The notes under the pieces are model-generated. The model saw only the letters and a list, made by a program, of their open reading frames with translations, was not told where the DNA came from and made no database searches. This document shows, piece after piece, positions 1-64,000 of a DNA stretch of 64,000 nt (its first letter is position 1; each line of letters opens with the position of its first letter). Source of the stretch: Prevotella melaninogenica (lineage in GTDB: Bacteria > Bacteroidota > Bacteroidia > Bacteroidales > Bacteroidaceae); assembly GCF_018127965.1 (NCBI RefSeq), contig NZ_CP072349.1, positions 1,430,001 to 1,494,000 of the forward strand, given 5' to 3'. A program made the translations under genes and the position numbers.

Positions 1-829
1 CTCTTTTGAGGAAGAAGCTAACCGTCATTGGAATGATAGGCCATACACAAGGGGTAAGCAAAGCGATGAAACCACCTAAAATACCCATAAAGAAAATACT
101 CCAAAGAGAGCTATTAGTGCTATCCTTGGTGCTATTGAAGGCTGACAACTCTTTGATAACAGGTTGCCACAAATTAACATCTGCATTTACTTGTGCATTC
201 TCTTGCTTTAGAGTTCCTGCAGTATCGGCTGGCAATACATCAGACTTTTTTGCAGTATCTGCAGTCATTGTGGTAAGTGCAGATAAACCATCAGCTGCTA
301 CATCAGTAGCAGCTGTCGTTGTTTTTTCCGTCTCTGCGTTAGCAGCTGTTGGTGTTGCTGCAGGCGCGGAAGCAGGTCCATTGCCTTTAAAGTTAAATTC
401 AACCTGTGTTGGTGGCAAACACATCTCATCATTACAAGCACCATATTCCAAGTAACCTTTTATACTATAGGTCTTGGCTGTTATCTTGTAACGCTGAACG
501 AAACCAACGCTATTCTCGAAATAACGTAGTTTCATCTCAAAAGTCTTATCATAGACATTCAACTCTTTACCACGTGGTGTGAGCTTACCAACCGGTGTTA
601 CGCCCTCAGCTTTGTCCACATGTAAAGATGCAGATGTAGGACCATCAGCAGGAAGATTCGTTGAATATACATGCCATCCCTGGTCAATCTTCGCTGTGAA
701 GATAACCTCTACCTCTGTTGGCGAAACCTGCTTCTGCTGTACAGAAAAGTGAACAGGGTTCTGCTGTGCCATAGCTGTGAGGCTAAACAACAGCGTAAAG
801 AGGATAAATAGTGTATTTCTTCTTTTCAT
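1..829 (-). CDS. dsbD: Thiol:disulfide interchange protein DsbD, N-terminal part (cut by window edge)
   Basis: Reading the reverse strand from the ATG at 829 gives an uninterrupted frame to the window edge (about 276 residues). It begins with a signal peptide (residues 1-21, ending AMA before QQN). A periplasmic beta domain follows, with a Cys pair (YGACNDEMCLPP, about 125-136), as in the DsbD alpha domain. Then come an Ala/Thr-rich linker and the first membrane segment, containing TPCVWPIIPMTVSFF, the CcdA/DsbD core motif with its redox Cys. The family passes electrons from cytoplasmic thioredoxin across the inner membrane to periplasmic disulfide partners. The thioredoxin-like C-terminus lies outside the window. 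A TATCTTTG box at 857-864 (reverse strand) probably drives it with a short leader. Confidence 0.9.
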   Translation of the reverse strand, partial: MKRRNTLFILFTLLFSLTAMAQQNPVHFSVQQKQVSPTEVEVIFTAKIDQGWHVYSTNLPADGPTSASLHVDKAEGVTPVGKLTPRGKELNVYDKTFEMKLRYFENSVGFVQRYKITAKTYSIKGYLEYGACNDEMCLPPTQVEFNFKGNGPASAPAATPTAANAETEKTTTAATDVAADGLSALTTMTADTAKKSDVLPADTAGTLKQENAQVNADVNLWQPVIKELSAFNSTKDSTNSSLWSIFFMGILGGFIALLTPCVWPIIPMTVSFFLKR

Positions 830-856
830 CGTTTTATACTATTAGAATTTGAACTG

Positions 857-864
857 CAAAGATA
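857..864 (-). promoter_or_regulatory. -7 box (TATCTTTG) for dsbD
   Basis: Exact match to the Bacteroidetes -7 consensus TAnnTTTG on the reverse strand, 27 nt before the dsbD ATG. No clear -33 TTG at the usual 19-21 nt spacing. Confidence 0.5.
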
Positions 865-998
865 AGAAAATTATTTTTATAACATTACATAATGTATATA
901 TTTAATATTTATATCCAATAACTTTTTATCAATCTATGTTCAAAAGGTTTTCAGGATTAAGATGAGTTCTCTCGTCGATTTTTATTTTACGTATATTG

Positions 999-1028
999 TT
1001 GCAGACAGGTAGTCACCTACCTGCTGCA
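999..1028 (-). terminator. Hairpin downstream of pyrH
   Basis: Inverted repeat TTGCAG-a-CAGGTAG / CTACCTG-CTGCAA about 30 nt past the pyrH stop. No strong U-run follows, so termination is only likely. Confidence 0.4.
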
Positions 1029-1056
1029 ACAGCTATTCATTTAAGAATAATCAGTA

Positions 1057-1767
1057 TTAATTATGCACCAACGTACCTATATCTTCACCATCCATAACCT
1101 TCTTCAGATTACCGACAACGTCCATATTGAAGACATAAATAGGTAGGTCGTTTTCTTTACACATGGTCGTTGCCGTGAGGTCCATTACCTTAAGACCCTT
1201 TGTGTAAATCTCATCATATGTGATTTCAGAGAACTTTGTTGCCGTTGGGTCTTTCTCAGGATCGGCTGTATAGATACCATCTACACGTGTACCCTTAAGC
1301 ATTACGTCCGCCTCAATCTCAATACCTCGCAAGCTTGAACCAGTGTCAGTAGTAAAGTAAGGACTACCAGTACCAGCTGAGAAGATACAAACATAACCTG
1401 CTTCCATAGCCTCGATAGCCTTCCACTTGCTATAGAACTCGCCGATTGGTTCCATACGAATAGCGGTCAAAACCTTAGCTTTCACACCGATTGCCTCAAG
1501 TGCAGAGCTAAGAGCAAGAGAGTTGATAACGGTTGCACACATACCCATCTGGTCGCCTTTCACACGATCAAAGCCTTTCTGGCTACCGCTCAAACCACGG
1601 AAGATGTTACCGCCACCGATTACGATACCAATCTGTACACCCATTTCATGTACTTCCTTAATCTGCTTAGCATAATCGCTAAGACGCTCAGGGTCGATAC
1701 CGAAGCCCTGTTTTCCCATCAAACTCTCACCCGAAAGTTTCAAGAGAATTCTTTTAAATCTTGCCAT
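1057..1767 (-). CDS. pyrH: UMP kinase
   Basis: 236 residues, the normal length of bacterial UMP kinase. It phosphorylates UMP to UDP with ATP in the cytoplasm, the step feeding all pyrimidine nucleotides. The amino-acid-kinase fold signatures are visible: KLSGESL near residues 9-15 (phosphate binding), GGGNIFRG near 51-58, DQMGMCATVINSLAL near 72-86 (UMP contacts), FSAGTGSPYFTTDT near 129-142 and ADVMLKGTRVDGIYTADP near 153-170. It is the last gene of the yraN-birA-pyrH set, 54 nt after birA. In many bacteria pyrH sits next to frr; here it does not. Start ATG at 1767. Confidence 0.97.
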   Translation of the reverse strand: MARFKRILLKLSGESLMGKQGFGIDPERLSDYAKQIKEVHEMGVQIGIVIGGGNIFRGLSGSQKGFDRVKGDQMGMCATVINSLALSSALEAIGVKAKVLTAIRMEPIGEFYSKWKAIEAMEAGYVCIFSAGTGSPYFTTDTGSSLRGIEIEADVMLKGTRVDGIYTADPEKDPTATKFSEITYDEIYTKGLKVMDLTATTMCKENDLPIYVFNMDVVGNLKKVMDGEDIGTLVHN

Positions 1768-1821
1768 TATTTTTGGAGTTGAAGGAGTTGAAGGAACTTC
1801 TTTACTTTCCCAAACACCTTA

Positions 1822-2613
1822 TTATATAATAAATTCTACTTCTTTAAATTGATATTCACGAATCATACCCTTGCTGTCACGGAGGATGAGATGCCCATCG
1901 TCTTCTACTTCAACGATAGCGCCTTCAAACTCACCATCAGCATCACGGAACTTATGAAAGCCTCCACGTCGATACAAAGCTTCGTGATACATTGCACTGA
2001 TATCATTATATCCGCCCATCTCTAACAGCTGATAGAGTTCTGAGAACTTCTTGATAATCTTCTTCAACAGTTCTTCTTTGTCAACTTCCTGCCCTAAAAT
2101 CTGACAGAGAGAAACGGGATTAGGAGCATCACTATGGAACGTTTCCTGATTTACATTCAGTCCCACACCGAAGACACAGTCTTTTATACGCCCCGCAGCA
2201 AGCTTTGTTTCAATCAGTGTTCCGCTCAGTTTCTTATCTTTCCAATAGATGTCATTGGGCCATTTCAGGCAGATATCCTCTTTTACATAGTCTGCTAAAG
2301 CTTCTTTCAGCGCCAAAGCACCAGCTTCAGAGAGTAGGAACTGACTACGAACAGGCAGCATCGTCGGGTGTACAAGTACCGAGAACAACAGGTTCTTACC
2401 AGCTTCACTCTCCCAAGTGTTCATCCCCTGCCCTTTTCCTGCAGTCTGATAATCGGCAACAACGACTGTCATTGGCTCATCTTCAGCAGGTGAGTAAGTG
2501 CGAAGGTAGGCATTTGTACTATCGACAGCATCCAATCTTACGACTTTCACCTCTCTTTCTTTCTCTACTACTGTTGGCTTGAAAAAGCCTAATACGGCAT
2601 CTATTATCTTCAT
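1822..2613 (-). CDS. birA: Biotin--[acetyl-CoA carboxylase] ligase (no DNA-binding domain)
   Basis: 263 residues. Activates biotin as biotinyl-AMP and transfers it to the biotin carrier lysine of acyl-CoA carboxylases. Visible motifs: DAVDSTNAYL (about 28-37), TAGKGQGMNTWESEAGKNL (57-75, the adenylate-binding loop, with GKGQG where E. coli has GRGRRG), LKWPNDIYWKDKKLSGTLIE (120-139) and FGVGLNVNQ (148-156). The N-terminal winged helix of E. coli BirA is absent, so this is a pure enzyme, not a repressor. The first 25 residues are an extension before the usual start of the family. Lies 14 nt after yraN and probably shares its transcript. Confidence 0.95.
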   Translation of the reverse strand: MKIIDAVLGFFKPTVVEKEREVKVVRLDAVDSTNAYLRTYSPAEDEPMTVVVADYQTAGKGQGMNTWESEAGKNLLFSVLVHPTMLPVRSQFLLSEAGALALKEALADYVKEDICLKWPNDIYWKDKKLSGTLIETKLAAGRIKDCVFGVGLNVNQETFHSDAPNPVSLCQILGQEVDKEELLKKIIKKFSELYQLLEMGGYNDISAMYHEALYRRGGFHKFRDADGEFEGAIVEVEDDGHLILRDSKGMIREYQFKEVEFII

Positions 2614-2627
2614 TTACAATCTATTCT

Positions 2628-2993
2628 TTATATGAATGGAAGAAAGGCATCCTTCACATGGCGCACTTCATTGGTTCCTGTTGGCTGCCCCACGACAGTG
2701 ATGATATCAAAGCGGATATCCAAATTGATATTATATCGCTTGACGTATGCATTGGCAGCTATCGACAGCGAACGCACTTTCTGCACGGTGACAGCCTCAT
2801 CGGCATCAGCAAACTGCTCATTCTTTCGGGTCTTTACCTCAACGATAACCAGCGTACCATTATCTATAGCAACAATATCTAAGTCTCGATGATGATAATC
2901 CCAATCACGATGAAGAATGACATAACCCAACTGTTGGAGATAGCTTACCGCCACATCCTCTCCCCATTTACCTAATTCGTTATGGTATGCCAT
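2628..2993 (-). CDS. YraN family (UPF0102) predicted endonuclease-like protein
   Basis: 121 residues from ATG 2993 (MAYHNELGKWGED). A longer frame from a TTG at 3011 is possible, but GAGGAAAG sits properly before ATG 2993. The family has a restriction-endonuclease-like fold; here LGKWGEDVAVSYL (about 6-18), HRDLDIVAIDNGTLVIVEVKTR (catalytic D...ExK, about 35-56) and DIRFDIITV are seen. The true role of YraN proteins is poorly known; links to DNA repair or transfer are proposed. First gene of an operon with birA and pyrH, starting from a promoter divergent to tadA. Confidence 0.9.
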   Translation of the reverse strand: MAYHNELGKWGEDVAVSYLQQLGYVILHRDWDYHHRDLDIVAIDNGTLVIVEVKTRKNEQFADADEAVTVQKVRSLSIAANAYVKRYNINLDIRFDIITVVGQPTGTNEVRHVKDAFLPFI

Positions 2994-3172
2994 GCGTCTT
3001 TCTTTCCTCAACTTGCAGAAGTTTTAGAAGTTCAGACTATTAGAAGGAGATAAGATAATTCTTTATACGTATCAAATCGATTTACGGATGAAACAAAGGT
3101 ATAGCCTACTTCTTCTAAAATCCTTAAACTTTATCACTCCCGTCAAGAATTGTGTACATTAATATTCACGCA

Positions 3173-3180
3173 CAAAGTTA
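3173..3180 (-). promoter_or_regulatory. -7 box (TAACTTTG) for yraN-birA-pyrH
   Basis: Reverse-strand TAnnTTTG match about 180 nt before the yraN ATG, back-to-back with the tadA promoter and within 50 nt of it. Confidence 0.5.
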
Positions 3181-3189
3181 GAATAATCT

Positions 3190-3221
3190 TTCGTAAAATC
3201 AAAATAAAACCCGTATTTTTG
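3190..3221 (+). promoter_or_regulatory. Promoter of tadA, probably giving a leaderless mRNA
   Basis: TTCG (3190-3193), 20 nt spacer, TATTTTTG (3214-3221). The tadA ATG follows only 4 nt after the box, so transcription should start at or next to the start codon. Confidence 0.6.
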
Positions 3222-3225
3222 CAGT

Positions 3226-3678
3226 ATGAGTACAGAAGAACAAAGCAAGAAAGACCTATACTATATGCAGCGTGCATTGGCTGAAGCCGAAGCGGCTTAT
3301 AAAGAAGGTGAGATCCCTATTGGTGCTGTTGTGGTGTGTCGCGACCGTATCATCGCTCGTGCCCATAACCTGACAGAGACGCTCAATGATGTTACTGCAC
3401 ATGCAGAAATGCAAGTAATAACCATGGCAGCCAATGAGTTGGGAGGTAAATATCTGCAAGATTGCACGCTATATGTGACGGTTGAACCTTGCATCATGTG
3501 TGCTGGCGCCATCGGCTGGGCACAACTCCGACGCATTGTCTACGGTTGTCCCGATGAAAAACGGGGCTACCACGAGTATGCACCCAAGGCTTTACACCCT
3601 AAAGCTAACGTCACCTATGGCGTTATGGAAGAAGAATGTCGCGCCTTGATGCAGCGGTTTTTCCAAGAAAGAAGGTAG
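3226..3678 (+). CDS. tadA: tRNA-specific adenosine deaminase
   Basis: 150 residues, usual family size. Zinc-dependent deaminase that converts the wobble adenosine of tRNA-Arg(ACG) to inosine. Zinc and catalytic motifs are complete: HAEM (about 59-62; His ligand and proton-shuttling Glu) and PCIMCAGAI (about 87-95; two Cys ligands). GAVVVCRDRIIARAHN near 33-48 is the conserved substrate-side strand. Generic nucleoside deaminases share these motifs, but length and the C-terminal AL..FF.ERR tail fit TadA. Monocistronic; its -7 box is nearly adjacent to the ATG. Confidence 0.93.
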   Translation: MSTEEQSKKDLYYMQRALAEAEAAYKEGEIPIGAVVVCRDRIIARAHNLTETLNDVTAHAEMQVITMAANELGGKYLQDCTLYVTVEPCIMCAGAIGWAQLRRIVYGCPDEKRGYHEYAPKALHPKANVTYGVMEEECRALMQRFFQERR

Positions 3679-3868
3679 GTTTTGAGGAGTTAAGGAGTGA
3701 AAGGGAGTGAAAGGAGTTAAGACATCACCTCTGTTCCTGATACTAATAAAGATATAGAAAGGAAAGAGAAAGGATTTTACCTGTACTCTCTACGAATATT
3801 AGAGGTAAGAGATAAACTGCTGATAAATGCCCTTTTAACTTCTTATAGCTACATTCCAACGAATTATT

Positions 3869-3950
3869 TTCATGAAAAGAAATATTTTCTTTCATGAAGA
3901 AAAAGAATTATTTACACGACAATAAATATTTATTTTCATGTAAATAATTC
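3869..3950. repeat. Two adjacent AT-rich inverted repeats
   Basis: 3869-3898 is a near-perfect 30-nt palindrome (arms TTCATGAAA / TTTCATGAA). 3905-3950 is a longer one: GAATTATTTACA (3905-3916) pairs exactly with 3939-3950, enclosing a second palindrome (AATAAATATTTATT). They sit in the 437-nt gap between tadA and the sigma-factor cluster, which shows nothing else. Role unknown: operator, attenuator or cruciform are possible. Confidence 0.6.
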
Positions 3951-4115
3951 GCTCAAAAGTTATTGTAAGCATAAAAAAGAACCATTATCAAGAATACAAT
4001 TAATACCATAAAACAAATAAATTTATGCCTTTGATGTCACCTTCTACAAACTAATAACGTTATACAAGTGAATCGGTTCAGAAAGAAAACCAAATGTATA
4101 ACATATTAAAAACAA

Positions 4116-4571
4116 ATGATTATGAATTATGTAATATTAGAATCAATCATTAAAAGTCTCGTTCCAATAGCAATTGTAGTAGTTCTTCCTATCATAATGG
4201 CTTGGCTCTCTTACCGTAACAAACAACACGAAACAGACAAAAGAAGCGAGATTGTTACGGCTATTATTGAAAAGAATCCTGACATTGACGTGCAGGAGTT
4301 TCTCGACAAGCTGAACTCTTCAAAGAAATCATACAAAGAGCAACTGATGACAAAAATGCACCAGGAACTACTTTGGGGGACAATCTGTCTTATCGGAGGG
4401 GCGGCAACCATATTGGTTATTATAGTTTTGAGCATTTTGCAAAGTTTTGACAAAGGATATATCCCTATAGGCGCCGTATTTGGTGTTGTCCCATTGGCAG
4501 TAGGATGCGGGTTGTTAATCGCCTACAACAATGCCAAAAAGACTTTGAATAATTTGAAAGACAACGATTAG
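4116..4571 (+). CDS. Small membrane protein ahead of an ECF sigma factor (DUF6249-like)
   Basis: 151 residues from ATG 4116; a second in-frame ATG lies two codons on. One membrane segment at about 10-32, a charged cytoplasmic stretch (about 33-85, with NPDIDVQEFLDKLNSSKKSYKEQL), then two more hydrophobic segments (about 88-110 and 117-138). Architecture and its place directly before a sigma-70 gene match a family of small proteins often found in Bacteroidales ECF loci; assignment to DUF6249 is by memory of such neighbourhoods. No catalytic motif. Ends 6 nt before the sigma gene, so it is probably co-transcribed and may tune the sigma factor or the downstream membrane protein. Confidence 0.7.
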   Translation: MIMNYVILESIIKSLVPIAIVVVLPIIMAWLSYRNKQHETDKRSEIVTAIIEKNPDIDVQEFLDKLNSSKKSYKEQLMTKMHQELLWGTICLIGGAATILVIIVLSILQSFDKGYIPIGAVFGVVPLAVGCGLLIAYNNAKKTLNNLKDND

Positions 4572-4577
4572 GTTATT

Positions 4578-5060
4578 ATGACAAGAGAACAATTCGTCGA
4601 ACAGGTCGGTCGGGAACAGGCAGCATTACGCCGGTTCCTGACGGCCCTATGCTGCGGCAACAGTGCTGAAGCTGACGATATTGCTCAAGAGGCACTCATC
4701 AAAGCCTACCTTCGTAGCAGTCAATATGACGAACGTGGACAGTTCTCGGCTTGGCTAATGAAAATTGCTTATCGTGTCTTCATCGACTCACGTCGCAAAC
4801 AAAAACACCAACAGGAACTACCCCTTGAGAAGGCTATCACGCTCCAAGGGAACAGTAAGAGTGATGATGCCTTCCGCTATCAAGAACTACACACTGCGTT
4901 GGCAACGCTCTCGGAGACAATGCGCACAAGTATCCTGCTTCATTATATGCAGGGTTATCAAATAAAAGAGATTGCAGAGATAACCGAAAACAGTGAGGAT
5001 GCAATTAAGAAACAACTCTCACGTGGACGGCAAGAACTTAAACATATTTTGGAAAGATGA
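4578..5060 (+). CDS. RNA polymerase sigma factor, ECF subfamily
   Basis: 160 residues, two-domain ECF size. Sigma-70 region 2 covers about 10-72 (EADDIAQEALIKAYLR, then GQFSAWLMKIAYRVFIDSRRK). Region 4 covers about 100-158 (LATLSETMRTSILLHYMQGY, then IKEIAEITENSEDAIKKQLS, the helix-turn-helix reading the -35/-33 element). Region 3 is absent, as in ECF factors. Its stop overlaps the next gene by 4 nt (ATGA), indicating translational coupling with a probable anti-sigma or accessory membrane protein. The regulon cannot be read from the sequence. Confidence 0.93.
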   Translation: MTREQFVEQVGREQAALRRFLTALCCGNSAEADDIAQEALIKAYLRSSQYDERGQFSAWLMKIAYRVFIDSRRKQKHQQELPLEKAITLQGNSKSDDAFRYQELHTALATLSETMRTSILLHYMQGYQIKEIAEITENSEDAIKKQLSRGRQELKHILER

Positions 5061-5446
5061 ACGAAGATAAATTCTTGAAAGACTTGCTCTCGGACTATCA
5101 TCCACAACTGTCGGATGACAAAACGTTCATGCAAAGACTGCAACGACAGATGGAACTCATCGAAGAAGTCAAGGCGTATCAACGTGCGGAGAGGCGAAAG
5201 AACAAACTGATGTCGCTTAAACTGCTTGCTGTTGGTATTGTTTTGGGCTGTATTGTGACACTTGCGAGCTTCACATTGCCTACTATCTTCGATAGATATA
5301 TCAATGGAACTGAATCGGAATTCATCCTTACCTTGCTTCACAACGTTCAGTATATTGGACTGGCAATAGGTGCAGGCTTCGTCACACTCAGCCTATTGTT
5401 TACCACGAAATTAGTAAATCTAAAAGACGAAGCACCACTTCAATAG
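5057..5446 (+). CDS. Membrane protein coupled to the ECF sigma factor, candidate anti-sigma
   Basis: 129 residues. A soluble N-terminus (about 1-50: MNEDKFLKDLLSDYHPQL, then a KAYQRAERRKNK basic stretch) is followed by two membrane segments (about 54-75 and 96-117). Start codon overlaps the sigma stop (ATGA). The order sigma then short cytoplasmic helix-rich domain then membrane segments is that of anti-sigma factors, but the zinc anti-sigma HxxxCxxC motif is absent and I do not recognise a family. Anti-sigma role is inference from position and topology. A strong hairpin terminator follows 50 nt after the stop. Confidence 0.7.
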   Translation: MNEDKFLKDLLSDYHPQLSDDKTFMQRLQRQMELIEEVKAYQRAERRKNKLMSLKLLAVGIVLGCIVTLASFTLPTIFDRYINGTESEFILTLLHNVQYIGLAIGAGFVTLSLLFTTKLVNLKDEAPLQ

Positions 5447-5495
5447 TGGTTTCTTTGGGTTTTGTTGAAGCTGACATAACAGATAACACGATTAC

Positions 5496-5537
5496 AAAAA
5501 AGGTAGACCTTTTTGGGCAAAAAGGTCTACCTTTTTT
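5496..5537 (+). terminator. Strong rho-independent terminator of the sigma-factor operon
   Basis: Perfect 19-bp stem (5496-5514 / 5519-5537) with a GGGC loop; it starts with A6 and ends with T6, so it can work in both directions. The TTTTTTGAAGAAA sequence at its 3' edge is repeated once immediately downstream. Confidence 0.9.
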
Positions 5538-5622
5538 GAAGAAACCGTCAACCTTTTTTGAAGAAATAGTTACCCTCTTCTGAATATATCCAATTGTGAG
5601 ACTGGAGTAAGTTTGGAGAAAT

Positions 5623-5655
5623 AAAAAAGGAGATGTGCTGTTATAACACATCTCC
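5623..5655 (-). terminator. Terminator of the rsmI-lipoprotein transcript
   Basis: On the reverse strand GGAGATGTG / CACATCTCC with a 9-nt loop followed by T6, 25 nt past the lipoprotein stop. Confidence 0.85.
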
Positions 5656-5679
5656 TCTTTCTTATTTTGTATTTTATGA

Positions 5680-6594
5680 TTATCTAACCTGAATAACCAA
5701 GTATTTGCTTGTGCTCCAGAATGTCTGTGGGTCCGTAATACGGAGAACATACTGTCCGTTTGTATCAGTTGTCAGCGTGTAGCTGCTGCTTGGATGAGCA
5801 GTCAACAGACGAGCACTCTTGCTGTAAAGCTTGATTTCCTTGTTAACACGGATATCAATCTTTGTGAAGTAACCCTTGTTGAAAGAACCCTGAAGAACCT
5901 TACCTCCATCGAGGATACGCTGTGCCTTCAACTCGCTCTTAGTACCGAATACATACCAACCAGTATTCAACTGCTTGTCCTGTGTATTGATAGTCTCAGT
6001 CTTCTGGTTGCTCTCTGTCTGGAGATTCTCTTTCTCCTTGGTGAGGTTTTCCTTCTCTGCTGTAAGGTTCTCCTTATCAGTCTTGAGATTAGTAACATCT
6101 GTATTCAAACCAGTGATAGTCTCATCAAGTTCCTTGATATGGATATTCTTTGACTCCAACTCAGCACGCAACTGCTTCAACTCAGTCTCCTTTGCGCTCA
6201 ATTGACTTGTCAGACGGCTAAGAGTTTCCTTCATTGCATCACCCTTAAAGCCTGTCTCGCGTAACTGCTGCTGCAACTTCTTAATGAGTTCACGGTTTTC
6301 CTGCATACGCTGAGCGATAAACTGGATATTCTCCTTCATCTGCTCTGCCTTGTTAGCGGCCTCACCATTCTTAGCTATAGTAACACGATTCTCAGCCTCG
6401 TTGATAGCAGCAAAACCCTGCTGGATATCATTCAACGTTCCCATCATATCGTTAATCTCGTGATCACGTGCATCAATAATATTGCGCAAAGAATCACTCT
6501 GTATTTCGGATGGGTTCAAAGCCGATTTCTTGTCTTGGTTGCAGGATGCCAGTGCAAGTACTCCACATACTGCGAAAACTAATAGTTTATTCAT
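5680..6594 (-). CDS. Coiled-coil lipoprotein (resembles the Cbp1-type adhesin family)
   Basis: 304 residues. Signal peptide with lipobox LASC at about 16-19, so a lipid-anchored envelope protein. About 30-205 is almost wholly coiled coil, ending in near-exact repeats around TDKENLTAEKENLTKEKENL. The C-terminus (about 210-304) is a compact basic beta domain (GWYVFGTKSELKAQRIL, then YFTKIDIRVNKEIKLYSKSA). Such proteins are widespread in Bacteroidales; some databases name them after the B. fragilis collagen-binding Cbp1, which I offer as resemblance only. Start overlaps the rsmI stop by 4 nt, so it is translated from the rsmI transcript. Confidence 0.75.
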   Translation of the reverse strand: MNKLLVFAVCGVLALASCNQDKKSALNPSEIQSDSLRNIIDARDHEINDMMGTLNDIQQGFAAINEAENRVTIAKNGEAANKAEQMKENIQFIAQRMQENRELIKKLQQQLRETGFKGDAMKETLSRLTSQLSAKETELKQLRAELESKNIHIKELDETITGLNTDVTNLKTDKENLTAEKENLTKEKENLQTESNQKTETINTQDKQLNTGWYVFGTKSELKAQRILDGGKVLQGSFNKGYFTKIDIRVNKEIKLYSKSARLLTAHPSSSYTLTTDTNGQYVLRITDPQTFWSTSKYLVIQVR

Positions 6595-7313
6595 ACATTA
6601 TAATTTTTATCCGTTTGTTTCTTCCTATCAGAAGACTTTACTTTTTCTTTTCCTGCCACTACAATGACAAACTCACCACGTGGTTCTGTCTCTTTGAAGT
6701 GGGCGATTACCTCTGTCAATGTCCCTCGAACACTCTCTTCATGCAGCTTTGATATCTCACGACAACAACTTACTTGTCGCTCAGTTCCAAACACCTCAGC
6801 GAACTGTTCCAAGGTCTTTACAACTCTATAAGGAGACTCATAGAATATCATTGTACGCGTTTCATCAGCCAAACTCTCTAAATGAGTCTTACGTCCCTTC
6901 TTCTGAGGGAGGAATCCTTCAAAGCAAAAGCGGTCACAAGGCAAGCCACTTGACACCAATGCCGGAACGAAAGCGGTAGCTCCTGGAAGCGTCTGAACAG
7001 TTATTCCATTGGCTGCAGCCTCACGAGCAAGGAAGAATCCTGGGTCACTAATACCCGGAGTTCCCGCATCTGAGATCAGTGCAACCGTCTCACCAGCTTT
7101 TAATCTATTGACTATACCAGCAGAACTTGCATGTTCATTGAATTTATGATGAGACATAAGACGATTCTTAATCTCAAAATGTTTCAACAAGATACCCGAT
7201 GTACGAGTATCCTCACACAAAACTAAATCAGCTTCCTTTAAGATTCTGATAGCACGGAGTGTCATATCCTCCATGTTTCCAACTGGTGTCGGTACGAGAT
7301 ATAATGTTCCCAT
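6591..7313 (-). CDS. rsmI: 16S rRNA (cytidine(1402)-2'-O)-methyltransferase
   Basis: 240 residues from ATG 7313 (MGTLYLVPTPVGNMEDMT); an upstream TTG frame to 7352 lies within the promoter and is not used. It methylates the ribose of C1402 in the decoding centre using SAM. Tetrapyrrole-methylase fold motifs: PTPVGN (7-12), LCEDTRTSG (33-41), LISDAGTPGISDPG (80-93) and TLPGATAFVPALVSSGLP (about 105-122). The -7 box lies 9 nt before the ATG. The downstream lipoprotein is coupled by an ATGA overlap, an unrelated partner in function. Confidence 0.95.
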   Translation of the reverse strand: MGTLYLVPTPVGNMEDMTLRAIRILKEADLVLCEDTRTSGILLKHFEIKNRLMSHHKFNEHASSAGIVNRLKAGETVALISDAGTPGISDPGFFLAREAAANGITVQTLPGATAFVPALVSSGLPCDRFCFEGFLPQKKGRKTHLESLADETRTMIFYESPYRVVKTLEQFAEVFGTERQVSCCREISKLHEESVRGTLTEVIAHFKETEPRGEFVIVVAGKEKVKSSDRKKQTDKNYNV

Positions 7314-7322
7314 TGTTGGTTG

Positions 7323-7354
7323 CAAATGTAAAGTAAATGAACAGAAGGACAAAA
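7323..7354 (-). promoter_or_regulatory. Promoter of rsmI
   Basis: Reverse strand TTTTG (7350-7354), 19 nt spacer, TACATTTG (7323-7330); ATG of rsmI 9 nt further, so the leader is only a few nucleotides. Confidence 0.7.
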
Positions 7355-7556
7355 TAAATTAGCTTTTTTTACATAACAATCATGTCCGTTTGCAAGGAAA
7401 AAGACAAAGTAACAATGATGTTATAATTTTAAAGAATAAATACTACTATCTACGAAAAAATACAACTTCATTCCATAAATTAACTTTCAGTTCTCTTTTA
7501 TTTTCCGCTAAGAAGACAAAGAACACCTCCTCCTCAATAACTTTTAACGCTTAACG

Positions 7557-7588
7557 TTTATCTATTCTTTTTTAATTATATATCTTTG
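7557..7588 (+). promoter_or_regulatory. Promoter of tdk and the permease
   Basis: TTTA (7557-7560), 20 nt, TATCTTTG (7581-7588); tdk ATG 8 nt later. Nothing else seen in the 240-nt divergent gap. Confidence 0.6.
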
Positions 7589-7596
7589 CATTGATT

Positions 7597-8196
7597 ATGA
7601 CAAAGATAGACAATCATAACGGTGAAAGACGTCGTCAAGGACGCATTGAGGTGATATGTGGAAGTATGTTCTCTGGTAAAACCGAAGAACTCATCCGTCG
7701 TATGAAACGTGCAAAGTTTGCAAAACAGAGGGTTGAGATTTTCAAACCTTCTATTGATACACGCTATTCAGACGAGGATGTAGTCAGTCACGACCAGAAC
7801 AGCATCCACTCTACACCTATCGACTCATCTGGCAACATTCTTCTTCTTGCCTCAGACATTGATGTCGTGGGCATTGACGAGGCACAGTTCTTAGACGAGG
7901 GACTCACTGATATCTGCAACAAGTTGGCAAACAACGGTGTACGTGTCATCGTTGCAGGACTCGACATGGACTTCAAAGGCGTGCCTTTCGGCCCTATCCC
8001 TGCGCTTTGTGCTATTGCAGACGAGGTAACAAAGGTACACGCAATCTGTGTGAAGTGCGGTGCGTTGGCATACGTTAGCCACCGTCTCATTGCTGACGAC
8101 CGTCGTGTCATGCTCGGAGAGCAGCAGGAATATGAGCCTTTATGCCGTGAGTGCTACAAGAAGGCGACACAGGAAGAAGCAAACAAAAACGTTTAA
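7597..8196 (+). CDS. tdk: Thymidine kinase
   Basis: 199 residues from ATG 7597. Salvages thymidine to dTMP with ATP. Type II TK: Walker [12 protein letters not shown] (about 23-33), [13 protein letters not shown] (Walker B, about 86-98), and a C-terminal zinc ribbon with CVKCG (about 149-153) and CRECY (about 183-187). The lasso-loop tyrosine region [13 protein letters not shown] is present. A TTG two codons upstream is in frame but lies in the promoter shadow. Followed after 8 nt by a membrane permease, probably on the same mRNA. Confidence 0.96.
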
Positions 8197-8204
8197 AAAG
8201 ACTT

Positions 8205-9329
8205 ATGAGACAAACAATCACTTTTGATAAGTTCATACGTTGGGCATTGATAGCACTTGGTGTTTTAGCAGTTGGATTTATCATCAACGCCCTTTCCGAG
8301 GTTCTTTTGCCATTCTTTATAGCATGGCTAATTGCCTACCTCCTCTATCCTATCGTGAAGTTCGTACAATATAAACTCCACGTTCCAGGCAGAGCTTTGA
8401 GCATAATCATCACCTTCTTGTTGGTTGCAGCACTCTTTACTGCCATCTTCCTGTTCATCGTTCCACCAATGATCAATCAGGTTGATAAGTTTATGACGAT
8501 TGCCAATCGCTATCTACATGAGACGACACACACCAATGACATAGCGACAATGATACAGAAATGGATTAGGGAGAATCAGACAGAAATCGAAAGATTCTTA
8601 AAGAGTCCAGACTTCACAAACACGATTAAGACCGCTATGCCAAAGATATTCTCTGTAATAGGTCAGACGGCAAGTATCGTGATTTCTATCATTGCATCAT
8701 GTATCACCCTACTCTATACCTTCTTTATCCTACTTGATTACGAGGTATTGACAAATAATTGGATTAGGATATTCCCAAAGAACGTACGTCCTTTCTGGGC
8801 TGGATTGGCGCAGGATGCTGAGCGAGAGTTGAATAATTATATACGTGGACAGGGATTAGTTTCACTCTGTATGGGTATACTCTTCTGCATTGGCTTTACC
8901 ATTATTGATTTCCCAATGGCTATCGGTATGGGAATCCTTATTGGTATTCTTAACCTTGTTCCTTATCTCCACACCTTTGCACTTATCCCAACAGCTTTCC
9001 TTGCATTGCTCAAAGCTGCTGACACAGGACAGAATTTCTGGATTATCTTTGCCTCTGCACTGATCGTATTTGCGGTTGTACAGCTGCTAATGGATATGGT
9101 GATAACACCAAAGATTATGGGTAAAGCAATGGGACTCAACCCAGCTATTCTACTCCTTTCTCTCTCTGTTTGGGGTGCTCTCTTGGGCTTTATCGGACTT
9201 ATCATAGCCTTACCACTCACGACCCTTATCATTGCTTACTGGCAAAGATATGTCACCAAAGAGGGTGATGGGGTTCAGGTAGAAAACATACCGGCTATTG
9301 CTGAGGAAAAGAAAGAAGATAAAGAATAA
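8205..9329 (+). CDS. AI-2E family (PerM-like) transporter
   Basis: 374 residues from ATG 8205. Multi-pass membrane protein: hydrophobic segments near 12-30, 33-52, 63-87, then a soluble stretch (about 90-145), and four to five further segments (about 155-330). Family features: N-terminal paired helices, LYTFFILLDYEVL and the C-terminal MGLNPAILLLSLSVWGALLG. The family exports various small molecules or ions; naming after AI-2 rests on one E. coli member, so substrate is unknown. The acidic tail (EEKKEDKE) is cytoplasmic. Sits 8 nt after tdk and ends at a terminator. Confidence 0.9.
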   Translation: MRQTITFDKFIRWALIALGVLAVGFIINALSEVLLPFFIAWLIAYLLYPIVKFVQYKLHVPGRALSIIITFLLVAALFTAIFLFIVPPMINQVDKFMTIANRYLHETTHTNDIATMIQKWIRENQTEIERFLKSPDFTNTIKTAMPKIFSVIGQTASIVISIIASCITLLYTFFILLDYEVLTNNWIRIFPKNVRPFWAGLAQDAERELNNYIRGQGLVSLCMGILFCIGFTIIDFPMAIGMGILIGILNLVPYLHTFALIPTAFLALLKAADTGQNFWIIFASALIVFAVVQLLMDMVITPKIMGKAMGLNPAILLLSLSVWGALLGFIGLIIALPLTTLIIAYWQRYVTKEGDGVQVENIPAIAEEKKEDKE

Positions 9330-9359
9330 AGAAAGATAAAAGCTATAGAACTATAGCGT

Positions 9360-9393
9360 GCCTCCTTTTCACATGGAAAGGGGGCTTCTTTTT
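9360..9393 (+). terminator. Terminator of the tdk-permease transcript
   Basis: GCCTCCTTTTC / GAAAGGGGGC stem with 5-nt loop followed by TTCTTTTT, 30 nt past the stop. A smaller hairpin (AGCTATAG / CTATAGC) precedes it. Confidence 0.8.
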
Positions 9394-9410
9394 AATGCTA
9401 TCTACCACCC

Positions 9411-9488
9411 GCACCAATGGTGTTTACCATGAGCACCATATGTGTTAAGCCTTAGCACCATATGTGCGCAACCTTAACACACTGACGG
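9411..9488 (+). repeat. Intergenic 22-nt tandem repeat, family 1, copy A
   Basis: Units start at 9411, 9433 and 9455, exactly 22 nt apart, with a degenerate fourth at 9477. Each is a 12-nt near-palindrome (GCACCAATGGTG, GCACCATATGTG twice) plus a 10-nt spacer ending in TTA in two of three. Located between converging genes. Same design at 17641 and 36482. Confidence 0.8.
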
Positions 9489-9572
9489 AAGATAGGAAAC
9501 GAGGGGGATTAAGCTCGTTATAATGGAGATTGTAAGACACTTATACCAAACAAAGAGCAATTCTATAAAATA

Positions 9573-9612
9573 AAAATAGCTCTCCTCTTCACACAGAAAA
9601 GAGAGCTATTTT
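9573..9612 (-). terminator. Terminator of manA
   Basis: AAAATAGCTCTC (9573-9584) pairs with 9601-9612; A/T-rich edges allow action in both directions. 75 nt beyond the manA stop. Confidence 0.7.
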
Positions 9613-9686
9613 ATATACAATCTACTACTATTAGCATTTTATCAACTACATGATAACACAGCTAAAGCAGTTTTTTATGCGCTTAT

Positions 9687-10649
9687 TTATACGTAAGACT
9701 CCAAGAACTTAACTGTTCCTGAAACCTTAACAGTGGTTGCTGTAGCTGGAAGGAGTACACTCTCACCTGCGCGGAACGAAATAGTATTGCCTTCAGCATC
9801 AGTAATCTCACCCTCACCCTTGAGTCCAACGAAGATGACAAAAGAATCCAAATCGCTATAATCGAGCGTCATGGGTTCTGTAAGATCATAAACAGATGTG
9901 GTGAAGTAAGGACAGCTAACGAGTTCTACAGGCTCATTCTGACGTGCCTCATACTGTGTGCGATAGTCTGGATAGACAGTATAATCAATGCACTCAGCAG
10001 CTTCCTTGGTATGCAATTGGCGATAGTTACCCTCTGCATCCTGACGCTTGAAGTCATAGATGCGGTAGGTTACGTCGCTTGTCTCCTGTATCTCTGCCAA
10101 GAAACAGCCTGCACCAATAGAGTGAATACGACCTGCTGGCAAGAAGAATACGTCGCCTTCCTTAACAGGATATTCTGACAAAGCCTCAGTAATGGTATCA
10201 TTTTCAACCATTTCCTTGTACTGTTCTGGTGTAATCTGCTGCTTCAAACCACTGCGGAGAGAGGCATCGGCATCACTTTCCATCACATACCACATCTCAG
10301 TCTTACCACGACCTAAGCCCTGTGCTTGTGCCTGTTCGTCTGTTGGGTGAACCTGAATAGAAAGCTGCTCGCGTGCATCAATGAACTTAACAAGCAGAGG
10401 GAACTCATTGCCAAAGCGTTCATAGTTCTCCTTACCCACCAGTTTATCCTTCAATGTCTCAACAAGTTTGTTCAGTGTCCAGCCTTTGTATTCGCCATTA
10501 GAGACAACACTCTCATTGTCTTTAACACCTGAAATCTCCCAACTTTCGCCCACTTGCTTCTGATCAGAAGTCAAATGCTTGAAAGGTACTATCTTTTCAC
10601 CACCCCAAAGGATAGACTTCAAAAGAGGATTAAACTTAAACATTTCCAT
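9687..10649 (-). CDS. manA: Mannose-6-phosphate isomerase, class I
   Basis: 320 residues. Interconverts mannose-6-P and fructose-6-P; zinc metalloenzyme with a cupin core. Zinc-ligand motifs: LSIQVHPTDEQA (about 96-107), GKTEMWYVME (about 114-123) and FFLPAGRIHSIGAG (about 168-181); DVTYRIYDF near 193-201 is conserved. The short form is typical of Firmicutes and Bacteroidetes. Start ATG 10649 or two codons later at 10643; neither has a clear ribosome site. A TAACTTTG box lies at 10718-10725. The neighbouring mannanase (11006-12283) makes a mannose link plausible, but they are separate units. Confidence 0.94.
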   Translation of the reverse strand: MEMFKFNPLLKSILWGGEKIVPFKHLTSDQKQVGESWEISGVKDNESVVSNGEYKGWTLNKLVETLKDKLVGKENYERFGNEFPLLVKFIDAREQLSIQVHPTDEQAQAQGLGRGKTEMWYVMESDADASLRSGLKQQITPEQYKEMVENDTITEALSEYPVKEGDVFFLPAGRIHSIGAGCFLAEIQETSDVTYRIYDFKRQDAEGNYRQLHTKEAAECIDYTVYPDYRTQYEARQNEPVELVSCPYFTTSVYDLTEPMTLDYSDLDSFVIFVGLKGEGEITDAEGNTISFRAGESVLLPATATTVKVSGTVKFLESYV

Positions 10650-10717
10650 TTTTTATTGCTTTTTTGATGTTTCAAACTTTATAATAACGAAACCAATCTA
10701 TGGTCTCATTCGTACTG

Positions 10718-10725
10718 CAAAGTTA
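10718..10725 (-). promoter_or_regulatory. -7 box (TAACTTTG) for manA
   Basis: Reverse-strand consensus match, 68 nt before the manA ATG. Confidence 0.5.
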
Positions 10726-10915
10726 CACTTTAATCAGTAGATTACCAAGAAAACTGATAGAAAGGCGTTGTTTCAATCTCCGCTAAAAGACCGAGAGAAG
10801 ATTGTCATATCGCATGATTACACAACAGACTTTCACCTTTATTCCTGCTCTATTCCTACTTATAGATAACAAGAAATGAGCCGTCAGTTTCTACGTCACG
10901 GTTTATATCAACAAT

Positions 10916-10994
10916 AAAGCTGTTGTTTGGCTTATGTAGACGATAGGTTTAGACTTATTAAACCTTAACTTTACAAAGTTCAAACAACAGCTTT
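10916..10994. other. Potential three-way-junction RNA structure after the mannanase gene
   Basis: A perfect 14-bp outer helix (AAAGCTGTTGTTTG 10916-10929 with 10981-10994) encloses two hairpins: GGTTTA/TAAACC (10946-10951/10959-10964) and AACTT/AAGTT (10967-10980). Starts 11 nt past the GH5 stop. Could be its terminator or 3' stabiliser, but no U-run follows on either strand. The rest of the 10.65-11.0 kb gap holds only the manA promoter. Confidence 0.55.
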
Positions 10995-11005
10995 AACATA
11001 TCATT

Positions 11006-12283
11006 TTACTTAATTTCAGACATTCGCTTTGTCTGTTTCTGAATTATCTTTTGTGTTGATTTGTCTGATGCAAACACACTGTAGAATCCTTGTGGCTCAT
11101 GTGCTGGATCGCAGGTGAAGTCGTCTCCCGCCTGCCAACGCTCATGACGAGGTTTTCCATAACCGCCCCAACCCCAGAAGTTACAACCAACAAGGAGTCC
11201 ACCATTCGTTGCATTCTCTGCAACAATTTCCATAACATACTTGTAATAAGCATCGCGCGCCTTGGTTGTACTCTTCAATGAGAAGGAGAAACCATCACGA
11301 GGATAACCGAACTCTTCAAGAACAAGTGGCTTATTAAGACGCTTGCAGATGGCAAGATGGCTGTCGATATATTCTTGTGTCTGCTTAAAACTTGCCTTGA
11401 GGTCCTCTTTCAAATGTGTCTTTCTTGCCCATTGCCAGTTGTATGGCCAAATGTGAATATTGCAATAGTCCACATTCTTATCTGCACAGATACGCTCAAA
11501 GCAACTATAGTCACGCTCACAACCAAAGGCACCTTCACTTCCAAGACTTATCAGATGGTTCTGATCAAGACTGCGAACGAGTGCTGTAGCCTCTGAAAGC
11601 CACTTCTCAAACTCTGGCAAAGCTTCCTTTGAGAAGGCACGAGGCTCGTTACAAATCTGCCAAGACATGATTGTAGGGTCATCAACATACTTGACACCAG
11701 AGTATCGGTTGGTACGACTAAGGATGAAGCGAATATGATCATATAACATTAAATGTGCCTTCTGATTAGCAGCAAACTTGCTGGCAAACTTTGTATAAGT
11801 GCCATAGCCGTCTCTTCGTGGTATCAAAGCAGGTCCCTCATCAGCCCACTCCAAATAAACACCATAGCCTCCACTCCATTCCCAAGAGTTGGTGAGATAA
11901 AGTACAGCAACCATCTTTCGCTTGCTCATCTCAGTTAAAAGATAGTCTAATCCTGCAAGAATAGAATCGTTATAGACACCCGGGCGAGACTGTAAAACAG
12001 GTTCTATCTTATCCTCAACACCAGGCAAACCATCTGCACCCACCAAGATTCGAAGGTTATCAATACCCAAACGCTGCATCTCATCGAGTTCTCGACGAAG
12101 GCGCGCACGGTCTCCTCCCGGTCCTTCAGAGCCAAGTATAGGTCCATACCAGAAGTTTGCTCCCACGTAATAGTAGGGTTTTCCACCACGAACAAAGCGT
12201 CCGTTCTTTACTTTCACAAAGTCACCGGCCATCATATTCACAGCCATTGCCAAGGCAATAATTGCCATAAAAACTCTTTTCAT
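11006..12283 (-). CDS. Secreted glycoside hydrolase family 5, endo-beta-1,4-mannanase type
   Basis: 425 residues with a signal peptide (about 1-19, MAG-DF). A GH5 (beta/alpha)8 barrel fills the rest. Features: YVGANFWYGPIL (about 39-50), MSWQICNEPRAF (acid/base Glu in NEP, about 206-217), YCNIHIWPYNWQWA (about 271-284) and KPLVLEEFGYPRDG (nucleophile Glu, about 317-330). This pattern is that of subfamily-7-like mannanases, which cut beta-mannan backbones; exo-mannosidase activity is also known in the group. No carbohydrate-binding module or sorting domain. No SusC/D nearby. Upstream lies a family-2 intergenic element in the same orientation (12520-12831). Confidence 0.9.
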   Translation of the reverse strand: MKRVFMAIIALAMAVNMMAGDFVKVKNGRFVRGGKPYYYVGANFWYGPILGSEGPGGDRARLRRELDEMQRLGIDNLRILVGADGLPGVEDKIEPVLQSRPGVYNDSILAGLDYLLTEMSKRKMVAVLYLTNSWEWSGGYGVYLEWADEGPALIPRRDGYGTYTKFASKFAANQKAHLMLYDHIRFILSRTNRYSGVKYVDDPTIMSWQICNEPRAFSKEALPEFEKWLSEATALVRSLDQNHLISLGSEGAFGCERDYSCFERICADKNVDYCNIHIWPYNWQWARKTHLKEDLKASFKQTQEYIDSHLAICKRLNKPLVLEEFGYPRDGFSFSLKSTTKARDAYYKYVMEIVAENATNGGLLVGCNFWGWGGYGKPRHERWQAGDDFTCDPAHEPQGFYSVFASDKSTQKIIQKQTKRMSEIK

Positions 12284-12519
12284 ATATTAGTAGTAAGTCG
12301 AAATATTACCAACTTTACGAGTAATGTTTCCCTTTTAGGGAAGATGCTTCTACTTATTAATACACCTAAAGCAAGTTTTTCCCTTACCCACATTGCTACT
12401 TTTAGAAGAATAAATGGTTCTTCTGTTAAATGTGTGGACGCTTTTCGTATCGCTTTAATGTAAGAACCATCTTTACTCATTAAACAAATAACATGGCTAA
12501 GACAGTCAACTTTCTTTCC

Positions 12520-12831
12520 TTTTATCATCCACTTTCATGGAAAACCTTTTCCTTTTAAGACTTCAAAAAACTGCAGAAAAGGGCATGAAAAATCATTACA
12601 TAATTTCAAGTAAAACATCTATAAACAACGGCAAAAACACATATAAAAAGCGAATTTATAACCAACAGTATATCAATTAGTTATAAAGCAGTAAAGTAAA
12701 AGGTGCTTAATTGGACTTCAAAAGGGCGTTAGTAAGGGGCTTAAAGGGCATCTTTTGCAAGTCAAAAGGGCGTCTTTAAGAAGCCAAAAGAGCATGTATT
12801 GGTTTTGAAGAGTATGAAAATAGTTGACAAA
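12520..12831 (-). repeat. Family-2 intergenic element, copy D (four 22-nt units)
   Basis: Reverse-strand orientation. Units at 12772-12793, 12750-12771, 12728-12749 and 12706-12727, each 22 nt, beginning GCTCTTTTGG, GCCCTTTTGA, GCCCTTTAAG and GCCCTTTTGA, followed by a degenerate CACCTTTTAC unit. Flanking sequence on both sides (TTTGTCAACTATTTTCA before; TGTAATGATTTTTCA after) matches the copies at 28.6 and 59.3 kb. The promoter present in those copies is degenerate here. Points at the GH5 gene. The remainder of 12284-12519 shows nothing clear. Confidence 0.8.
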
Positions 12832-12942
12832 CTTCAACTAATAAGAGAATACGTTGTTTGTAGAAGACAGATAGATATATGGGTCTTCAGGATTTTGGAG
12901 TGATAAGTTTTGCCATTTAAGGTTAGGTTTCTGACGATATGT

Positions 12943-13179
12943 CACACGGAGAAAAGGAGAGGACGGAGGATTATAAGGAAAAGCAATGGAAGTCACGGAG
13001 GCACCGTCGGTGCGTAGAGCGACGGAGCTTGTTTGGCAATTCTATTAGTAATTTATATACAAAGCATTTATCCCAAAGTATTTATCAAGAATCTGTAGGC
13101 TACATCTCCGTCGCTCTTTGTGCCGTCGGCACCTCCGTTACATTGTGTTTACCTCTGTCCCCTCCGTGACTCCGTGTGC
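12943..13179. repeat. Large inverted repeat built on ACGGAG motifs (MITE/REP-like)
   Basis: Arms of about 80 nt: the left (12943 onward) contains CACACGGAG, GTCACGGAGG, GGCACCGTCGGTGC and AGAGCGACGGAG; the right, ending 13179, gives the same order on the opposite strand (CACACGGAG, GTCACGGAGG, GTGCCGACGGCAC, AGAGCGACGGAG). An AT-rich centre of about 75 nt separates them. No gene is encoded; frames across it are by-products of the symmetry. Such palindromic GGAG-rich repeats recur in Bacteroidetes genomes from memory; mobility is inference. Confidence 0.75.
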
Positions 13180-13301
13180 CTATTATATAAGACTTTTAGT
13201 TGAGCACTCCATATTTCGGAAGAAACATAAATACGCTTTTACTTTTTACTCTTTAACCGTTTTACTTATCAAAACCTATCCTTTTTCTCACATTTATTTA
13301 C

Positions 13302-13309
13302 TAACTTTG
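13302..13309 (+). promoter_or_regulatory. -7 box (TAACTTTG) for the metF operon
   Basis: Consensus match 7 nt before the metF ATG, again implying almost no leader. No obvious -33 box. Confidence 0.6.
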
Positions 13310-13316
13310 TAGCCAA

Positions 13317-14318
13317 ATGGGCAACAACATAACAGATATAAAGCAATTACTGAATGATGAGACCGACGAGAAACATTTCTCGTTTGAGGTTCTTCCTCCT
13401 TTGAAGGGTAACGGAACAGCGTCTCTTTTCCGCAATATTGATCAGCTCAAGGAGTTTAATCCGAGCTTCATAAACATAACCACTCACCATAGTGAGTTCG
13501 TATATCACGAGCGCGAAGACGGACTATTGGAACGCCAGCGCATACGTCGTCGACCTGGAACGGTAGCCATTGCAGCTGCTATCCAGCAAAGGTATGGTAT
13601 TCCTGTCATCCCTCATGTGATATGCTCGGGTGCAACGAAAGAAGATATTGAGTACGAATTGCTCGATTTACAGTTTCTTGGTATAGAGAACTTGATGCTT
13701 CTGCGTGGTGATAAAGCCCGCGAAGACCGATTCTTCACACCGACAGAAGGCGGTCATAGCCATACGACAGAACTGATTGAACAAGTGAATAGTTTCAACG
13801 AAGGTATATTCATTGATGGTTCTACCATGAAGCATCCAGGTAGACCTTTCGTGTATGGTGTGGCATGTTATCCAGAGAAACATGAGGAAGCACCTAACCT
13901 TGAACAGGACCTACGTTACCTCAAGATGAAGCAGGATCTTGGTGCAACATTTGCCGTTACACAGCTTTTCTACGACAATGAGACGTTCTATAACTTCGTT
14001 GATCAGGCTCGTAAGATTGGCGTTACCATTCCTATCATACCAGGAATTAAGCCTTTCGCAAAGCTATCTCAACTGAATGTCGTTCCAAAGACATTCCATT
14101 GTGACATCCCAGAAGAGCTTGCTGGATTAGCTTTACTTTGTAAGTCGGATGAGGAGGCACGCCTGTTGGGTATTGAATGGGCTGTTAGACAGGTGAAAGA
14201 CCTTTATGCACATGGTTTCAACAACGTACATTTCTATACCGTGTCGGCAGTGAGCAGTGTGCACGAGGTGATGAAACGGTTGGTAGAAACTGGTCTTCTG
14301 CAACAGAACAGCAAATAA
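13317..14318 (+). CDS. metF: Methylenetetrahydrofolate reductase
   Basis: 333 residues. Reduces 5,10-methylene-THF to 5-methyl-THF with FAD for methionine synthesis. TIM-barrel family signatures: FSFEVLPP (about 21-28, catalytic Glu), FINITTHHSE (51-60), IPHVICSGAT (about 97-106), NLMLLRGDK (about 121-129), YGVACYPEKH (about 179-188), FAVTQLFYDNETF (212-224) and PIIPGIKPF (239-247). The long form of the first motif (PPLKGNG) is common in Bacteroidetes. First gene of an apparent metF-holB-PSP1-gldH transcript; holB starts 18 nt later. Confidence 0.96.
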   Translation: MGNNITDIKQLLNDETDEKHFSFEVLPPLKGNGTASLFRNIDQLKEFNPSFINITTHHSEFVYHEREDGLLERQRIRRRPGTVAIAAAIQQRYGIPVIPHVICSGATKEDIEYELLDLQFLGIENLMLLRGDKAREDRFFTPTEGGHSHTTELIEQVNSFNEGIFIDGSTMKHPGRPFVYGVACYPEKHEEAPNLEQDLRYLKMKQDLGATFAVTQLFYDNETFYNFVDQARKIGVTIPIIPGIKPFAKLSQLNVVPKTFHCDIPEELAGLALLCKSDEEARLLGIEWAVRQVKDLYAHGFNNVHFYTVSAVSSVHEVMKRLVETGLLQQNSK

Positions 14319-14336
14319 AAAAGAATATAAGAGAAG

Positions 14337-15476
14337 ATGAACTTTTCAGAAGTTATAGGACAAGAAGCAGTTAAGGAACGGCTTATTCAGATGGTTAAAG
14401 AAGACCGTCTGCCTCATGCCTTACTCTTCTGCGGACCTCAAGGAGCGGGTAAGATGGCACTTGCAATGGCTTTTGCCAGCTATTTGCTTGCTGGTGACGA
14501 AGGCGAGGAGGCTACGTCATCAACCGTATCAAATGCTCGTGCCATGCTTCGAAACTGGGAACACCCTGACCTTCACTTCTCTTATCCTACCATCAAACTA
14601 CCAAGCATGAGTGGTGAACACCAACCCGTAAGTGCTGACTTTGCAAAGGAATGGCACGGACTCATCATGCAAGGGACTTACTTCACCATGAATCAATGGA
14701 TGAATCAGATGGGGGCTACCACGCAACAGGCTATCATCACGGGAGCTGAGAGCGACGAACTGTCACGCGTTTTGGCGTTGAAATCAAGTCAGGGGGGCTA
14801 TAAAGTGTCTATCGTCTGGCTGCCTGAACGAATGAATCTCACCTCAGCCAATAAGCTATTGAAGCTATTAGAGGAGCCACCACAGGGTACAATCTTCCTC
14901 ATGGTATGCGAAGAACCAGAGAAACTTCTCGAAACCATCATCAGCCGTACACAGCGTATTGATGTGAAACGTATCAACGATGAGGCGATTGAACAGGCAC
15001 TCATCAACAAAAGGGGGATTGATACTGATGCGGCACACCGCATTGCTCGTATTGCAAATGGCAGTTGGTTAAAAGCATTGGAAGCAATGGATTCAGGTAA
15101 TGAAAACCGTGAATTCCACAACATGTTTCAAATGCTTATGCGCCTATGTTACCTCCGTAACGTAAAAGACCTCAAACGTTGGAGCGAGGTTGTAGCAGGA
15201 TATGGACGTGAGAAAGAGCGTCGTATGCTTACTTACTTCCAACAGCAAGTGCGCGAGAACTTCATATTTAACTTCCGAACTCCCGAACTCAACTACATGA
15301 CTTTGGAGGAAGAGAACTTCGCAAAGAACTTCGCACGATTCATCAACGAGGCAAACGTCATTGAAATCAACGAACTCTTCCAGCGTGCCAATCGTGATAT
15401 CGGACAGAATGCAAATGCTAAGATTGTCTTCTATGACATGGCATTGAAACTCATTGTGCTGTTGTTGAAGAAGTAG
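14337..15476 (+). CDS. holB: DNA polymerase III clamp-loader subunit delta'
   Basis: 379 residues, AAA+ type. Assists loading of the sliding clamp. Visible: FSEVIGQEAVKERL (3-16), RLPHALLFCGPQGAGKMALA (24-43, P-loop with GKM instead of GKT/S), MNLTSANKLLKLLEEPPQGT (sensor-1 region, about 163-182) and ISRTQRIDVKRI (about 202-213). The Cys4 zinc module of DnaX and many delta' subunits is missing; that stretch is HPDLHFSYPTIKLPSM. DnaX/tau can be confused with it, but this protein lacks the zinc module and sits in the metF/PSP1/gldH context usual for Bacteroidales holB. RBS-like AGAGAAG lies just before the ATG. Confidence 0.92.
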   Translation: MNFSEVIGQEAVKERLIQMVKEDRLPHALLFCGPQGAGKMALAMAFASYLLAGDEGEEATSSTVSNARAMLRNWEHPDLHFSYPTIKLPSMSGEHQPVSADFAKEWHGLIMQGTYFTMNQWMNQMGATTQQAIITGAESDELSRVLALKSSQGGYKVSIVWLPERMNLTSANKLLKLLEEPPQGTIFLMVCEEPEKLLETIISRTQRIDVKRINDEAIEQALINKRGIDTDAAHRIARIANGSWLKALEAMDSGNENREFHNMFQMLMRLCYLRNVKDLKRWSEVVAGYGREKERRMLTYFQQQVRENFIFNFRTPELNYMTLEEENFAKNFARFINEANVIEINELFQRANRDIGQNANAKIVFYDMALKLIVLLLKK

Positions 15477-15616
15477 ACGAGTGGACAAGGTGACAAGTTA
15501 TATGCTTGAGACTTGTACTATATAATTAATCATTGCTTATCACAGCCTACCAGACTCTACAATTAAAGAGGAACTTGGAGGCTTCCAACATATATATAAA
15601 CAAAAAGAAACAATCA

Positions 15617-16969
15617 ATGGATTACAAAGATATGAAATTCAAGGTCTGGCATGGTTGCGACCGAGGCTTATGCCACAAAGGTTGTGGCAGACAAAACCAC
15701 CAATTGAACACATTCGACTGGCTGGCTGACGTGCCTGGAAACAACCAGACAACTGACCTTGTTGAGGTTCAATTCAAGAATACTCGTAAGGGTTACTATC
15801 ACAATGTCAACAATCTTGACTTGAAGAAGGGTGACATCGTGGCTGTAGAAGCTAACCCAGGACATGATATCGGAGTCGTTACACTGACAGGACGACTCGT
15901 TAAACTGCAGATTAAGAAGTCGTCAAGTGTGAAGTCACCAGACGATATCAAGCGTGTCTATCGACTTGCAAAAGAAGTTGATATGCAAAAGTATCACGAG
16001 GCAAAAGCACGTGAACACGCCACAATGATTGAGAGCCGACAGATTGCAAAGGGCTTAGGACTGAAGATGAAGATTGGTGACGTAGAGTATCAGGGCGATG
16101 GGAACAAAGCTATCTTCTACTACATTGCCGACGAACGTGTCGACTTCCGCCAGCTTATCAAGGACCTCGCTGCTGCCTTCCACGTACGAATCGAAATGAA
16201 ACAGATTGGTGCACGACAGGAAGCAGGACGCATTGGCGGTACAGGTCCATGTGGTCGTGAGCTCTGCTGTGCTACTTGGATGAAGAATTTCTCCAGTGTT
16301 TCGACAACAGCTGCCCGTATTCAGGACATCTCACTCAACCCAACAAAACTGGCGGGTATGTGTGCTAAGCTAAAATGTTGTCTGAACTATGAGGTTGATG
16401 ACTATATGGAGGCTGGCAGAAAACTACCAAGCAAGGAGGTTATCTTGGAAACCATGGATGGCGAATACTATCTCTTCAAGACGGATATCCTCAATGGTCA
16501 GTGCACCTATTCTACCGATAAGAACCTTGCAGCAAACCTCGAGACCATCAGTGCGGAGCGTGCAAAGGAGATTATCGAACTCAACCGACGTGGTGAGAAG
16601 CCTCTTTCGCTCCTTGAAGATGGTAAGGCTAAACCAGCTAAGAAGCCTGTTGACCTCCTCGCTGGTGCTGACCTCAGTCGATTTGATAAGGCTAAGAAAC
16701 GCAAAAAGAACAACCAACCACGCAACAACAACGGACAGCAAGGTGGTAGACCACAACGTGACAACCGTCGTAATCAGCGTGATGGACAGGACAACTATCG
16801 TCAGCCAAATGACAACAGACGTCCACAGAACGATAACCGCCGCCCACAGAATGGTAATCGTCGCCCTTATAACGGTCCTCGTCCTGCACAACAGCAGAAC
16901 GAAGGTACTCCACAGTACAATAGAAATGAAGGCAGACAGCCTCAGCAAACGGAAAGAAAACAAGAATGA
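15617..16969 (+). CDS. PSP1 domain protein, RicT/YaaT-like, with R/N/Q-rich tail
   Basis: 450 residues from ATG 15617 (MDYKDMKFKVWHGC); a second ATG five codons on is possible. The core (about 1-300) carries Cys clusters: GCDRGLCHKGCG (about 13-24), GGTGPCGRELCC (about 207-218) and AGMCAKLKCCLNYE (about 245-258), which in RicT-like proteins help bind Fe-S clusters. Bacillus RicT acts with RicA/F on RNA processing; the Bacteroidetes role is not established. The tail (about 355-450) is low complexity with repeated NDNRRPQ blocks and polybasic runs, consistent with RNA binding. 140 nt from holB, overlaps gldH by 4 nt. Confidence 0.85.
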   Translation: MDYKDMKFKVWHGCDRGLCHKGCGRQNHQLNTFDWLADVPGNNQTTDLVEVQFKNTRKGYYHNVNNLDLKKGDIVAVEANPGHDIGVVTLTGRLVKLQIKKSSSVKSPDDIKRVYRLAKEVDMQKYHEAKAREHATMIESRQIAKGLGLKMKIGDVEYQGDGNKAIFYYIADERVDFRQLIKDLAAAFHVRIEMKQIGARQEAGRIGGTGPCGRELCCATWMKNFSSVSTTAARIQDISLNPTKLAGMCAKLKCCLNYEVDDYMEAGRKLPSKEVILETMDGEYYLFKTDILNGQCTYSTDKNLAANLETISAERAKEIIELNRRGEKPLSLLEDGKAKPAKKPVDLLAGADLSRFDKAKKRKKNNQPRNNNGQQGGRPQRDNRRNQRDGQDNYRQPNDNRRPQNDNRRPQNGNRRPYNGPRPAQQQNEGTPQYNRNEGRQPQQTERKQE

Positions 16970-17460
16970 GACATAAGGTTTCCACCTTATTATATATCAT
17001 AGCACTCATGGTAATTACCATGGGTGCTGCTTCATGCAGTGATTCACGCACCTATGACAAATATAGAAGTGTGTCACTACAGGGGTGGTCACGCAATGAT
17101 ACACTTTCTTTTGATATCCCTCGCCAATGGGAAGGTCACTACCAATTAGACCTCTGCCTACGTGCTACACAGACTTATCCTTACCGCAACATATGTATGA
17201 TTATTGAACGGAAGGTAATCTACTACAGACAACGTAAGAAGCGAGAAAAGACATATAATGACACTATTAATTGTGAGATTATCAATGACAAGGGAATATT
17301 GGTAGGACAGAAAGGTATCTCAAATACTGAAATACGTCAGGCGATTACCGCATTCCGTCTCAATCGTAATGACTCTATGCACGTCACGATACGTCATATC
17401 ATGAGCCGTGAGTCACTTCCTGGTATCAGCGATGTGGGTATCAGGCTCCTCAAGAAGTAA
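16966..17460 (+). CDS. gldH: Gliding motility lipoprotein GldH
   Basis: 164 residues. Signal peptide with lipobox GAASC at about 20-24. The body matches GldH: DTLSFDIPRQWEGHYQLDLCLRA-type beta core, YPYRNICMIIE, FRLNRNDSMHVTIRHIM and the LPGISDVGIRL ending typical of the family. In Flavobacterium GldH supports gliding and type IX secretion; non-gliding oral Bacteroidales keep it, perhaps for secretion or envelope assembly. Start overlaps the PSP1 gene stop (ATGA). Followed by a terminator 19 nt on. Confidence 0.9.
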   Translation: MRHKVSTLLYIIALMVITMGAASCSDSRTYDKYRSVSLQGWSRNDTLSFDIPRQWEGHYQLDLCLRATQTYPYRNICMIIERKVIYYRQRKKREKTYNDTINCEIINDKGILVGQKGISNTEIRQAITAFRLNRNDSMHVTIRHIMSRESLPGISDVGIRLLKK

Positions 17461-17478
17461 ACATTACAGATAAACTAT

Positions 17479-17524
17479 AAAGGCTGCTTCATCCTCCACA
17501 CATTGGAGTCATGAGGCAGCCTTT
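17479..17524. terminator. Terminator between gldH and rodA
   Basis: AAAGGCTGC / GCAGCCTTT outer stem with an inner TCATCCTCCA / TGGAGTCATGA stem, 18 nt past gldH. Symmetric ends suit both strands. Confidence 0.75.
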
Positions 17525-17640
17525 ACCTATGTTGGAGGAAGCATAGTAGTAGCAATCCAAGCTATAAATATCATGTTTAGCGAGTATTAGTGCCATACCC
17601 TCTTTCATTTCATGACAACAACTTCCCCTACAAGCCATAT

Positions 17641-17725
17641 ACTAAAATGGTGATAATACCTAACACAAATGGTGTTGATGCTTAGCACGTGTGGTGCGGA
17701 GGCTTAACACCAATGGTGCGAAGCA
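17641..17725 (+). repeat. Intergenic 22-nt tandem repeat, family 1, copy B
   Basis: Units start at 17641, 17663, 17685 and 17707 (period 22): ACTAAAATGGTG, ACACAAATGGTG, GCACGTGTGGTG, ACACCAATGGTG, each but the last with a 10-nt spacer, mostly ending CTTA. Again between converging genes beyond a two-way terminator. Confidence 0.8.
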
Positions 17726-17778
17726 CAAAACACCTTGCCAAATACTATGCAATCAATATCCAAGCGTAATGCTATCGC

Positions 17779-19254
17779 CTACTGACGGATAAGATTACGT
17801 CCTGCATCTATGCGGAGGAAAATAAATAGGAGCAACGTAAAGCCCCAAAGAGAAGAGCCTCCGTAACTAAAGAAAGGTAACGGAATACCAATAACCGGCG
17901 TCAAACCTAATACCATTCCTACGTTAATAAAAAGGTGGAATAGGAATATTCCTGCAACACAATAGCCATAGACTCGCCCAAACTTAAAGGGTTGTCGATC
18001 GGCAAGGTACATTAATCGGAGTATTAGGAAGAGGAACAGCACAAGAACTGAGGCCGAACCGAGGAAGCCCTCCTCCTCGCCTACCGTACAGAAGATAAAG
18101 TCTGTATCCTGCTCTGGTACAAACTTCAACTTAGTTTGCGTACCATTCAAGAAACCTTTACCCTGTAAGCCACCAGAACCAATGGCTATCTCGCTCTGAT
18201 GTACATTATATCCTGCTCCTGCTAAATCTTCATCTAAGCCTAAAAGAACATTGATACGCACACGCTGATGTGGCTGCATGACATCGTTCAACACATAGTC
18301 TGCTGAATAGAAAAAGGCAATTGACCCTAAAGCAAACAAAGCTATATAGAAGTAGTTGGCAAAGCGAGTGTTCATTGCATTATAAACTAAATAACCAATG
18401 ACACATGCTGATAATACCAACTGTATCCAAACAACATCAAACGGAATAACAAACTCTGAGAAGAGCAAGGCAAGTCCAGTGACACCAAAGACATAAGTTA
18501 GCAATAAACGCGTACGTCCTTTGTCACCCACATAGACCCACACCATGACCGAAGAGAATATCTGAACAAGTAAGAGTACGACAAACTTTCCTAAGGATGT
18601 AGGAGTATCCCATAACAAGATTTCCTCATACTTGATTCCGACAACAAAGTAAATGACCATTGCCAAACCTGTGAATAGGAACGCACCAGACATTCCTTCA
18701 CGATAAAGCATGAGGAAGAAAGAGAAATAAACCAAGGCAGAACCTGTCTCACGTTGCCCAACAATACAAAGCATTGGTAGGAAAATGATTCCACACGCAC
18801 CAGCAAAATGCTTCCAATTCTTGATAGTAAAGCCATAAGCCGACATAAACTTGGCTATTGCTAATGCCGTTGCAAATTTGGCGAACTCGGCAGGCTGCAA
18901 TCGGAGTGGACCCATAACGAGCCACGAGCGAGAACCCTTAATACTATGAGGATTAAAGATTGTAGCAAAGAGAAGGAGCACTAACAAACCATAGATGACA
19001 TAAGCAAAGGTGTCATAGAAACGGTCGTCCATCATTAGAAGCACAAAGCCTAAACAGATAGAAGTACCAATCCACACAATCTGCATACCCGAACGGGTTG
19101 AAAGTGAGAAAATCTCTGTATCGCCATAAGTATAACTTGCACCGCAGACACTCACCCATCCAAAGGTGAGCAACGCAATATAGATACCTATCGTCCACCA
19201 ATCTAATGAACGAAGTACACCTGGTTGTCTGTCTGCTGTATAATTACTTGGCAC
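17779..19254 (-). CDS. rodA: Peptidoglycan polymerase RodA (SEDS family)
   Basis: 491 residues, about ten membrane segments. SEDS glycosyltransferase that polymerises lipid II during side-wall growth, paired with PBP2. Motifs: SLDWWTIGIYIALLTFGWV (first segment), SWLVMGPLRLQPAEFAKFAT (about 110-129), GRGLQGKG-like GSGGLQGKGFLNGTQTKL (about 355-372), FVPEQDTDFIFCTVGEE (about 374-390) and the last GIPLPFFSYGGSSLWG (about 455-470). The only plausible start is GTG 19254; its first codons overlap the stop of the Lys-rich frame that continues mrdA, pointing to translational coupling. Last gene of the elongation operon. Confidence 0.95.
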   Translation of the reverse strand: MPSNYTADRQPGVLRSLDWWTIGIYIALLTFGWVSVCGASYTYGDTEIFSLSTRSGMQIVWIGTSICLGFVLLMMDDRFYDTFAYVIYGLLVLLLFATIFNPHSIKGSRSWLVMGPLRLQPAEFAKFATALAIAKFMSAYGFTIKNWKHFAGACGIIFLPMLCIVGQRETGSALVYFSFFLMLYREGMSGAFLFTGLAMVIYFVVGIKYEEILLWDTPTSLGKFVVLLLVQIFSSVMVWVYVGDKGRTRLLLTYVFGVTGLALLFSEFVIPFDVVWIQLVLSACVIGYLVYNAMNTRFANYFYIALFALGSIAFFYSADYVLNDVMQPHQRVRINVLLGLDEDLAGAGYNVHQSEIAIGSGGLQGKGFLNGTQTKLKFVPEQDTDFIFCTVGEEEGFLGSASVLVLFLFLILRLMYLADRQPFKFGRVYGYCVAGIFLFHLFINVGMVLGLTPVIGIPLPFFSYGGSSLWGFTLLLFIFLRIDAGRNLIRQ

Positions 19255-19492
19255 GATTTATTTTCTCCTTGCTTTTTTGTTTATTGTTGGATTGACCCTT
19301 TGATTTCTCTTTAGGCTGTTCCTTTGGTTTATCTTTTACTTGTTCCTTTGGTTTAGCCTTAGGTTGCTCCTTAGGCTTTTCTTTCGCCTTTTCTTTAGAC
19401 TTTACCTTGGGTTGTTCCTTCGGTTTGTCTTTGGATTGCTCCTTGGGCTTTTCCTTCACCTTAGACTTTTCCTTATTTCCTTTCGACTGTCT
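19244..19492 (-). pseudogene. Lys/Glu/Pro/Gln repeat tail, out-of-frame continuation of mrdA
   Basis: Reverse-strand frame of about 80 codons, with only a GTG (19459) as possible start. Almost entirely repeats around KEKPKEQ / KDKPKEQPK. It follows the mrdA stop in the +1 frame and ends by overlapping the rodA GTG, just where a co-translated mrdA would end. The two frames are both open only between 19476 and 19492, so one lost or gained base there would fuse them into a PBP2 of about 790 residues. Interpreted as a frameshifted part of mrdA, by mutation, phase-variable slippage or sequencing error. Confidence 0.6.
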
Positions 19493-21608
19493 TTATTCTT
19501 TTCTTTTCTTTTTCCTTCTTATCGCCTTCCTTATCTTTCTCTTTCTTCTCCGTCTTAACCGTTGTTTCAGGCTCTACACGGATAGCAGGTTCGTTCTGTG
19601 GTTGCTTCTTCTTTTCCTTTTCCTCAGCTTCTTTCCTTGCCTTTGCTTCCTTCAGCTTTTCTGCATCAGCTAAATCCTGCTTCTCTTTCACCTTCTTCAG
19701 CGAGTCTCTAATAGTATTTACACGCTTAATAGAGTCGAGACGAAGAGAGTCTGCACGTGACAAAGGACGCTTGAAAGAGTAAGCGATATGGCGTTTCTGA
19801 ACCGCTGCAGCACGAGCTTCATCACCAGGGGTAAGCTTTCCATTAATATACTGCTCTATCATTAGCGAACCAATTGGCACACCATAGTCTGCACCAAAGC
19901 CACCATTCTCAACATAAACAGCAATAGCTATCTTTGGAGTATCAACAGGTGCAAAGCCCATAAACACAGAGTGGTCCTTACCACGGTTCTGAGCCGTACC
20001 CGTCTTACCTGCCAATGAGTAACCAGGATGAACCGCATGCGCACAAGTTCCACCACGCACTGATGAGACCATACCCGCAATTACTTCTTGGTAAGCTCTT
20101 AGACTTCCCTTTGTATGGTGCTTCTCCACATACTTCTTATCGAGTTTTTTCCCTTGAATACTACGTACAACATGTGGCGCAATATAATAACCACGATTCG
20201 CAATCGTAGCACCGAGGTTAGCAATCTGCAGTGGGGTAAGGTTGACCTCACCCTGTCCGATAGAAATCGAAATAACCGAAAGCGGGTTCCATTTCTTAAA
20301 AGCATTATCATAGAACTTCGCATTTGGAATCATACCTCGTTTCTCACCAGGAAGATCGATACCTAATTTATAACCGAAGCCCATTGACACCATGTAGTCG
20401 CGCCACACGTTCATAGCATCCTCCAATGTCTTATATTTCCTACGATTGGAGAGCATATGATAGAGTCCCCAACAGTAATAACTATTACAAGAGGTGCTGA
20501 TTGAAGGTACTAACGAGATAGGAGATGCATGTGCGTGACAACCAACATGAAGTCCTTTAAAGTTAAATCCATGATGACAAGGATAACGAGTTGAGTCTGT
20601 CACAATCCCTTCTGTGAAATAAGTAACAGCCTGTCCGGTCTTAAACGTTGAACCTGGAGGGTATTGTCCCATTATAGCACGATTAAGTAGAGGCTTGGCT
20701 GGGTCGAGTGTCATATCTCGTTGGTACTTGCCACGTAGTTTACCGATCATCGAACGAGGGTCGAAAGTTGGTGCTGAAACCATTGCCAAGATTTGTCCTG
20801 TCTTTGGTTCGATAGCCACAACAGCACCTAATTTACCTTCCATTAGGCGCTCACCAAGTGCCTGAAGTTCTGCATCAAGACCAAGTTGGATATCACGTCC
20901 AGGATGCGGACGTTGGTCATACTTACCATCTTGATAGCGTCCTTGTATCTGTCCGTGGGCATCGCGCAGAAGTATCTGCACTCCCTTTACTCCACGCAAG
21001 TCTTTCTCATACTCACGCTCGACACCCATCTTACCGATATAATCTCCCGGCTGATAGTACTCATCTTCCTCAATATCACCCTGACTCACCTCTGCAACAT
21101 CCCCAAGGACATGTGCAGCGATAGCTCGCTGATACTGACGAACACTACGTTTCTGAATATAAAAGCCTGGAAAACGATAGAGTTTCTCTTGAAAGGCACT
21201 AAAGTCTTTATCACTCAACTGGCTCAAGAATAGTTGTTGCGTAAAGCGAGAGTAACCCGGATTCTTACTTCTATCCTTGATATTAGCCATTCGGTTGATA
21301 AAATCAGCCTTTGTTATGTTCAGTGCCTTACAAAACTCCAACGTATCAAGATGACCTTTCATTTCGTTGGTTACCACCATAATGTCATAAGCTGGCTGAT
21401 TAAAAACCAACAGCTTACCATTCCTATCAGTGATAGAACCACGTGAAGGGAACTCAATCTTCTTTAAGAAAGCATTAGAGTCGGCACTCTTCCGATAGTC
21501 GTCACTGGCTATCTGAAGAGCAAAAAGACGTATAATGTATATCACCACGATACCTATTGCAACAGCACTAAGCACGAGGCGACGTTTCTCTAAATCATAA
21601 TTCTTCAT
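19473..21608 (-). CDS. mrdA: Penicillin-binding protein 2 (elongasome transpeptidase)
   Basis: 711 residues. N-terminal membrane anchor (about 11-31), pedestal domain with RGSITDRNGKLL (about 55-66), and a class B transpeptidase domain: PPGSTFKTGQ (SxxK serine, about 314-323), STSCNSYYC (SxN, about 370-378) and LAGKTGTAQN (KTG, about 550-559). Cross-links new peptidoglycan with RodA under MreB control. The C-terminal 80 residues are charged, KEK-rich, and end early relative to a Lys-rich frame that carries on downstream, so the annotated end is doubtful. Starts 3 nt from the mreD stop. Confidence 0.95.
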   Translation of the reverse strand: MKNYDLEKRRLVLSAVAIGIVVIYIIRLFALQIASDDYRKSADSNAFLKKIEFPSRGSITDRNGKLLVFNQPAYDIMVVTNEMKGHLDTLEFCKALNITKADFINRMANIKDRSKNPGYSRFTQQLFLSQLSDKDFSAFQEKLYRFPGFYIQKRSVRQYQRAIAAHVLGDVAEVSQGDIEEDEYYQPGDYIGKMGVEREYEKDLRGVKGVQILLRDAHGQIQGRYQDGKYDQRPHPGRDIQLGLDAELQALGERLMEGKLGAVVAIEPKTGQILAMVSAPTFDPRSMIGKLRGKYQRDMTLDPAKPLLNRAIMGQYPPGSTFKTGQAVTYFTEGIVTDSTRYPCHHGFNFKGLHVGCHAHASPISLVPSISTSCNSYYCWGLYHMLSNRRKYKTLEDAMNVWRDYMVSMGFGYKLGIDLPGEKRGMIPNAKFYDNAFKKWNPLSVISISIGQGEVNLTPLQIANLGATIANRGYYIAPHVVRSIQGKKLDKKYVEKHHTKGSLRAYQEVIAGMVSSVRGGTCAHAVHPGYSLAGKTGTAQNRGKDHSVFMGFAPVDTPKIAIAVYVENGGFGADYGVPIGSLMIEQYINGKLTPGDEARAAAVQKRHIAYSFKRPLSRADSLRLDSIKRVNTIRDSLKKVKEKQDLADAEKLKEAKARKEAEEKEKKKQPQNEPAIRVEPETTVKTEKKEKDKEGDKKEKEKKRIKTVERK

Positions 21609-21611
21609 TTC

Positions 21612-22111
21612 TTATCGCCTCCTAACGTTCTCAACAACAAGAATAAGAATAAGCGTGAGCAGTGAACTGCCGCCAATACAAAGTAACCATTCTAACACAT
21701 TAAAGAAACTAAACATCTCTAATGAGAAGAAAACGACGCTGTATGTCAAGGTTAGAATAGCTGCATACCACGTATATTGCGGTATACTAAGCGTGTCCAT
21801 ACCTGCTTGGAAGTTGTCACTACTGTCACGAGGAATGAATAGCTGCAGTACATAAGGCTGTAAAGCGGCTATTAAAGTCAATGAAGCTGAAGCTACACCG
21901 GGCGTATTTGAGAATGTGTCAATGGTAAGACCCATTAGAAACGCCCATATCAACATAGCCCACTGAGGGTAATTACGAGGGAACAAAAGGATAAATAGAT
22001 ATAAAGCAATGGTGTGGCAACAGCAAACAGATGGATGTGATTGAGTACAAACACCTGTGCCACTGTCAAAACAGCAAACCAAAGCAAACGTTTTAGGAAA
22101 TCTATATTCAT
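21612..22111 (-). pseudogene. mreD: Rod shape-determining protein MreD, interrupted by a 1-nt frameshift
   Basis: The authentic start is ATG 22111: MNIDFLKRLLWFAVLTVAQV, then LNHIHLFAVATPLLYIY, typical of MreD. That frame then runs out of phase; the family sequence resumes one frame over with FILLFPRNYPQWAMLIWAFL and continues normally to 21612. The break maps to the T-run read as AAA at 21993-21995: one extra T (TATTTTATCC) restores a complete protein of about 166 residues with several membrane segments. MreD is an inner-membrane elongasome component. Either a real null allele or, more likely in such a conserved operon, a homopolymer error. Confidence 0.85.
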
Positions 22112-22226
22112 TCTTTTTATTCGTAATTCAAAGGGGGAAAGTGGCTCACACCAATGTTAGAATGACTCTACAAAGTGTAGTTATCCTACCTCCCAACAAT
22201 CTAAATAATATCTGCAAGCAGTCTAC

Positions 22227-23111
22227 TTACTGTACACTATTCTCCATCTGACTCTCAATAGGCTTGATAGAGTCTTGTGCTGCCTTTATAACTTGGCGTT
22301 GATCTCGTATAGAAACATCGTCAATCACACAGACATCACGAAGATTTCCGAAGTCTGTTGACAGCTGAATTTGTAGACGATAAGAAAGTCCATCTTCAGA
22401 ATTATAGACATGTTTTATCTTACCTACCAACACACCAGCTGGGAAAACAGAAGAATATCCACTCGTTACAACACGATCGCCTAACTTAAACTTAGCATGG
22501 CGAGGGACATCATCTAAATAAGCAACATCAGATGCACCACCATTCCAATGGAGATAACCGAAGTAGTCACGTCCTTGAATAGAACAACTGATGTTTGACT
22601 TTGAGTTCAGCACAGGGATTACAACGGCATAATGAATACCTGCCATATAGACAATACCCACAACACCATTACCACAAGCAACACCCATATCTTTATGTAC
22701 ACCATCCCATGTTCCTTTGTTGATGGTGATAAAGTTATTAGGTTTATCCAGTGAATTGGCTACAACCTTTGCCTGTATCAATCGGAACTTTGAAAGGAAA
22801 CGATACTGACCTTTATGAAGGAAGGTAGAATCCTTTGTCTTATCATAAAGTTGAGCAGATAACTCCTTCACTTGACGTTCCAGTTCAAGGTTACGTTTGG
22901 TTAAAGCCTCATTCACCTCACCCATTGTTAGATAAGATGTAAGCTTCGAACTTCCCTCATAAGCCAAACCAGCCACATAGTTTGCTGACGTGAACCACAC
23001 ACTGCCCTGATAGTCATTGAATCGGAACAGAAGAACCATACTCAAGACTTCCAGGGCAACGAACAAGAACCAATGCTTGTACTTAGCAAGGAACTCTGTC
23101 AGATTGTGCAT
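22227..23111 (-). CDS. mreC: Rod shape-determining protein MreC
   Basis: 294 residues. Short cytoplasmic start, membrane helix (about 13-31), coiled coil (about 66-92: ALTKRNLELERQVKELSAQL), then the paired beta-barrel domains with NFITINKGTWDGVHKDMGV (about 126-144), GVVGIVYMAG, LNSKSNISCSIQGRDYFGYL and DRVVTSGYSSVFPAGVLVGK (about 232-251). Links cytoplasmic MreB to periplasmic PBP2. Starts 12 nt after mreB; the following gap of 115 nt to mreD is longer than others in the operon. Confidence 0.96.
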   Translation of the reverse strand: MHNLTEFLAKYKHWFLFVALEVLSMVLLFRFNDYQGSVWFTSANYVAGLAYEGSSKLTSYLTMGEVNEALTKRNLELERQVKELSAQLYDKTKDSTFLHKGQYRFLSKFRLIQAKVVANSLDKPNNFITINKGTWDGVHKDMGVACGNGVVGIVYMAGIHYAVVIPVLNSKSNISCSIQGRDYFGYLHWNGGASDVAYLDDVPRHAKFKLGDRVVTSGYSSVFPAGVLVGKIKHVYNSEDGLSYRLQIQLSTDFGNLRDVCVIDDVSIRDQRQVIKAAQDSIKPIESQMENSVQ

Positions 23112-23123
23112 GAACGTTAGTTG

Positions 23124-24146
23124 TTATCTCATCAAGAACGAGAAACGATCTACGTTCTTCAATGCAATGCCTGCACCCTTAGCCACACTGTGCAATGGGT
23201 CTTCGGCAATATGGAATGGAATATTAATCTTGTCAGTAAGACGCTTGTCGATACCACGAAGCAAAGCACCACCACCACTGAGATAGATACCATTCTTTAC
23301 GATGTCAGCATAAAGCTCAGGTGGAGTGTTCTCCAATGCTGAAAGAACAGCATTCTCAATCTTTGCAACGGTCTTATCAAGACAATGAGCAATCTCCTGA
23401 TAGCATACAGGAACCTCCATAGGAAGAGCTGTAATACGGTTAGGACCATGTACAATGTAATCCTCAGGAGCTTCATCACCAAGGTCTGTCAGCGCTGAAC
23501 CTACATGGAGCTTAATACGCTCTGCCATACGCTCACTGACCTTCACATTGTGCTGACGACTCATATATTCCTGAATATCTGCAGTGAGGTCATCACCAGC
23601 TACACGGATAGAGTTATTACATACGATACCACCCAAAGAGATTACAGCAATCTCAGTGCTACCACCACCGATATCAACAATCATGTTACCCTCTGGAGCC
23701 TCTACATCAAGACCCATACCAAGAGCTGCAGCCATTGGTTCGAAGATAAGATATACATCACGTCCATCAGCGTGTTCAGCTGAGTCACGAACGGCACGAA
23801 GCTCCACTTCAGTAGAACCTGATGGCACACCGATTACCATACGTAATGAAGGTGAGAAGAAACGATTACCACTGTGAACCATCTTAATAAGTCCACGCAT
23901 CATCTGCTCACAAGCTGTAAAGTCAGCGATAACTCCGTCGCGCAAAGGGCGGATTGTACGAATATTGGGATGTTCCTTCTCGTACATCATCTTTGCATCA
24001 CCACCCACAGCAATCATCTTATCTGTGCGACGGTCCAGTGCTACTACTGACGGCTCGTCAACGACTATCTTATCATCGCTGATAATAATCGTGTTTGCCG
24101 TTCCCAGGTCCATAGCAATTTCCTGGATAAATGAAAATAATCCCAT
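23124..24146 (-). CDS. mreB: Rod shape-determining protein MreB
   Basis: 340 residues, actin-like ATPase forming the filaments that guide side-wall synthesis. Nucleotide-site motifs: MDLGTANTIII (phosphate 1, about 12-22), MIVDIGGGSTEIAVISLGG (phosphate 2, about 155-173) and GIYLSGGGALLRGIDKRL (adenosine motif, about 287-304). Near full-length identity to the family pattern leaves no other candidate. Lies 46 nt after purH and 12 nt before mreC; the nearest good promoter is that of purH. Confidence 0.97.
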   Translation of the reverse strand: MGLFSFIQEIAMDLGTANTIIISDDKIVVDEPSVVALDRRTDKMIAVGGDAKMMYEKEHPNIRTIRPLRDGVIADFTACEQMMRGLIKMVHSGNRFFSPSLRMVIGVPSGSTEVELRAVRDSAEHADGRDVYLIFEPMAAALGMGLDVEAPEGNMIVDIGGGSTEIAVISLGGIVCNNSIRVAGDDLTADIQEYMSRQHNVKVSERMAERIKLHVGSALTDLGDEAPEDYIVHGPNRITALPMEVPVCYQEIAHCLDKTVAKIENAVLSALENTPPELYADIVKNGIYLSGGGALLRGIDKRLTDKINIPFHIAEDPLHSVAKGAGIALKNVDRFSFLMR

Positions 24147-24192
24147 TAATATATCTGTATTTTATAATTGTATATTCTTTTCTATTCTGTGC

Positions 24193-24789
24193 TTATTCTG
24201 TTGCAAACCAGCTATGAATAGCTTTATCATAGTGGCTGCTAACACCAAAAGCACGCTCTGCAAACATCTTTCGGTCTTCGATATCTGTCTGCGCACCATT
24301 TGTATTGAGAATCTGGAGCAACACTGGATATTCTGCCTTACTTGGCACAATAACAACATCCTTGAAGTTCTTCGCTCCTGCACGTATCAGTGAAATACCA
24401 CCAATATCAATCTTCTCAATGATGTCTTCTGCGCTGGCACCACTGGCAACCGTCTGCTCAAATGGATAAAGATCTACGATAACAAGATCAATGAAAGGTA
24501 TTTCATATTTCTGCATCTGTGCCTGATCACCTTCATTATCACGGCGAGAAAGGATTCCTCCAAAGACCTTTGGATGAAGGGTCTTCACGCGACCTCCAAG
24601 GATAGAAGGATAAGATGTTACATCTTCAACCTTCTGACATGGGTATCCTAATGATTCGATGAACTCTTGTGTACCACCTGTACTTAAGAATTTCACACCT
24701 TCCGCATCTAACTTCTTGAGCAAATCCTCAAGTCCATCTTTATGAAAAACCGAAATAAGAGCAGTCTTAATTTGTTTTTTACCAGCCAT
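24193..24789 (-). CDS. purH: IMP cyclohydrolase domain of PurH, stand-alone
   Basis: 198 residues from ATG 24789 (MAGKKQIKTALISVFHKDG); the frame upstream to 24819 lies in the leader. The MGS-like fold carries the PurH N-terminal signatures FLSTGGTQEF, VTSYPSILGGRVKTLHPKVFG-type segment (about 55-75), DLVIVDLYPFE (about 97-107), ASAEDIIEKIDIGGISLIRA (about 114-133) and SSHYDKAIHSWF. It closes the last step to IMP. The AICAR formyltransferase domain (about 300 residues) of classical PurH is missing; the stop looks natural, so that activity should be a separate gene elsewhere. Heads the mre operon. Confidence 0.88.
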   Translation of the reverse strand: MAGKKQIKTALISVFHKDGLEDLLKKLDAEGVKFLSTGGTQEFIESLGYPCQKVEDVTSYPSILGGRVKTLHPKVFGGILSRRDNEGDQAQMQKYEIPFIDLVIVDLYPFEQTVASGASAEDIIEKIDIGGISLIRAGAKNFKDVVIVPSKAEYPVLLQILNTNGAQTDIEDRKMFAERAFGVSSHYDKAIHSWFATE

Positions 24790-24816
24790 TGTAAAACATT
24801 TTATGGATTTGATTTG

Positions 24817-24846
24817 CAAAGTTACTAATTATAGGTGACTAAACAA
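24817..24846 (-). promoter_or_regulatory. Promoter of the purH-mre-mrdA-rodA operon
   Basis: Reverse strand TTG (24844-24846), 19 nt, TAACTTTG (24817-24824), 27 nt before the purH ATG. The only well-formed promoter seen for the 7-kb cluster. Confidence 0.75.
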
Positions 24847-24857
24847 TATTTTAAATC

Positions 24858-24920
24858 AAAAAAAAACAAAAGGTTGCCAACTATTTGCTTAAAGTCTAAT
24901 AAGCTGCCACCTTTTGTTTT
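24858..24920 (-). terminator. Terminator of the small lipoprotein gene
   Basis: Reverse strand AAAACAAAAGGT (24909-24920) pairs with 24863-24874, followed by a T-run of nine. The 34-nt loop carries extra pairing (GGCAGC / TTGCC). Confidence 0.8.
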
Positions 24921-24996
24921 ATTCTGCCTGCTTCAAGTTCTGCTTTTTGAGAACTGAAGTTCAATTTCTTTATGCCTACCAAAGGCCTTATCAAGT

Positions 24997-25368
24997 CTAT
25001 TCTTTACCTTTGATACCGATAGCATCTAAGATACCTTGTATCTCACTGCCAAGACCAAAGACACTATTCATCACACCATCCTTGGCACCGCGCACCATAT
25101 AACGGGCACAATCACCTTCGAGCTTACCGATACGCTGGCGTTCTGCAACGGTATAATCATGGCGTGAGATCTCTCGACGAATACGACCAAACTTGTCAAC
25201 AGCTTTACGCCACTTCTTTGCTGTGTAGTATTGGCTGTTATCACGTAATTCATAGGAAAAGTTCTCTAAGTCGTTAATAGCTGACTCACGTGTAGCACAT
25301 GAGCTTACCGATAGCATTGCCACAATGAGGGCAAGGCCCATAAGCGTTTTCTTTACCTTGTTTCTCAT
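24997..25368 (-). CDS. Small lipoprotein of unknown function
   Basis: 123 residues. Signal peptide with lipobox LSVSSC (Cys about 24). The mature part is helical and charged (INDLENFSYELRDNSQYYTAKKWRKAVDKFGRIRREISRHDYT) and ends with a small hydrophobic stretch (VFGLGSEIQGILDAIGI). I recall similar short Bacteroidales lipoproteins grouped as DUF6565, without known role; the link is by resemblance. Single gene with its own terminator. Located between the mre operon promoter and mutY, transcribed away from mutY. Confidence 0.75.
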   Translation of the reverse strand: MRNKVKKTLMGLALIVAMLSVSSCATRESAINDLENFSYELRDNSQYYTAKKWRKAVDKFGRIRREISRHDYTVAERQRIGKLEGDCARYMVRGAKDGVMNSVFGLGSEIQGILDAIGIKGKE

Positions 25369-25553
25369 CTTTTATAACTTCTAATTTTATAATAATCCTC
25401 CCTATATCTGGCTTATGTTTATAATATCTTTCTATATCGAAAGTAACATCAAATTCAGCCTTTTAAGGGTAATAGTCGTGGCAAAAATAGGAAATAATAA
25501 TGATTTTACCAACAAAACATCACATTACTTTTCATTCTTTTCTACTTTTTAAC

Positions 25554-25561
25554 TACCTTTG
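25554..25561 (+). promoter_or_regulatory. -7 box (TACCTTTG) for mutY
   Basis: Consensus match only 4 nt before the mutY ATG, so the mRNA is probably leaderless. TTTC at 25530-25533 may act as -33 (20-nt spacing). Confidence 0.6.
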
Positions 25562-25565
25562 TTCC

Positions 25566-26570
25566 ATGAATTTTGCAGCAACACTTCTTCAATGGTTCAA
25601 GAATAACGGACGTTCTCTACCTTGGCGAGAGACGAATGACGCATACGCTATTTGGCTGAGTGAGGTTATTTTACAGCAAACTCGTATCGTGCAGGGTATG
25701 AGTTATTGGGAACGTTTCATGGCACAATGGCCTACGGTTAACGACCTCGCTGCTGCCACAGAGGACGAAGTGCTAAAGGCTTGGCAGGGCTTGGGCTATT
25801 ATTCTCGTGCAAGAAACCTTCATACGGCAGCACAACAGGTGGTTGAATTAGGTGGATTCCCACAGACTTTCAAGGAATTAAAGACACTGAAAGGTGTAGG
25901 CGATTATACTGCTGCTGCCATTGCTTCTATTGCTTTTGGTGAACCAGTTGCTGTGGTAGACGGCAACGTTTATCGTGTGCTTTCTCGCTATTATGGCATT
26001 GACACACCTATTGATAGTACCGAAGGGAAAAAGGAGTTTCAAGCGCTCGCTCAATCTCTTTTACCTATAAATGAACCGGCTGACTACAACGAAGCTATTA
26101 TGGACTTTGGCGCAACTCAATGTACACCAAATTCTCCTCATTGCAGTGCTTGTCCACTCTGTGAAACCTGCGTTGCTTTCCATGAACAACGCATTAACGA
26201 ACTACCAGTAAAAAGCAAAAAAGTGAAACAACGGGAACGTCATTTCACCTATCTCTATATTGAATATGAAGGAAAGATAGCCATTCACCAACGTGGTGCG
26301 GGTGATATTTGGCAAGGACTATGGGAGTTTCCACAGGCAGAACAGTTTACATCATCTGAAGACTCTGCGTGGGAAAACGAAGCACAGCTACTACAAAAGG
26401 GAGTAAAGCATATTCTTACCCATCAGATTCTCCTTGCTGACATCTACCTTTGGCGACCAAAGAATCGCCCACAGCTGCCCCCCGAATTCATATGGATTGA
26501 AAAGCAAGACCTTGAAAATTATGCTTTACCACGGCTAATTGAGATTCTGCTAAAGGCAGTTCCTGCCTAA
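25566..26570 (+). CDS. mutY: A/G-specific adenine DNA glycosylase
   Basis: 334 residues from ATG 25566 (MNFAATLLQWFKNNGR); the longer frame upstream lies across the promoter. Removes adenine mispaired with 8-oxoguanine. HhH-GPD core: SLPWRETNDAYAIWLSEVIL (about 19-38, catalytic Glu), LKTLKGVGDYTAAAIASIAF (helix-hairpin-helix, about 107-126), VAVVDGNVYRVLSR (catalytic Asp, about 131-144). Iron-sulfur ligands C-X6-C-X2-C-X5-C in CTPNSPHCSACPLCETC (about 190-206). The C-terminus (about 225-334) is a NUDIX-like 8-oxoG recognition domain. Monocistronic, converging on the permease gene. Confidence 0.96.
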   Translation: MNFAATLLQWFKNNGRSLPWRETNDAYAIWLSEVILQQTRIVQGMSYWERFMAQWPTVNDLAAATEDEVLKAWQGLGYYSRARNLHTAAQQVVELGGFPQTFKELKTLKGVGDYTAAAIASIAFGEPVAVVDGNVYRVLSRYYGIDTPIDSTEGKKEFQALAQSLLPINEPADYNEAIMDFGATQCTPNSPHCSACPLCETCVAFHEQRINELPVKSKKVKQRERHFTYLYIEYEGKIAIHQRGAGDIWQGLWEFPQAEQFTSSEDSAWENEAQLLQKGVKHILTHQILLADIYLWRPKNRPQLPPEFIWIEKQDLENYALPRLIEILLKAVPA

Positions 26571-26610
26571 AATTCCACCTCCCTTCATCCGTCTATCCCA
26601 CGGTCCGCTT

Positions 26611-26631
26611 CTACGAGGCACTGCCTCGTAG
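26611..26631. terminator. Hairpin between converging mutY and permease
   Basis: Perfect palindromic hairpin CTACGAGGCA-c-TGCCTCGTAG, 40-70 nt from both stops. No U-run, so weak as a terminator. Confidence 0.45.
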
Positions 26632-26679
26632 CCTTCTCTCCCCTTCTCCTTTCTCCTTCCTTCAAAGCCTCTCTATCGG

Positions 26680-27948
26680 CTACTTCTTCCCAAAATCCTC
26701 ATCAATACGCAGCTGATGGGCAACCAAGAATGGGAAGATACAAACAATCATTACGATAACAAAGAACCAACGATAGCCCACTGCCTGTGCCAGCGCACCC
26801 GCAAACAACCCTGGAATCATCATTGACAACGCCATAAAGCCCGTACAAAGCGCATAATAACTGGTCTTATGTTCGCCCCGACTGAAATAAATCATAAAGA
26901 GCATATAGGCACTAAAACCAAAACCATAACCGAAATTCTCAATAAATACAGCTACGCTGATAGCTATCACGTTATCGGGAAGCATATAGGCTAAATAGAC
27001 ATAAGCTAAGTTAGGCAACGTGATAGCTGCCGTCATCGGCCATATCCAGCGTTTTAAACCATCGCGACTAATCATCATTCCACCAATGACACCGCCTATC
27101 AGGAGACCTGCCACGCCCACAACGCCATTCACCGTACCATACTCTATCTCAGAAAGTGCCAATCCTCCTTTAGTCTTCGATGCCTGCAGAAAGAGTTGAG
27201 AAATAGGGATTATCAAAGCTTCTGGCAAGCGAAAGAGAAGTAGGAAGCAGATCGTTGTCAAAGCCTGCTCCTTTTTAAAGAAGGAAAGAAAAGTCTCTCC
27301 AAAACTACGAAGCAAATGACTGGCAGACACCTGTGCCCTCTCTGAATCCTCAGACGGACGTGGAAGAATAAAGCGATGATAGAGGGCAAGTCCCATAAAA
27401 AGAGCCATCAGACCGTAGAAGACGAGCGACCAGGTCCATTGTATATCAAACTTCTTATGTAAAAAACCAGCGAGCGCAATCAGACCACCCTTACCGACAA
27501 CCATTGAAATACGATAAAAAGTAGAACGAATACCCACGAAAAATGCCTGATCATGCTGGTTAAGTCCCATCATATAAAAACCATCAGCAACTACATCATG
27601 TGTCGCACTACTAAATGCCAGCAGCCAAAAGAAACAGATTGTCCCCTGAAGCCATAACGAGGTATTGACCGTAAAGGCAACACCTGCAAAGGCTGCACCA
27701 ACAAGCATTTGCATAACGATAATCCACCAACGCTTTGTCTTAATCAAATCAAGAAATGGACTCCAAAGAGGTTTGATAACCCACGGGAGGTAAAGCCATG
27801 AAGTATAAAAGGTCACCTCAGCATCTGACAAGCCCATCTGCATATAGACCTGCAGGGACAGTACTGTTACTGCAATATAAGGTAATCCCTCAGCAAAATA
27901 AAGTGAGGGTATCCATGCCCATGGGCTTATCTTTCTTTCTGTTTTCAA
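26680..27948 (-). CDS. Major facilitator permease, AmpG/PAT-like
   Basis: 422 residues, about twelve membrane segments. Opens with SPWAWIPSLYFAEGLPYIAV and WLYLPWVIKPLWSPFLDLIK, the conserved AmpG/acetyl-CoA-transporter start; SSATHDVVADGFYMMGL is the family ATxDxxxDG segment. AmpG imports anhydro-muropeptides for cell-wall recycling, so that is the best guess for substrate. The in-frame start is TTG 27948: a stop lies three codons before it and the next ATG would remove the first helix. A TATCTTTG box at 28133-28140 (reverse strand) could start the transcript, with a leader of about 180 nt. Confidence 0.88.
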   Translation of the reverse strand: MKTERKISPWAWIPSLYFAEGLPYIAVTVLSLQVYMQMGLSDAEVTFYTSWLYLPWVIKPLWSPFLDLIKTKRWWIIVMQMLVGAAFAGVAFTVNTSLWLQGTICFFWLLAFSSATHDVVADGFYMMGLNQHDQAFFVGIRSTFYRISMVVGKGGLIALAGFLHKKFDIQWTWSLVFYGLMALFMGLALYHRFILPRPSEDSERAQVSASHLLRSFGETFLSFFKKEQALTTICFLLLFRLPEALIIPISQLFLQASKTKGGLALSEIEYGTVNGVVGVAGLLIGGVIGGMMISRDGLKRWIWPMTAAITLPNLAYVYLAYMLPDNVIAISVAVFIENFGYGFGFSAYMLFMIYFSRGEHKTSYYALCTGFMALSMMIPGLFAGALAQAVGYRWFFVIVMIVCIFPFLVAHQLRIDEDFGKK

Positions 27949-28132
27949 TGCTTGTTACGCTTTTGAGTTCTGTTATTATCATCATTGTATGCAAAGTGTC
28001 TTTTCTCCACAGCCTACTATCAACAAAACCAGTGAGAGATACAACAATCGTGTAACCAAAAGAGATAAATAGGTTCAAGCAGGCTATTCAAACACCACTG
28101 CAAACTTTGTATTGTGTCTTTTCTAACGATGA

Positions 28133-28140
28133 CAAAGATA
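28133..28140 (-). promoter_or_regulatory. -7 box (TATCTTTG) for the AmpG-like permease
   Basis: Reverse-strand consensus match. No matching -33. 185 nt before the TTG start. The sequence between shows no clear hairpin or riboswitch. Confidence 0.4.
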
Positions 28141-28258
28141 CATAAAATTAATGAGAAAAAGGAGGGATAGCGCTCACGAATAAGAATTAAAAGATAATTT
28201 ATATATTAAAGACTAATGATTTTCACTTTTCTTGAAAGCATGATTGATTTTTTTAGCT

Positions 28259-28266
28259 TATCTTTG
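28259..28266 (+). promoter_or_regulatory. -7 box (TATCTTTG) for a possible small gene or RNA
   Basis: Consensus match in an otherwise gene-free 1.1-kb region; a TTG at 28232-28234 is 24 nt upstream, longer than usual. Confidence 0.4.
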
Positions 28267-28279
28267 TGAATAGAGGTAT

Positions 28280-28396
28280 ATGAATTATTACGTTATCATT
28301 TACTCCATTTTACATACTGAGAAGTTTGACATAATCCATAAACACGGAATGACTCTAATACACTCTACCCTCTCTATTGGATATAGAGAATCATAG
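28280..28396 (+). CDS. Candidate small protein (38 residues)
   Basis: ATG 28280 to TAG 28394-28396: MNYYVIIYSILHTEKFDIIH and 18 more residues. Hydrophobic start, basic middle. AGAGG stands 5 nt before the ATG, an unusually good Shine-Dalgarno for this genome; a -7 box lies 14 nt upstream and a hairpin with a pyrimidine run follows. I do not recognise it. The same signals would fit a non-coding RNA of about 200 nt. Confidence 0.25.
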   Translation: MNYYVIIYSILHTEKFDIIHKHGMTLIHSTLSIGYRES

Positions 28397-28408
28397 AGTA
28401 ACACGATA

Positions 28409-28468
28409 AGGAAGCATGACACTGTCGAAGGTCTATCTACAACTCAAAGTGATATGCTTCCTCTTTTC
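28409..28468 (+). terminator. Hairpin after the candidate small gene
   Basis: AGGAAGCAT (28409-28417) pairs with ATGCTTCCT (28454-28462), followed by CTTTTCT. Confidence 0.5.
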
Positions 28469-28595
28469 TATAAATTCATAGTTACAAGCCCTCTAAGAGG
28501 TGGAACATCCACAAGAAAATAAATTGAAACTTCAGCTATCTAAGTAGTATATCGTTCCATCTTATACAAACAGCTTATTCTTATATCAGCCAATG

Positions 28596-28903
28596 TTTGT
28601 AAACTATTTTCACACAATTCTAAATCTATATATGCCCTTTTGGCTTCTTAAAGACGCCTAATTACGTCGCAAAAGGTGCCCTTTAAGACCCTTACTAACG
28701 CCCTTTTGAAGTCCTATTAAGCACCTTTTCGTAAGCAATTTTGTAACCAACTGATTCACTGTTTGTTGCAGACTTGCTTTTTGTACGTATCTTTGCCTCG
28801 ATTTATAGATATTTCACCCAACTTTTTGTCATTATTTTTCAAACCATTATTAGCGAAATTCTCTAAGTATAAACATGAAAGGGAATTCTGTGTCAAAGAA
28901 TAA
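28596..28903 (+). repeat. Family-2 intergenic element, copy E (four 22-nt units plus promoter)
   Basis: Units start at 28634, 28656, 28678 and 28700 (period 22), beginning GCCCTTTTGG, GCCTAATTAC, GCCCTTTAAG and GCCCTTTTGA, then a CACCTTTTCG half-unit at 28722. Preceded by TTTGTAAACTATTTTCACAC and followed by sequence matching copies D and F as far as TCTGTGTC. A good promoter lies inside (28766-28795). No gene follows on this strand. Confidence 0.8.
28766..28795 (+). promoter_or_regulatory. Promoter inside element E
   Basis: TTG (28766-28768), 19 nt, TATCTTTG (28788-28795). Same spacing in copy F, although the 19-nt spacer sequences differ in part, which argues for function. Confidence 0.6.
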
Positions 28904-28998
28904 AAATTGGTAGTTGATAGTCCTGCTATTTTTTTGAAACACCAAGATTCTTACGTTAAAACTATAAGGTAAGTGTCCAAACATTTAATAAAGGAAGC

Positions 28999-29031
28999 AA
29001 AAAAGGGCGATAGTCATTACGACCATCGCCC
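28999..29031 (-). terminator. Terminator of the TPR gene
   Basis: Reverse strand GGGCGAT / ATCGCCC with extra inner pairing, followed by T6; 27 nt past the stop. Confidence 0.85.
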
Positions 29032-29057
29032 TTATATCTAATGATTGTTTCAGATAA

Positions 29058-30473
29058 TTACATACCCAAAGCCTTCTTAGCGCCGTCATTGTTAGGATTA
29101 ATCTTCAGCACCTTATTGAAGTACTCGTCTGCAAGTGGCTTGTTACCCTTCTTTGAGTAATAGTAACCGAGACCATAGTAAACGTTCTCCAAGTAGCTCT
29201 TGCTATCCTCATCGAGCGTTGGCTTAGCCTCTTCGTAAGCAGCCACCTTCTGATAGATTTCAGCAACCTTATCAGGATCGTTCATCAACTGAGCTACGTT
29301 AGCTTGGTTCAACCATACCCAATCAGAGATTGTTGGGAACTTAGCAACCATCTGCTCATAAACATCAAATGCCTTTGCAAGAACAGCGTTCTTAGCAGCA
29401 CGGTCTGTCAAGCCCTCTGCCTTTGTAACATAGGTGTTAGCAAGTGTTGCCCAGTCATTGTTAGTAGCCTTCTTACTCTTAGAAAGATACTCCTGCTGAA
29501 CCTCGAGTGCCTTGTCATCATTACCCTGTGCAGCATAGATAGCAGCCAAAGTCTTCAAAGGCTCAACATTGTTCTTATCAGCCTCAAGTGCCTTGTTAAC
29601 AGTGCTGATAGCCTCGTCATACTGCTGAGCACCACAAAGTGCCTTTGCATATACATCGTAGTCGTTAGCTACCTTCTTACCAGAACCAGCAAACACTATC
29701 TTACCATAGTTGATAGCAGAAGCATAATCCTTCAACTCAACTGATGCCATCATAGCAATACGGCTCAAGTACTCACTGTTAGGGAACTTCTGCAAGCCCT
29801 GCTTTACAACATCCAAAGCTCTCTGATAGTCTTTTGTGATGTAAGCAGCAAAACCGTAGTTATAGAAGTTGTCCTCTGACATATTAGCTGGATTAGCCTT
29901 AGCATACCACTCTAATGCCTCCTTGTACTTACCATCGCCAAGCATGATTTCAGCTGCAGTTGCCTCTACTGGATAGTCTGGCTTAACCTTACGAAGTTCT
30001 TCAAGCTTCTGAACAGCAACCTTTGAGTTTACATGACGGAAAACCTTAGCATAACGTTCGTAAGCTGTTACGTTCTGTGGATCAACAGTAATTGCATTCT
30101 GATACTGTGTAGCAGCTGCACCTGCATTACCGATAGAATCCTTAAGAGCAGCAATATCGCCCAAAAGGACATAAGCTAAGCTACCCTTGTATTTCTTGTT
30201 ATTGATAACATTGTTTGCAATCTCTGTTGCTGCATCATAATTACGCTGCAAGAGATATACATTTCCCAAGGCAACAATAGCCTCTTCACTCTTCTTAAAG
30301 TTCTTCTGATACTCCTTAATAAGATCCTTTGCTGCCTTTGGATCATTTGGTGCAGCCTCGATAGCAGCTACAATAGGCTTAAGAGCTACTGCGTAATCAA
30401 CATCCTGTGCCATTGCTGGAGTTGACATTGCTAACATCAAGGCTCCAGCTATTAAATATTTCTTTGTCTTCAT
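29058..30473 (-). CDS. Secreted tetratricopeptide repeat protein
   Basis: 471 residues. Signal peptide (about 1-22, ending AMAQ). The rest is a helical TPR array, about ten repeats; good examples are ALGNVYLLQRNYDAATEIA, YNYGFAAYITKDYQRALDVV, AKALCGAQQYDEAISTVNKA, LAAIYAAQGNDDKALEVQQE and GLGYYYSKKGNKPLADEYFN. No enzymatic domain, so a periplasmic scaffold. It follows the exbB-exbD-exbD-tonB-binding-protein cluster on the same strand after 196 nt; the same neighbour order is, from memory, common in Prevotella, suggesting a TonB-linked role. Own terminator. Confidence 0.85.
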   Translation of the reverse strand: MKTKKYLIAGALMLAMSTPAMAQDVDYAVALKPIVAAIEAAPNDPKAAKDLIKEYQKNFKKSEEAIVALGNVYLLQRNYDAATEIANNVINNKKYKGSLAYVLLGDIAALKDSIGNAGAAATQYQNAITVDPQNVTAYERYAKVFRHVNSKVAVQKLEELRKVKPDYPVEATAAEIMLGDGKYKEALEWYAKANPANMSEDNFYNYGFAAYITKDYQRALDVVKQGLQKFPNSEYLSRIAMMASVELKDYASAINYGKIVFAGSGKKVANDYDVYAKALCGAQQYDEAISTVNKALEADKNNVEPLKTLAAIYAAQGNDDKALEVQQEYLSKSKKATNNDWATLANTYVTKAEGLTDRAAKNAVLAKAFDVYEQMVAKFPTISDWVWLNQANVAQLMNDPDKVAEIYQKVAAYEEAKPTLDEDSKSYLENVYYGLGYYYSKKGNKPLADEYFNKVLKINPNNDGAKKALGM

Positions 30474-30669
30474 AATTCTTTCTCTTTAAATTTTAATTCA
30501 AGTGAACTTTATTCATTAAGACGCCTATCACGCCATTTAGTTTAATTCTGTGAGAGTAATAACTAATGTTGATAAGCAAAATAAATCTTCTTTAATGTTA
30601 TAACGACCACAATTAATTAATCATAACTGATTATCGTTTGCCAATAAATAACACTCTATGCATTACTGG

Positions 30670-31635
30670 CTACTGGGTCTTAACTTCAACTTCACGAATG
30701 TTGATTTCACCACGATAAGGCAAGAGACCAGCCTTAAAAATAATCTTCTGACCAATTGGATTGGTTACGAAGTTTGCAAATGCCCAAGGCAATGCTTTGT
30801 GAGGGTCAGCCACAACAGCGTAGATAGTTCTTACGAAAGGATATCTGCCATCCAACAGATAAGCCTGGTAAGGTTGCCAACTATTCTCTGGCTGTGCAAC
30901 GGTAGTCTTTGAAAGACCAACCACTCTAATATCTTTCTTAAATGTGGTGTTTGTTGAGTCACGATGGTCATTCAACCAATTTGACCCGATAACACCTATA
31001 GCATTCGGAGTTTTATGAACATAGTCAATAACTGACTTACTGTTACTTGCAGCAACAATGTTCGCACTCTTAATGTTCTTTCCACCTAAAATGGAGTCGA
31101 CCACATAATGTAACGTAGCTGAAGCTTTGTTGTCAAAGACAACTTCAATATTACCCTTATCATTCTTAGGGTTCAGCTGGTTCCATTTTGCAATCTGACC
31201 GCTGAGAATCTTCTTAACATCGGTAACCGTAATACATGAATCTGCATTCGTGTTGTTCACGATGAAAGCAATTCCATCATATCCTATCGGGAATACCGCT
31301 GGGATAGGACCTTTCCCTCGTAACATAGCATCTTCTCCCTTCGTCAATGCATGAGAAGTGAAGAAAAGATTAACTTTCTGGTCGAGGAGCAGTTGCATAC
31401 CTTTGTTGTCATCTGTATAGATTGGCAACAAGTGAGTTTCTGGATAGCGGAACTGATAATTCTGTAACAGTTCCTCTATAATAGGACTAAAACTTTCGTC
31501 AGAGGCGAACTTAATCGTCCCTGACGTCGGTGTATCTGTTCTGCCGTCCTTAGCTTTCTTCTGTCCGCAAGCAGACAGAAGGAAGCCGAGGGATAGCATC
31601 AATCCTACTGTTATGTAGAATCTGGTTCTTTTCAT
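30670..31635 (-). CDS. PstS-like periplasmic binding lipoprotein
   Basis: 321 residues from ATG 31635 (MKRTRFYITVG); the longer frame to 31704 overlaps tonB. Lipobox LLSAC (about 19-23). The periplasmic-binding fold resembles phosphate-binding PstS: GTIKFASDESFSPIIEELLQ (about 40-59), PIGYDGIAFIVNN, ITVTDVKKILSGQIAKWNQL (about 138-157), SNSKSVIDYVHKTPNAIGVI and a C-terminal FVTNPIGQKIIFKAGLLP. No pst ABC genes are near; it lies 13 nt after tonB. It may therefore be a sensor or accessory of TonB transport rather than a phosphate importer. Confidence 0.8.
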   Translation of the reverse strand: MKRTRFYITVGLMLSLGFLLSACGQKKAKDGRTDTPTSGTIKFASDESFSPIIEELLQNYQFRYPETHLLPIYTDDNKGMQLLLDQKVNLFFTSHALTKGEDAMLRGKGPIPAVFPIGYDGIAFIVNNTNADSCITVTDVKKILSGQIAKWNQLNPKNDKGNIEVVFDNKASATLHYVVDSILGGKNIKSANIVAASNSKSVIDYVHKTPNAIGVIGSNWLNDHRDSTNTTFKKDIRVVGLSKTTVAQPENSWQPYQAYLLDGRYPFVRTIYAVVADPHKALPWAFANFVTNPIGQKIIFKAGLLPYRGEINIREVEVKTQ

Positions 31636-31648
31636 ATAATATTTGCTT

Positions 31649-32530
31649 TTACTGCAGTTTGAAAGTAATAGGGAGAGTAAACCAAACGTTTGCTGGCTGA
31701 CCATTGTTCATACCTGGAGACCACTTCGGCATGCTATTAACAACGCGAAGTGCCTCACGGTCGAGTGCCTGATCAACACCACGAACGATTTGTGCCTGAC
31801 TAACGCTACCGTCACGTCCTACAACGAACTTGACAATAACACGTCCCTGCACACCATTCTCTGCTGCAACTGCTGGGTATTGGATATGAGAAGCCAACCA
31901 AGCATTTACATTAGGGAATGAAGGCATAACCTCTGCCACTGTGAAGACCTTGTTCTCAACCTCCTGCTTTGGCTCTGGTTTCGGAGCCTCAACAACTGGT
32001 TTCTCGATCTTTGGAACAATCTGTTCAGGAGTAGCAACAGTGCTACGAGCAGCAACTTCAGTACGATCTTCCGTACCTTCCTTGTTCTCAACACCGACTG
32101 CCTTGGTTTCCTTATTCATCTTGACCATTGGTGGCATCTCTTCCTTAACATCCTTATCATCCTTGATGACAGGGGCTGTAAACTTAACTGTTGCACGCGT
32201 TTCAGGAACAACCTTTTCAGGTTCAATCTTCTTAGGTTCTTCCTTCTTCTGCTGCTTCTTACGTTCAGCCTGCTCTTTCTTAGCCTGCTCAAGAGCTGCT
32301 AACTCCATCTTTGCTGCATATTCAGCTTGTGCAGCCAAGTCGTCGTTATGCTTCTTGATCTGATAAGCTAAGTAACCACCACCGAGGAATGCAGCACAAA
32401 GCAGAATAGCTAAAGCCTTGATGTTACGCTGAGAAACAGTTTTACGAAGCTTGTATGCACCGTACTCCTTGTTCTTGTCGGCGAACACCATGTCGACCCA
32501 TTTAGGATCGCATAAATCTATTTTTGCCAT
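31649..32530 (-). CDS. tonB: Energy transducer TonB
   Basis: 293 residues. Cytoplasmic start (DPKWVDMVFADKNKEYGAYK, a Bacteroidetes TonB hallmark), one membrane helix (about 37-57), a Lys/Glu/Pro periplasmic linker (about 80-200) and the TonB C-terminal domain (about 205-293: WLASHIQYPAVAAENGVQGR, VIVKFVVGRDGSVSQAQIVR, PKWSPGMNNGQPANVWFTLP). Carries proton-motive energy to outer-membrane receptors such as SusC proteins. Co-transcribed with exbB and two exbD genes (33-nt gap). Confidence 0.95.
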   Translation of the reverse strand: MAKIDLCDPKWVDMVFADKNKEYGAYKLRKTVSQRNIKALAILLCAAFLGGGYLAYQIKKHNDDLAAQAEYAAKMELAALEQAKKEQAERKKQQKKEEPKKIEPEKVVPETRATVKFTAPVIKDDKDVKEEMPPMVKMNKETKAVGVENKEGTEDRTEVAARSTVATPEQIVPKIEKPVVEAPKPEPKQEVENKVFTVAEVMPSFPNVNAWLASHIQYPAVAAENGVQGRVIVKFVVGRDGSVSQAQIVRGVDQALDREALRVVNSMPKWSPGMNNGQPANVWFTLPITFKLQ

Positions 32531-32563
32531 TGTTTTCTTTCTTTAATTGTTACTATTCAGTGA

Positions 32564-33250
32564 TTAAGCCTTTATACCTTTCTTGGCTAAGAGAGCCTTG
32601 TCTTGGTCTGTCAGCTTGTCAATGACGTAAGTTCCAATATATGAAATCTGCATTTCATCAAGGATGTCTACCAAATGACGATAAGAAGCTTGATCAGTTG
32701 GTTTGATAATGACTGTCATAGTAGAAACCTTCTTGCCATTAATCATACCAGTTTTGATCGCAGCCAACTCAGCCTGATAAATGCTGTCAGGATAAGAAGC
32801 TGGGGTAGCCTGCTTCTTACGATTGAGTTCCTTCACAGCGATGTCCATATCCTGATATGGGATAGAAACTGGATCACCTGTTGAAGGGTCGCCCACCTGC
32901 TTATGCTGAAGAACGTAGCGAATACCACTTGGAGTGTTGCTCCAATCAGCTGGCTTCAACCAATTAGCGTTATCATACTCTGGTTTACCGTTACCGTAGA
33001 AGATTTTATCTCCGTCAGCAATGTAAATCGTAATAGAGTGTGACTCCTTGGCCTCATTCTTCTGAGTGTCCTTCTGAGTTTTATCATTACTTGGCATCGT
33101 CAACTCCATAGTTGAAGGCTTGCTAAGTGAAGTACAAAGCATGAAGAAGGTAATCAGCAACATAAGCATATCCACCATCGGCGTAAAGTCTACGCGGACG
33201 GTCATCTTCTTCTGCTTGCCGCCTTCTTTTCCTGTATCCATCATTTCCAT
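32564..33250 (-). CDS. exbD: ExbD/TolR family protein (second copy)
   Basis: 228 residues. Single N-terminal membrane helix with the proton-channel Asp in DFTPMVDMLMLLITFFMLCT (about 21-40), then a periplasmic domain about twice the standard length (standard ExbD about 140 residues), with an insertion around 60-130 and the usual close MTVIIKPTDQASYRHLVDIL / ISYIGTYVIDK. Forms the TonB motor with ExbB. 12 nt from the first exbD; the two differ clearly in sequence. Confidence 0.92.
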   Translation of the reverse strand: MEMMDTGKEGGKQKKMTVRVDFTPMVDMLMLLITFFMLCTSLSKPSTMELTMPSNDKTQKDTQKNEAKESHSITIYIADGDKIFYGNGKPEYDNANWLKPADWSNTPSGIRYVLQHKQVGDPSTGDPVSIPYQDMDIAVKELNRKKQATPASYPDSIYQAELAAIKTGMINGKKVSTMTVIIKPTDQASYRHLVDILDEMQISYIGTYVIDKLTDQDKALLAKKGIKA

Positions 33251-33262
33251 ACTTTGATCTCC

Positions 33263-33913
33263 TTACTTATTAGCTGCCTGCGCAGCCTTTTTAGCGTCCA
33301 ACTGTGTGATCATATAGTAATGGCTCTCATCCATATCCTGGAGTTCGCTCATTACCTTCTTAACGGTACCATAAGGAGAATCAGAATCAGACTTGATAGC
33401 AAGTCTAACCTTAGGGTTCACCTGGCGGGCTGCGTTAACCCACTGTTGGAACTCGGTCATCTCCTGTCCTTGGATACTATCGAGAGGAATACCCATCTTA
33501 GGGAGTTCTTTACCACGCTCAGCAGCTGGCTTTGATAAATAAGCAGCTAACTTATCGAGCGGAGTACCAAATGTAGACTCAGCAACAAAAGTTTTCTTCT
33601 GTGCAGGAGTCAATGTAATGCCCATATTATCTACGATCTGTCCCAACTCATTGGTATTATCGTAGCTCAAGAAAACCTGGCCTTCGCCAGTAGGCTTTCC
33701 TGTAGGTCCCTTTTCAGGACTCACAAGAATTGTCAAGACACCATTCTCAGGCACCTTAGTTTCAGACACAGAACCTGGAGTATTTACCTTCACTGGCTCG
33801 TTCTTAACGAACGTTGATGTCAGCATGAAGAAGGTAAGCAACAGGGTCATAACGTCTGACATAGGCGTCATGTCGATAAAAGTGTCATTCTTCTTAACTT
33901 TTACTTTACCCAT
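33263..33913 (-). CDS. exbD: ExbD/TolR family protein (first copy)
   Basis: 216 residues. Membrane helix with the key Asp in FIDMTPMSDVMTLLLTFFML (about 12-31), then an extended periplasmic domain (GVLTILVSPEKGPTG; RLAIKSDSDSPYGTVKKVMS; QDMDESHYYMITQ). Unlike the second copy it keeps a predicted central helix-rich insertion with GTPLDKLAAYLSKPAAER. Two unlike ExbDs with one ExbB is a Bacteroidetes pattern; they may form a heteromeric periplasmic gate. 30 nt after exbB. Confidence 0.92.
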   Translation of the reverse strand: MGKVKVKKNDTFIDMTPMSDVMTLLLTFFMLTSTFVKNEPVKVNTPGSVSETKVPENGVLTILVSPEKGPTGKPTGEGQVFLSYDNTNELGQIVDNMGITLTPAQKKTFVAESTFGTPLDKLAAYLSKPAAERGKELPKMGIPLDSIQGQEMTEFQQWVNAARQVNPKVRLAIKSDSDSPYGTVKKVMSELQDMDESHYYMITQLDAKKAAQAANK

Positions 33914-33943
33914 AGCGATAAATTATTAAAGGGTTAGCAAAAA

Positions 33944-34783
33944 TTAAGCCTCGTCTGTATGGTTTACTTCGTATGTCTGAGCGATAGAATAACCAACCTC
34001 GTCGAGGGCGAAAGTCAACTTGTCAACCTTGTTAGAGTAGTAACCATAAGAAACTACCGCACACCAAGATGTTGCAATACCGAAAGCGGTGTTGATCAAC
34101 GCCTCAGAAATACCAGCAGAAAGTGCAGCAGAGTCAGCACCACCACCTGCAGCAAGAGCAGAGAACGACTTGATCATACCAGTTACAGTACCGAGAAGAC
34201 CAGTAAGAGTACCAAGTGTTACGAGAGTAGCAATGATAGGAAGGTTCATTGTCAGAGTTGGCATCTCAAGCTGAGTAGCCTCCTCGTGAGCCTGCTGAAT
34301 CTTAGCTACCTTCTGAGCCTTCTTAAGGTTAGCATTAGCACCAGTCTCCATATCCTTGTAAGCGTTCAAAGAAGCCTTAACAACGTTTGCTACAGAACCC
34401 TTCTGCTGATCGCAGAGCTGGTTAGCCTTAGCAAGGTCATTAGCGTTAAGAGCACTCTTGATGTTTGCAACGAACTTTGGAAGGGCACCCTTACCGAAAG
34501 CAGTCTTCAAAGCCATCCAACGCTCGATAGACATAGCGAGCACTGTCAACAAGAGAGTGTGGATAACAGGAACGACTACGCCACCCTTAAAGATGGTACC
34601 CCAAACGTCTGCTGGGTTCTCACGTGCAGCTCCATCCTGGAAGTGCATCTCATTACCGAACCATGTGTAGAACAATGTGAACGCAACGACAGCGCAAACG
34701 ACGATAATCCAGAATGCACCTCTAACTCCTGTGAAGCCCTCAGCCTTTTTCTGTGGGGCTGGTTTTTGTTGTGTAGTTGCCAT
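33944..34783 (-). CDS. exbB: ExbB/TolQ/MotA family proton channel
   Basis: 279 residues. Three membrane segments: about 23-44, 69-91 and 180-205, the last running into GLLGTVTGMIKSFSALAAGG (about 201-220), the diagnostic ExbB/TolQ motif; SAGISEALINTAFGIATSWC follows. First helix preceded by a Pro/Gln/Lys-rich tail. Forms the pentameric channel around the ExbD helices. First gene of the operon; the next reads after 30 nt. Confidence 0.94.
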   Translation of the reverse strand: MATTQQKPAPQKKAEGFTGVRGAFWIIVVCAVVAFTLFYTWFGNEMHFQDGAARENPADVWGTIFKGGVVVPVIHTLLLTVLAMSIERWMALKTAFGKGALPKFVANIKSALNANDLAKANQLCDQQKGSVANVVKASLNAYKDMETGANANLKKAQKVAKIQQAHEEATQLEMPTLTMNLPIIATLVTLGTLTGLLGTVTGMIKSFSALAAGGGADSAALSAGISEALINTAFGIATSWCAVVSYGYYSNKVDKLTFALDEVGYSIAQTYEVNHTDEA

Positions 34784-34906
34784 AATTTGATAAAATTTTA
34801 ATTTTTAGGTTATTAATGAATTAATTTGTTAATATCTTTCTGATTTATAAGCATTTGTATCTTACCGCCATTATAAAAGGGAGTTCAACACTGCTTCTTA
34901 TCTCCG

Positions 34907-34914
34907 CAAAGATA
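34907..34914 (-). promoter_or_regulatory. -7 box (TATCTTTG) for the exbB-tonB operon
   Basis: Reverse-strand consensus match 124 nt before the exbB ATG; no standard -33. The long AT-rich leader has no clear structure. Confidence 0.5.
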
Positions 34915-35011
34915 GTAATTAAAAGAAAACTACAGCTACGATTAATAACATTTAACAGTTATAAATGTACAGTTTCTATCTCATCTTTATTACTATCTGC
35001 ATTTCCGATTC

Positions 35012-36205
35012 CTATTTAAGTTTTGAAAGTACTTCTTTAATACGACGAAGAGCTTCCTTTATATTTTCATCACTTGTCGCATAACTCATTCTAAAACAGT
35101 CTGGGGCACCAAAAGCATCACCACCCACTGTTGCTACACATCCTTCTTCAAGAATATACATGGCAAGGTCGGATGAGTTGTTAATCACATGCTTGCCATC
35201 TGTCTTTCCAAAAAAGCTGGAGCATTTAGGGAAGAGATAGAATGCACCTTGTGGCACATTTACCTCAAGTCCAGGGATTTCTTTTGCCAGACTAACAATG
35301 AGATCACGACGTCGACGGAATGTCTCTCGATACTCAGCTACACAAGCTTGATCCTCAACATATGCCGCAACAGCAGCCATCTGACTTACGCTACATGTAC
35401 CTGATGTATACTGTCCTTGCAATTTATTGAGACCTTTTACAATCCACTCTGGTGCTGCGACCCAACCAATTCTCCAGCCAGTCATAGCATAAGCCTTACT
35501 AACGCCGTTACAAAGAATCGTACGTTCTTTCATTCCAGGGCAAGATGCGATACTGCAATGACCGCCTATATAATTAATGTGTTCGTAAATCTCATCTGAA
35601 AGAACAAACACGTCTTCATGTGCCAAAATAACCTTTGACAAAGCCTCCAACTCCTCTGCAGTATAGACACTACCAGTAGGATTACTTGGAGAGCAAAGAA
35701 TTATCATCTTAGTCTTTGGTGTAATAGCCTTCTCTAACTGCTCTGCGGTAATCTTAAAGTCTTGCTCAATTCCTGCAGAAACAACAACAGGAACACCACC
35801 AGCAAGTTTAACCATCTGCGGATAGCTCACCCAATAAGGTGCAGGAATAATCACCTCATCACCTGGATTCACCAAAGCCAAAACAGCATTGCAAACACCT
35901 TGCTTACCACCAGTACCGACAATAATCTCTGATGCAGCATAATCAAGATTGTTTTCATCTTTCAGCTTCTTTGAGATAGCCTCTCTCAAAGCAGGATAAC
36001 CAGGAACAGGAGAATACTTAGAGAAGTTATCATCAATGGCCTTTTTGCCCGCCTCCTTAACATGATCAGGAGTCATGAAGTCTGGTTCACCCACACTCAT
36101 GTTGATAACATCAATTCCCTGCGCTTTCATTTCACTACTCTTCTGTGACATTGCTAATGTCTCAGAAGGCGCCAATCGATTTAAACGATCTGATAATTGT
36201 GCCAT
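35012..36205 (-). CDS. PLP-dependent aminotransferase (aspartate aminotransferase type)
   Basis: 397 residues, class I/II fold. Motifs: INMSVGEPDFMTPDHV (about 34-49), GTGGKQGVCNAVLALVNPGD (about 97-116), LCSPSNPTGSVYTAEELEAL (about 170-189, Asn binding PLP), VLSDEIYEHINY (Asp, about 201-212), CNGVSKAYAMTGWRIGW (PLP Lys in SKAY, about 233-249) and a C-terminal FRMSYATSDENI (Arg for the substrate carboxylate). Most such genes transfer amino groups between aspartate and 2-oxoglutarate; others prefer aromatic or prephenate substrates. Own promoter lies downstream of the IS982 insertion, so it should be intact. Confidence 0.9.
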   Translation of the reverse strand: MAQLSDRLNRLAPSETLAMSQKSSEMKAQGIDVINMSVGEPDFMTPDHVKEAGKKAIDDNFSKYSPVPGYPALREAISKKLKDENNLDYAASEIIVGTGGKQGVCNAVLALVNPGDEVIIPAPYWVSYPQMVKLAGGVPVVVSAGIEQDFKITAEQLEKAITPKTKMIILCSPSNPTGSVYTAEELEALSKVILAHEDVFVLSDEIYEHINYIGGHCSIASCPGMKERTILCNGVSKAYAMTGWRIGWVAAPEWIVKGLNKLQGQYTSGTCSVSQMAAVAAYVEDQACVAEYRETFRRRRDLIVSLAKEIPGLEVNVPQGAFYLFPKCSSFFGKTDGKHVINNSSDLAMYILEEGCVATVGGDAFGAPDCFRMSYATSDENIKEALRRIKEVLSKLK

Positions 36206-36242
36206 TTCGAACTTTATCTTTCTTTATAAATAATATCAAGTA

Positions 36243-36275
36243 CAAAAGTACGCAAATTCATTTTGATAACGCAAA
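36243..36275 (-). promoter_or_regulatory. Promoter of the aminotransferase gene
   Basis: Reverse strand TTTG (36272-36275), 21 nt, TACTTTTG (36243-36250), 37 nt before the ATG. Confidence 0.75.
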
Positions 36276-36481
36276 TTTTCTTTCTTTATTTTATCTATAT
36301 AACATTTTTACTGCCGATTTGACAGTTTAAATTAAACAATTATATAACAAATGAACTCTTTATAAACAAAACTATACAAACTAATATTCTATTCCTTCAT
36401 CTTTATACCTATCGAAAAACATTCCCGAAAGACTAAAAACAAACCCTTCTCATGCATTCTTTTGTATAATGAATACCGTCC

Positions 36482-36540
36482 GCACGATGTGTGCTAAGCC
36501 TCCGCACAACTCGTGCTAAGCGTTCGCACCATCCATGTTT
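36482..36540 (+). repeat. Intergenic 22-nt tandem repeat, family 1, copy C
   Basis: Units start at 36482, 36504 and 36526 (period 22): GCACGATGTGTG, GCACAACTCGTG, GCACCATCCATG. The first two spacers are CTAAGCCTCC and CTAAGCGTTC. Lies between the aminotransferase promoter and the IS982 element, 65 nt from the latter. Confidence 0.75.
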
Positions 36541-36604
36541 TTCTATTTTCAAATTGCAACTAACGTATATATCCAATAATAAAAACGATATCCAATGATA
36601 TAAA

Positions 36605-37733
36605 AACCTGAACTCGGGATAAGTATCATATCACTCTTCTGTTTGGTTTAGTACAACGGCTCTTTAGACTCAATCTTTTGATTGGGTCTAAAGATAATAA
36701 TAAAACAGATTACTTTAGAATAATGTAAGCTGTCCCGAATGTTGCTCTATAGTAAAGTCTATGTTCACTGCTGGCTTCTTCTCAAAGAAGCAGTAGGCTG
36801 CAATAGCAGAGAGAACATTCATTGCGAAATTAAATATGCTTCTATGCCTTGAATGCACTAATTGAGCTACATTCTTTAGCTCATCATTGATAGTCTCTAT
36901 TACAGATCTTTTCCTTAGAAGAAGTCTATCATAAAGTGGCATTAGTTTGTTTTTCATGTTACTCCTAATGCCAGTAACTAAATTTATTCCATCATTGAAC
37001 AATCGCTCAAATAATCCTTGAGAAATGTACCCTTTGTCTGCAAACAATTTACCAAATACATTGTCTGTCAACCTGTTAAATACATTTTCGTCTCGGTCAT
37101 CAACATTTGCTTTAGTGAGCATAAAGTTTAGAATCTCACCTCTTTCATTACAAATAAGATGTAGTTTGAATCCAAAATACCATCCCATTGTACTCTTACC
37201 CCTTGTTGCATAATTTCTAAAAACCTTATTGCGACAAATACGTTTATTATGGCAAACTGGAATACAAGTTGAGTCAATAAAACTAATACCAGTACACCTC
37301 CCAAAACAACATATCTGCAGGAACATCATCATCTCTACAGAGACTCTTGCCTCTAATTCAAGAAAACGATTATAAGACAATTGATTTGGAAATAAATCTG
37401 CTAAATGCTCTTTTACGAAAAAGGTATAATAGTGACGAAAATTACGATAGGAATTAAAGTGGAAGCAAATTAATATCGTTATGATTTCAGACTTACTCAT
37501 ACGCCACCTGCGATGGCGATGACATCCTTTATTCCTTTCTGAGAGACCTATTTTATCAGTTTCTAACTCAAATTCTTTGCAAAAGTCATCTGCAATACAG
37601 AAAATTTCAGTAATTTTGTCCTTGGTAATCATCGTTATGTTTATTGTAAATAATTGATTTTCAACTATAAAGTTACAAAAATATAATGAGATTACCAACT
37701 TTTTACAGACATTTCTTATCCCGAGTTCAGGTT
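36605..37733 (-). mobile_element. Complete IS982-family insertion sequence
   Basis: 1,129 bp with perfect 19-bp terminal inverted repeats AACCTGAACTCGGGATAAG (36605-36623 and, inverted, 37715-37733). Flanked by a 5-bp direct repeat ATAAA (36600-36604 and 37734-37738), the apparent target duplication. One intact transposase gene. It lies between the ribBA terminator and the aminotransferase promoter, so it breaks no gene. Perfect ends and an open transposase suggest a recent insertion. Confidence 0.92.
36715..37632 (-). CDS. IS982-family transposase
   Basis: 305-306 residues from ATG 37632 (MITKDKITEIFC). DDE-type transposase: helix-rich N-terminus (SKSEIITILICFHFNSYRNF), SFIDSTCIPVCHNKRI (first catalytic Asp), ATRGKSTMGWYFGFKLHLIC (family signature), KANVDDRDENVF and LFADKGYISQGLF (second Asp), SVIETINDELKNVAQLVHSR (catalytic Glu). 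Length and motifs fit IS982-type elements such as IS195 of Porphyromonas. Frame is uninterrupted, so the element may be active. Confidence 0.92.
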   Translation of the reverse strand: MITKDKITEIFCIADDFCKEFELETDKIGLSERNKGCHRHRRWRMSKSEIITILICFHFNSYRNFRHYYTFFVKEHLADLFPNQLSYNRFLELEARVSVEMMMFLQICCFGRCTGISFIDSTCIPVCHNKRICRNKVFRNYATRGKSTMGWYFGFKLHLICNERGEILNFMLTKANVDDRDENVFNRLTDNVFGKLFADKGYISQGLFERLFNDGINLVTGIRSNMKNKLMPLYDRLLLRKRSVIETINDELKNVAQLVHSRHRSIFNFAMNVLSAIAAYCFFEKKPAVNIDFTIEQHSGQLTLF

Positions 37734-37778
37734 ATAAAAGGATATAACAATGGCATTCTTTTAAGCCTACAAATTAAG

Positions 37779-37821
37779 AATCCCACCACAGAGAAACAAG
37801 TCATTTCTCTATAGTGGGATT
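37779..37821 (-). terminator. Terminator of the LptF/G-ribBA operon
   Basis: AATCCCACCACAGAGAAA (37779-37796) pairs with 37804-37821, 43 nt past the ribBA stop; modest T-content after it. Confidence 0.7.
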
Positions 37822-37863
37822 CGTGATAAGACTTATCTTAAAGCCTTCCTATTATTCTTACGC

Positions 37864-39069
37864 TTATAGATGCAAATCGTGTCCCATACGATCACGCTTA
37901 GTTTTCAGATAGCGATAGTCAAACTTGTTTGGAGTAATCTCAATAGGTACATTCTCCTCAATCTCTAAGCCATAAGCCTCAAGACCTACTCGTTTTGTTG
38001 GATTGTTTGTTATTAAACGCATCTTATGAACACCAAGATGACGCAACATCTGTGCTCCACAACCATAATCGCGTTCGTCTGGACGGAAACCAAGATGAAG
38101 GTTAGCCTCAACTGTATCAAGACCTTGGTCTTGCAACTTATAGGCTGCAATCTTATTCATCAAACCAATGCCACGACCTTCCTGCTGCATATAGATGATA
38201 ACACCCTTGCCTTCTTTCTCAATCATCTCCATTGCCTTATGAAGCTGTTCACCACAATCACAACGCTGACTACCGAGAATATCACCCGTTGCACATGAAG
38301 AGTGCACACGTACAAGTACTGGTTCGTTTTCTTTCCATGTACCCTTGATAAGTGCCATGTGTTCCAAGCCATTTGCTTGACGGAATGGAACCAAGTGAAA
38401 CATACCATATTGTGTAGGGAGTTCTACTTCCTCACCAACGACAATACTTGTTTCGTTCTTCAGACGATAGGCTATAATGTCCTTGATACTGATAATCTTC
38501 ATACCCCATTCCTTTGCACGCTTCTGCAAATCAGGCATACGAGCCATCGTACCATCTTCGTTCATAATCTCCATTAACACACCTGCTGGGAAACAACCTG
38601 CGAGCTTACAGAGGTCGACAGCGGCTTCAGTATGACCCGAACGACGCAAAACACCATTATCCTGAGCATAAAGTGGATTGACATGTCCAGGACGGCCGAA
38701 AGTCTGAGGAGTAGAATTAGGATCAGCCAAAGCCTTAATTGTTTCAGCACGGTCGTGTGTAGACACACCTGTTGAACAGCCTTCTAACTTATCAACCGTA
38801 ATGGTGAAAGGAGTTCCAAGTACTGATGTGTTATCAGAAACCTGATGAGGCAAATCCAATTCTTCCGCACGTGATATCGTTATAGGAACACAAAGCACAC
38901 CTCGTGCATTCTTCAACATGAAGTTAACCTTCTCTGGCGTAATCATTTCTGCAGCCATAATAAGGTCGCCTTCATTCTCTCGGTCTTCATCATCTACTAC
39001 GATAACGAACTTTCCTTCCCGAAAGTCTTTCAGTGCATCCTCGATGCTATCGAGTTTAAAATCTTCCAT
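37864..39069 (-). CDS. ribBA: Bifunctional DHBP synthase / GTP cyclohydrolase II
   Basis: 401 residues covering both first steps of riboflavin synthesis. N-terminal RibB half: [20 protein letters not shown] (about 25-44), [35 protein letters not shown] (about 141-160). C-terminal RibA half: [20 protein letters not shown] (zinc Cys, about 252-271), [20 protein letters not shown] (about 295-314), [17 protein letters not shown]. Both active sites look complete. 27 nt after the LptF/LptG-type gene. The IS982 element sits just beyond its terminator. No FMN riboswitch is seen. Confidence 0.96.
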
Positions 39070-39096
39070 ATAGTTACTGATTTATATTGTTTCTTA

Positions 39097-41019
39097 TCAA
39101 TAGCCCTTTGCTTCTTCTTTTTCCTTTATACGTTGTATCTCAGCGATAATCGTATCATTACAGCTAATAATAGTACGAAGGTCGCGATAAAGACGTAAGC
39201 GGAAACGCCACATTCGGAAGTAGAAGAAAATACCAGCAGGCACTATGACTGCTGCAAGAATGTTCGACCACTTATGATCGAATGGTCTTGTATGTGCCTT
39301 TACTGCTAATATTGGGTATTTATTTAATTCTGCCATGATGACTTTATTACGCGTATTGCCTAAGTCCTCTATGACATTTTCAAGTTCATCATTAATCTTT
39401 TCAATAACATGATCCGTATGATAGCGGAAGAACACCTTTATAATATTAGGTGCAGACTTCAACCTACGTGTCTTAGCATACTCCGTAATTCTTACGCTCA
39501 AATCACTGAGTTGTACTGCAGCCTTGCTATAATCAGGGTCATTTAAGATAACCTCCTTGCTGGCTATACTACGTTTCACACGTAATCCAAACATCTTCAT
39601 CAACATGTTCTTATACATATCTGCATTGAACACTGCTGAATCATTGTTCGCCTTATAGGTGAAGAAGACTGCCATTGGGATAAGAACAGCCATAGACAAT
39701 CCTTTACCAAACCATATCGCCCAGTCTCCCTGACGTGACATTCGATAACCAGTATTATCGAGGATATAAAATATAATGAACACGATAACGCTGATAATGA
39801 TAGGGATACCCAATCCTCCCTTACGGATAATCGCACCAAGTGGAGCTCCGATAAAGAAGAAGATAATACATATCAACGACAAGGTGAACTTGTTAATCGT
39901 CTCAATATCATGTAAACGGATTAGCCTATCACCATCGCTGGTTATCATACTCTTAAAGTCGAGGTCGCTAACTTCTTGCTGAACAGTAGACAACGCTTGG
40001 TCTATAACATAACGACGCTGGTCTGCAGGAAGCTTTTTAAATACCGAGTCTACATTAAACGCCTTTTCTCCCGACAGCTTAATAGCCTGTTTCTTCTCGG
40101 AAGCTTTAAGGTTAGGATCTCGATAATAAACAGTCTGCGCATCCTTATAAAAAGCATTACCCACACTATCATAAACATGCACTAAGGAATCCTTGTCGTG
40201 CTGTATCTTCTGAATACTCTTCGTACGAGCATCGTTAGAGATACCAGCCATATCCGTAAGATTGAAGTCTCCATCGAAGTCAAGAACAATATGCTTGTGT
40301 GCAAATGTCTCTCGACGATAAGGAACACTGGCACTATTTCCCATTTCTTGTGAGCGCATATTCTCAAACCACTCGCCACTCCATAGGTTCAGAACAAGAT
40401 GTTTCTTATCTGCTGTAGACTGCAACATACCTGAGTCTGCGAGGATAATAGCCTGATCTTCGTAGCTATCCGTCATTCGGTACACCATAATATTATATAG
40501 GTGACCTGTCTTTAAGTCTTTCTTCTCTACATAGAGGTTGGTTTGTGGAATACCATCATAGAAGATTCCTTCTGGGATTTCCAACTCAGGACTTTTCTGC
40601 TTCATAGAGATAAGCAGTTGGGCAATATGTTTATGTGCTATTGGTCCTACGTTATTTTGGAAGTAAAAAGAACCAAAAGCGATAAAAATACTAACAACAA
40701 TCAGTCCTCTAAACGACTGAATCAAAGAGATACCAGCTGCTTTTATTGCTGTCAACTCTGAACTTTCGCCAAGGTTACCATAAGAAATAAGAGATGAAAG
40801 AAGAATCGCCAAAGGGAGCGCCTGTGGCACCATCATCAAGCTCATATACCAAAAGAATTGTCCAAGAACGTCCATTGACAATCCTTTTCCAATCAAGTCA
40901 TCAACATATCGCCACAAGAACTGCATCATCAACACAAACAAGCTGATGAAGAATGTTCCCATGAAAAGCATGCCAAACTGCTTGGCAATGAATATATCTA
41001 ACTTCTTGATTTGAAACAT
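39097..41019 (-). CDS. LptF/LptG-family lipopolysaccharide export permease
   Basis: 640 residues, far longer than E. coli LptF or LptG (about 360). N-terminal membrane block (LDIFIAKQFGMLFMGTFFIS, FFWYMSLMMVPQALPLAILL, SYGNLGESSELTAIKAAGIS at about 85-104), a periplasmic beta-jellyroll, second membrane block (FFIGAPLGAIIRKGGLGIPI; YILDNTGYRMSRQGDWAIWF), then an extra cytoplasmic helical region and two more hydrophobic segments (about 575-610). In the LPS bridge these permeases extract lipid A with LptB. A single fused-length permease is usual in Bacteroidetes. First gene of an operon with ribBA. Confidence 0.9.
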   Translation of the reverse strand: MFQIKKLDIFIAKQFGMLFMGTFFISLFVLMMQFLWRYVDDLIGKGLSMDVLGQFFWYMSLMMVPQALPLAILLSSLISYGNLGESSELTAIKAAGISLIQSFRGLIVVSIFIAFGSFYFQNNVGPIAHKHIAQLLISMKQKSPELEIPEGIFYDGIPQTNLYVEKKDLKTGHLYNIMVYRMTDSYEDQAIILADSGMLQSTADKKHLVLNLWSGEWFENMRSQEMGNSASVPYRRETFAHKHIVLDFDGDFNLTDMAGISNDARTKSIQKIQHDKDSLVHVYDSVGNAFYKDAQTVYYRDPNLKASEKKQAIKLSGEKAFNVDSVFKKLPADQRRYVIDQALSTVQQEVSDLDFKSMITSDGDRLIRLHDIETINKFTLSLICIIFFFIGAPLGAIIRKGGLGIPIIISVIVFIIFYILDNTGYRMSRQGDWAIWFGKGLSMAVLIPMAVFFTYKANNDSAVFNADMYKNMLMKMFGLRVKRSIASKEVILNDPDYSKAAVQLSDLSVRITEYAKTRRLKSAPNIIKVFFRYHTDHVIEKINDELENVIEDLGNTRNKVIMAELNKYPILAVKAHTRPFDHKWSNILAAVIVPAGIFFYFRMWRFRLRLYRDLRTIISCNDTIIAEIQRIKEKEEAKGY

Positions 41020-41441
41020 GATATAATAACGAGGTTCTTATCCTCCCTTATTTTATGTGCGAAGCTATTACGGATAAAAGCAAAGAAATCTTGCTTTTAA
41101 TCTGTAAAGTGCGACTTACCTTTTGCAAAATTACATAAAAATATCAGAGTAATGGTCTTTTTTAGTATTTTTATTCTTTTACCAGCTTCTTTCCTTTTAT
41201 AACATCTACCCTCCTCTACCCTTTACTCTTTTGTTTATACATCTTCTCCATAAAGTGCTACAACTTCAAAAGAAGTAACACAGGAAAAGTTCTTTCTTTC
41301 TCTACCTGTACAATATACTGAGTAAGCAAAGAATATGATTCCTCTCTTACAACCCCTCTAAACAACAGAATAGAGAATATGAACGGCTACATCAACGTCG
41401 TGTCATATACCCTATTCCGATTACAATATATTTATAAAAGA
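41020..41441. other. Intergenic region with the LptF/G promoter
   Basis: Holds a reverse-strand TAATTTTG box at 41126-41133, about 105 nt before the permease ATG. Otherwise AT-rich, with no gene, repeat or strong hairpin seen. Confidence 0.5.
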
Positions 41442-41834
41442 TTACATCCCTGTTATACGATGTAGGCGGTCTATATTCTGATTCCAAAGTTGTTCCAACC
41501 CTTCCACATCATCATCATCAGCGAAGTCAGTAACCAACAGATGATAATTACCAGCAATCTCGCTATGAAACATCTTCATTTCCCAATAAGAATCACTCTC
41601 AGACGAGTCCCAATGAAAACGTATATAATTGTTCTTCACCATTTCGACAACTGTTGCTGTATGTGTATCGTGTTCACGTAGCGGGTCACCCCAAATAAAG
41701 GTTGCTACATCTTCATCAATCGTTACTTCATCTGCCAACCATTTCATCAAACCAATTGGTGTACTAATCAGTGCCCACACAGCACTGCCCGAACGTGTTT
41801 TCAATTCGTATTCCAGTTCGATTTTCTTACTCAT
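41442..41834 (-). CDS. START-like domain protein (SRPBCC fold)
   Basis: 130 residues from ATG 41834 (MSKKIELEYELKTRSG). The fold pattern is that of SRPBCC/AHSA1-like proteins: beta strand and helix opening (SGSAVWALISTPIGLMKWLA), ATFIWGDPLREHDTHTATVV, IRFHWDSSESDSYWEMKM and a final amphipathic helix (VEGLEQLWNQNIDRLHRITG). The ligand and function are not known; Bacteroidales keep this short acidic protein as a single gene. No membrane segment or signal. Terminator not evident. Confidence 0.8.
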   Translation of the reverse strand: MSKKIELEYELKTRSGSAVWALISTPIGLMKWLADEVTIDEDVATFIWGDPLREHDTHTATVVEMVKNNYIRFHWDSSESDSYWEMKMFHSEIAGNYHLLVTDFADDDDVEGLEQLWNQNIDRLHRITGM

Positions 41835-42219
41835 CTTCAATTATTACGTTTAATATTATTCTTTTTACAACTCTCTTTTTCTGCTATCAACGCTTCAAAA
41901 ACATTCTATTAAAAGACATTCTTCATACAAGTCAGTTTTTAGCAGTTGTACAAATAGTGATTAAAAACAACATGGTCTACTTCATGTTAGAACTACAATT
42001 CTCTTTTCATGCGCCATACAGAAGGACATATCTTTAACGAATAAAGCCTCATTTTATTGCCTAAACACCAAACTAACAGATAAATTCGTCAGTAATATCA
42101 CAAACCAAGAAATGCAGTTATCACACAAAATAACAACATGTTATATAGTCGTTTATTCCTTTTATCAGGTGCAAATATAAAACTTTTTATCGAATATCCG
42201 TTAAAAAAACGACTTAATA
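41835..42219. other. Intergenic region without recognisable gene
   Basis: AT-rich stretch between the START-like gene and the tRNA promoter; only short frames and no hairpin worth reporting. Confidence 0.4.
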
Positions 42220-42251
42220 TTTGCGAGTATGATATTTTCTTCATACCTTTG
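42220..42251 (+). promoter_or_regulatory. Promoter of tRNA-Met
   Basis: TTTG (42220-42223), 20 nt, TACCTTTG (42244-42251): the best consensus match in the window. The tRNA begins 32 nt later. Confidence 0.85.
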
Positions 42252-42283
42252 CACCCGCTTTCAAGAACGAAAGTTAAATGGAC

Positions 42284-42357
42284 GGCGGGATAGCTCAGTT
42301 GGTTAGAGCGTCGGATTCATAATCCGGAGGTCCGGGGATCGTAGCCCCGTCCCGCTA
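42284..42357 (+). tRNA. tRNA-Met (CAT), probably elongator
   Basis: 74 nt folding as a cloverleaf: acceptor GGCGGGA / TCCCGCT (first pair G-U), D-stem GCTC/GAGC, anticodon stem TCGGA/TCCGG with loop TTCATAA (CAT), variable AGGTC, T-stem CGGGG/CCCCG, discriminator A. CCA is not encoded. The first pair G-U and plain D-arm do not look like an initiator; tRNA-Ile with modified CAT cannot be wholly excluded. The T-loop reads ATCGTAG rather than the usual TTCRANY. Confidence 0.93.
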
Positions 42358-42400
42358 CAAAAAGGTTGATAATCATTATGATTACCAACCTTTTTTGTTT
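42358..42400 (+). terminator. Terminator of tRNA-Met
   Basis: AAAAAGGTTG / CCAACCTTTTTT stem with further inner pairing (TAATCAT / ATGATTA), ending in T6, directly after the tRNA. Confidence 0.9.
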
Positions 42401-42762
42401 TCTACACAACCCAATGCACGCCTCAATATGAGTTTAAGCAAACAGGAAAGATTTTATTATAAAGCAATTCTTAACTTCATCGTACATACACATATCTTAC
42501 AAGAATATTTTTATTTCATTTTCCTGTCACTTTTAACACTTCGTTTATTCCTCTGTAAACTAACAAGTTAAGCACATACAACAAATGACAGCAGTGACAG
42601 CAAATTGAATTTCAACAATTGCCTAAGCAGCTCTACAAACTAAATGAGTATCCACACTAAATATCTACTGTTCTACGAAAACTTATCAGGAAGTAGCAAA
42701 TCTTCATAGCGTTCGTAATAGTCCCTACCAATAATTTCTATTACAAACTATCATAAAACTTA
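42401..42762. other. Intergenic region without recognisable gene
   Basis: AT-rich; only a short direct repeat (TGACAGCAG / TGACAGCAA near 42586-42605) noticed. Confidence 0.4.
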
Positions 42763-42788
42763 CAAGGCGAGCCTTTCGACTCGCCTTG
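42763..42788 (-). terminator. Terminator of the ferredoxin gene
   Basis: CAAGGCGAG (42763-42771) pairs with CTCGCCTTG (42780-42788), 31 nt past the stop; GC-rich stem. Confidence 0.75.
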
Positions 42789-42818
42789 TGAATTTAATCA
42801 GTAACAGGTTATAAAACC

Positions 42819-42986
42819 TTATGGAAGGCTGATAGCCTCACTTGGGCAAACTGATGCACAAGTACCACACTCAGTACAAGCGTCTGCATCAATTTTATAG
42901 ATATCACCCTCAGAGATAGCCTCTACTGGACATTCGTCGATACATGTACCACAAGCGATACAATCATTACCAATTACGTAAGCCAT
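42819..42986 (-). CDS. 2[4Fe-4S] ferredoxin
   Basis: 55 residues (MAYVIGNDCIACGTCIDECP onward). Two complete cluster motifs CxxCxxCxxxCP: C9-C12-C15-C19 (CIACGTCIDECP) and C38-C41-C44-C48 (CTECGTCASVCP). A clostridial-type electron carrier, likely partner of pyruvate:ferredoxin oxidoreductase and hydrogenase in an anaerobe. Single gene with a -7 box TAACTTTG at 43058-43065 (reverse strand) about 70 nt upstream and a GC-rich terminator. Too short for ordinary length filters. Confidence 0.95.
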   Translation of the reverse strand: MAYVIGNDCIACGTCIDECPVEAISEGDIYKIDADACTECGTCASVCPSEAISLP

Positions 42987-43057
42987 AATATAAATAATTT
43001 ATAATGTTAATAATGTTCTTGTATTACAAATAGGCTCAATACCTAAATTTGATGATG

Positions 43058-43065
43058 CAAAGTTA
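43058..43065 (-). promoter_or_regulatory. -7 box (TAACTTTG) for ferredoxin
   Basis: Reverse-strand consensus match 71 nt before the ATG. The remaining 43066-43340 stretch shows only a weak TACGTTTG (43323-43330) 10 nt before the porT ATG. Confidence 0.5.
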
Positions 43066-43340
43066 GAAATATTTTTTTAAATACCTAAACATATTGATAA
43101 AAATTACAAATATTTAGACGGCATAAAAATAAAAAACACGAAATATTCTATATGTTAACTTACTGATAAATTGACCATTACATAAACTCTTGGAACAATT
43201 ATAAAAGACAAATCTTCCTCTTTTTGAGTAAAACCTCCTCACCACTCTCTACCTAAAAAAGATGAGAAGCCGTAAAACTCAGACGACATCTTCATTAATA
43301 TAGACAATAAAACCAAGAGAAATACGTTTGAAGATTAATT

Positions 43341-44087
43341 ATGAAAAGAATTTTAGTAGCCCTCACCCTATTGGCTTCCGTGCTGACAAGCCATGCACAG
43401 GAACGAAGAGTACAGAACCGTCCCTATACGGATCTGCGTGAATTCCATTTCGGAGTGCTCGTTGGTACACATCTGCAAGACCTTGAACTTAATAATGTTG
43501 GACCACAGATGGTCGACCTTGATGATGGCAATGGAGTAGTTCAGAAGATTGTTTCTGCCGATCAAGACCGTTGGGATGCTGGATTCACTGTGGGTGTATT
43601 GGGTGAGTTACGCCTCAACTCTACCTTTCAGTTGCGCATGGCGCCAGCTATGTACTTTGGCACCCGACATCTGACTTTCCGTAATATCACAGCCCTTAAC
43701 GCACAAGGAGAGCCTACAGAGCAGGTACAAGAACTCAAAACAGCATACGTTTCTTGCGCTTTCGACCTCATTGCAGCTGCTCCACGCTTTAACAACCATC
43801 GCCCTTACGTGATGTTAGGACTGAATCCTATGCTCAACCTCTCAGGTAAGGACAATGATTATATCAAGCTCAAACGTAGCGATGTCTTTGTAGAAGTAGG
43901 ACTTGGATGTGATTTCTACCTCCCTTATTTCAAGCTACGTCCAGAATTGAAGTTCATGTACAACCTTACAAACAGTCTTGACAAGAGTCATGCAAAGAAC
44001 CTCCAAGACAAGAATATGCTCATGTACACCAACTCTGTCAATGAAACACGTGCAAAGATGATAGCGCTCACTTTCTACTTCGAGTAA
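43341..44087 (+). CDS. porT: PorT-family outer-membrane beta-barrel protein
   Basis: 248 residues. Signal peptide (about 1-19, SHAQ). The rest is alternating beta strands of an eight-stranded barrel: LREFHFGVLVGTHLQDLEL, RWDAGFTVGVLGELRLNSTF, QLRMAPAMYFGTRHLTF, YVSCAFDLIAAAPRFNNHRP, YVMLGLNPMLNLSGKD, DVFVEVGLGCDFYLPYFKL, ending with Phe/Glu as outer-membrane proteins do. PorT of Porphyromonas gingivalis is needed for type IX secretion. Length and the PYVMLGLNP / DYIKLKR segments fit; other PorT-like porins are the alternative. Single gene with a strong terminator. Confidence 0.8.
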   Translation: MKRILVALTLLASVLTSHAQERRVQNRPYTDLREFHFGVLVGTHLQDLELNNVGPQMVDLDDGNGVVQKIVSADQDRWDAGFTVGVLGELRLNSTFQLRMAPAMYFGTRHLTFRNITALNAQGEPTEQVQELKTAYVSCAFDLIAAAPRFNNHRPYVMLGLNPMLNLSGKDNDYIKLKRSDVFVEVGLGCDFYLPYFKLRPELKFMYNLTNSLDKSHAKNLQDKNMLMYTNSVNETRAKMIALTFYFE

Positions 44088-44161
44088 ATCTTTTATTTGC
44101 CAAGCAATTAGATATGGCATAAAAGATTGATAACGAAGAAAGACTTATCGAAAGCAAACAG

Positions 44162-44209
44162 AATCTATGCAATTTTGGAGTTCAACTTCAAAATTGCATA
44201 GATTTTTTT
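44162..44209 (+). terminator. Terminator of porT
   Basis: Perfect 16-bp stem AATCTATGCAATTTTG (44162-44177) with 44189-44204, followed by T-run. The loop is GAGTTCAACTT. Confidence 0.9.
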
Positions 44210-44248
44210 ATTAAAAACACGCTTTTCACTTGTACGTACGTTCTTTTT

Positions 44249-44283
44249 TATGTATTTTTGGAGTGCTACTTCAAAATTACATA
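44249..44283 (+). repeat. Second hairpin resembling the porT terminator
   Basis: TATGTATTTTTGGAG ... CTTCAAAATTACATA copies the layout of 44166-44201 (TATGCAATTTTGGAG ... CTTCAAAATTGCATA) with several changes, as if duplicated. No U-run after it. Confidence 0.5.
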
Positions 44284-44466
44284 GGTTAGATTTATAAAAC
44301 CTCAATTCCGCAGCATTATTCTTTGCGATTTACTTTTATATATTGAAGTGACATTTTGGTATTTATCCATTGATTTGGGACTTTTCTGGGGTTCTTGGTT
44401 CTTGCATAGGCATAAAATCCCCACCCAAACCCAATGGGGAATATGATAACCACAAAGAAATACTGT

Positions 44467-45640
44467 TTATTCAAGGAATACTTCAGAGTAGTAGGTTTTA
44501 TTTGTATATAGGTTCAGAACGTTCTGCCTTCCCGTTCTCACTCATTTTGCTGGTACGCTGACAAAATGCAGGATAGAGGCTTTCAATCTGCTTGTCTTCT
44601 TCAGCGGCTTGACCTTTTCGCTGATATGACGGACGAGATAGAGATAGAAGTTCTTCAGCATGGCAGTAACCATCATGAAAACCATGTTCTCAGCCATAAA
44701 GGAAAATGGCAGATGTGACCTCCAAAGTCATTGTTCTGTATGTCGAAGTTCTTTTCACTTGCCCCACGCTCATTATAAAATGTAATGATGTCTTTCTCGG
44801 TAGACACCCAGTCATTGGTGAGGATACAGCGGTATGTGTATATTACTACGAACATATCCGTCCGTTGCTTGCCATCCTTGTCTTTCAAAGGACTACGCTG
44901 TACGACAAGTCTGTATGACTTTCCTTCTATCAAGCTGTCCATGCTGATGGATGTGACATCGCATTTCTCATAGCCAATCTCAATGTTTTTCCATTCCTTC
45001 AACTGTTGGAAATTCTCGTAGCGACTGCCGCAGTTGGCAGCACGAATGTAGAACGTGTTGCAGCGCTGCTCTACGGTTTGTATGATTTCCCTTGAGAACG
45101 ACCCGCAGTCAGCACGGAAACGCTCTATTACCACACCAAGTTCTGAGGTTACACGGTCCATTATGCGACGGAGCGTGTCTTCTTGATGGTATCTCACATT
45201 GGTGTTTCCGTCACGGTTTTCACCTCCGACTATGATTCCCCCAATGGAGGCCCAACCAGGAAAATAGCCAAAATTCTGCTTGTAAGAATACTTTGCATCG
45301 AACTTGTGGGCTGGAACAAACTGGTGGTCAAAGTCCAGGTCAACATGACTGCCCACCTTTATAAGCCCCATTCTCCGTATCATCCGTAAAAGTAAGGTAT
45401 TCAGCTTCTCTGCCGTGTTGAAACTATACGACTTGCCGGAGGTCTCGCTCTTATAGACAGTATTTTCCTCGGCAAGCTCCTTTAGTCCGCGCCCCACAGT
45501 GTCGGCACCAGGTAATAGCGTATTAGGTCTCTGCCTGAAATGCCCTATAAGCGCATTGATGTCCTCAAGGCAATCTCCACCACAAAGGTAGCTGAAGAAG
45601 AGAGCCGAAAATACTTCCATGGCTGAATGCCTTGCCGCTA
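44467..45640 (-). pseudogene. IS1380 transposase, C-terminal part with frameshift and stop
   Basis: Reads from the internal segment AARHSAMEVFSALFFSYLCG through the DDE-region sequences VPAHKFDAKYSYKQNFGYFP, RFRADCGSFSREIIQTVEQR and FYNERGASEKNFDIQNNDFG. There one base is missing (about 44720) and the frame changes; it continues as LPFSFMAENMVFMMVTAMLK one frame over. A TGA then replaces Trp in VPAKW at about 44545, and the frame finally ends VLNLYTNKTYYSEVFLE. N-terminal residues are absent here but present in the 58-kb fragment. Not functional. Confidence 0.88.
45306..45640. repeat. 335-bp direct repeat flanking the island, left copy
   Basis: Near-identical to 58062-58398 in the same orientation; differences noticed are C/T and A/G substitutions and a 2-nt AG insertion in the right copy. 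Both copies are the same internal IS1380 segment. Recombination between them would release a circle of about 12.8 kb and rebuild one IS copy. Confidence 0.9.
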
Positions 45641-45720
45641 TCACTCCAAATACTGTTAAGCTCCAGTGTTTTCCTTCTCTTTTGTTATGAGTGTGTCAAA
45701 ATAGATATATTCTCTTTTTG

Positions 45721-46404
45721 GTACGCTCGGCATGAGCATTGTCTAATGGGTGTAAGTCCCGAGTAAGCCCTAATAGCGGGAATTACATAGCCAACGGCAA
45801 GGGTGTTCATCGTGAGGTGAAATCTGAAGGAAGCCAGTGGCAAACATCTGACCTAACGTACAGAAACTTCATATGAGGCATATGACCGTGGATGAGATTG
45901 CTAAACAAATCAACGTCTCATAGCTATTCGGAACGGTTGGTGGAGTTTTCTTGAGCGAAGCGAAAAAATGAAGTAGATATAAGATGGAAAGACAATGCCC
46001 TTATCCGAGGAGATCTCACGGACATGACGATTCGTTTCCTTAACGTAACTCATAGAGCAAAACTTGTCGTGAGAAGTCAGCAGATGCCATAGTACCTAAG
46101 GCACGTGTGCCTATGGGGAAGGGCTGAATCGGGCAGTGCAATAGTAAATGATTGCTACCCTGCGATTTTGTTTGTAACCAGATGTCCGAATGGGACTCTC
46201 TATTCGTACGATAGGACGGAATCCGAAAATAGAATAGAAGTGGTCGTACTCAAAGGGATAGCTTAAAACAACTTGCCACACATCGTGAGATGAGAAAACC
46301 CGAAACCGCTGTATGCGGAACCGCATATACGGTGGTGTGGGAGGTCGGTAAACGTGAAAACAGGAGATAAACACGCTATGATTAAGCGTTTACCTCCTAC
46401 TTGA
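45721..46404 (+). mobile_element. ORF-less group II intron
   Basis: Begins GTACGCTCGGCATGAGC (near the GUGYG 5' rule). Domain I landmarks follow: TGGGTGTAAGTCCCG, GGGAATTACATAGCCAACGG, GAAATCTGAAGGAAGCC, and the typical CGTGAGAAGTCAGCAGATGC. Domain V is seen at 46304-46337 (ACCGCTGTATGCGG, loop, CCGCATATACGGTGGT). Domain VI pairs GGTCGGTAAACG with CGTTTACCTCC (46343-46398) and ends near TTGAT. Domain IV is only about 200 nt and holds no reverse transcriptase; a short frame ending VVVLKGIA may be a remnant. It therefore needs a maturase in trans. Boundaries are good to a few nucleotides. Confidence 0.85.
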
Positions 46405-46530
46405 TTGCATTGTGCAACACAGATCCGCAAAGTCTTCAGAAGCTACTGGTACTCGAGTAGAGACAGTTCGCGAAATGGGACTTAGTGTCAGTTCCAATTT
46501 GGAAAGTTGATTATCGTTATAACCCAATAG

Positions 46531-49500
46531 TTACGACTGTATGTTCCTCCGCGAGTATTCGGCTGGTGACATTCCAAAAGTTTGGTTGAAGCACTTGGCA
46601 AAATAGCTCTGCGTAGAGAAGCCAACCATATACATTACTTCAGACACAGCGAAACGACCTTGCTTTAGAAACACTGCTGCCCGCTGCATTCTCATCTGGC
46701 GAATATAATTTACCGGTGTAAGTCCTGTGACCGCTTTAATCCGTCGATAGATAAGTTTCGTACCATATCCCGTCAGTTGGGTCAACAGTTGCACATTGAG
46801 GTTTGCATCAGCCAAATGTTCTTCAATCATTGCTGTCACAGCTTTCACTACGACATCCTCATCATTGACATCAAGAGTTATAAAGCCTTTTTCTGATTTT
46901 TTTGGATTGTCTCCACCAGTATTCTCAGTGTTGACTTTAAGTTTCGCTGAGTCATCAGAATGAGAATTATCAGAACATGACTCGTGTCGGTCCACTTTAT
47001 ATCCTAATTTTATAATAAAAGTAGCAAATCCATCTTCGGACTCATCTAACGACACAACAGCTCCCATTATGCGAGCACGCTGACTCATAAGTGTAAGATG
47101 ACTCTCCCCATAAGACATAAACGCAAAGTGTCGTTTATCAATCGACAAGACCAACTTCTCTATATCAAGTCGAAGCACAGCATTTCCATCTTTCTCTTCA
47201 GTAGAGAGCACCGCATTACCTTTAACAAGCGTATCGTCATCAACGAACTTCGTAATAGCATCCAGTAAACCAAGTATTGCTACCACGTCTACCTCAGTCA
47301 TTAACCCAAGTTTACCAGCTGAAAAAGACATTCTGGTTCCGCGTCCCGTATCGTGGTAATCGGACACTACTAACTGGCATAGATCCGTCAAGTCAAGCCT
47401 ATGCATGACCGTTTTGTTCGTATTGTTGGCTGCTGGTAACGGCAAGTCCAAAGCCTCAGAAGCCATCTGGCATATCGCTGTTCCATTACGGCGTATAATG
47501 TTGATGTCGTCTTCTTGTTTACCATGAAACTGAGATTGAAGATTAAAAACAGAAGCAAGGACCGATGCTGCTGACATTTTCAGTTTCTCCGACAACGTAG
47601 CGAAGAACTCTGCGCGTCTCGCACTTTGTTCCATTGCATCATTACGAGCCTTTCGCTCACGCTGCAACTCGCGCCGTATCCATACAAAACGCACAGCCCA
47701 TGATATCAAAGACAGGAACAAAAGTACATAGATCGTTTTAGCCCACCACGTGAGATACCATGGAGGAAGGATTGTCACCTTTAGACTGTATATTTTTTTA
47801 GATGGTCTCCCTTGACCATCCACCACACTTACACGAAGTCGGTAACTACCATGGGGAAGACCATTGAACGCTACCTGCAGCGTTCCTGCAGGCATGAGCG
47901 TCCATTGCTCCCCTACGCCTTCCATCAGGTAGGCGTATCGTGCTGCTAACCGACCACATTGCGGATTATCGGAGAAGAGGAGCTTGAAGTTGTTCTCATT
48001 ACTGTGAAGAATTATCTTACCATCATTTTCAAGATATTGCCCTGCTTCATTCATACACATCTGCTGCCCATTAACCTCTATTCCGGTGAGTTGCAGGTAA
48101 CTGTGGTCGGCAGTAGCTAAATTCTCTGTACTGACAGTCATCAGCACGTCTTCACCACCAAGTATCACCCCTTTATGCCTCTTACCGGCATGGTCGGTCC
48201 AAGACAACGGTGAGGCCATTGAAAAAGCATTCATGGTGTTAAGAGAGAAAGCTTTGCTGGATCCGTCAGGGCGCAGAATACAGACATCTTTGTTGGTCGC
48301 AATCCATAGTGCACCATCTTCAGTGCCGAGCGTTACCGGGAACAGACCACGGTCTACCATGGAAAAAGTATGGCGTGATTTTATATCACCGTTGGCAAAG
48401 CGCACCACCTTTCCAACCATGGTTACCCACACCGAGCCTCCTGCATCAGCTATCACTTTATCGACAGAGCTCTCTTTCATAGCGTGGGTGACGTGCAGTG
48501 TGGCAACATCAATACGGTCGACTCCTCCACTGTAAGCCGCAGCCCAAACTCGTCCTTGCCTGTCAATGGCAAGACTTCCAATATTAACGCCTATCAGTGA
48601 AGGGCCAAGATGTGCATCAGCCCTCACAAGACCTTGACTGACAAGGAGCCGACGCCGATCAATGATGAATATTCCTCCGGCATAGGCAGATACCCAACAC
48701 CGTTTATTCCTATCCTCAACGATATCGTATGCCCAAGCAGCATTATATTGTCCAGTGCCATCGGTAAGCAACACATTACGAGTCGTGCCATTTCGTGGGT
48801 CAATGATAAAAAGTCCATGATCGGTACACGCTATGATGGTACCATCAGACATACGATGTAACTTTCGTATGCGATTGTGTGATATATTCCAACGTGAATC
48901 ACCCTGTCGATACCATTTTGAGACTTTCCATCCCTGTGCACTGCGGTGCATATTTATCAATCCGTTGTCACCTCCTACCCACAATGACATACCATCAGCA
49001 TCGGACAACAATGTTCCAAACGTATTGCCATCACCCCTGCCGGTGATAGCAGAAAGACTCCAGCAACGAAATGGCTCATGGGAACGATGTACAGACACCC
49101 CACGGTCTGTACCGACAAGAAGATTATTCCACTTATCTTTGGTCAGCGACCATACAACATTACTTGCCAGTGAATTGTCAACACGTATGTCTTGGCATAC
49201 GTGCACAGCATGCTGCATGTTGTCAACCATGTATAATCCATCATCGGTTCCTATATACAGTATGTCATTTACTTGACATAGGGCTTTGATGGAGTTAGAA
49301 TGTAACGTAGATAACTCTTCCAGTGAATGTCCATCATAATGAAACAAAGCGCCCTCTGTTCCAATCCAATAACCACCATCTTTTGCATGAGCCATAGCAT
49401 TGATCAAAGGACGGTTTGGCTGGATACCCACATTGATGGCTCTCACGCGTTTGTTGTGGATGATATATAATCCATGGAGTGTGCCTACAAGAAGCCCATA

Positions 49501-50016
49501 AGGAGTGTCAAGCAACGAATAGACTTGAGGTAAGTTGCGTACAAGGGGGTGCGTGCTGCCAGTCTGTATGTCGTAAACGTCCACGCCATCGGCACCTCCA
49601 ACCATTATCTTTGTTCCTTTCTGCAACAGAGCACGTACACTGCGAACACCACCCATAGAAGGAAGCACACGTAGATTTCGCCGTTCCGCTATACGCAGAC
49701 CGCCATCAGTACCCATCAGTACCTTGTCACCAGCTAACATCACTGTATGGATGATGGTTTGAAGATCTGTACCTCTAAACAGAGTGTAATCACGATAGCC
49801 ATCATAAACGACAAGTCCTTTATCAGTGCCCATCCATATTTGTCCGTCGGCATCTGTTGTCATACACAATACTACCGAAGACGCATTTGGCTTGAAGTTT
49901 ACAAAAGAAAGAAAGGTTATGGACTCTTCAACTTTAGCTTGAATGACACCATTTCCTATGAGTATAGATAATAGAAAAAGTAGAATAGATACAAGTTTTA
50001 GTTTTGATGCTATCAT
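46531..50016 (-). CDS. Membrane-spanning AraC-type PUL regulator (HTCS-like, degenerate kinase, no receiver)
   Basis: 1,161 residues; standard hybrid two-component regulators have about 1,300-1,400. Signal peptide/anchor (about 1-27). About 13-14 propeller blades with WMGTDKGL / LYIGTDDGL motifs form two sensor beta-propellers (about 30-640), then a Y_Y_Y-type domain and a membrane helix (about 757-780). The dimerisation helix reads RRAEFFATLSEKLKMS where histidine kinases have SHE: the His is absent. The ATPase part lacks N and G boxes. No receiver domain precedes the C-terminal AraC helix-turn-helix (about 1050-1158: LLTQLTGYGTKLIYRRIKAV, GFSTQSYFAKCFNQTFGMSP). Ligand sensing probably acts directly on DNA binding. 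Adjacent to the PUL it should control. Confidence 0.9.
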   Translation of the reverse strand: MIASKLKLVSILLFLLSILIGNGVIQAKVEESITFLSFVNFKPNASSVVLCMTTDADGQIWMGTDKGLVVYDGYRDYTLFRGTDLQTIIHTVMLAGDKVLMGTDGGLRIAERRNLRVLPSMGGVRSVRALLQKGTKIMVGGADGVDVYDIQTGSTHPLVRNLPQVYSLLDTPYGLLVGTLHGLYIIHNKRVRAINVGIQPNRPLINAMAHAKDGGYWIGTEGALFHYDGHSLEELSTLHSNSIKALCQVNDILYIGTDDGLYMVDNMQHAVHVCQDIRVDNSLASNVVWSLTKDKWNNLLVGTDRGVSVHRSHEPFRCWSLSAITGRGDGNTFGTLLSDADGMSLWVGGDNGLINMHRSAQGWKVSKWYRQGDSRWNISHNRIRKLHRMSDGTIIACTDHGLFIIDPRNGTTRNVLLTDGTGQYNAAWAYDIVEDRNKRCWVSAYAGGIFIIDRRRLLVSQGLVRADAHLGPSLIGVNIGSLAIDRQGRVWAAAYSGGVDRIDVATLHVTHAMKESSVDKVIADAGGSVWVTMVGKVVRFANGDIKSRHTFSMVDRGLFPVTLGTEDGALWIATNKDVCILRPDGSSKAFSLNTMNAFSMASPLSWTDHAGKRHKGVILGGEDVLMTVSTENLATADHSYLQLTGIEVNGQQMCMNEAGQYLENDGKIILHSNENNFKLLFSDNPQCGRLAARYAYLMEGVGEQWTLMPAGTLQVAFNGLPHGSYRLRVSVVDGQGRPSKKIYSLKVTILPPWYLTWWAKTIYVLLFLSLISWAVRFVWIRRELQRERKARNDAMEQSARRAEFFATLSEKLKMSAASVLASVFNLQSQFHGKQEDDINIIRRNGTAICQMASEALDLPLPAANNTNKTVMHRLDLTDLCQLVVSDYHDTGRGTRMSFSAGKLGLMTEVDVVAILGLLDAITKFVDDDTLVKGNAVLSTEEKDGNAVLRLDIEKLVLSIDKRHFAFMSYGESHLTLMSQRARIMGAVVSLDESEDGFATFIIKLGYKVDRHESCSDNSHSDDSAKLKVNTENTGGDNPKKSEKGFITLDVNDEDVVVKAVTAMIEEHLADANLNVQLLTQLTGYGTKLIYRRIKAVTGLTPVNYIRQMRMQRAAVFLKQGRFAVSEVMYMVGFSTQSYFAKCFNQTFGMSPAEYSRRNIQS

Positions 50017-50133
50017 TGGATAATACTTACTTTGTCACTGCAAAAATAGCAATTTTATCTGTACAAGAAGCATTATCCACTAAAATATTAATACGGACAG
50101 GCTACTTTCCTGTAGTCTGTCCGCATAGAATCA

Positions 50134-51105
50134 TTATTGAGCTTGATAAACTCTTACATAATCAACTTCGTAATGCAATGGAAAATGGGCAACATCTGGT
50201 TCGCCACCATTGCTTCCTATTGCAAGATTGAGCAAGATATATTGCCCGAAGCCGTCACGTGTATTAGAGAAAGGATTGTCGTAATTGCCATCGACACCGT
50301 TGTTGCGGGTCTTGGAGAGGTCCACCTCGTTGAGCAGTTCTCCGTCGAGATAGAGACGGATGAAGTGCTCATCCCAGTCCATTCTCCAAACATGGAACTT
50401 AGAAGTCCAGTCGGCATCCTTTGCTGTGAAATGGGTGAATGGCGTGACGCTCTCGTCCCATACTGCCGAGTATCTCTTGTCTGATCCCCAGCAGGCATTA
50501 GCCAGTATGGATGGTGCACCGTTTTTGATATAGAACTCCATGAGGTCTACTTCTCCATTCTGCGGCCACTCTCCCTGATTGCCCAACGTCCAGATGGCAG
50601 GCCAAGTACCACGTGTGACGGGAATGCGTGCACGCACTTCCATACGTCCATACCTGAAGTGGAAACTCTTCTCAGTTGTCAGGCACGAAGAGGTGTACTG
50701 TGCCTCTGGACGAGAGCAACGCCAATCAGTGGATTGAGAATTATAGTTAGGATTATGAACTTTCTCCTTCCGACCTTCTATCACTAACAATCCGTTGCTT
50801 ACCGATGCGTTGTCGGGTTGATACCATTGTAATTCCTCGTTCCTCACGAAGCCCTGTTCGTAAGTCCATTCGTCAGAGGGTCTCCCATCAATATTAAACT
50901 CATCGTTCCAGATCAGCTGGTAACCTTGATACTGCGTAGGGATGGCATTTTTGGAAAGAGCTTTCTTTGAAGCGTCATCGTCAGCCGTGTTGCCTGATGT
51001 CTCCATGGGCACCTGCTTTCCTGTTGGCTCTTCTTCAGCCGATGACTTATGGCATTGGCAGAAGAAAGCCAAAGCCAAGAGGGAAAGAAAATAAGATACT
51101 TTCAT
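50134..51105 (-). CDS. Glycoside hydrolase family 16 lipoprotein
   Basis: 323 residues from ATG 51105 (MKVSYFLSLLALAFFCQC); the upstream GTG frame overlaps susD. Lipoprotein-type leader (Cys about 17 or 19), acidic linker, then a GH16 beta-sandwich (about 60-323): YQLIWNDEFNIDGRPSDEWT, RYGRMEVRARIPVTRGTWPA, the catalytic GEVDLMEF (two Glu either side of Asp, ExDxxE, about 183-190), DEHFIRLYLDGELLNEVDL, HYEVDYVRVYQ. Closest in style to laminarinase/beta-glucanase subfamilies, but beta-galactan cleavage also occurs in GH16. Co-transcribed after SusD (17-nt gap). Substrate unresolved. Confidence 0.9.
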   Translation of the reverse strand: MKVSYFLSLLALAFFCQCHKSSAEEEPTGKQVPMETSGNTADDDASKKALSKNAIPTQYQGYQLIWNDEFNIDGRPSDEWTYEQGFVRNEELQWYQPDNASVSNGLLVIEGRKEKVHNPNYNSQSTDWRCSRPEAQYTSSCLTTEKSFHFRYGRMEVRARIPVTRGTWPAIWTLGNQGEWPQNGEVDLMEFYIKNGAPSILANACWGSDKRYSAVWDESVTPFTHFTAKDADWTSKFHVWRMDWDEHFIRLYLDGELLNEVDLSKTRNNGVDGNYDNPFSNTRDGFGQYILLNLAIGSNGGEPDVAHFPLHYEVDYVRVYQAQ

Positions 51106-51122
51106 ATTTACCAGTATTGTTA

Positions 51123-52727
51123 CTATTTCCACAAATCGTTTTGTTCAAGATCGTGATTGGAGTCAACATCGGGTTGTGGAATAGGCCATACATACTCCTT
51201 CTCACCACGATAGTTGCGGTACTCGTATGGGAATTTATAAGTCTTTGCCTCATTGTTCACGCGGTCAACAGCATCCTTGAGCGTGTGCCAGCGATAGAGA
51301 TCGAATAGTCGTAGCCCTTCAAAGGCTGTCTCCACACGACGTTCATGACGAACGATTGCCCGAAGCTGGTCTTGCGACAAGCCAGTACCCTCTACATTCT
51401 CCACGCTGGGCATCTTGGCACGTGCACGCACTTGATTGATTAAACGCACAGCCTCGTCAAAGTTAGTCCCTTTCTCTATATCAGCTTCTGCCAGCGAGAG
51501 CAGCACTTCAGCATAGCGAACGATATAGAAGTCCTGACCAGCATCCCACGAATCGGCACTGGAGAGTGAGGGGTTAAAATACTTCATCACATAGATTGTG
51601 GAGTAAGAATTAGCAGAACCACCATAGAGTACTGACTTACCATTCCATGACATGCCTGGTACGAAGAGCGTAGCTTTCAGTCGGGGGTCACGGTTCTCAT
51701 AACGTTGAGTATTGACATTGTCCCAGTAGTTGGGTGAACCATCAGGATAGAAGTCGATGACGCGCTTGTCTTGACAGGGTTTGCCATTGGTCATATAGAA
51801 CGCATCAGCAAGATCAATCGTACCATTCATAGCCTCCAACGGACTACCCCAGTGTCCACCCAGACCACATCCTTCATTCTTACCAGGCCCCTGATAGCTT
51901 ACGGACATAATGATTTCGGGACAGTTCTCATTGTCTTTGGTGAAGAGCTGGGAGTAGTCGTTGAAGAGACTGTACTTATTAAGTGCAATCACTTGATGAT
52001 AAGCATCAATAGCATCGTCCCACATTCCATTGTAGAGTGCAGTACGTCCGAGTATGCTTAGTGCTGCTCCACGCGTTATGCGGTTGGTCTCAGGTGCATC
52101 CACAGGCAGGACAGTTGCCGCAGCTTTCAAGTCTGCCATAATCGCCTTTACGATAGTAGCTCGGTCGGTCTTTGGTGTGTTCGCCTCGTTCATGGTTTGT
52201 GGAGCAGTGATAAACGGCACATCGTGATAAGTCATAGTGAGGTTAAGATACATCAGTGCCCTTATCACCTTAGCCTCAGCGATATATTGCTCTCGTGTAG
52301 CATCGCTGATACCAGTGCGTCCAACATTAGCTATCAACGAATTGCAACGTTTGATAGCTTCATAGTTGGCTATCCACCACTGCTCTACCAGACGTGAAGA
52401 GCTTGAATGTATGCCGTTGGCAATGTCCCAACCATTCATCCATCCTGACCAGTTGAAGTGCCCACCGTTATCAGTCATACAATCCATGTTGAGCGGACCG
52501 CAACCGTCCCATTTGCTTTGGTTGGTGGCATCATTGTAGAGGAAAGGGTTCTGAAGGGCGTCATAGACAGCGGTCAATCCCTCATGAGCATCGTCAGCAG
52601 TCTGCCAGAAGTTGCCCGATGAGGAAGCAGAGGGTGAGGATTTCTGCAGGAAGTCGTCAGAGCATCCTGAAGTGAGCATAGCTCCAGAGAGGAGCGTTGC
52701 GATGATGAAAATCTTATAACGTTTCAT
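51123..52727 (-). CDS. SusD/RagB-family nutrient-binding lipoprotein
   Basis: 534 residues. Lipobox LTSGC (about 18-22) followed by SDDFLQKSSPSASSSGNFWQ, the usual SusD opening. Helical TPR-like core: AYVDALQ-type first helices, EAKVIRALMYLNLTMTYHDV (about 150-169), ALSILGRTALYNGMWDDAID, and the C-terminal FYIVRYAEVLLSLAEADIEK / AVRLINQVRARAKMP / RHERRVETAFEGLRLFDLYR set. Lies on the cell surface as the lid of the SusC channel. 14 nt after susC and 17 nt before GH16. Ligand cannot be read from the sequence. Confidence 0.95.
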   Translation of the reverse strand: MKRYKIFIIATLLSGAMLTSGCSDDFLQKSSPSASSSGNFWQTADDAHEGLTAVYDALQNPFLYNDATNQSKWDGCGPLNMDCMTDNGGHFNWSGWMNGWDIANGIHSSSSRLVEQWWIANYEAIKRCNSLIANVGRTGISDATREQYIAEAKVIRALMYLNLTMTYHDVPFITAPQTMNEANTPKTDRATIVKAIMADLKAAATVLPVDAPETNRITRGAALSILGRTALYNGMWDDAIDAYHQVIALNKYSLFNDYSQLFTKDNENCPEIIMSVSYQGPGKNEGCGLGGHWGSPLEAMNGTIDLADAFYMTNGKPCQDKRVIDFYPDGSPNYWDNVNTQRYENRDPRLKATLFVPGMSWNGKSVLYGGSANSYSTIYVMKYFNPSLSSADSWDAGQDFYIVRYAEVLLSLAEADIEKGTNFDEAVRLINQVRARAKMPSVENVEGTGLSQDQLRAIVRHERRVETAFEGLRLFDLYRWHTLKDAVDRVNNEAKTYKFPYEYRNYRGEKEYVWPIPQPDVDSNHDLEQNDLWK

Positions 52728-52741
52728 TGTTTTCTGATAAT

Positions 52742-55700
52742 TTAAAAGTTAATGTTCAAACCGAAGGAGATTGACTTAGTATTAGGGTGCATATCGCCAC
52801 GCATATCGCTGCTAACCTTCTCGGGGTCTTTGTTCTCAAGAGAGGTGAGCGTAATCAGGTTAGAGCCTTGTAGATAGACACGCGCCTGCCGAATACCAGC
52901 TTGACGGAGCAATGGTAGGTCGAAGGTGTAACCCAGTTCGATGTTCTTAAGACGCAGATAGCTCGCATCGTCAAGCCAAAACGTTGAGTAACATTCGTTG
53001 AAGTTGTTGCCCAGACGTGGCATGCTGCCATTAGGATTGTCGGTACTCCATCGATCGAGCCAGCGTGTTGTAATGTTTCCACCATTGGTGATTGTGGCTT
53101 GTTCCCAGCTGAAACGATCCACACCACTCACTCCCTGCCAAAGCATGGAGAAGTCAAGATGACGCCAAGAGAATGCAGCGTTGATAGAATAGGTGAGCTT
53201 AGGGAAGGGGTTACCAATGATTACACGGTCGCCATCATCAATCTTGCCATCATCGTTTACATCCTCATACATGATGTCGCCAAGTTTCGGATCCAAGCCA
53301 TTGGGCTTGATGATTTCACCTTTTGAATTGGTGCGCTTCAAGTCATCCTCCGTGCGATAGATACCTATAGCACGCAGTCCATAATACGAACCAATAGGGT
53401 TACCCTCACGGTTGATGGTGTTGCCAGAGATATTGTCGATGCTGTGGTTGTCAATGATTCTGTTTTGAACCGTTGCCAGACTACCGCCCACTTGCCACAT
53501 AAAATCACCAGCATGGTCCCGATAGTTGGCTGAGAGTTCAATGCCTCGGTTCCTAACCTTTCCTGCGTTCTGCGTAGGTGCAGCGAGATTACCAAGGAAA
53601 GTAGTAGGCATGGTGAGCTGCATAAGGATGTCAGAGGTCATTTTGTTATAATAGTCGAATGTCATTGAGATACGACTGCCCCAGAAGTAAGCATCCAATC
53701 CGATGTCGGTCATGGTGGTTGTCTCCCAGCGTATGTCGCTGTTGGCTACCATGTTCTCAGCCATACCAATGGATGAGGTATTACCGAAATAGTAATTATA
53801 ATTGGCTGCCATCGTGGCTTCGTAAGCATAATCGCCAATCTCTTGGTTACCTAACTTACCCCAAGAGGCGCGCAACTTGAGATAATTCACTACCTTATTC
53901 TCTGGGAAGAACTTCTCATTGGTAACAATCCAACCAGCGGAAACAGAGGGGAACGTAGCATAACGATGCGACTTTGGCATACGTGAAGAACCGTCATGAC
54001 GGATGTTGAACTCTGCCAAATAGCGGTCGTCATAGTTATAAGCGACGCGACTGAAGAACGATTGCAACGAATACTCCGTAGCATTGCCCCAAGCCTGAGG
54101 ATTACGTGTGCCAGCATCGAGCTGATAGAGGTTATCTGTGGCAAAACCTTGCTTACTGCCGTTGATGGATCCATTGTGGTTTTCCTGAATGGAATGCCCA
54201 AGCAACGCATTGACATGGTGAAGACCGAAACGCTGATCGTATGTTAGGATGTTCTCATTAACATAGCCATAGTCAATCTTATGGTTGTTCGTGAGCGAAT
54301 TGTCATCGCTCTTATAGATGAGGTTGCCCTCTGCGTTATACTTACGTGACCGCTTGCTATACCATGAGGCATCATAGATATACAACTTATAAGCCAGACT
54401 GCTACGGAACTTCAACCCTTTCACAAGGTTTACTTCTCCATAGACATTACCGTCAAAACGCCAGCCTGTCTGCTTGTTATGCGCCTGCGACATCATTTCA
54501 ATAGGGTTCTTGAACTTTGAGAAACTGATGTCTGAACCATCTTGGTTGCCATAATGCCCATTGGAGTACATGACAGGAACAGTAGGACGAGTAAACCATG
54601 TGAGCGAACGCATCAGTCCGTTGTCTCCGCCCATACCGCCATTGGCAGTGATATTCTCTTTCGAACCAGAGAGATTCAGTCCTATCCTGAATCTTCCAAG
54701 CTCTGCATCGGTATTGGAACGGAAGTTGAAACGTTCATAGCCCGTATGCTCCATGATGCCTTTCTGCTTTAAGTAGCCAACTGACATCATATAATGGGCT
54801 TTCTTGCTGCCACCACTTACTGACAGACTATGCTGTGTCATCGGAGCTGTGCGAAAGAGTGCATCCCACCAGTCGGTATTGGCAAAATGGTCAGGATCAG
54901 AGCCATCGCGCAGCTTGTCGAGCATTGATTGAGTGTAGGTCTGCGTATTGTTCGACTCGTTATACATCTTTGCCCACTCATAAGAATTGACGTATTTAGG
55001 CTTGATGGTTGCCGATTGTATGGAATAGCTACCGTTATAGCTGATGCTTGGTGCTGTCTCACCACCTCGTTTGGTAGTAACGAGTATCACGCCATTGGCA
55101 GCACGCACACCATAGATAGCTGCCGATGCCGCATCTTTCAGCACTGAGATATTCTCAATGTCGTTGGGCGCTAAGCCTGACAACTGTCCGATAGGGGCTT
55201 CCACACCATCAATGAGTAACATTGGATTGTTGTTACCAAAGGTACCCACACCACGAACTCTTATCTCGGGAGAGTCAGCACCAACCTGACCACCATTGCT
55301 TGTGAGCGTCACACCTGGCAACCGACCCTGAAGCAGTGCTGCCGTGTTGCCAACAGGAATGGAGCTAATCTCTTTGCTTGATACGGAGGCAACAGACCCC
55401 GTGAGGTTAGCTTTCTTCTGTGTACCATAGCCCACAACAACAACTTCATTGATGCTCTGGTCATCAGGAACAAGATGTACGGAGATGTTTCCCGAACCTA
55501 CTTTGGCAGAAGACGCCTTATAGCCGAGATAAGAAACACTAACCTGACCTACATTAGCAGGCACACTGACTGTGAAGTGACCATCAAGGTCGGTGACAGT
55601 GCCATGTGTAGTACCAGGTACTCTCACTGCTGCGCCCACAAGTGGCTCACCATTTTCATCGAGCACAGTTCCCGTCACCGTCTTCTGGCTCTGGGCGAGA

Positions 55701-55786
55701 AGCTGGCTTGGGGTGAGTAGAGCGGTCATCGTTAGCCCCATCATCAATAACTTGGGGTTGACAAGATTAAATAATTTGTTAGTCAT
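52742..55786 (-). CDS. SusC/RagA-family TonB-dependent outer-membrane transporter
   Basis: 1,014 residues. Signal peptide (about 1-32, LLAQ). CarboxypepD-reg-like domain (about 36-112: VTGTVLDENGEPLVGAAVRV), TonB box region NEVVVVGYGTQKKANLTGSV (about 114-133), plug with RGVGTFGNNNPMLLIDGVEA and DIENISVLKDAASAAIYGVR (about 211-230), then a 22-strand barrel ending NTKSISFGLNINF. Typical size for the family. Imports oligosaccharide captured by SusD, powered by TonB-ExbB-ExbD (33-kb operon). No SusE-like gene follows. Confidence 0.96.
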   Translation of the reverse strand: MTNKLFNLVNPKLLMMGLTMTALLTPSQLLAQSQKTVTGTVLDENGEPLVGAAVRVPGTTHGTVTDLDGHFTVSVPANVGQVSVSYLGYKASSAKVGSGNISVHLVPDDQSINEVVVVGYGTQKKANLTGSVASVSSKEISSIPVGNTAALLQGRLPGVTLTSNGGQVGADSPEIRVRGVGTFGNNNPMLLIDGVEAPIGQLSGLAPNDIENISVLKDAASAAIYGVRAANGVILVTTKRGGETAPSISYNGSYSIQSATIKPKYVNSYEWAKMYNESNNTQTYTQSMLDKLRDGSDPDHFANTDWWDALFRTAPMTQHSLSVSGGSKKAHYMMSVGYLKQKGIMEHTGYERFNFRSNTDAELGRFRIGLNLSGSKENITANGGMGGDNGLMRSLTWFTRPTVPVMYSNGHYGNQDGSDISFSKFKNPIEMMSQAHNKQTGWRFDGNVYGEVNLVKGLKFRSSLAYKLYIYDASWYSKRSRKYNAEGNLIYKSDDNSLTNNHKIDYGYVNENILTYDQRFGLHHVNALLGHSIQENHNGSINGSKQGFATDNLYQLDAGTRNPQAWGNATEYSLQSFFSRVAYNYDDRYLAEFNIRHDGSSRMPKSHRYATFPSVSAGWIVTNEKFFPENKVVNYLKLRASWGKLGNQEIGDYAYEATMAANYNYYFGNTSSIGMAENMVANSDIRWETTTMTDIGLDAYFWGSRISMTFDYYNKMTSDILMQLTMPTTFLGNLAAPTQNAGKVRNRGIELSANYRDHAGDFMWQVGGSLATVQNRIIDNHSIDNISGNTINREGNPIGSYYGLRAIGIYRTEDDLKRTNSKGEIIKPNGLDPKLGDIMYEDVNDDGKIDDGDRVIIGNPFPKLTYSINAAFSWRHLDFSMLWQGVSGVDRFSWEQATITNGGNITTRWLDRWSTDNPNGSMPRLGNNFNECYSTFWLDDASYLRLKNIELGYTFDLPLLRQAGIRQARVYLQGSNLITLTSLENKDPEKVSSDMRGDMHPNTKSISFGLNINF

Positions 55787-55899
55787 GTAATTTGATATAT
55801 TGATTTTTAATTCTTAAGTCATCTTCTAAAAAGTCTCCACAAAGGGGAATTTGGCACGTGTCCTAATAAAGATAATTCTTAGAACCTGCCATAAAACGA

Positions 55900-57393
55900 T
55901 TATTGTTTTCCGAAGTCTTTGGCTATTTTCATCCAATTATCTGCCGTATTTATATGATAACGTCTGTCTTGTACGCTGCCGTTTATGACCTCACGACTAC
56001 TCCATGTGGAATCAGAGAGGAAATAGAACTTACCTGTTTGATTACGGCAAAGATAAGTGTTAAGATAATACTTTGTAGATCCTTCTGCTGCTTGATGCAT
56101 AGGAATTATCTGCCAATGTCCGAATCCATCATCAGTAAAGTCTCCTGTTACATACCCTTTAGCAGAAGAACCGACTTTGTACATATCAACCTCAAATGTT
56201 ACCTTAACATTGTAATCTCCATATGCCTCAATAGCAGAGTGAGGAAGAAGGTTATTATTGAAATCAAAGAAAGTAGCATTCTCCCAATTAGAGCCAACCC
56301 CCCAAAGAGTTTTATTTGAAGCGGACACCCAGAATGGTTCCCACACAGAGAATCCTGCACCACCATTATTCATCAGAGCTTCCTTTATCTCTGTAACATA
56401 ATCTTTCTGAAATTGAGGAGATGGTACATCTGGATAACCTGCACACATTTTGCTCATAAGATTATGATTGTTATCATTCCAGGCCCGAGTCCATATTTGG
56501 CTCGTCTCAGCTACAAAAAGACGAGTTCCATATTTATCATGCAATAAAGAAGCAAAATTGCCGAGTTCTGTAGGAGTATAATCTTGCCACTGAGGATAAT
56601 AAGACAAACCCAGTAAGTCGAAGTAATTGAGTCCATACCTTTTGTGCCTGACCAACCAAGTTGCAGCACTACCTGGATCAAGTGCTACATGAAGCATTGT
56701 CTTAATTTGCTTCCCATATTGTTCATTAAAATCTGAAACAGCTTTCAACCCTGCATTAAAAAACTTTACATTCCGAGCATAATTGACCGGTTGAAGATCA
56801 TTGTTGTCTGCCACTATTACATTAAAATTGGTCTCATTACCTATCTGAACTATTACAGGTAAAAGACCAACACTGTTTAGGTGTTCAAGAGTGCGATAAG
56901 TATAATTGTAAACGGAATCTGAAAGCAAAGACGAGTTCTTTACTACTGGTTTCCATGCTGCAGGTACAAGATTTTGTTGTGGATCTGTCCATGTATCGGA
57001 ATAGTGAAAATCAAGCAAAACTTCAAGACCTACAGTCTTGGCACGTTTCATGCTTCGCTCCACATCGTTTAATGTTGAGTAAGAGGTCCATGACGGATTA
57101 TGCCACAATCGAAGACGGACGATATTAGCTCCATAACTACGGAGTAATGTAAATGGATCCACGTCGGAACCATCCTTGTGGTATTTCACACCATTATCTT
57201 CAAGTTCGTTAACATAGGATAAGTCGGCGCCTTGATAAAAAAGATAATCTGTTGCTCTCATTCCTGCTGTAGATGTGGCAGCAGAATGGTTTGCTGATAT
57301 GTCATTTAAATAATTTTCTTGCTCCTGACAACCTGTTGCGAGCATAAATAATAGTGCAAGACTTAAGAATATTAGTCCTTTGTAAAATTTCAT
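55900..57393 (-). CDS. GH53 endo-beta-1,4-galactanase lipoprotein with C-terminal binding-like module
   Basis: 497 residues from ATG 57393 (MKFYKGLIFLSLALLF). Lipobox LATGC (Cys about 22). GH53 barrel about 45-385: YQGADLSYVNELEDNGVKYH, NIVRLRLWHNPSW, LEVLLDFHYSDTWTDPQQN, VIVQIGNETNFNV (acid/base Glu), FVAETSQIWT (nucleophile Glu, in the place of the common ETxYPWT). The last 100 residues (VKVTFEVDMYKVG, then YVTGDFTDDGFGHWQIIPM) form a SusE/CBM-like beta module. The family cuts beta-1,4-galactan of type I arabinogalactan (pectin side chains). First gene of the locus, 113 nt before susC, and surface exposed by inference. Confidence 0.92.
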   Translation of the reverse strand: MKFYKGLIFLSLALLFMLATGCQEQENYLNDISANHSAATSTAGMRATDYLFYQGADLSYVNELEDNGVKYHKDGSDVDPFTLLRSYGANIVRLRLWHNPSWTSYSTLNDVERSMKRAKTVGLEVLLDFHYSDTWTDPQQNLVPAAWKPVVKNSSLLSDSVYNYTYRTLEHLNSVGLLPVIVQIGNETNFNVIVADNNDLQPVNYARNVKFFNAGLKAVSDFNEQYGKQIKTMLHVALDPGSAATWLVRHKRYGLNYFDLLGLSYYPQWQDYTPTELGNFASLLHDKYGTRLFVAETSQIWTRAWNDNNHNLMSKMCAGYPDVPSPQFQKDYVTEIKEALMNNGGAGFSVWEPFWVSASNKTLWGVGSNWENATFFDFNNNLLPHSAIEAYGDYNVKVTFEVDMYKVGSSAKGYVTGDFTDDGFGHWQIIPMHQAAEGSTKYYLNTYLCRNQTGKFYFLSDSTWSSREVINGSVQDRRYHINTADNWMKIAKDFGKQ

Positions 57394-57435
57394 ATTTTTT
57401 TTATTTATGGTAAAACATTGGCTTAATTGCGCTTG

Positions 57436-57517
57436 CAAAGTTAGGCAGAATACATGATGATAGGCATAACAAATCGGACAAATGCTACAACGTTTTGGAC
57501 AAACTTTACATAAACTT
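57436..57517 (-). promoter_or_regulatory. PUL promoter with two 21-bp direct repeats (probable regulator site)
   Basis: Reverse-strand TAACTTTG at 57436-57443, 43 nt before the GH53 ATG. No -33 TTG at normal spacing. Instead two repeats lie just upstream: on the forward strand GGACAA.....ACA begins at 57476 and at 57497, exactly 21 nt apart (on the coding strand TGTA...TTTGTCC twice). Direct repeats two helix turns apart suit an AraC-type activator. Confidence 0.65.
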
Positions 57518-58061
57518 GTAGGTATAAGTCAAGTTGCCATTTGTTAGGTTCATAACTATGTAGCAGTTTTAAGCGATTTTCTCCCATTCTCAGCGTTGAG
57601 CCCATGGAACTGTTATCTGTACTAACTTTTGAGATAGCCCAGCGCTGAAAATGAACATTTTGATCTTTCAACCACGAGAAACACCTCCTCCACAGATAAT
57701 GTTGCACCAGTCTGATTGGCATAAATAATGGCTCGTACGAGAAGTAACTTTCCATACGCTTGAAATTGGGCTCAATATCTCTTCTGTGAATAACGAGCAG
57801 ACAAGGGGGGCTTGGTTACAATTAACTGGAATAGTAACCAAGATAGGAAGAGAAGTACCCAAGATAAAACCGAAAGTAACCAAGATACACTGCCTGAAAA
57901 GGCAATACGTCTAATGGTCAAAAGATAAAGCGAAAGAATCAGTTAAACAGCGGAAATACCATCGTGTTTCTCCAAAGAAAGTCTACAGAGTAGACGTCCA
58001 AGACCAAATTTTGAGAAAAGTGAGAGATTATCGCTACTCATCTTACTTTTAACACTTAAAA
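57518..58061. other. Gene-free region upstream of the PUL, inside the island
   Basis: Contains three 21-nt direct repeats starting 57833, 57854 and 57875 (AGTAACCAAGATA, AGTACCCAAGATA, AGTAACCAAGATA cores); the first core also pairs with TTGGTTAC upstream (57812-57819). A reverse-strand frame of about 100 codons (57441-57755) matches nothing I know and is probably chance. The island ends at 58061. Confidence 0.5.
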
Positions 58062-58525
58062 GTGGGCTGGAACAAACTGGTGGTCAAAGTCTAGGTCAAC
58101 ATGACTGCCCACCTTTATAAGCCCCATTCTCCGTATCATCCGTAAAAGTAAGGTATTCAGCTTCTCTGCCGTGTTGAAACTATACGACTTGCCGGAGGTC
58201 TCGCTCTTATAGACAGTATTTTCCTCGGCAAGCTCCTTTAGTCCGCGCCCCACAGTGTCGGCACCGGGTAATAGCGTATTAGGTCTCTGCCTGAAATGCC
58301 CTATAAGCGCATTGATGTCCTCAAGGCAATCTCCACCACAAAGGTAGCTGAAGAAGAGAGAGCCGAAAATACTTCCATGGCTGAATGCCTTGCCGCTACA
58401 CTTCTACATTTGCCCAATACGGATTCGGTAAGTTTTTCAAAGCCCAACTTTGAGAAAACGTCCATAATGTGATAAATTCCACCGAAAGAAGTGATATTCT
58501 CGTTTTTAATTGCTACCTTTGCCAT
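58062..58525 (-). pseudogene. IS1380 transposase, N-terminal part
   Basis: Starts at ATG 58525 (MAKVAIKNENITSFGGIYHI), continues FSKLGFEKLTESVLGK to AARHSAMEVFSAL. There a 2-nt insertion shifts the frame; the family sequence resumes (GRGLKELAEENTVYKSETSG, DVDLDFDHQFVPAH-type) and is cut at 58062. Complements exactly the part missing from the 44-45-kb fragment. Confidence 0.88.
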
Positions 58526-58658
58526 GTCAGATATTTTATTTGTTTTTTTTGTTGGTAGCACTAAGGTAAGTGAAATTTCTGACATGTCCAAGTGTTTTGA
58601 GAACTTTGTTTCTCAGACACTTGGAGTTCTCACAAGAATTTATGCTGCGGAATTAAGG
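58062..58658 (-). mobile_element. IS1380-family element, 5' part (interrupted copy)
   Basis: Carries the other terminal repeat at 58642-58658 and the target duplication TAAAA at 58659-58663. Includes the transposase start and runs to 58062, where it stops abruptly inside the coding region. The first 337 bp (58062-58398) repeat the left fragment; 58399-58658 (260 bp) is unique to this half. Confidence 0.9.
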
Positions 58659-58711
58659 TAAAATTATTCATTTACTAAATAAGAATCTAAAGTTCATAAA
58701 CTAAAGGAATT

Positions 58712-59044
58712 ATGAGAAAGTCTATTATCCTAATCGTTGCACTCATAGCAAGTTTGAGCATCAGTGCACAAACTAAAGAAAAGCAAGATAGTCTGAACAT
58801 ACCAGTGTTTCTTGTAGATGGAGTTGAGGTACAGAACATCGATAACCTTGACCAAAAAGACATCATTAGTGTGAATGTTATCAAAAACGGTGACTTCAAC
58901 AAGCTATTTTATCCACGTACTGGCGGCGTGATGCTGATTACAACAAAATCAAAAAAATATCTGAAGCCTATCATTCAAAAGTATCAGGAAAATATGAAGA
59001 AAGCAAAGAGTAACAAGAAGCCTGGGCAGATTTACATAAGATAA
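58712..59044 (+). CDS. Small secreted protein resembling a TonB-receptor plug segment
   Basis: 110 residues. Signal peptide (about 1-19, ISAQ). The body IPVFLVDGVEVQNIDNLDQK, DIISVNVIKNGDFNKLFYPR, TGGVMLITTKSK mirrors the plug motif of SusC proteins (LIDGVE...ISVLKDA.A...YG...GVILVTTK) but with no barrel and no CarboxypepD-like domain. A basic tail follows. It could be a free regulatory or binding plug, or a protein of an unrelated fold that shares the motif. Single gene just outside the IS target duplication, followed by a hairpin. Confidence 0.7.
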   Translation: MRKSIILIVALIASLSISAQTKEKQDSLNIPVFLVDGVEVQNIDNLDQKDIISVNVIKNGDFNKLFYPRTGGVMLITTKSKKYLKPIIQKYQENMKKAKSNKKPGQIYIR

Positions 59045-59064
59045 AGGTGCACACAAACACCTTT
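59043..59064 (+). terminator. Hairpin after the plug-like gene
   Basis: AAAGGTG / CACCTTT (59043-59049, 59058-59064) with 8-nt loop, overlapping the stop codon. A second perfect 11-bp inverted repeat (CCAATAGTAGC, 59116-59126 with 59143-59153) lies 50 nt on. Confidence 0.5.
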
Positions 59065-59270
59065 AATAATACGAGAACGCTATTAGACTATAGCTTTTTA
59101 CATCATAACCAACGTCCAATAGTAGCTGGATAATCGTCAACTGCTACTATTGGGATTGGTTCTTATAAATAAACGAGATTGATTACATAAAATTAATACC
59201 ATGCATAAAACAAAATGCAAATAGATACGATGACAGCTTCAACAAACAACTTGACCCTTATCAAATGCTA

Positions 59271-59580
59271 TTTGTAAACTATTTTCACACAACTCAAATC
59301 TAATATATGCTCTTTTGGCTTCTTAAAGACGCCTAATTGACTTGCAAAAGGTGCCCTTTTGAAGTCTTACTAACGCCCTTTTGAAGTCCTATTAAGCACC
59401 TTTTCTTCTACAGTTTTATAACTAATTGATTTTCTGTTGGTTGCAGACATACTCTTCATACGTATTTTTGTTCTTATTTATAGATGTTTTATTTGAAATT
59501 ATGTAATGATTTTTCAAATCCTTATTTGAGTAATTTTCAATATATTAAAAGAAGGGTTTTTCTGTGTCGAAAGATGATAA
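59271..59580 (+). repeat. Family-2 intergenic element, copy F (four 22-nt units plus promoter)
   Basis: Units start at 59309, 59331, 59353 and 59375 (period 22), beginning GCTCTTTTGG, GCCTAATTGA, GCCCTTTTGA and GCCCTTTTGA, then CACCTTTTCT at 59397. Same flanks as copies D and E (TTTGTAAACTATTTTCACAC before; TCTGTGTC near the end). No gene downstream on this strand for 2 kb. Confidence 0.8.
59441..59470 (+). promoter_or_regulatory. Promoter inside element F
   Basis: TTG (59441-59443), 19 nt, TATTTTTG (59463-59470), equivalent in position to that of copy E. Confidence 0.6.
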
Positions 59581-59660
59581 TAGAATAGACAGTGAACAGT
59601 TTTAGCTATGTATTCGCTTAATGATTAACTTTCAATAACGTTTTAGGAAGTATAAAAGAC

Positions 59661-59713
59661 TGTGGGCTACATCAATAAGATTGCTATTGGCAATCATACT
59701 GATACAGCCCACA
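59661..59713 (-). terminator. Terminator of the 5'-nucleotidase operon
   Basis: TGTGGGCT / AGCCCACA outer stem with inner GATTGC / GCAATC; TCTTTTAT follows on the reverse strand. Confidence 0.7.
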
Positions 59714-59746
59714 TTATTTATATATAGGTCTTATAGATTGAAAGAC

Positions 59747-60586
59747 TTACTTTTTCTTCTTCATATCAAGCACCAACTTACCTACGTAAATAGCATGCTT
59801 ACCATTCTGATCTTCGCCAACCATCTTGCCGTCAAGGTCTTTCACGTACTCTAACTTTGTAAGATAGGTGTGTGAGTGACCGCCCAGAACAAGGTCAAGA
59901 CCACGAGTTCCTGCGATAACCTCCTCATCACTGACACCTTCTATATTCCATCCAAGGTGAGAAATACAGATAATAAGGTCGCACTTCTTTGCCTTTAATT
60001 CATTGATTACTTTCTGTGCGCATACCACAGGGTCATTATAAACAATTGGGCCATAGTTAGCTTTCACTACCAAACCATCCAATTTTGGAGCAAGACCAAA
60101 GACACCAATCTTCAGTCCGTTACGCTTCAAAATGATGTATGGCTTAACCAACTTTGCTAATTCAGTTCCTTTAAAATCATAGTTTGCACAAACGATTGGG
60201 AAGTTTGCCTTCTTAAAGAGGCGCACCATATTATCCAAACCAAAGTCAAATTCATGATTACCAATCGTAGCAGCGTCATAGTGCATCTGATTCATCAGCC
60301 CCACTTCAACATCACCCTTAAACATTGTGTAATAAGGTGAGCCTTGCGAGAAGTCGCCACTATCAAAGAGTAGCAAGTCAGGGTTCTTTGCACGCTCCTC
60401 TTTAAGCATTGCAATACGGCGCACAAAACCACCACGATCAGCCTTCATCGTATCAGCAAGATTAGGACTTAGTGGATAAATCTGACTATGTGTATCGTTT
60501 GTATGGAGGATTGTCAGTTTCTTGTCCTGTCCAAAACCTACAACAGCCATGAAACAGAACATTATCAATAATATATTTCTTTTCAT
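59747..60586 (-). CDS. 5'-nucleotidase-type metallophosphatase domain protein
   Basis: 279 residues with a signal peptide (about 1-20, GFGQ). Calcineurin-like metallophosphatase with the full metal set: ILHTNDTHSQIYP (DxH, about 25-37), LLLFDSGDFSQGSPYY (GDxxxG-like, about 70-85), DAATIGNHEFDFGL (GNHE, about 104-117), ICISHLGW (His) and DLVLGGHSHTYL (GHxH, about 229-240). In standard 5'-nucleotidases this domain is followed by a substrate-binding C-terminal domain; here that is the preceding gene of the operon (20-nt gap). Probably releases phosphate from nucleotides in the periplasm. Confidence 0.92.
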   Translation of the reverse strand: MKRNILLIMFCFMAVVGFGQDKKLTILHTNDTHSQIYPLSPNLADTMKADRGGFVRRIAMLKEERAKNPDLLLFDSGDFSQGSPYYTMFKGDVEVGLMNQMHYDAATIGNHEFDFGLDNMVRLFKKANFPIVCANYDFKGTELAKLVKPYIILKRNGLKIGVFGLAPKLDGLVVKANYGPIVYNDPVVCAQKVINELKAKKCDLIICISHLGWNIEGVSDEEVIAGTRGLDLVLGGHSHTYLTKLEYVKDLDGKMVGEDQNGKHAIYVGKLVLDMKKKK

Positions 60587-60606
60587 TTTCCTAACTCCTT
60601 AAATAT

Positions 60607-61371
60607 TTATTCCACACGGATACGTCCTTCTGTGTGAGCATTAACCACCTTACCTTGAGCTGTCTGCTCCTTGAAATAGTTCATAATAATAAAACGTGTG
60701 TTGTTACTGCTTTCTTGTGGTGAAACAACACTTGTTGCCGACTTAAACGCCTCCATCTTATCATTTCCTTGTGCTAAGTAATCGAGCGTAGCAATACGAT
60801 AACTTGCCTTTGGATCAATCTCCTTACCATGCAAACGAGCAGATTTAAGCTTATGGTCGCGTGTGAAAACAAGTTCTACTCCATGGCTAACAGCCTCACC
60901 ACCGGTATGAGCCATCTGTGAGAACAGCTCTAAAAGTTTCTCACCAGAAAGTGTTACGAAGCAAATTTTATTCTCGAAAGGTGCGATATCCAACACGTCA
61001 CCAAAGGTAATCTTACCCTTAGAAAGGGCTGCACGGATACCACCCATATTATAAACACCAAAGTCAACCTTCTCATTATAATCGCGTGCAGCCCACACCA
61101 TGATGTCTGCCAACAGATTAGAGAGATCACTCTCTGGGCGGTGAGCCACCATGTCGTGGTCAACCTCTCCCACAACAGGTCCCATCACCGAGTCAACCTT
61201 GTGCTTAAATGGTTCCATAAACTTTGCAGCCCCTGCATCAGGAGTAGCATCATATCGATTATCAACCAGCACACGTGTACGCTGAATGCCTGCTAACTCA
61301 TAATGAGAAGCACAGCCCGTCAACGCTAATAATGCTGTTAATCCAGACAGATAAACCGTTTTATTATTCAT
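60607..61371 (-). CDS. 5'-nucleotidase C-terminal domain lipoprotein
   Basis: 254 residues. Lipobox LALTGC (Cys about 20). The rest is a 5_nucleotid_C domain: SDLSNLLADIMVWAARDYNE (about 99-118), DFGVYNMGGIRAALSKGKIT (about 122-141), DVLDIAPFENKICFVTLSGE (about 144-163), YRIATLDYLAQGNDKMEAF (about 205-223). This domain binds the nucleoside base through stacking aromatic residues. Encoded apart from, and before, the metallophosphatase domain, so the enzyme is split into two secreted proteins. No clear promoter; AT-rich upstream. Confidence 0.9.
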   Translation of the reverse strand: MNNKTVYLSGLTALLALTGCASHYELAGIQRTRVLVDNRYDATPDAGAAKFMEPFKHKVDSVMGPVVGEVDHDMVAHRPESDLSNLLADIMVWAARDYNEKVDFGVYNMGGIRAALSKGKITFGDVLDIAPFENKICFVTLSGEKLLELFSQMAHTGGEAVSHGVELVFTRDHKLKSARLHGKEIDPKASYRIATLDYLAQGNDKMEAFKSATSVVSPQESSNNTRFIIMNYFKEQTAQGKVVNAHTEGRIRVE

Positions 61372-61621
61372 ATATAATAACTTTTATAATTCTCATAAAT
61401 ATTTATCAGAGTAGAAAATAACCCTACTTTGATTAACTTCCAACATCGCCCATCCTGTCATCTATAGATAACATCACAAGCCGATAATATTCAAAAAGAT
61501 AATGCAAAAGTAAGAAAAAAAAACGAATCAAATGCTTGTCACAAGACTAAAGATATATTGACACATGGAAAAATACGTTCAAAATAAAGCGCATAGAACT
61601 ACATATACCTCATTTTAGGTA
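61372..61621. other. Divergent intergenic region
   Basis: AT-rich gap between the split nucleotidase and the receptor. No gene, repeat or strong reverse-strand promoter seen. Confidence 0.4.
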
Positions 61622-61652
61622 TTGCACGTTATATAGAATATTAATACATTTG
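61622..61652 (+). promoter_or_regulatory. Promoter of the TonB-dependent receptor
   Basis: TTG (61622-61624), 20 nt, TACATTTG (61645-61652), 35 nt before the ATG. No Fur-like palindrome recognised. Confidence 0.7.
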
Positions 61653-61687
61653 CAGATATTTATTAACACTCATAGGATTGTATTTAT

Positions 61688-63823
61688 ATGAAGAAAGAAA
61701 CAATTTATCTATCTCTCGCAATGCTTGCAATTACAAATATCCCTTGTAATGCACAATCAGAAGAGGTTAAAGACTCCACATTACATCTCGAAGAAGTAAC
61801 TATCAGTACCACACGTATGCCTGAAATAAAGCAAAATGCGGCTGCAACAGTTACGATTATTGACCAAAAGCAAATAGCAGAAATGAGCAAGACAGCTCCC
61901 GATATCACCCATCTCTTGGGCATGCTCACGCCTGGTATGGCTCTATCAAGTAATACTACAAGCTCTCGCGCACAATCACTTCGTGGAAGAAGTGCACTCA
62001 TCTTGATTGATGGTATACCTCAATCAACTCCTTTACGTTCAACAGACCGTGATATACGAACCATCGATATCGCTGCTATCGACCATATAGAAGTGGTAAA
62101 AGGTTCTACCGCTCTCTATGGTAATGGTGCTATCGGAGGATTGATAAACATCATAACTAAAAAGAATACCACCAACAGATCTGTAGCTGGAGAGACAACT
62201 CTCTCGGGTTCAACTTATAACTTCTTCCGTCACGGGAAAGGGCAAGGTTATCGCATCAACCAGCAAGTTTATGGTCGTGTGGGACAGTTTGATTATCTCG
62301 TAAATGGGGCTTTTGGACGTACAGGTAGTGCTATTGATGGTGATGGAAAGTTTATCTCTCCACGCTACGGACTCGGTGATACCTATACAACAAACGTACT
62401 TGTAAACCTCGGTTACAGCCTATCTCCAAAGAATAGAATCGAATTGATGTATAATTACTATCGTAGTTTGCAAGATACGAAATTGATTCCTTTCGGTGGA
62501 AAATACCTACAAAGTCCTTCTATTGGTATCATTGGCAGCAAGGACCCACAGGCTGTTGACGAGGGAACAAGATACAATCACAATGCTTACCTCAAGTTTA
62601 CATCAAAGGATATATTCAAACATACCGACTTAGAAGCATCTGTTTATGGTTCGGGAATATATACTATCTTTGACTTCCGTAAGGCTAACCCAGCACAGCC
62701 AAGATGGGAAGAAACAAGCGGACAGTCGGCTGTTAAAGACCGTAAGTTTGGTTTCCGCACCCAGTTTAACACTCGACTTATATTCTCAGAGAATGCTTTT
62801 GCACATTTAGCATACGGTTATGACTATCTCTACAACAAGACATCTCAACCATTGGTAGATGGTAGATATTGGGTACCATGGTTAACAAGTAACAATCATG
62901 CACCCTTTATTCAAGTGAAGACCACACTTTGGCAACACCTAAACCTCAAATTAGGAGGACGTTACGACTTCATTAATGTAAACGTACCAGACTACGATGT
63001 ATTACGCAATAAGCTCTCCGACCCACAGGTTCAGGTCAAGGGTGGAAAGCTAAAGTATAATAATATGTCTTTTAACGTTGGTCTTTCCTATAACAGATAT
63101 CGCGCATTTCAACCCTTCGTAGCCTACTCTCAAGGTTTTTCTATCTTTGATTTAGGACGTACATTACGTGCTGCCAAGGCTGATGTACTCTCTAAGATAT
63201 CAACAGAACCAGTAAAGACAAACAACTACGAGGTGGGCGTTTACTCTGATATTAACCATTGGTTGCAGTTGAATGGATCTGTTTTCTACACCTATTCTAA
63301 GCTTGGAAGTGACCTCAAGATAGAGAATGGTTTCTGGGTAGTAAACCGTACTCCACAGAAGGTGTATGGCGTTGAATTGAGTGCAGATGCACAAATTCTC
63401 CGTAACTTAAAGGCTGGTGCTAACTTCTCATGGTTCGAAGGTAAGCTTAAATCAGCTACTGGTGATTGGGACACATATATGTCAAATATTTCCATCCCAG
63501 CCGCTAAGTTGGCAATGTATGTCAACTATGCTCCTGTCAAGAACACCTATCTCCAACTGCAATACATGCACACCGGTAAGCGTAATAGATTTACTCCTAA
63601 TGCTTCAGGAGTATATAACGAGGGTGAAGGTATCGTAAATCGTATCAACTTACTAAACCTTACTGCAGGCGTAAAGATGAAGGTTTGCGACTTAAGTTTG
63701 GCTGTATCCAACTTATTGAACTACACTTATTACACACCAGCATCTATGATGATGGCACGTAATGCAGAGTATGCACATGCTGATGGACGCAAGATAACAC
63801 TCACTGCAGTGTTCAAGTATTAA
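61688..63823 (+). CDS. TonB-dependent outer-membrane receptor (siderophore/metal type)
   Basis: 711 residues. Signal peptide (about 1-22, CNAQ). TonB box-like stretch HLEEVTISTTRMPEI (about 32-46), plug domain (about 48-155) with RGRSALILIDGIPQSTPLRS and IDHIEVVKGSTALYGNGAIG (about 133-152), then a 22-strand barrel ending in KITLTAVFKY (C-terminal Tyr). No CarboxypepD-like extension and no SusD, so not a SusC; the size and plug are those of FecA/CirA-like receptors. Partner periplasmic or ABC genes are not in the window. The last 177 nt of the window show nothing. Confidence 0.93.
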   Translation: MKKETIYLSLAMLAITNIPCNAQSEEVKDSTLHLEEVTISTTRMPEIKQNAAATVTIIDQKQIAEMSKTAPDITHLLGMLTPGMALSSNTTSSRAQSLRGRSALILIDGIPQSTPLRSTDRDIRTIDIAAIDHIEVVKGSTALYGNGAIGGLINIITKKNTTNRSVAGETTLSGSTYNFFRHGKGQGYRINQQVYGRVGQFDYLVNGAFGRTGSAIDGDGKFISPRYGLGDTYTTNVLVNLGYSLSPKNRIELMYNYYRSLQDTKLIPFGGKYLQSPSIGIIGSKDPQAVDEGTRYNHNAYLKFTSKDIFKHTDLEASVYGSGIYTIFDFRKANPAQPRWEETSGQSAVKDRKFGFRTQFNTRLIFSENAFAHLAYGYDYLYNKTSQPLVDGRYWVPWLTSNNHAPFIQVKTTLWQHLNLKLGGRYDFINVNVPDYDVLRNKLSDPQVQVKGGKLKYNNMSFNVGLSYNRYRAFQPFVAYSQGFSIFDLGRTLRAAKADVLSKISTEPVKTNNYEVGVYSDINHWLQLNGSVFYTYSKLGSDLKIENGFWVVNRTPQKVYGVELSADAQILRNLKAGANFSWFEGKLKSATGDWDTYMSNISIPAAKLAMYVNYAPVKNTYLQLQYMHTGKRNRFTPNASGVYNEGEGIVNRINLLNLTAGVKMKVCDLSLAVSNLLNYTYYTPASMMMARNAEYAHADGRKITLTAVFKY

Positions 63824-64000
63824 TGTTCAAACACTCGATATACTTATTCTCAGGTACTAAAAGGACATTATATAACAAGGTAAAGTTAGGTAAAGTTTAC
63901 CTCTTATAATTATATAAGATACCCTTCTAAATACAGAAGTAGCCTAAAGTATATCATAAACTATAAGCAGGGAAGACGGAATACAACAAGTATTCTAACG

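Follow-up and report, generated by a model that had tools for sequence, protein, structure and literature searches.

Delimitation of the island and evidence for a single insertion

The 64,000-nt stretch of Prevotella melaninogenica DNA analysed here (the window) contained, at nt 44300–58658, one IS1380-type insertion carrying a foreign glycan-use locus (PUL). This island of 14,359 bp lay between two IS1380 fragments of the same orientation; its outer ends, nt 44300 and 58658, carried IS1380 terminal repeats of opposite type, both being genuine IS1380 ends that agreed with those of the full-length IS1380 copies in the genome. The features bounding the island were:

44295..44299, no strand: target duplication TAAAA, left copy (from the sequence; single copy at the G145 empty site)
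44300..45640, minus strand: left IS1380 fragment, IS positions 1–1345 (alignment with a full-length IS1380 of this genome)
58062..58658, minus strand: right IS1380 fragment, IS positions 1007–1603, with the transposase start and the right terminal repeat (aligned to a full-length copy)
58659..58663, no strand: target duplication TAAAA, right copy (from the sequence and the G145 comparison)

The fragments, their orientation, the opposite terminal repeats at the outer ends and the bounding TAAAA had been described in the initial annotation, and all were confirmed in the sequence. Its statement that they represent one insertion and not two was borne out by the comparison with related strains that it had proposed: in the close relative G145, the flanks (nt 44299 and 58664) were directly joined with one TAAAA only, forming an empty site, and thus nt 44300–58658 entered as one insertion; the site was likewise empty in a second relative, G409. 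The chance of two random 5-mers agreeing was 0.0045 for the local composition and 0.0013 over the whole window. The flank comparison took in 8 of 29 relatives' loci, to which a further comparison added two (total 10). Seven of the eight had the flanking regions within about 0.5 kb of each other and no island, four of these seven also lacking nt 58664–59746, while downstream synteny was absent from the eighth.

Genes carried by the island

An adjacent susC/susD pair, glycoside hydrolases and a regulator, which together make up a PUL, were encoded between the IS1380 fragments:

46531..50016, minus strand: regulator with Reg_prop, Y_Y_Y and AraC-type HTH domains, presumably of the hybrid two-component type (Pfam; 71% aa identity in RUG137)
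50134..51132, minus strand: GH16 glycoside hydrolase, laminarinase-like (Pfam; 80% aa identity in RUG137)
51123..52727, minus strand: SusD-type glycan-binding lipoprotein (Pfam; 91% aa identity in RUG137)
52742..55786, minus strand: SusC-type TonB-dependent transporter (TIGR04056, 967.5 bits versus a cut-off of 368; 92% aa identity in RUG137)
55900..57438, minus strand: GH53 endo-beta-1,4-galactanase-like gene (Pfam; missing from the RUG137 PUL)
57427..57506, minus strand: region matching, at 86%, the sequence directly upstream of RUG137 susC

The cargo is foreign. The sole near match of the SusC/SusD/GH16/regulator core was found in the uncultured Prevotella RUG137, which we take to be of rumen origin, and that locus was without IS1380. 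The GH53 gene, with a GC content of 38.4% (45–48% in the other PUL genes), sat between the conserved upstream region (nt 57427–57506) and susC, and when its DNA was searched against 396 genomes of the genus, the own genome included, one partial match of 67% (E up to 1e-20) was obtained besides the window. No second copy of the whole unit was observed in the genus DNA searches, which scored two or up to six stretches per genome, many of them intron matches, such that a PUL copy could be missed where a genome bears the intron; a SusD scan of named genomes served as an independent check, although records very near the window's own may be omitted from it.

Possible carriers of the PUL were also sought. 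SusC matches were present in 167 plasmid records, all at less than 60% identity, and an exact search of viral contigs with one 31-base pattern from the left junction gave none. The initial annotation had noted the lack of integrase or conjugation genes, and this held for the seven island reading frames given to Pfam, in which no integrase, relaxase or conjugation gene of an ICE or mobilizable element was recognised; the remaining frames were short or overlapped these genes.

IS1380 fragments and the repeat shared by them

The inner ends of the two IS1380 fragments carried the same segment:

45306..45640, no strand: direct repeat, left copy (alignment of both IS fragments)
58062..58398, no strand: direct repeat, right copy (alignment of both IS fragments)

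The position of this overlap was as previously annotated, but the repeat, given there as 335 bp, was not exact: the alignment covered 337 columns with two mismatches and one 2-bp indel (99.4% identity). Release through the repeat would yield 12,756 bp by computation, matching the circle of about 12.8 kb that had been predicted upon reversal, and the island could be lost by recombination between the 337-bp repeats. No IS1380 terminal repeat was present at the inner joints.

The transposase frame of the left fragment (minus strand) was frameshifted and lacked its 5′ part. Alignment with the genome's five full-length copies showed two deletions within the left frame, of 1 bp and 2 bp, and one insertion of 2 bp in the frame of the right piece. 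With both flanking transposase genes broken, the island is not at present a self-moving composite transposon. The open frame of the left fragment scored 171.7 bits against NF033539 (IS1380 transposase), under the cut-off of 180; assignment to the IS1380 family was supported by the full-length relative in P. nigrescens, which scored 260.3 bits against this model.

The left-only piece was of the G408 type at 66 of 89 informative sites, of the own-genome type at 21 and of neither type at 2, and the right-only piece was of the own-genome type at 13 of 15. As judged from these sites, the left and right outer pieces resemble distinct IS1380 lineages. The lineage trees of IS1380 copies were discordant with each other, which suggests that mosaic copies are common. 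A lineage switch coinciding with the segment's end, as a mark of crossover, was not found, the switch being located at about nt 58413–58481, beyond the segment.

Inner joints

The sequences adjoining the inner ends of the IS1380 fragments were as follows:

45641..45720, no strand: 80-bp stretch separating the left IS fragment from the intron (only match a weak one of 29 bp, E 0.006, in loci L197 and L180)
45721..46406, plus strand: short group II intron (Rfam RF02001 and RF01998; RF00029, 33.2 bits versus a cut-off of 40)
57920..58061, minus strand: transposase-start relic, probably of the IS4 family, cut off on both sides and abutting the right IS1380 fragment

The 80-bp stretch was compared against the loci collected in the analysis, the window's own copies aside. 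The intron had no plus-strand frame of at least 80 aa, its 3′ domain (RF00029) was under the curated cut-off, and relatives of it were present in many genus genomes. The relic shared 94% identity with elements in G422 and 93% with those in G410. It is probably the start of an IS4-family transposase, its homologous frame in G077 giving 55.5 bits against the IS4 transposase model, under the cut-off of 250. The intron and the relic, as well as the GH53 insertion and the frameshifting indels in both transposase pieces, were features beyond those annotated before.

Other IS1380 copies in the genome and in relatives

IS1380 elements generate short target duplications of 4–5 bp. Perfect 5-bp duplications, mutually different, flanked all five other full-length IS1380 copies in the genome. 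Two of these copies had an open frame (433–455 aa); the other three had an altered frame end, a 343-aa frame and no frame of 200 aa, respectively. In other genomes a matching 5-bp duplication was observed in only 8 of 26 rows, several rows representing the same copy, so that elements of this family frequently lack a duplication or have lost it. In G309, the same internal insert of about 597 bp, with the same borders, was found in eight of nine IS1380 loci examined, one of which had a TTCAT duplication; here IS1380 spread together with the insert that it carries.

Among the matches listed, 20 regions were mapped, and none was a split IS1380 with more than 10 kb of cargo and a matching duplication. 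A candidate pair, G336:C118, was rejected upon mapping of its right part as a separate short element, and most of the short IS1380 derivatives among the mapped regions were without matching duplications. A circular record of P. nigrescens, 3,815 bp in length, consisted of one full-length IS1380 and one chromosomal S9 peptidase gene, had no replication gene annotated, and matched contig C6 of G415 (all 3,815 bases, 100%); one-IS circles are therefore at least recorded in assemblies.

Origin of the island

A composite (class I) transposon consists of cargo bounded by insertion sequences of the same family. The reading favoured here, to which we give about an even chance, is that the island is built like such a (pseudo-compound) transposon, moved in as a unit and is now non-autonomous. 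Two related IS1380 copies would have come to flank the foreign PUL, possibly via a one-IS circle rejoining another IS1380; the unit would then have entered the TAAAA site by ordinary IS1380 transposition at the outer ends; and the inner ends of both copies would have been trimmed, before or after entry, up to the transposase relic on one side and the 80-bp stretch and intron on the other. To move again, the unit would depend on transposase supplied in trans by other IS1380 copies. Counted for this reading were the empty sites, the duplications of 5/5 copies, the outer repeats, the open-frame copies, G309, the different lineages of the outer pieces and the foreign cargo. Two IS copies of the same family, both partial, bound the cargo, and outer repeats occur together with one target duplication and an empty site in relatives; however, neither flanking IS has a working transposase, and the unit is therefore termed built like a composite transposon, not a working one. 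Two truncations have to be postulated, as neither inner end is present. The PUL was not found between two full-length IS1380 copies in any relative, which, like the lack of an IS1380 repeat at the inner joints, speaks against the composite-like reading. The absence of an IS1380 unit larger than 10 kb elsewhere (20 regions), the duplications in only 8/26 rows and the defective frames in 3/5 copies are further points on that side.

The initial annotation had instead proposed that a circle bearing the PUL and the shared IS segment entered an IS1380 resident at TAAAA through a single crossover, here taken as homologous, which would have duplicated the 337-bp segment. The segment at both inner ends together with one target duplication fits this geometry exactly, its two copies (99.4%) are more alike than the next nearest copies (97–98%), and the P. 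nigrescens record provides a recorded case of a one-IS circle. The inner overlap as such is non-diagnostic, because two truncated direct IS copies should, by reasoning, overlap about as often as not. The proposal requires a donor circle with an IS already cut at both sides, it found no carrier among the plasmid SusC matches or, by the left-junction pattern, the viral contigs, and one uniform resident would not predict a G408-like left-only piece and an own-like right-only piece. Given the discordant trees, which suggest that mosaic copies are common, the mismatch weakens the crossover without refuting it, and we consider this origin somewhat unlikely. That illegitimate joining or template switching inserted foreign DNA, for example from transformation uptake, into a lone resident IS1380 while copying 337 bp of it twice appears quite unlikely. 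The 99.4% identity suggests that both segment copies came from one IS, and the inner joints, adjoining a doubly truncated relic and the 80-bp stretch, seem to resemble illegitimate joining; yet it is unusual for such events to give long duplications together with inserts of 12 kb, and the mosaic outer pieces would be accounted for only if the resident had been mosaic beforehand. Two separate IS1380 insertions beside a resident PUL, truncated later, would agree with outer pieces that look like different lineages, but are highly improbable: this origin was rejected by the empty sites in G145 and G409, the flanks in the former being joined at one TAAAA, the island is absent from all 10 relatives' loci compared, and the shared TAAAA would be a chance event (0.0045 locally).

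Relation to known mobile units

The island resembles composite transposons in its two IS copies, outer repeats, one target duplication around the unit and unrelated cargo; it differs in that the cargo is a SusCD locus and that both IS are truncated inwards with broken transposase frames. IS1380-bounded composite transposons may already have been described in the literature. ISEcp1, to which ISEc9 corresponds, belongs to the IS1380 family and forms units with a single IS copy, in which an alternative sequence outside the IS serves as the other end; the island is not of this kind, as it has two genuine IS1380 ends of opposite type. We know of no IS26-type targeted conservative reaction for IS1380, and homologous recombination would therefore have to serve for the island. 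In the cited work on IS26 translocatable units, a circle with one IS joins a resident IS26 to give an IS-cargo-IS unit (PMC4894685). This outcome matches the route proposed in the initial annotation; IS26 is of a different family. A further study describes natural transformation in which ISEc9-mediated transposition brought in about 36 kb (PMC12116815); this case is comparable to the island in that a large foreign stretch was moved by IS1380-type transposition, in the cited study during transformation and not conjugation.

Mobile PULs are best known on conjugative elements. For gut Bacteroidetes, 47 SusC + SusD loci carried by mobile elements are given in the cited passages (PMC6907783), where the SusCD locus is, as in the island, horizontally moved cargo; these passages neither name IS1380 as a PUL carrier nor state the element types of the 47. 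As far as the parts of the open-licence literature consulted show, no IS1380-bounded PUL has been announced.

Implications for PUL transfer

The island suggests IS1380 ends as a possible route of PUL transfer without dedicated transfer genes. If a PUL is bounded only by IS ends and a clean duplication, an abundant IS would be able to carry a feeding locus between species. A broader reading, unlikely as a whole, is that IS1380 acts in Prevotella as a general DNA packer, its one-IS circles rejoining resident copies and building units bounded by target duplications; the island would then be a unit with a whole PUL from a RUG137-like relative, which could still be released as a circle of 12.8 kb and be mobilized in trans. 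Under this general reading, circles would hold adjacent chromosomal or foreign DNA, as does the 3,815-bp record of P. nigrescens, and the open-frame IS1380 copies of the own genome would be the trans-acting ones. Because the repeats of 337 bp and an empty site are available, gain and loss of the island are directly testable by PCR. The low-GC GH53 gene, which parts susC from its conserved upstream region, represents, in addition, a rebuilding of the PUL.

IS1380 pieces and the site of insertion

The window was taken from bases 1,430,001-1,494,000 of contig 1 of a two-contig, 3.2-Mb genome. Its island (44300-58658) was composed of the following features.

Features of the island
44300-45640: left IS1380 piece, same orientation as the right piece, positions 1-1345 of a full-length copy in the same genome
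45721-46406: group II intron, 686 bp, near the left IS1380 piece, too short for a reverse-transcriptase frame
Minus strand, between the IS1380 pieces: PUL genes, assigned by domain and family matches, for GH53, SusC, SusD, GH16 and a regulator with propeller, Y_Y_Y and AraC-type domains
Adjoining the right IS1380 piece: transposase-start relic, 142 bp, 93-94% identical to repeated elements of two genomes of the genus, G422 and G410
58062-58658: right IS1380 piece, same orientation as the left piece, positions 1007-1603 of a full-length copy in the same genome

The initial annotation had described two IS1380 pieces in one orientation, sharing a segment and bounded outside by TAAAA, and this description held. 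The shared segment aligned as a direct repeat of 337 columns with 2 mismatches and one 2-bp indel. All five other full-length IS1380 copies in this genome were flanked by perfect 5-bp duplications, each a different 5-mer, so that TAAAA is the footprint expected for the pair; the probability of a chance match, given local base composition, was 0.0045. The footprint was less regular in other genomes, with a matching duplication in 8 of 26 rows, several of which represent the same copy repeated.

The proposal that the pieces are one insertion rather than two was strongly supported by relatives in which the site is empty. A search of 299 genomes of the genus with the upstream flank returned 29 relatives' loci, eight of which were compared. 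The best match after the window, G145, aligned to 41845-44299 and 58659-60163, and the two alignments shared exactly five bases of G145, indicating that the flanks are joined there by a single TAAAA. The site was also empty in G409, found among 153 near-complete genomes, where the two flank alignments overlapped by four bases. In seven of the eight loci the island was absent and the flanking regions lay within about 0.5 kb of each other, the downstream match beginning only at about 59750 in four of these; in the eighth (L040), downstream synteny was missing. These island-free sites argue decisively against two independent IS1380 insertions beside a resident PUL.

Another relative, G347, lacked the island; between the counterparts of 44283 and 58694 lay about 1.3 kb of different DNA (L248, about 3135-4456) that on visual reading resembles an AAA-type ATPase gene. 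Insertions may be frequent at this intergenic spot. The relatives' flanks also revealed a repeat of roughly 330-390 bp dispersed over three places in the window (12472-12866, 28566-28899 and about 59236-59627), its copies being about 77% alike.

The PUL and its relatives

GH53 matched endo-beta-1,4-galactanases, and GH16 matched laminarinase-type structures, among others. None of the seven island frames searched was recognised as an integrase, relaxase or conjugation gene, in agreement with the earlier proposal of a route that needs no integrase or conjugation genes. When two stretches per genome were scored against 398 genomes of the genus (this one included), most of the PUL was matched, among the matches listed, only by uncultured Prevotella RUG137, presumably of rumen origin to judge from the RUG name, with 77% DNA identity over 47042-55811 and a further match at 46544-46872. 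When up to six stretches were scored in each of 49 further genomes, PUL genes were matched only in stretches of 64-68% identity (E up to 1e-40). A SusD scan of named genomes gave 33 loci, the best being that of RUG137 (91% protein identity) and the next 64%. Protein identities to RUG137 were 92% for SusC, 80% for GH16 and 71% for the regulator. The GC content was 45-48% in the window PUL genes, 38-39% in the flanks and 56% in the RUG137 stretch. The core of the cargo is foreign. No IS1380 or GH53 match was found in the 32 kb of RUG137 compared, where the frames neighbouring the PUL appear, on visual inspection, to be ordinary chromosomal genes.

Beyond GH53 from susC, 57427-57506 was an 86% match to the RUG137 sequence directly upstream of susC. 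GH53 thus lies within a 1.6-kb stretch (55812-57426), between this match and susC, that is missing in RUG137, a sign that the PUL has been rebuilt. Its GC content was host-like (38.4%), and a DNA search of 395 genomes for its source gave, besides the window, a 67% partial match in a single genome.

Inner joints and assembly of the island

Neither inner joint had an IS1380 end. The 80 bases adjoining the left piece gave only a weak 29-bp match, and along its length the intron shared 92% identity with an intron of G426. The IS4 label of the relic rests on the homologous frame of G077, whose score was 55.5 bits, the cut-off being 250. IS1380 of the window type was present in G422, G410 and G426, so the surroundings of the PUL resemble the mobile elements of such relatives; the PUL itself does not. 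This intron family of about 700 bp occurred in many genomes of the genus, in some with several copies, and a further member lies at 1650770-1651476 of contig 1 here (L030).

The initial annotation had the island arise from a circle, carrying the PUL and an IS segment, by a single crossover with one resident IS1380. This is one of several possible routes; the geometry of the overlapping pieces fits it, but is equally consistent with a composite unit whose inner ends were trimmed. The pieces were compared with 27 full-length IS1380 copies, informative sites being those at which one copy from this genome and one from G408 differ. The left-only part was G408-like at 66 sites, own-like at 21 and neither at 2, and each copy of the shared segment was G408-like at 14 and own-like at 4, whereas the right-only part was own-like at 13 and G408-like at 2 (Fisher p 6e-6, overstated as the sites are linked). 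The switch fell at about 58413-58481, within the right piece. A single uniform resident IS1380 would not give this contrast. Trees of the three IS parts were discordant for several copies, suggesting that mosaic copies are common, and crossover into a mosaic resident is possible. The island seems to have the structure of a composite transposon with IS1380 ends and a PUL as cargo. One of the features that define a working composite transposon, a flanking IS with an intact transposase, was missing, and the island is therefore termed a non-autonomous derivative rather than a member of the composite transposons.

Mobility and IS1380 elements with additional DNA

Both transposase pieces in the window were truncated and contained frameshifting indels. 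Two of the genome's five full-length copies had open frames of 433-455 aa, and the remaining three had a frame with an altered end, a 343-aa frame and no frame of 200 aa, respectively. Judging from these frames, transposition of the island is conceivable only in trans. Recombination between the direct repeats would release 12,756 bp.

In G309, the same insert of about 597 bp, with identical borders and a 10-bp duplication, was found within IS1380 at eight of nine loci examined, indicating that IS1380 with foreign DNA inside has spread. At the ninth (L202) the insert was related but differed in its right border. A matching 5-bp target duplication was present at one locus of the nine, L190. Short inverted ends were seen by eye in these inserts (L187-L194, L202).

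A circular plasmid record of 3,815 bp from P. nigrescens DSM 13386 (NZ_CP133469.1, L208) had only two annotated features, a full-length IS1380 and an S9 peptidase gene, and no annotated replication gene; contig C6 of G415 was 100% identical to it along the whole 3,815 bp. Relatives of the peptidase gene occurred in all 17 genomes searched. On the chromosome of G415 the gene is the neighbour of one IS1380 copy; in the circle its opposite side is joined to the other IS1380 end, with slight differences from the chromosome at the IS borders. The record may represent a genuine IS1380 circle, or else a tandem duplication or an artefact of the assembly.

Short IS1380 derivatives (L186, L195-L201, L203-L205) recurred in several genomes, with internal deletions joining IS positions 1-591 to 1377-1603, 1-172 to 1418-1603, and 1-160 to 1313-1603.
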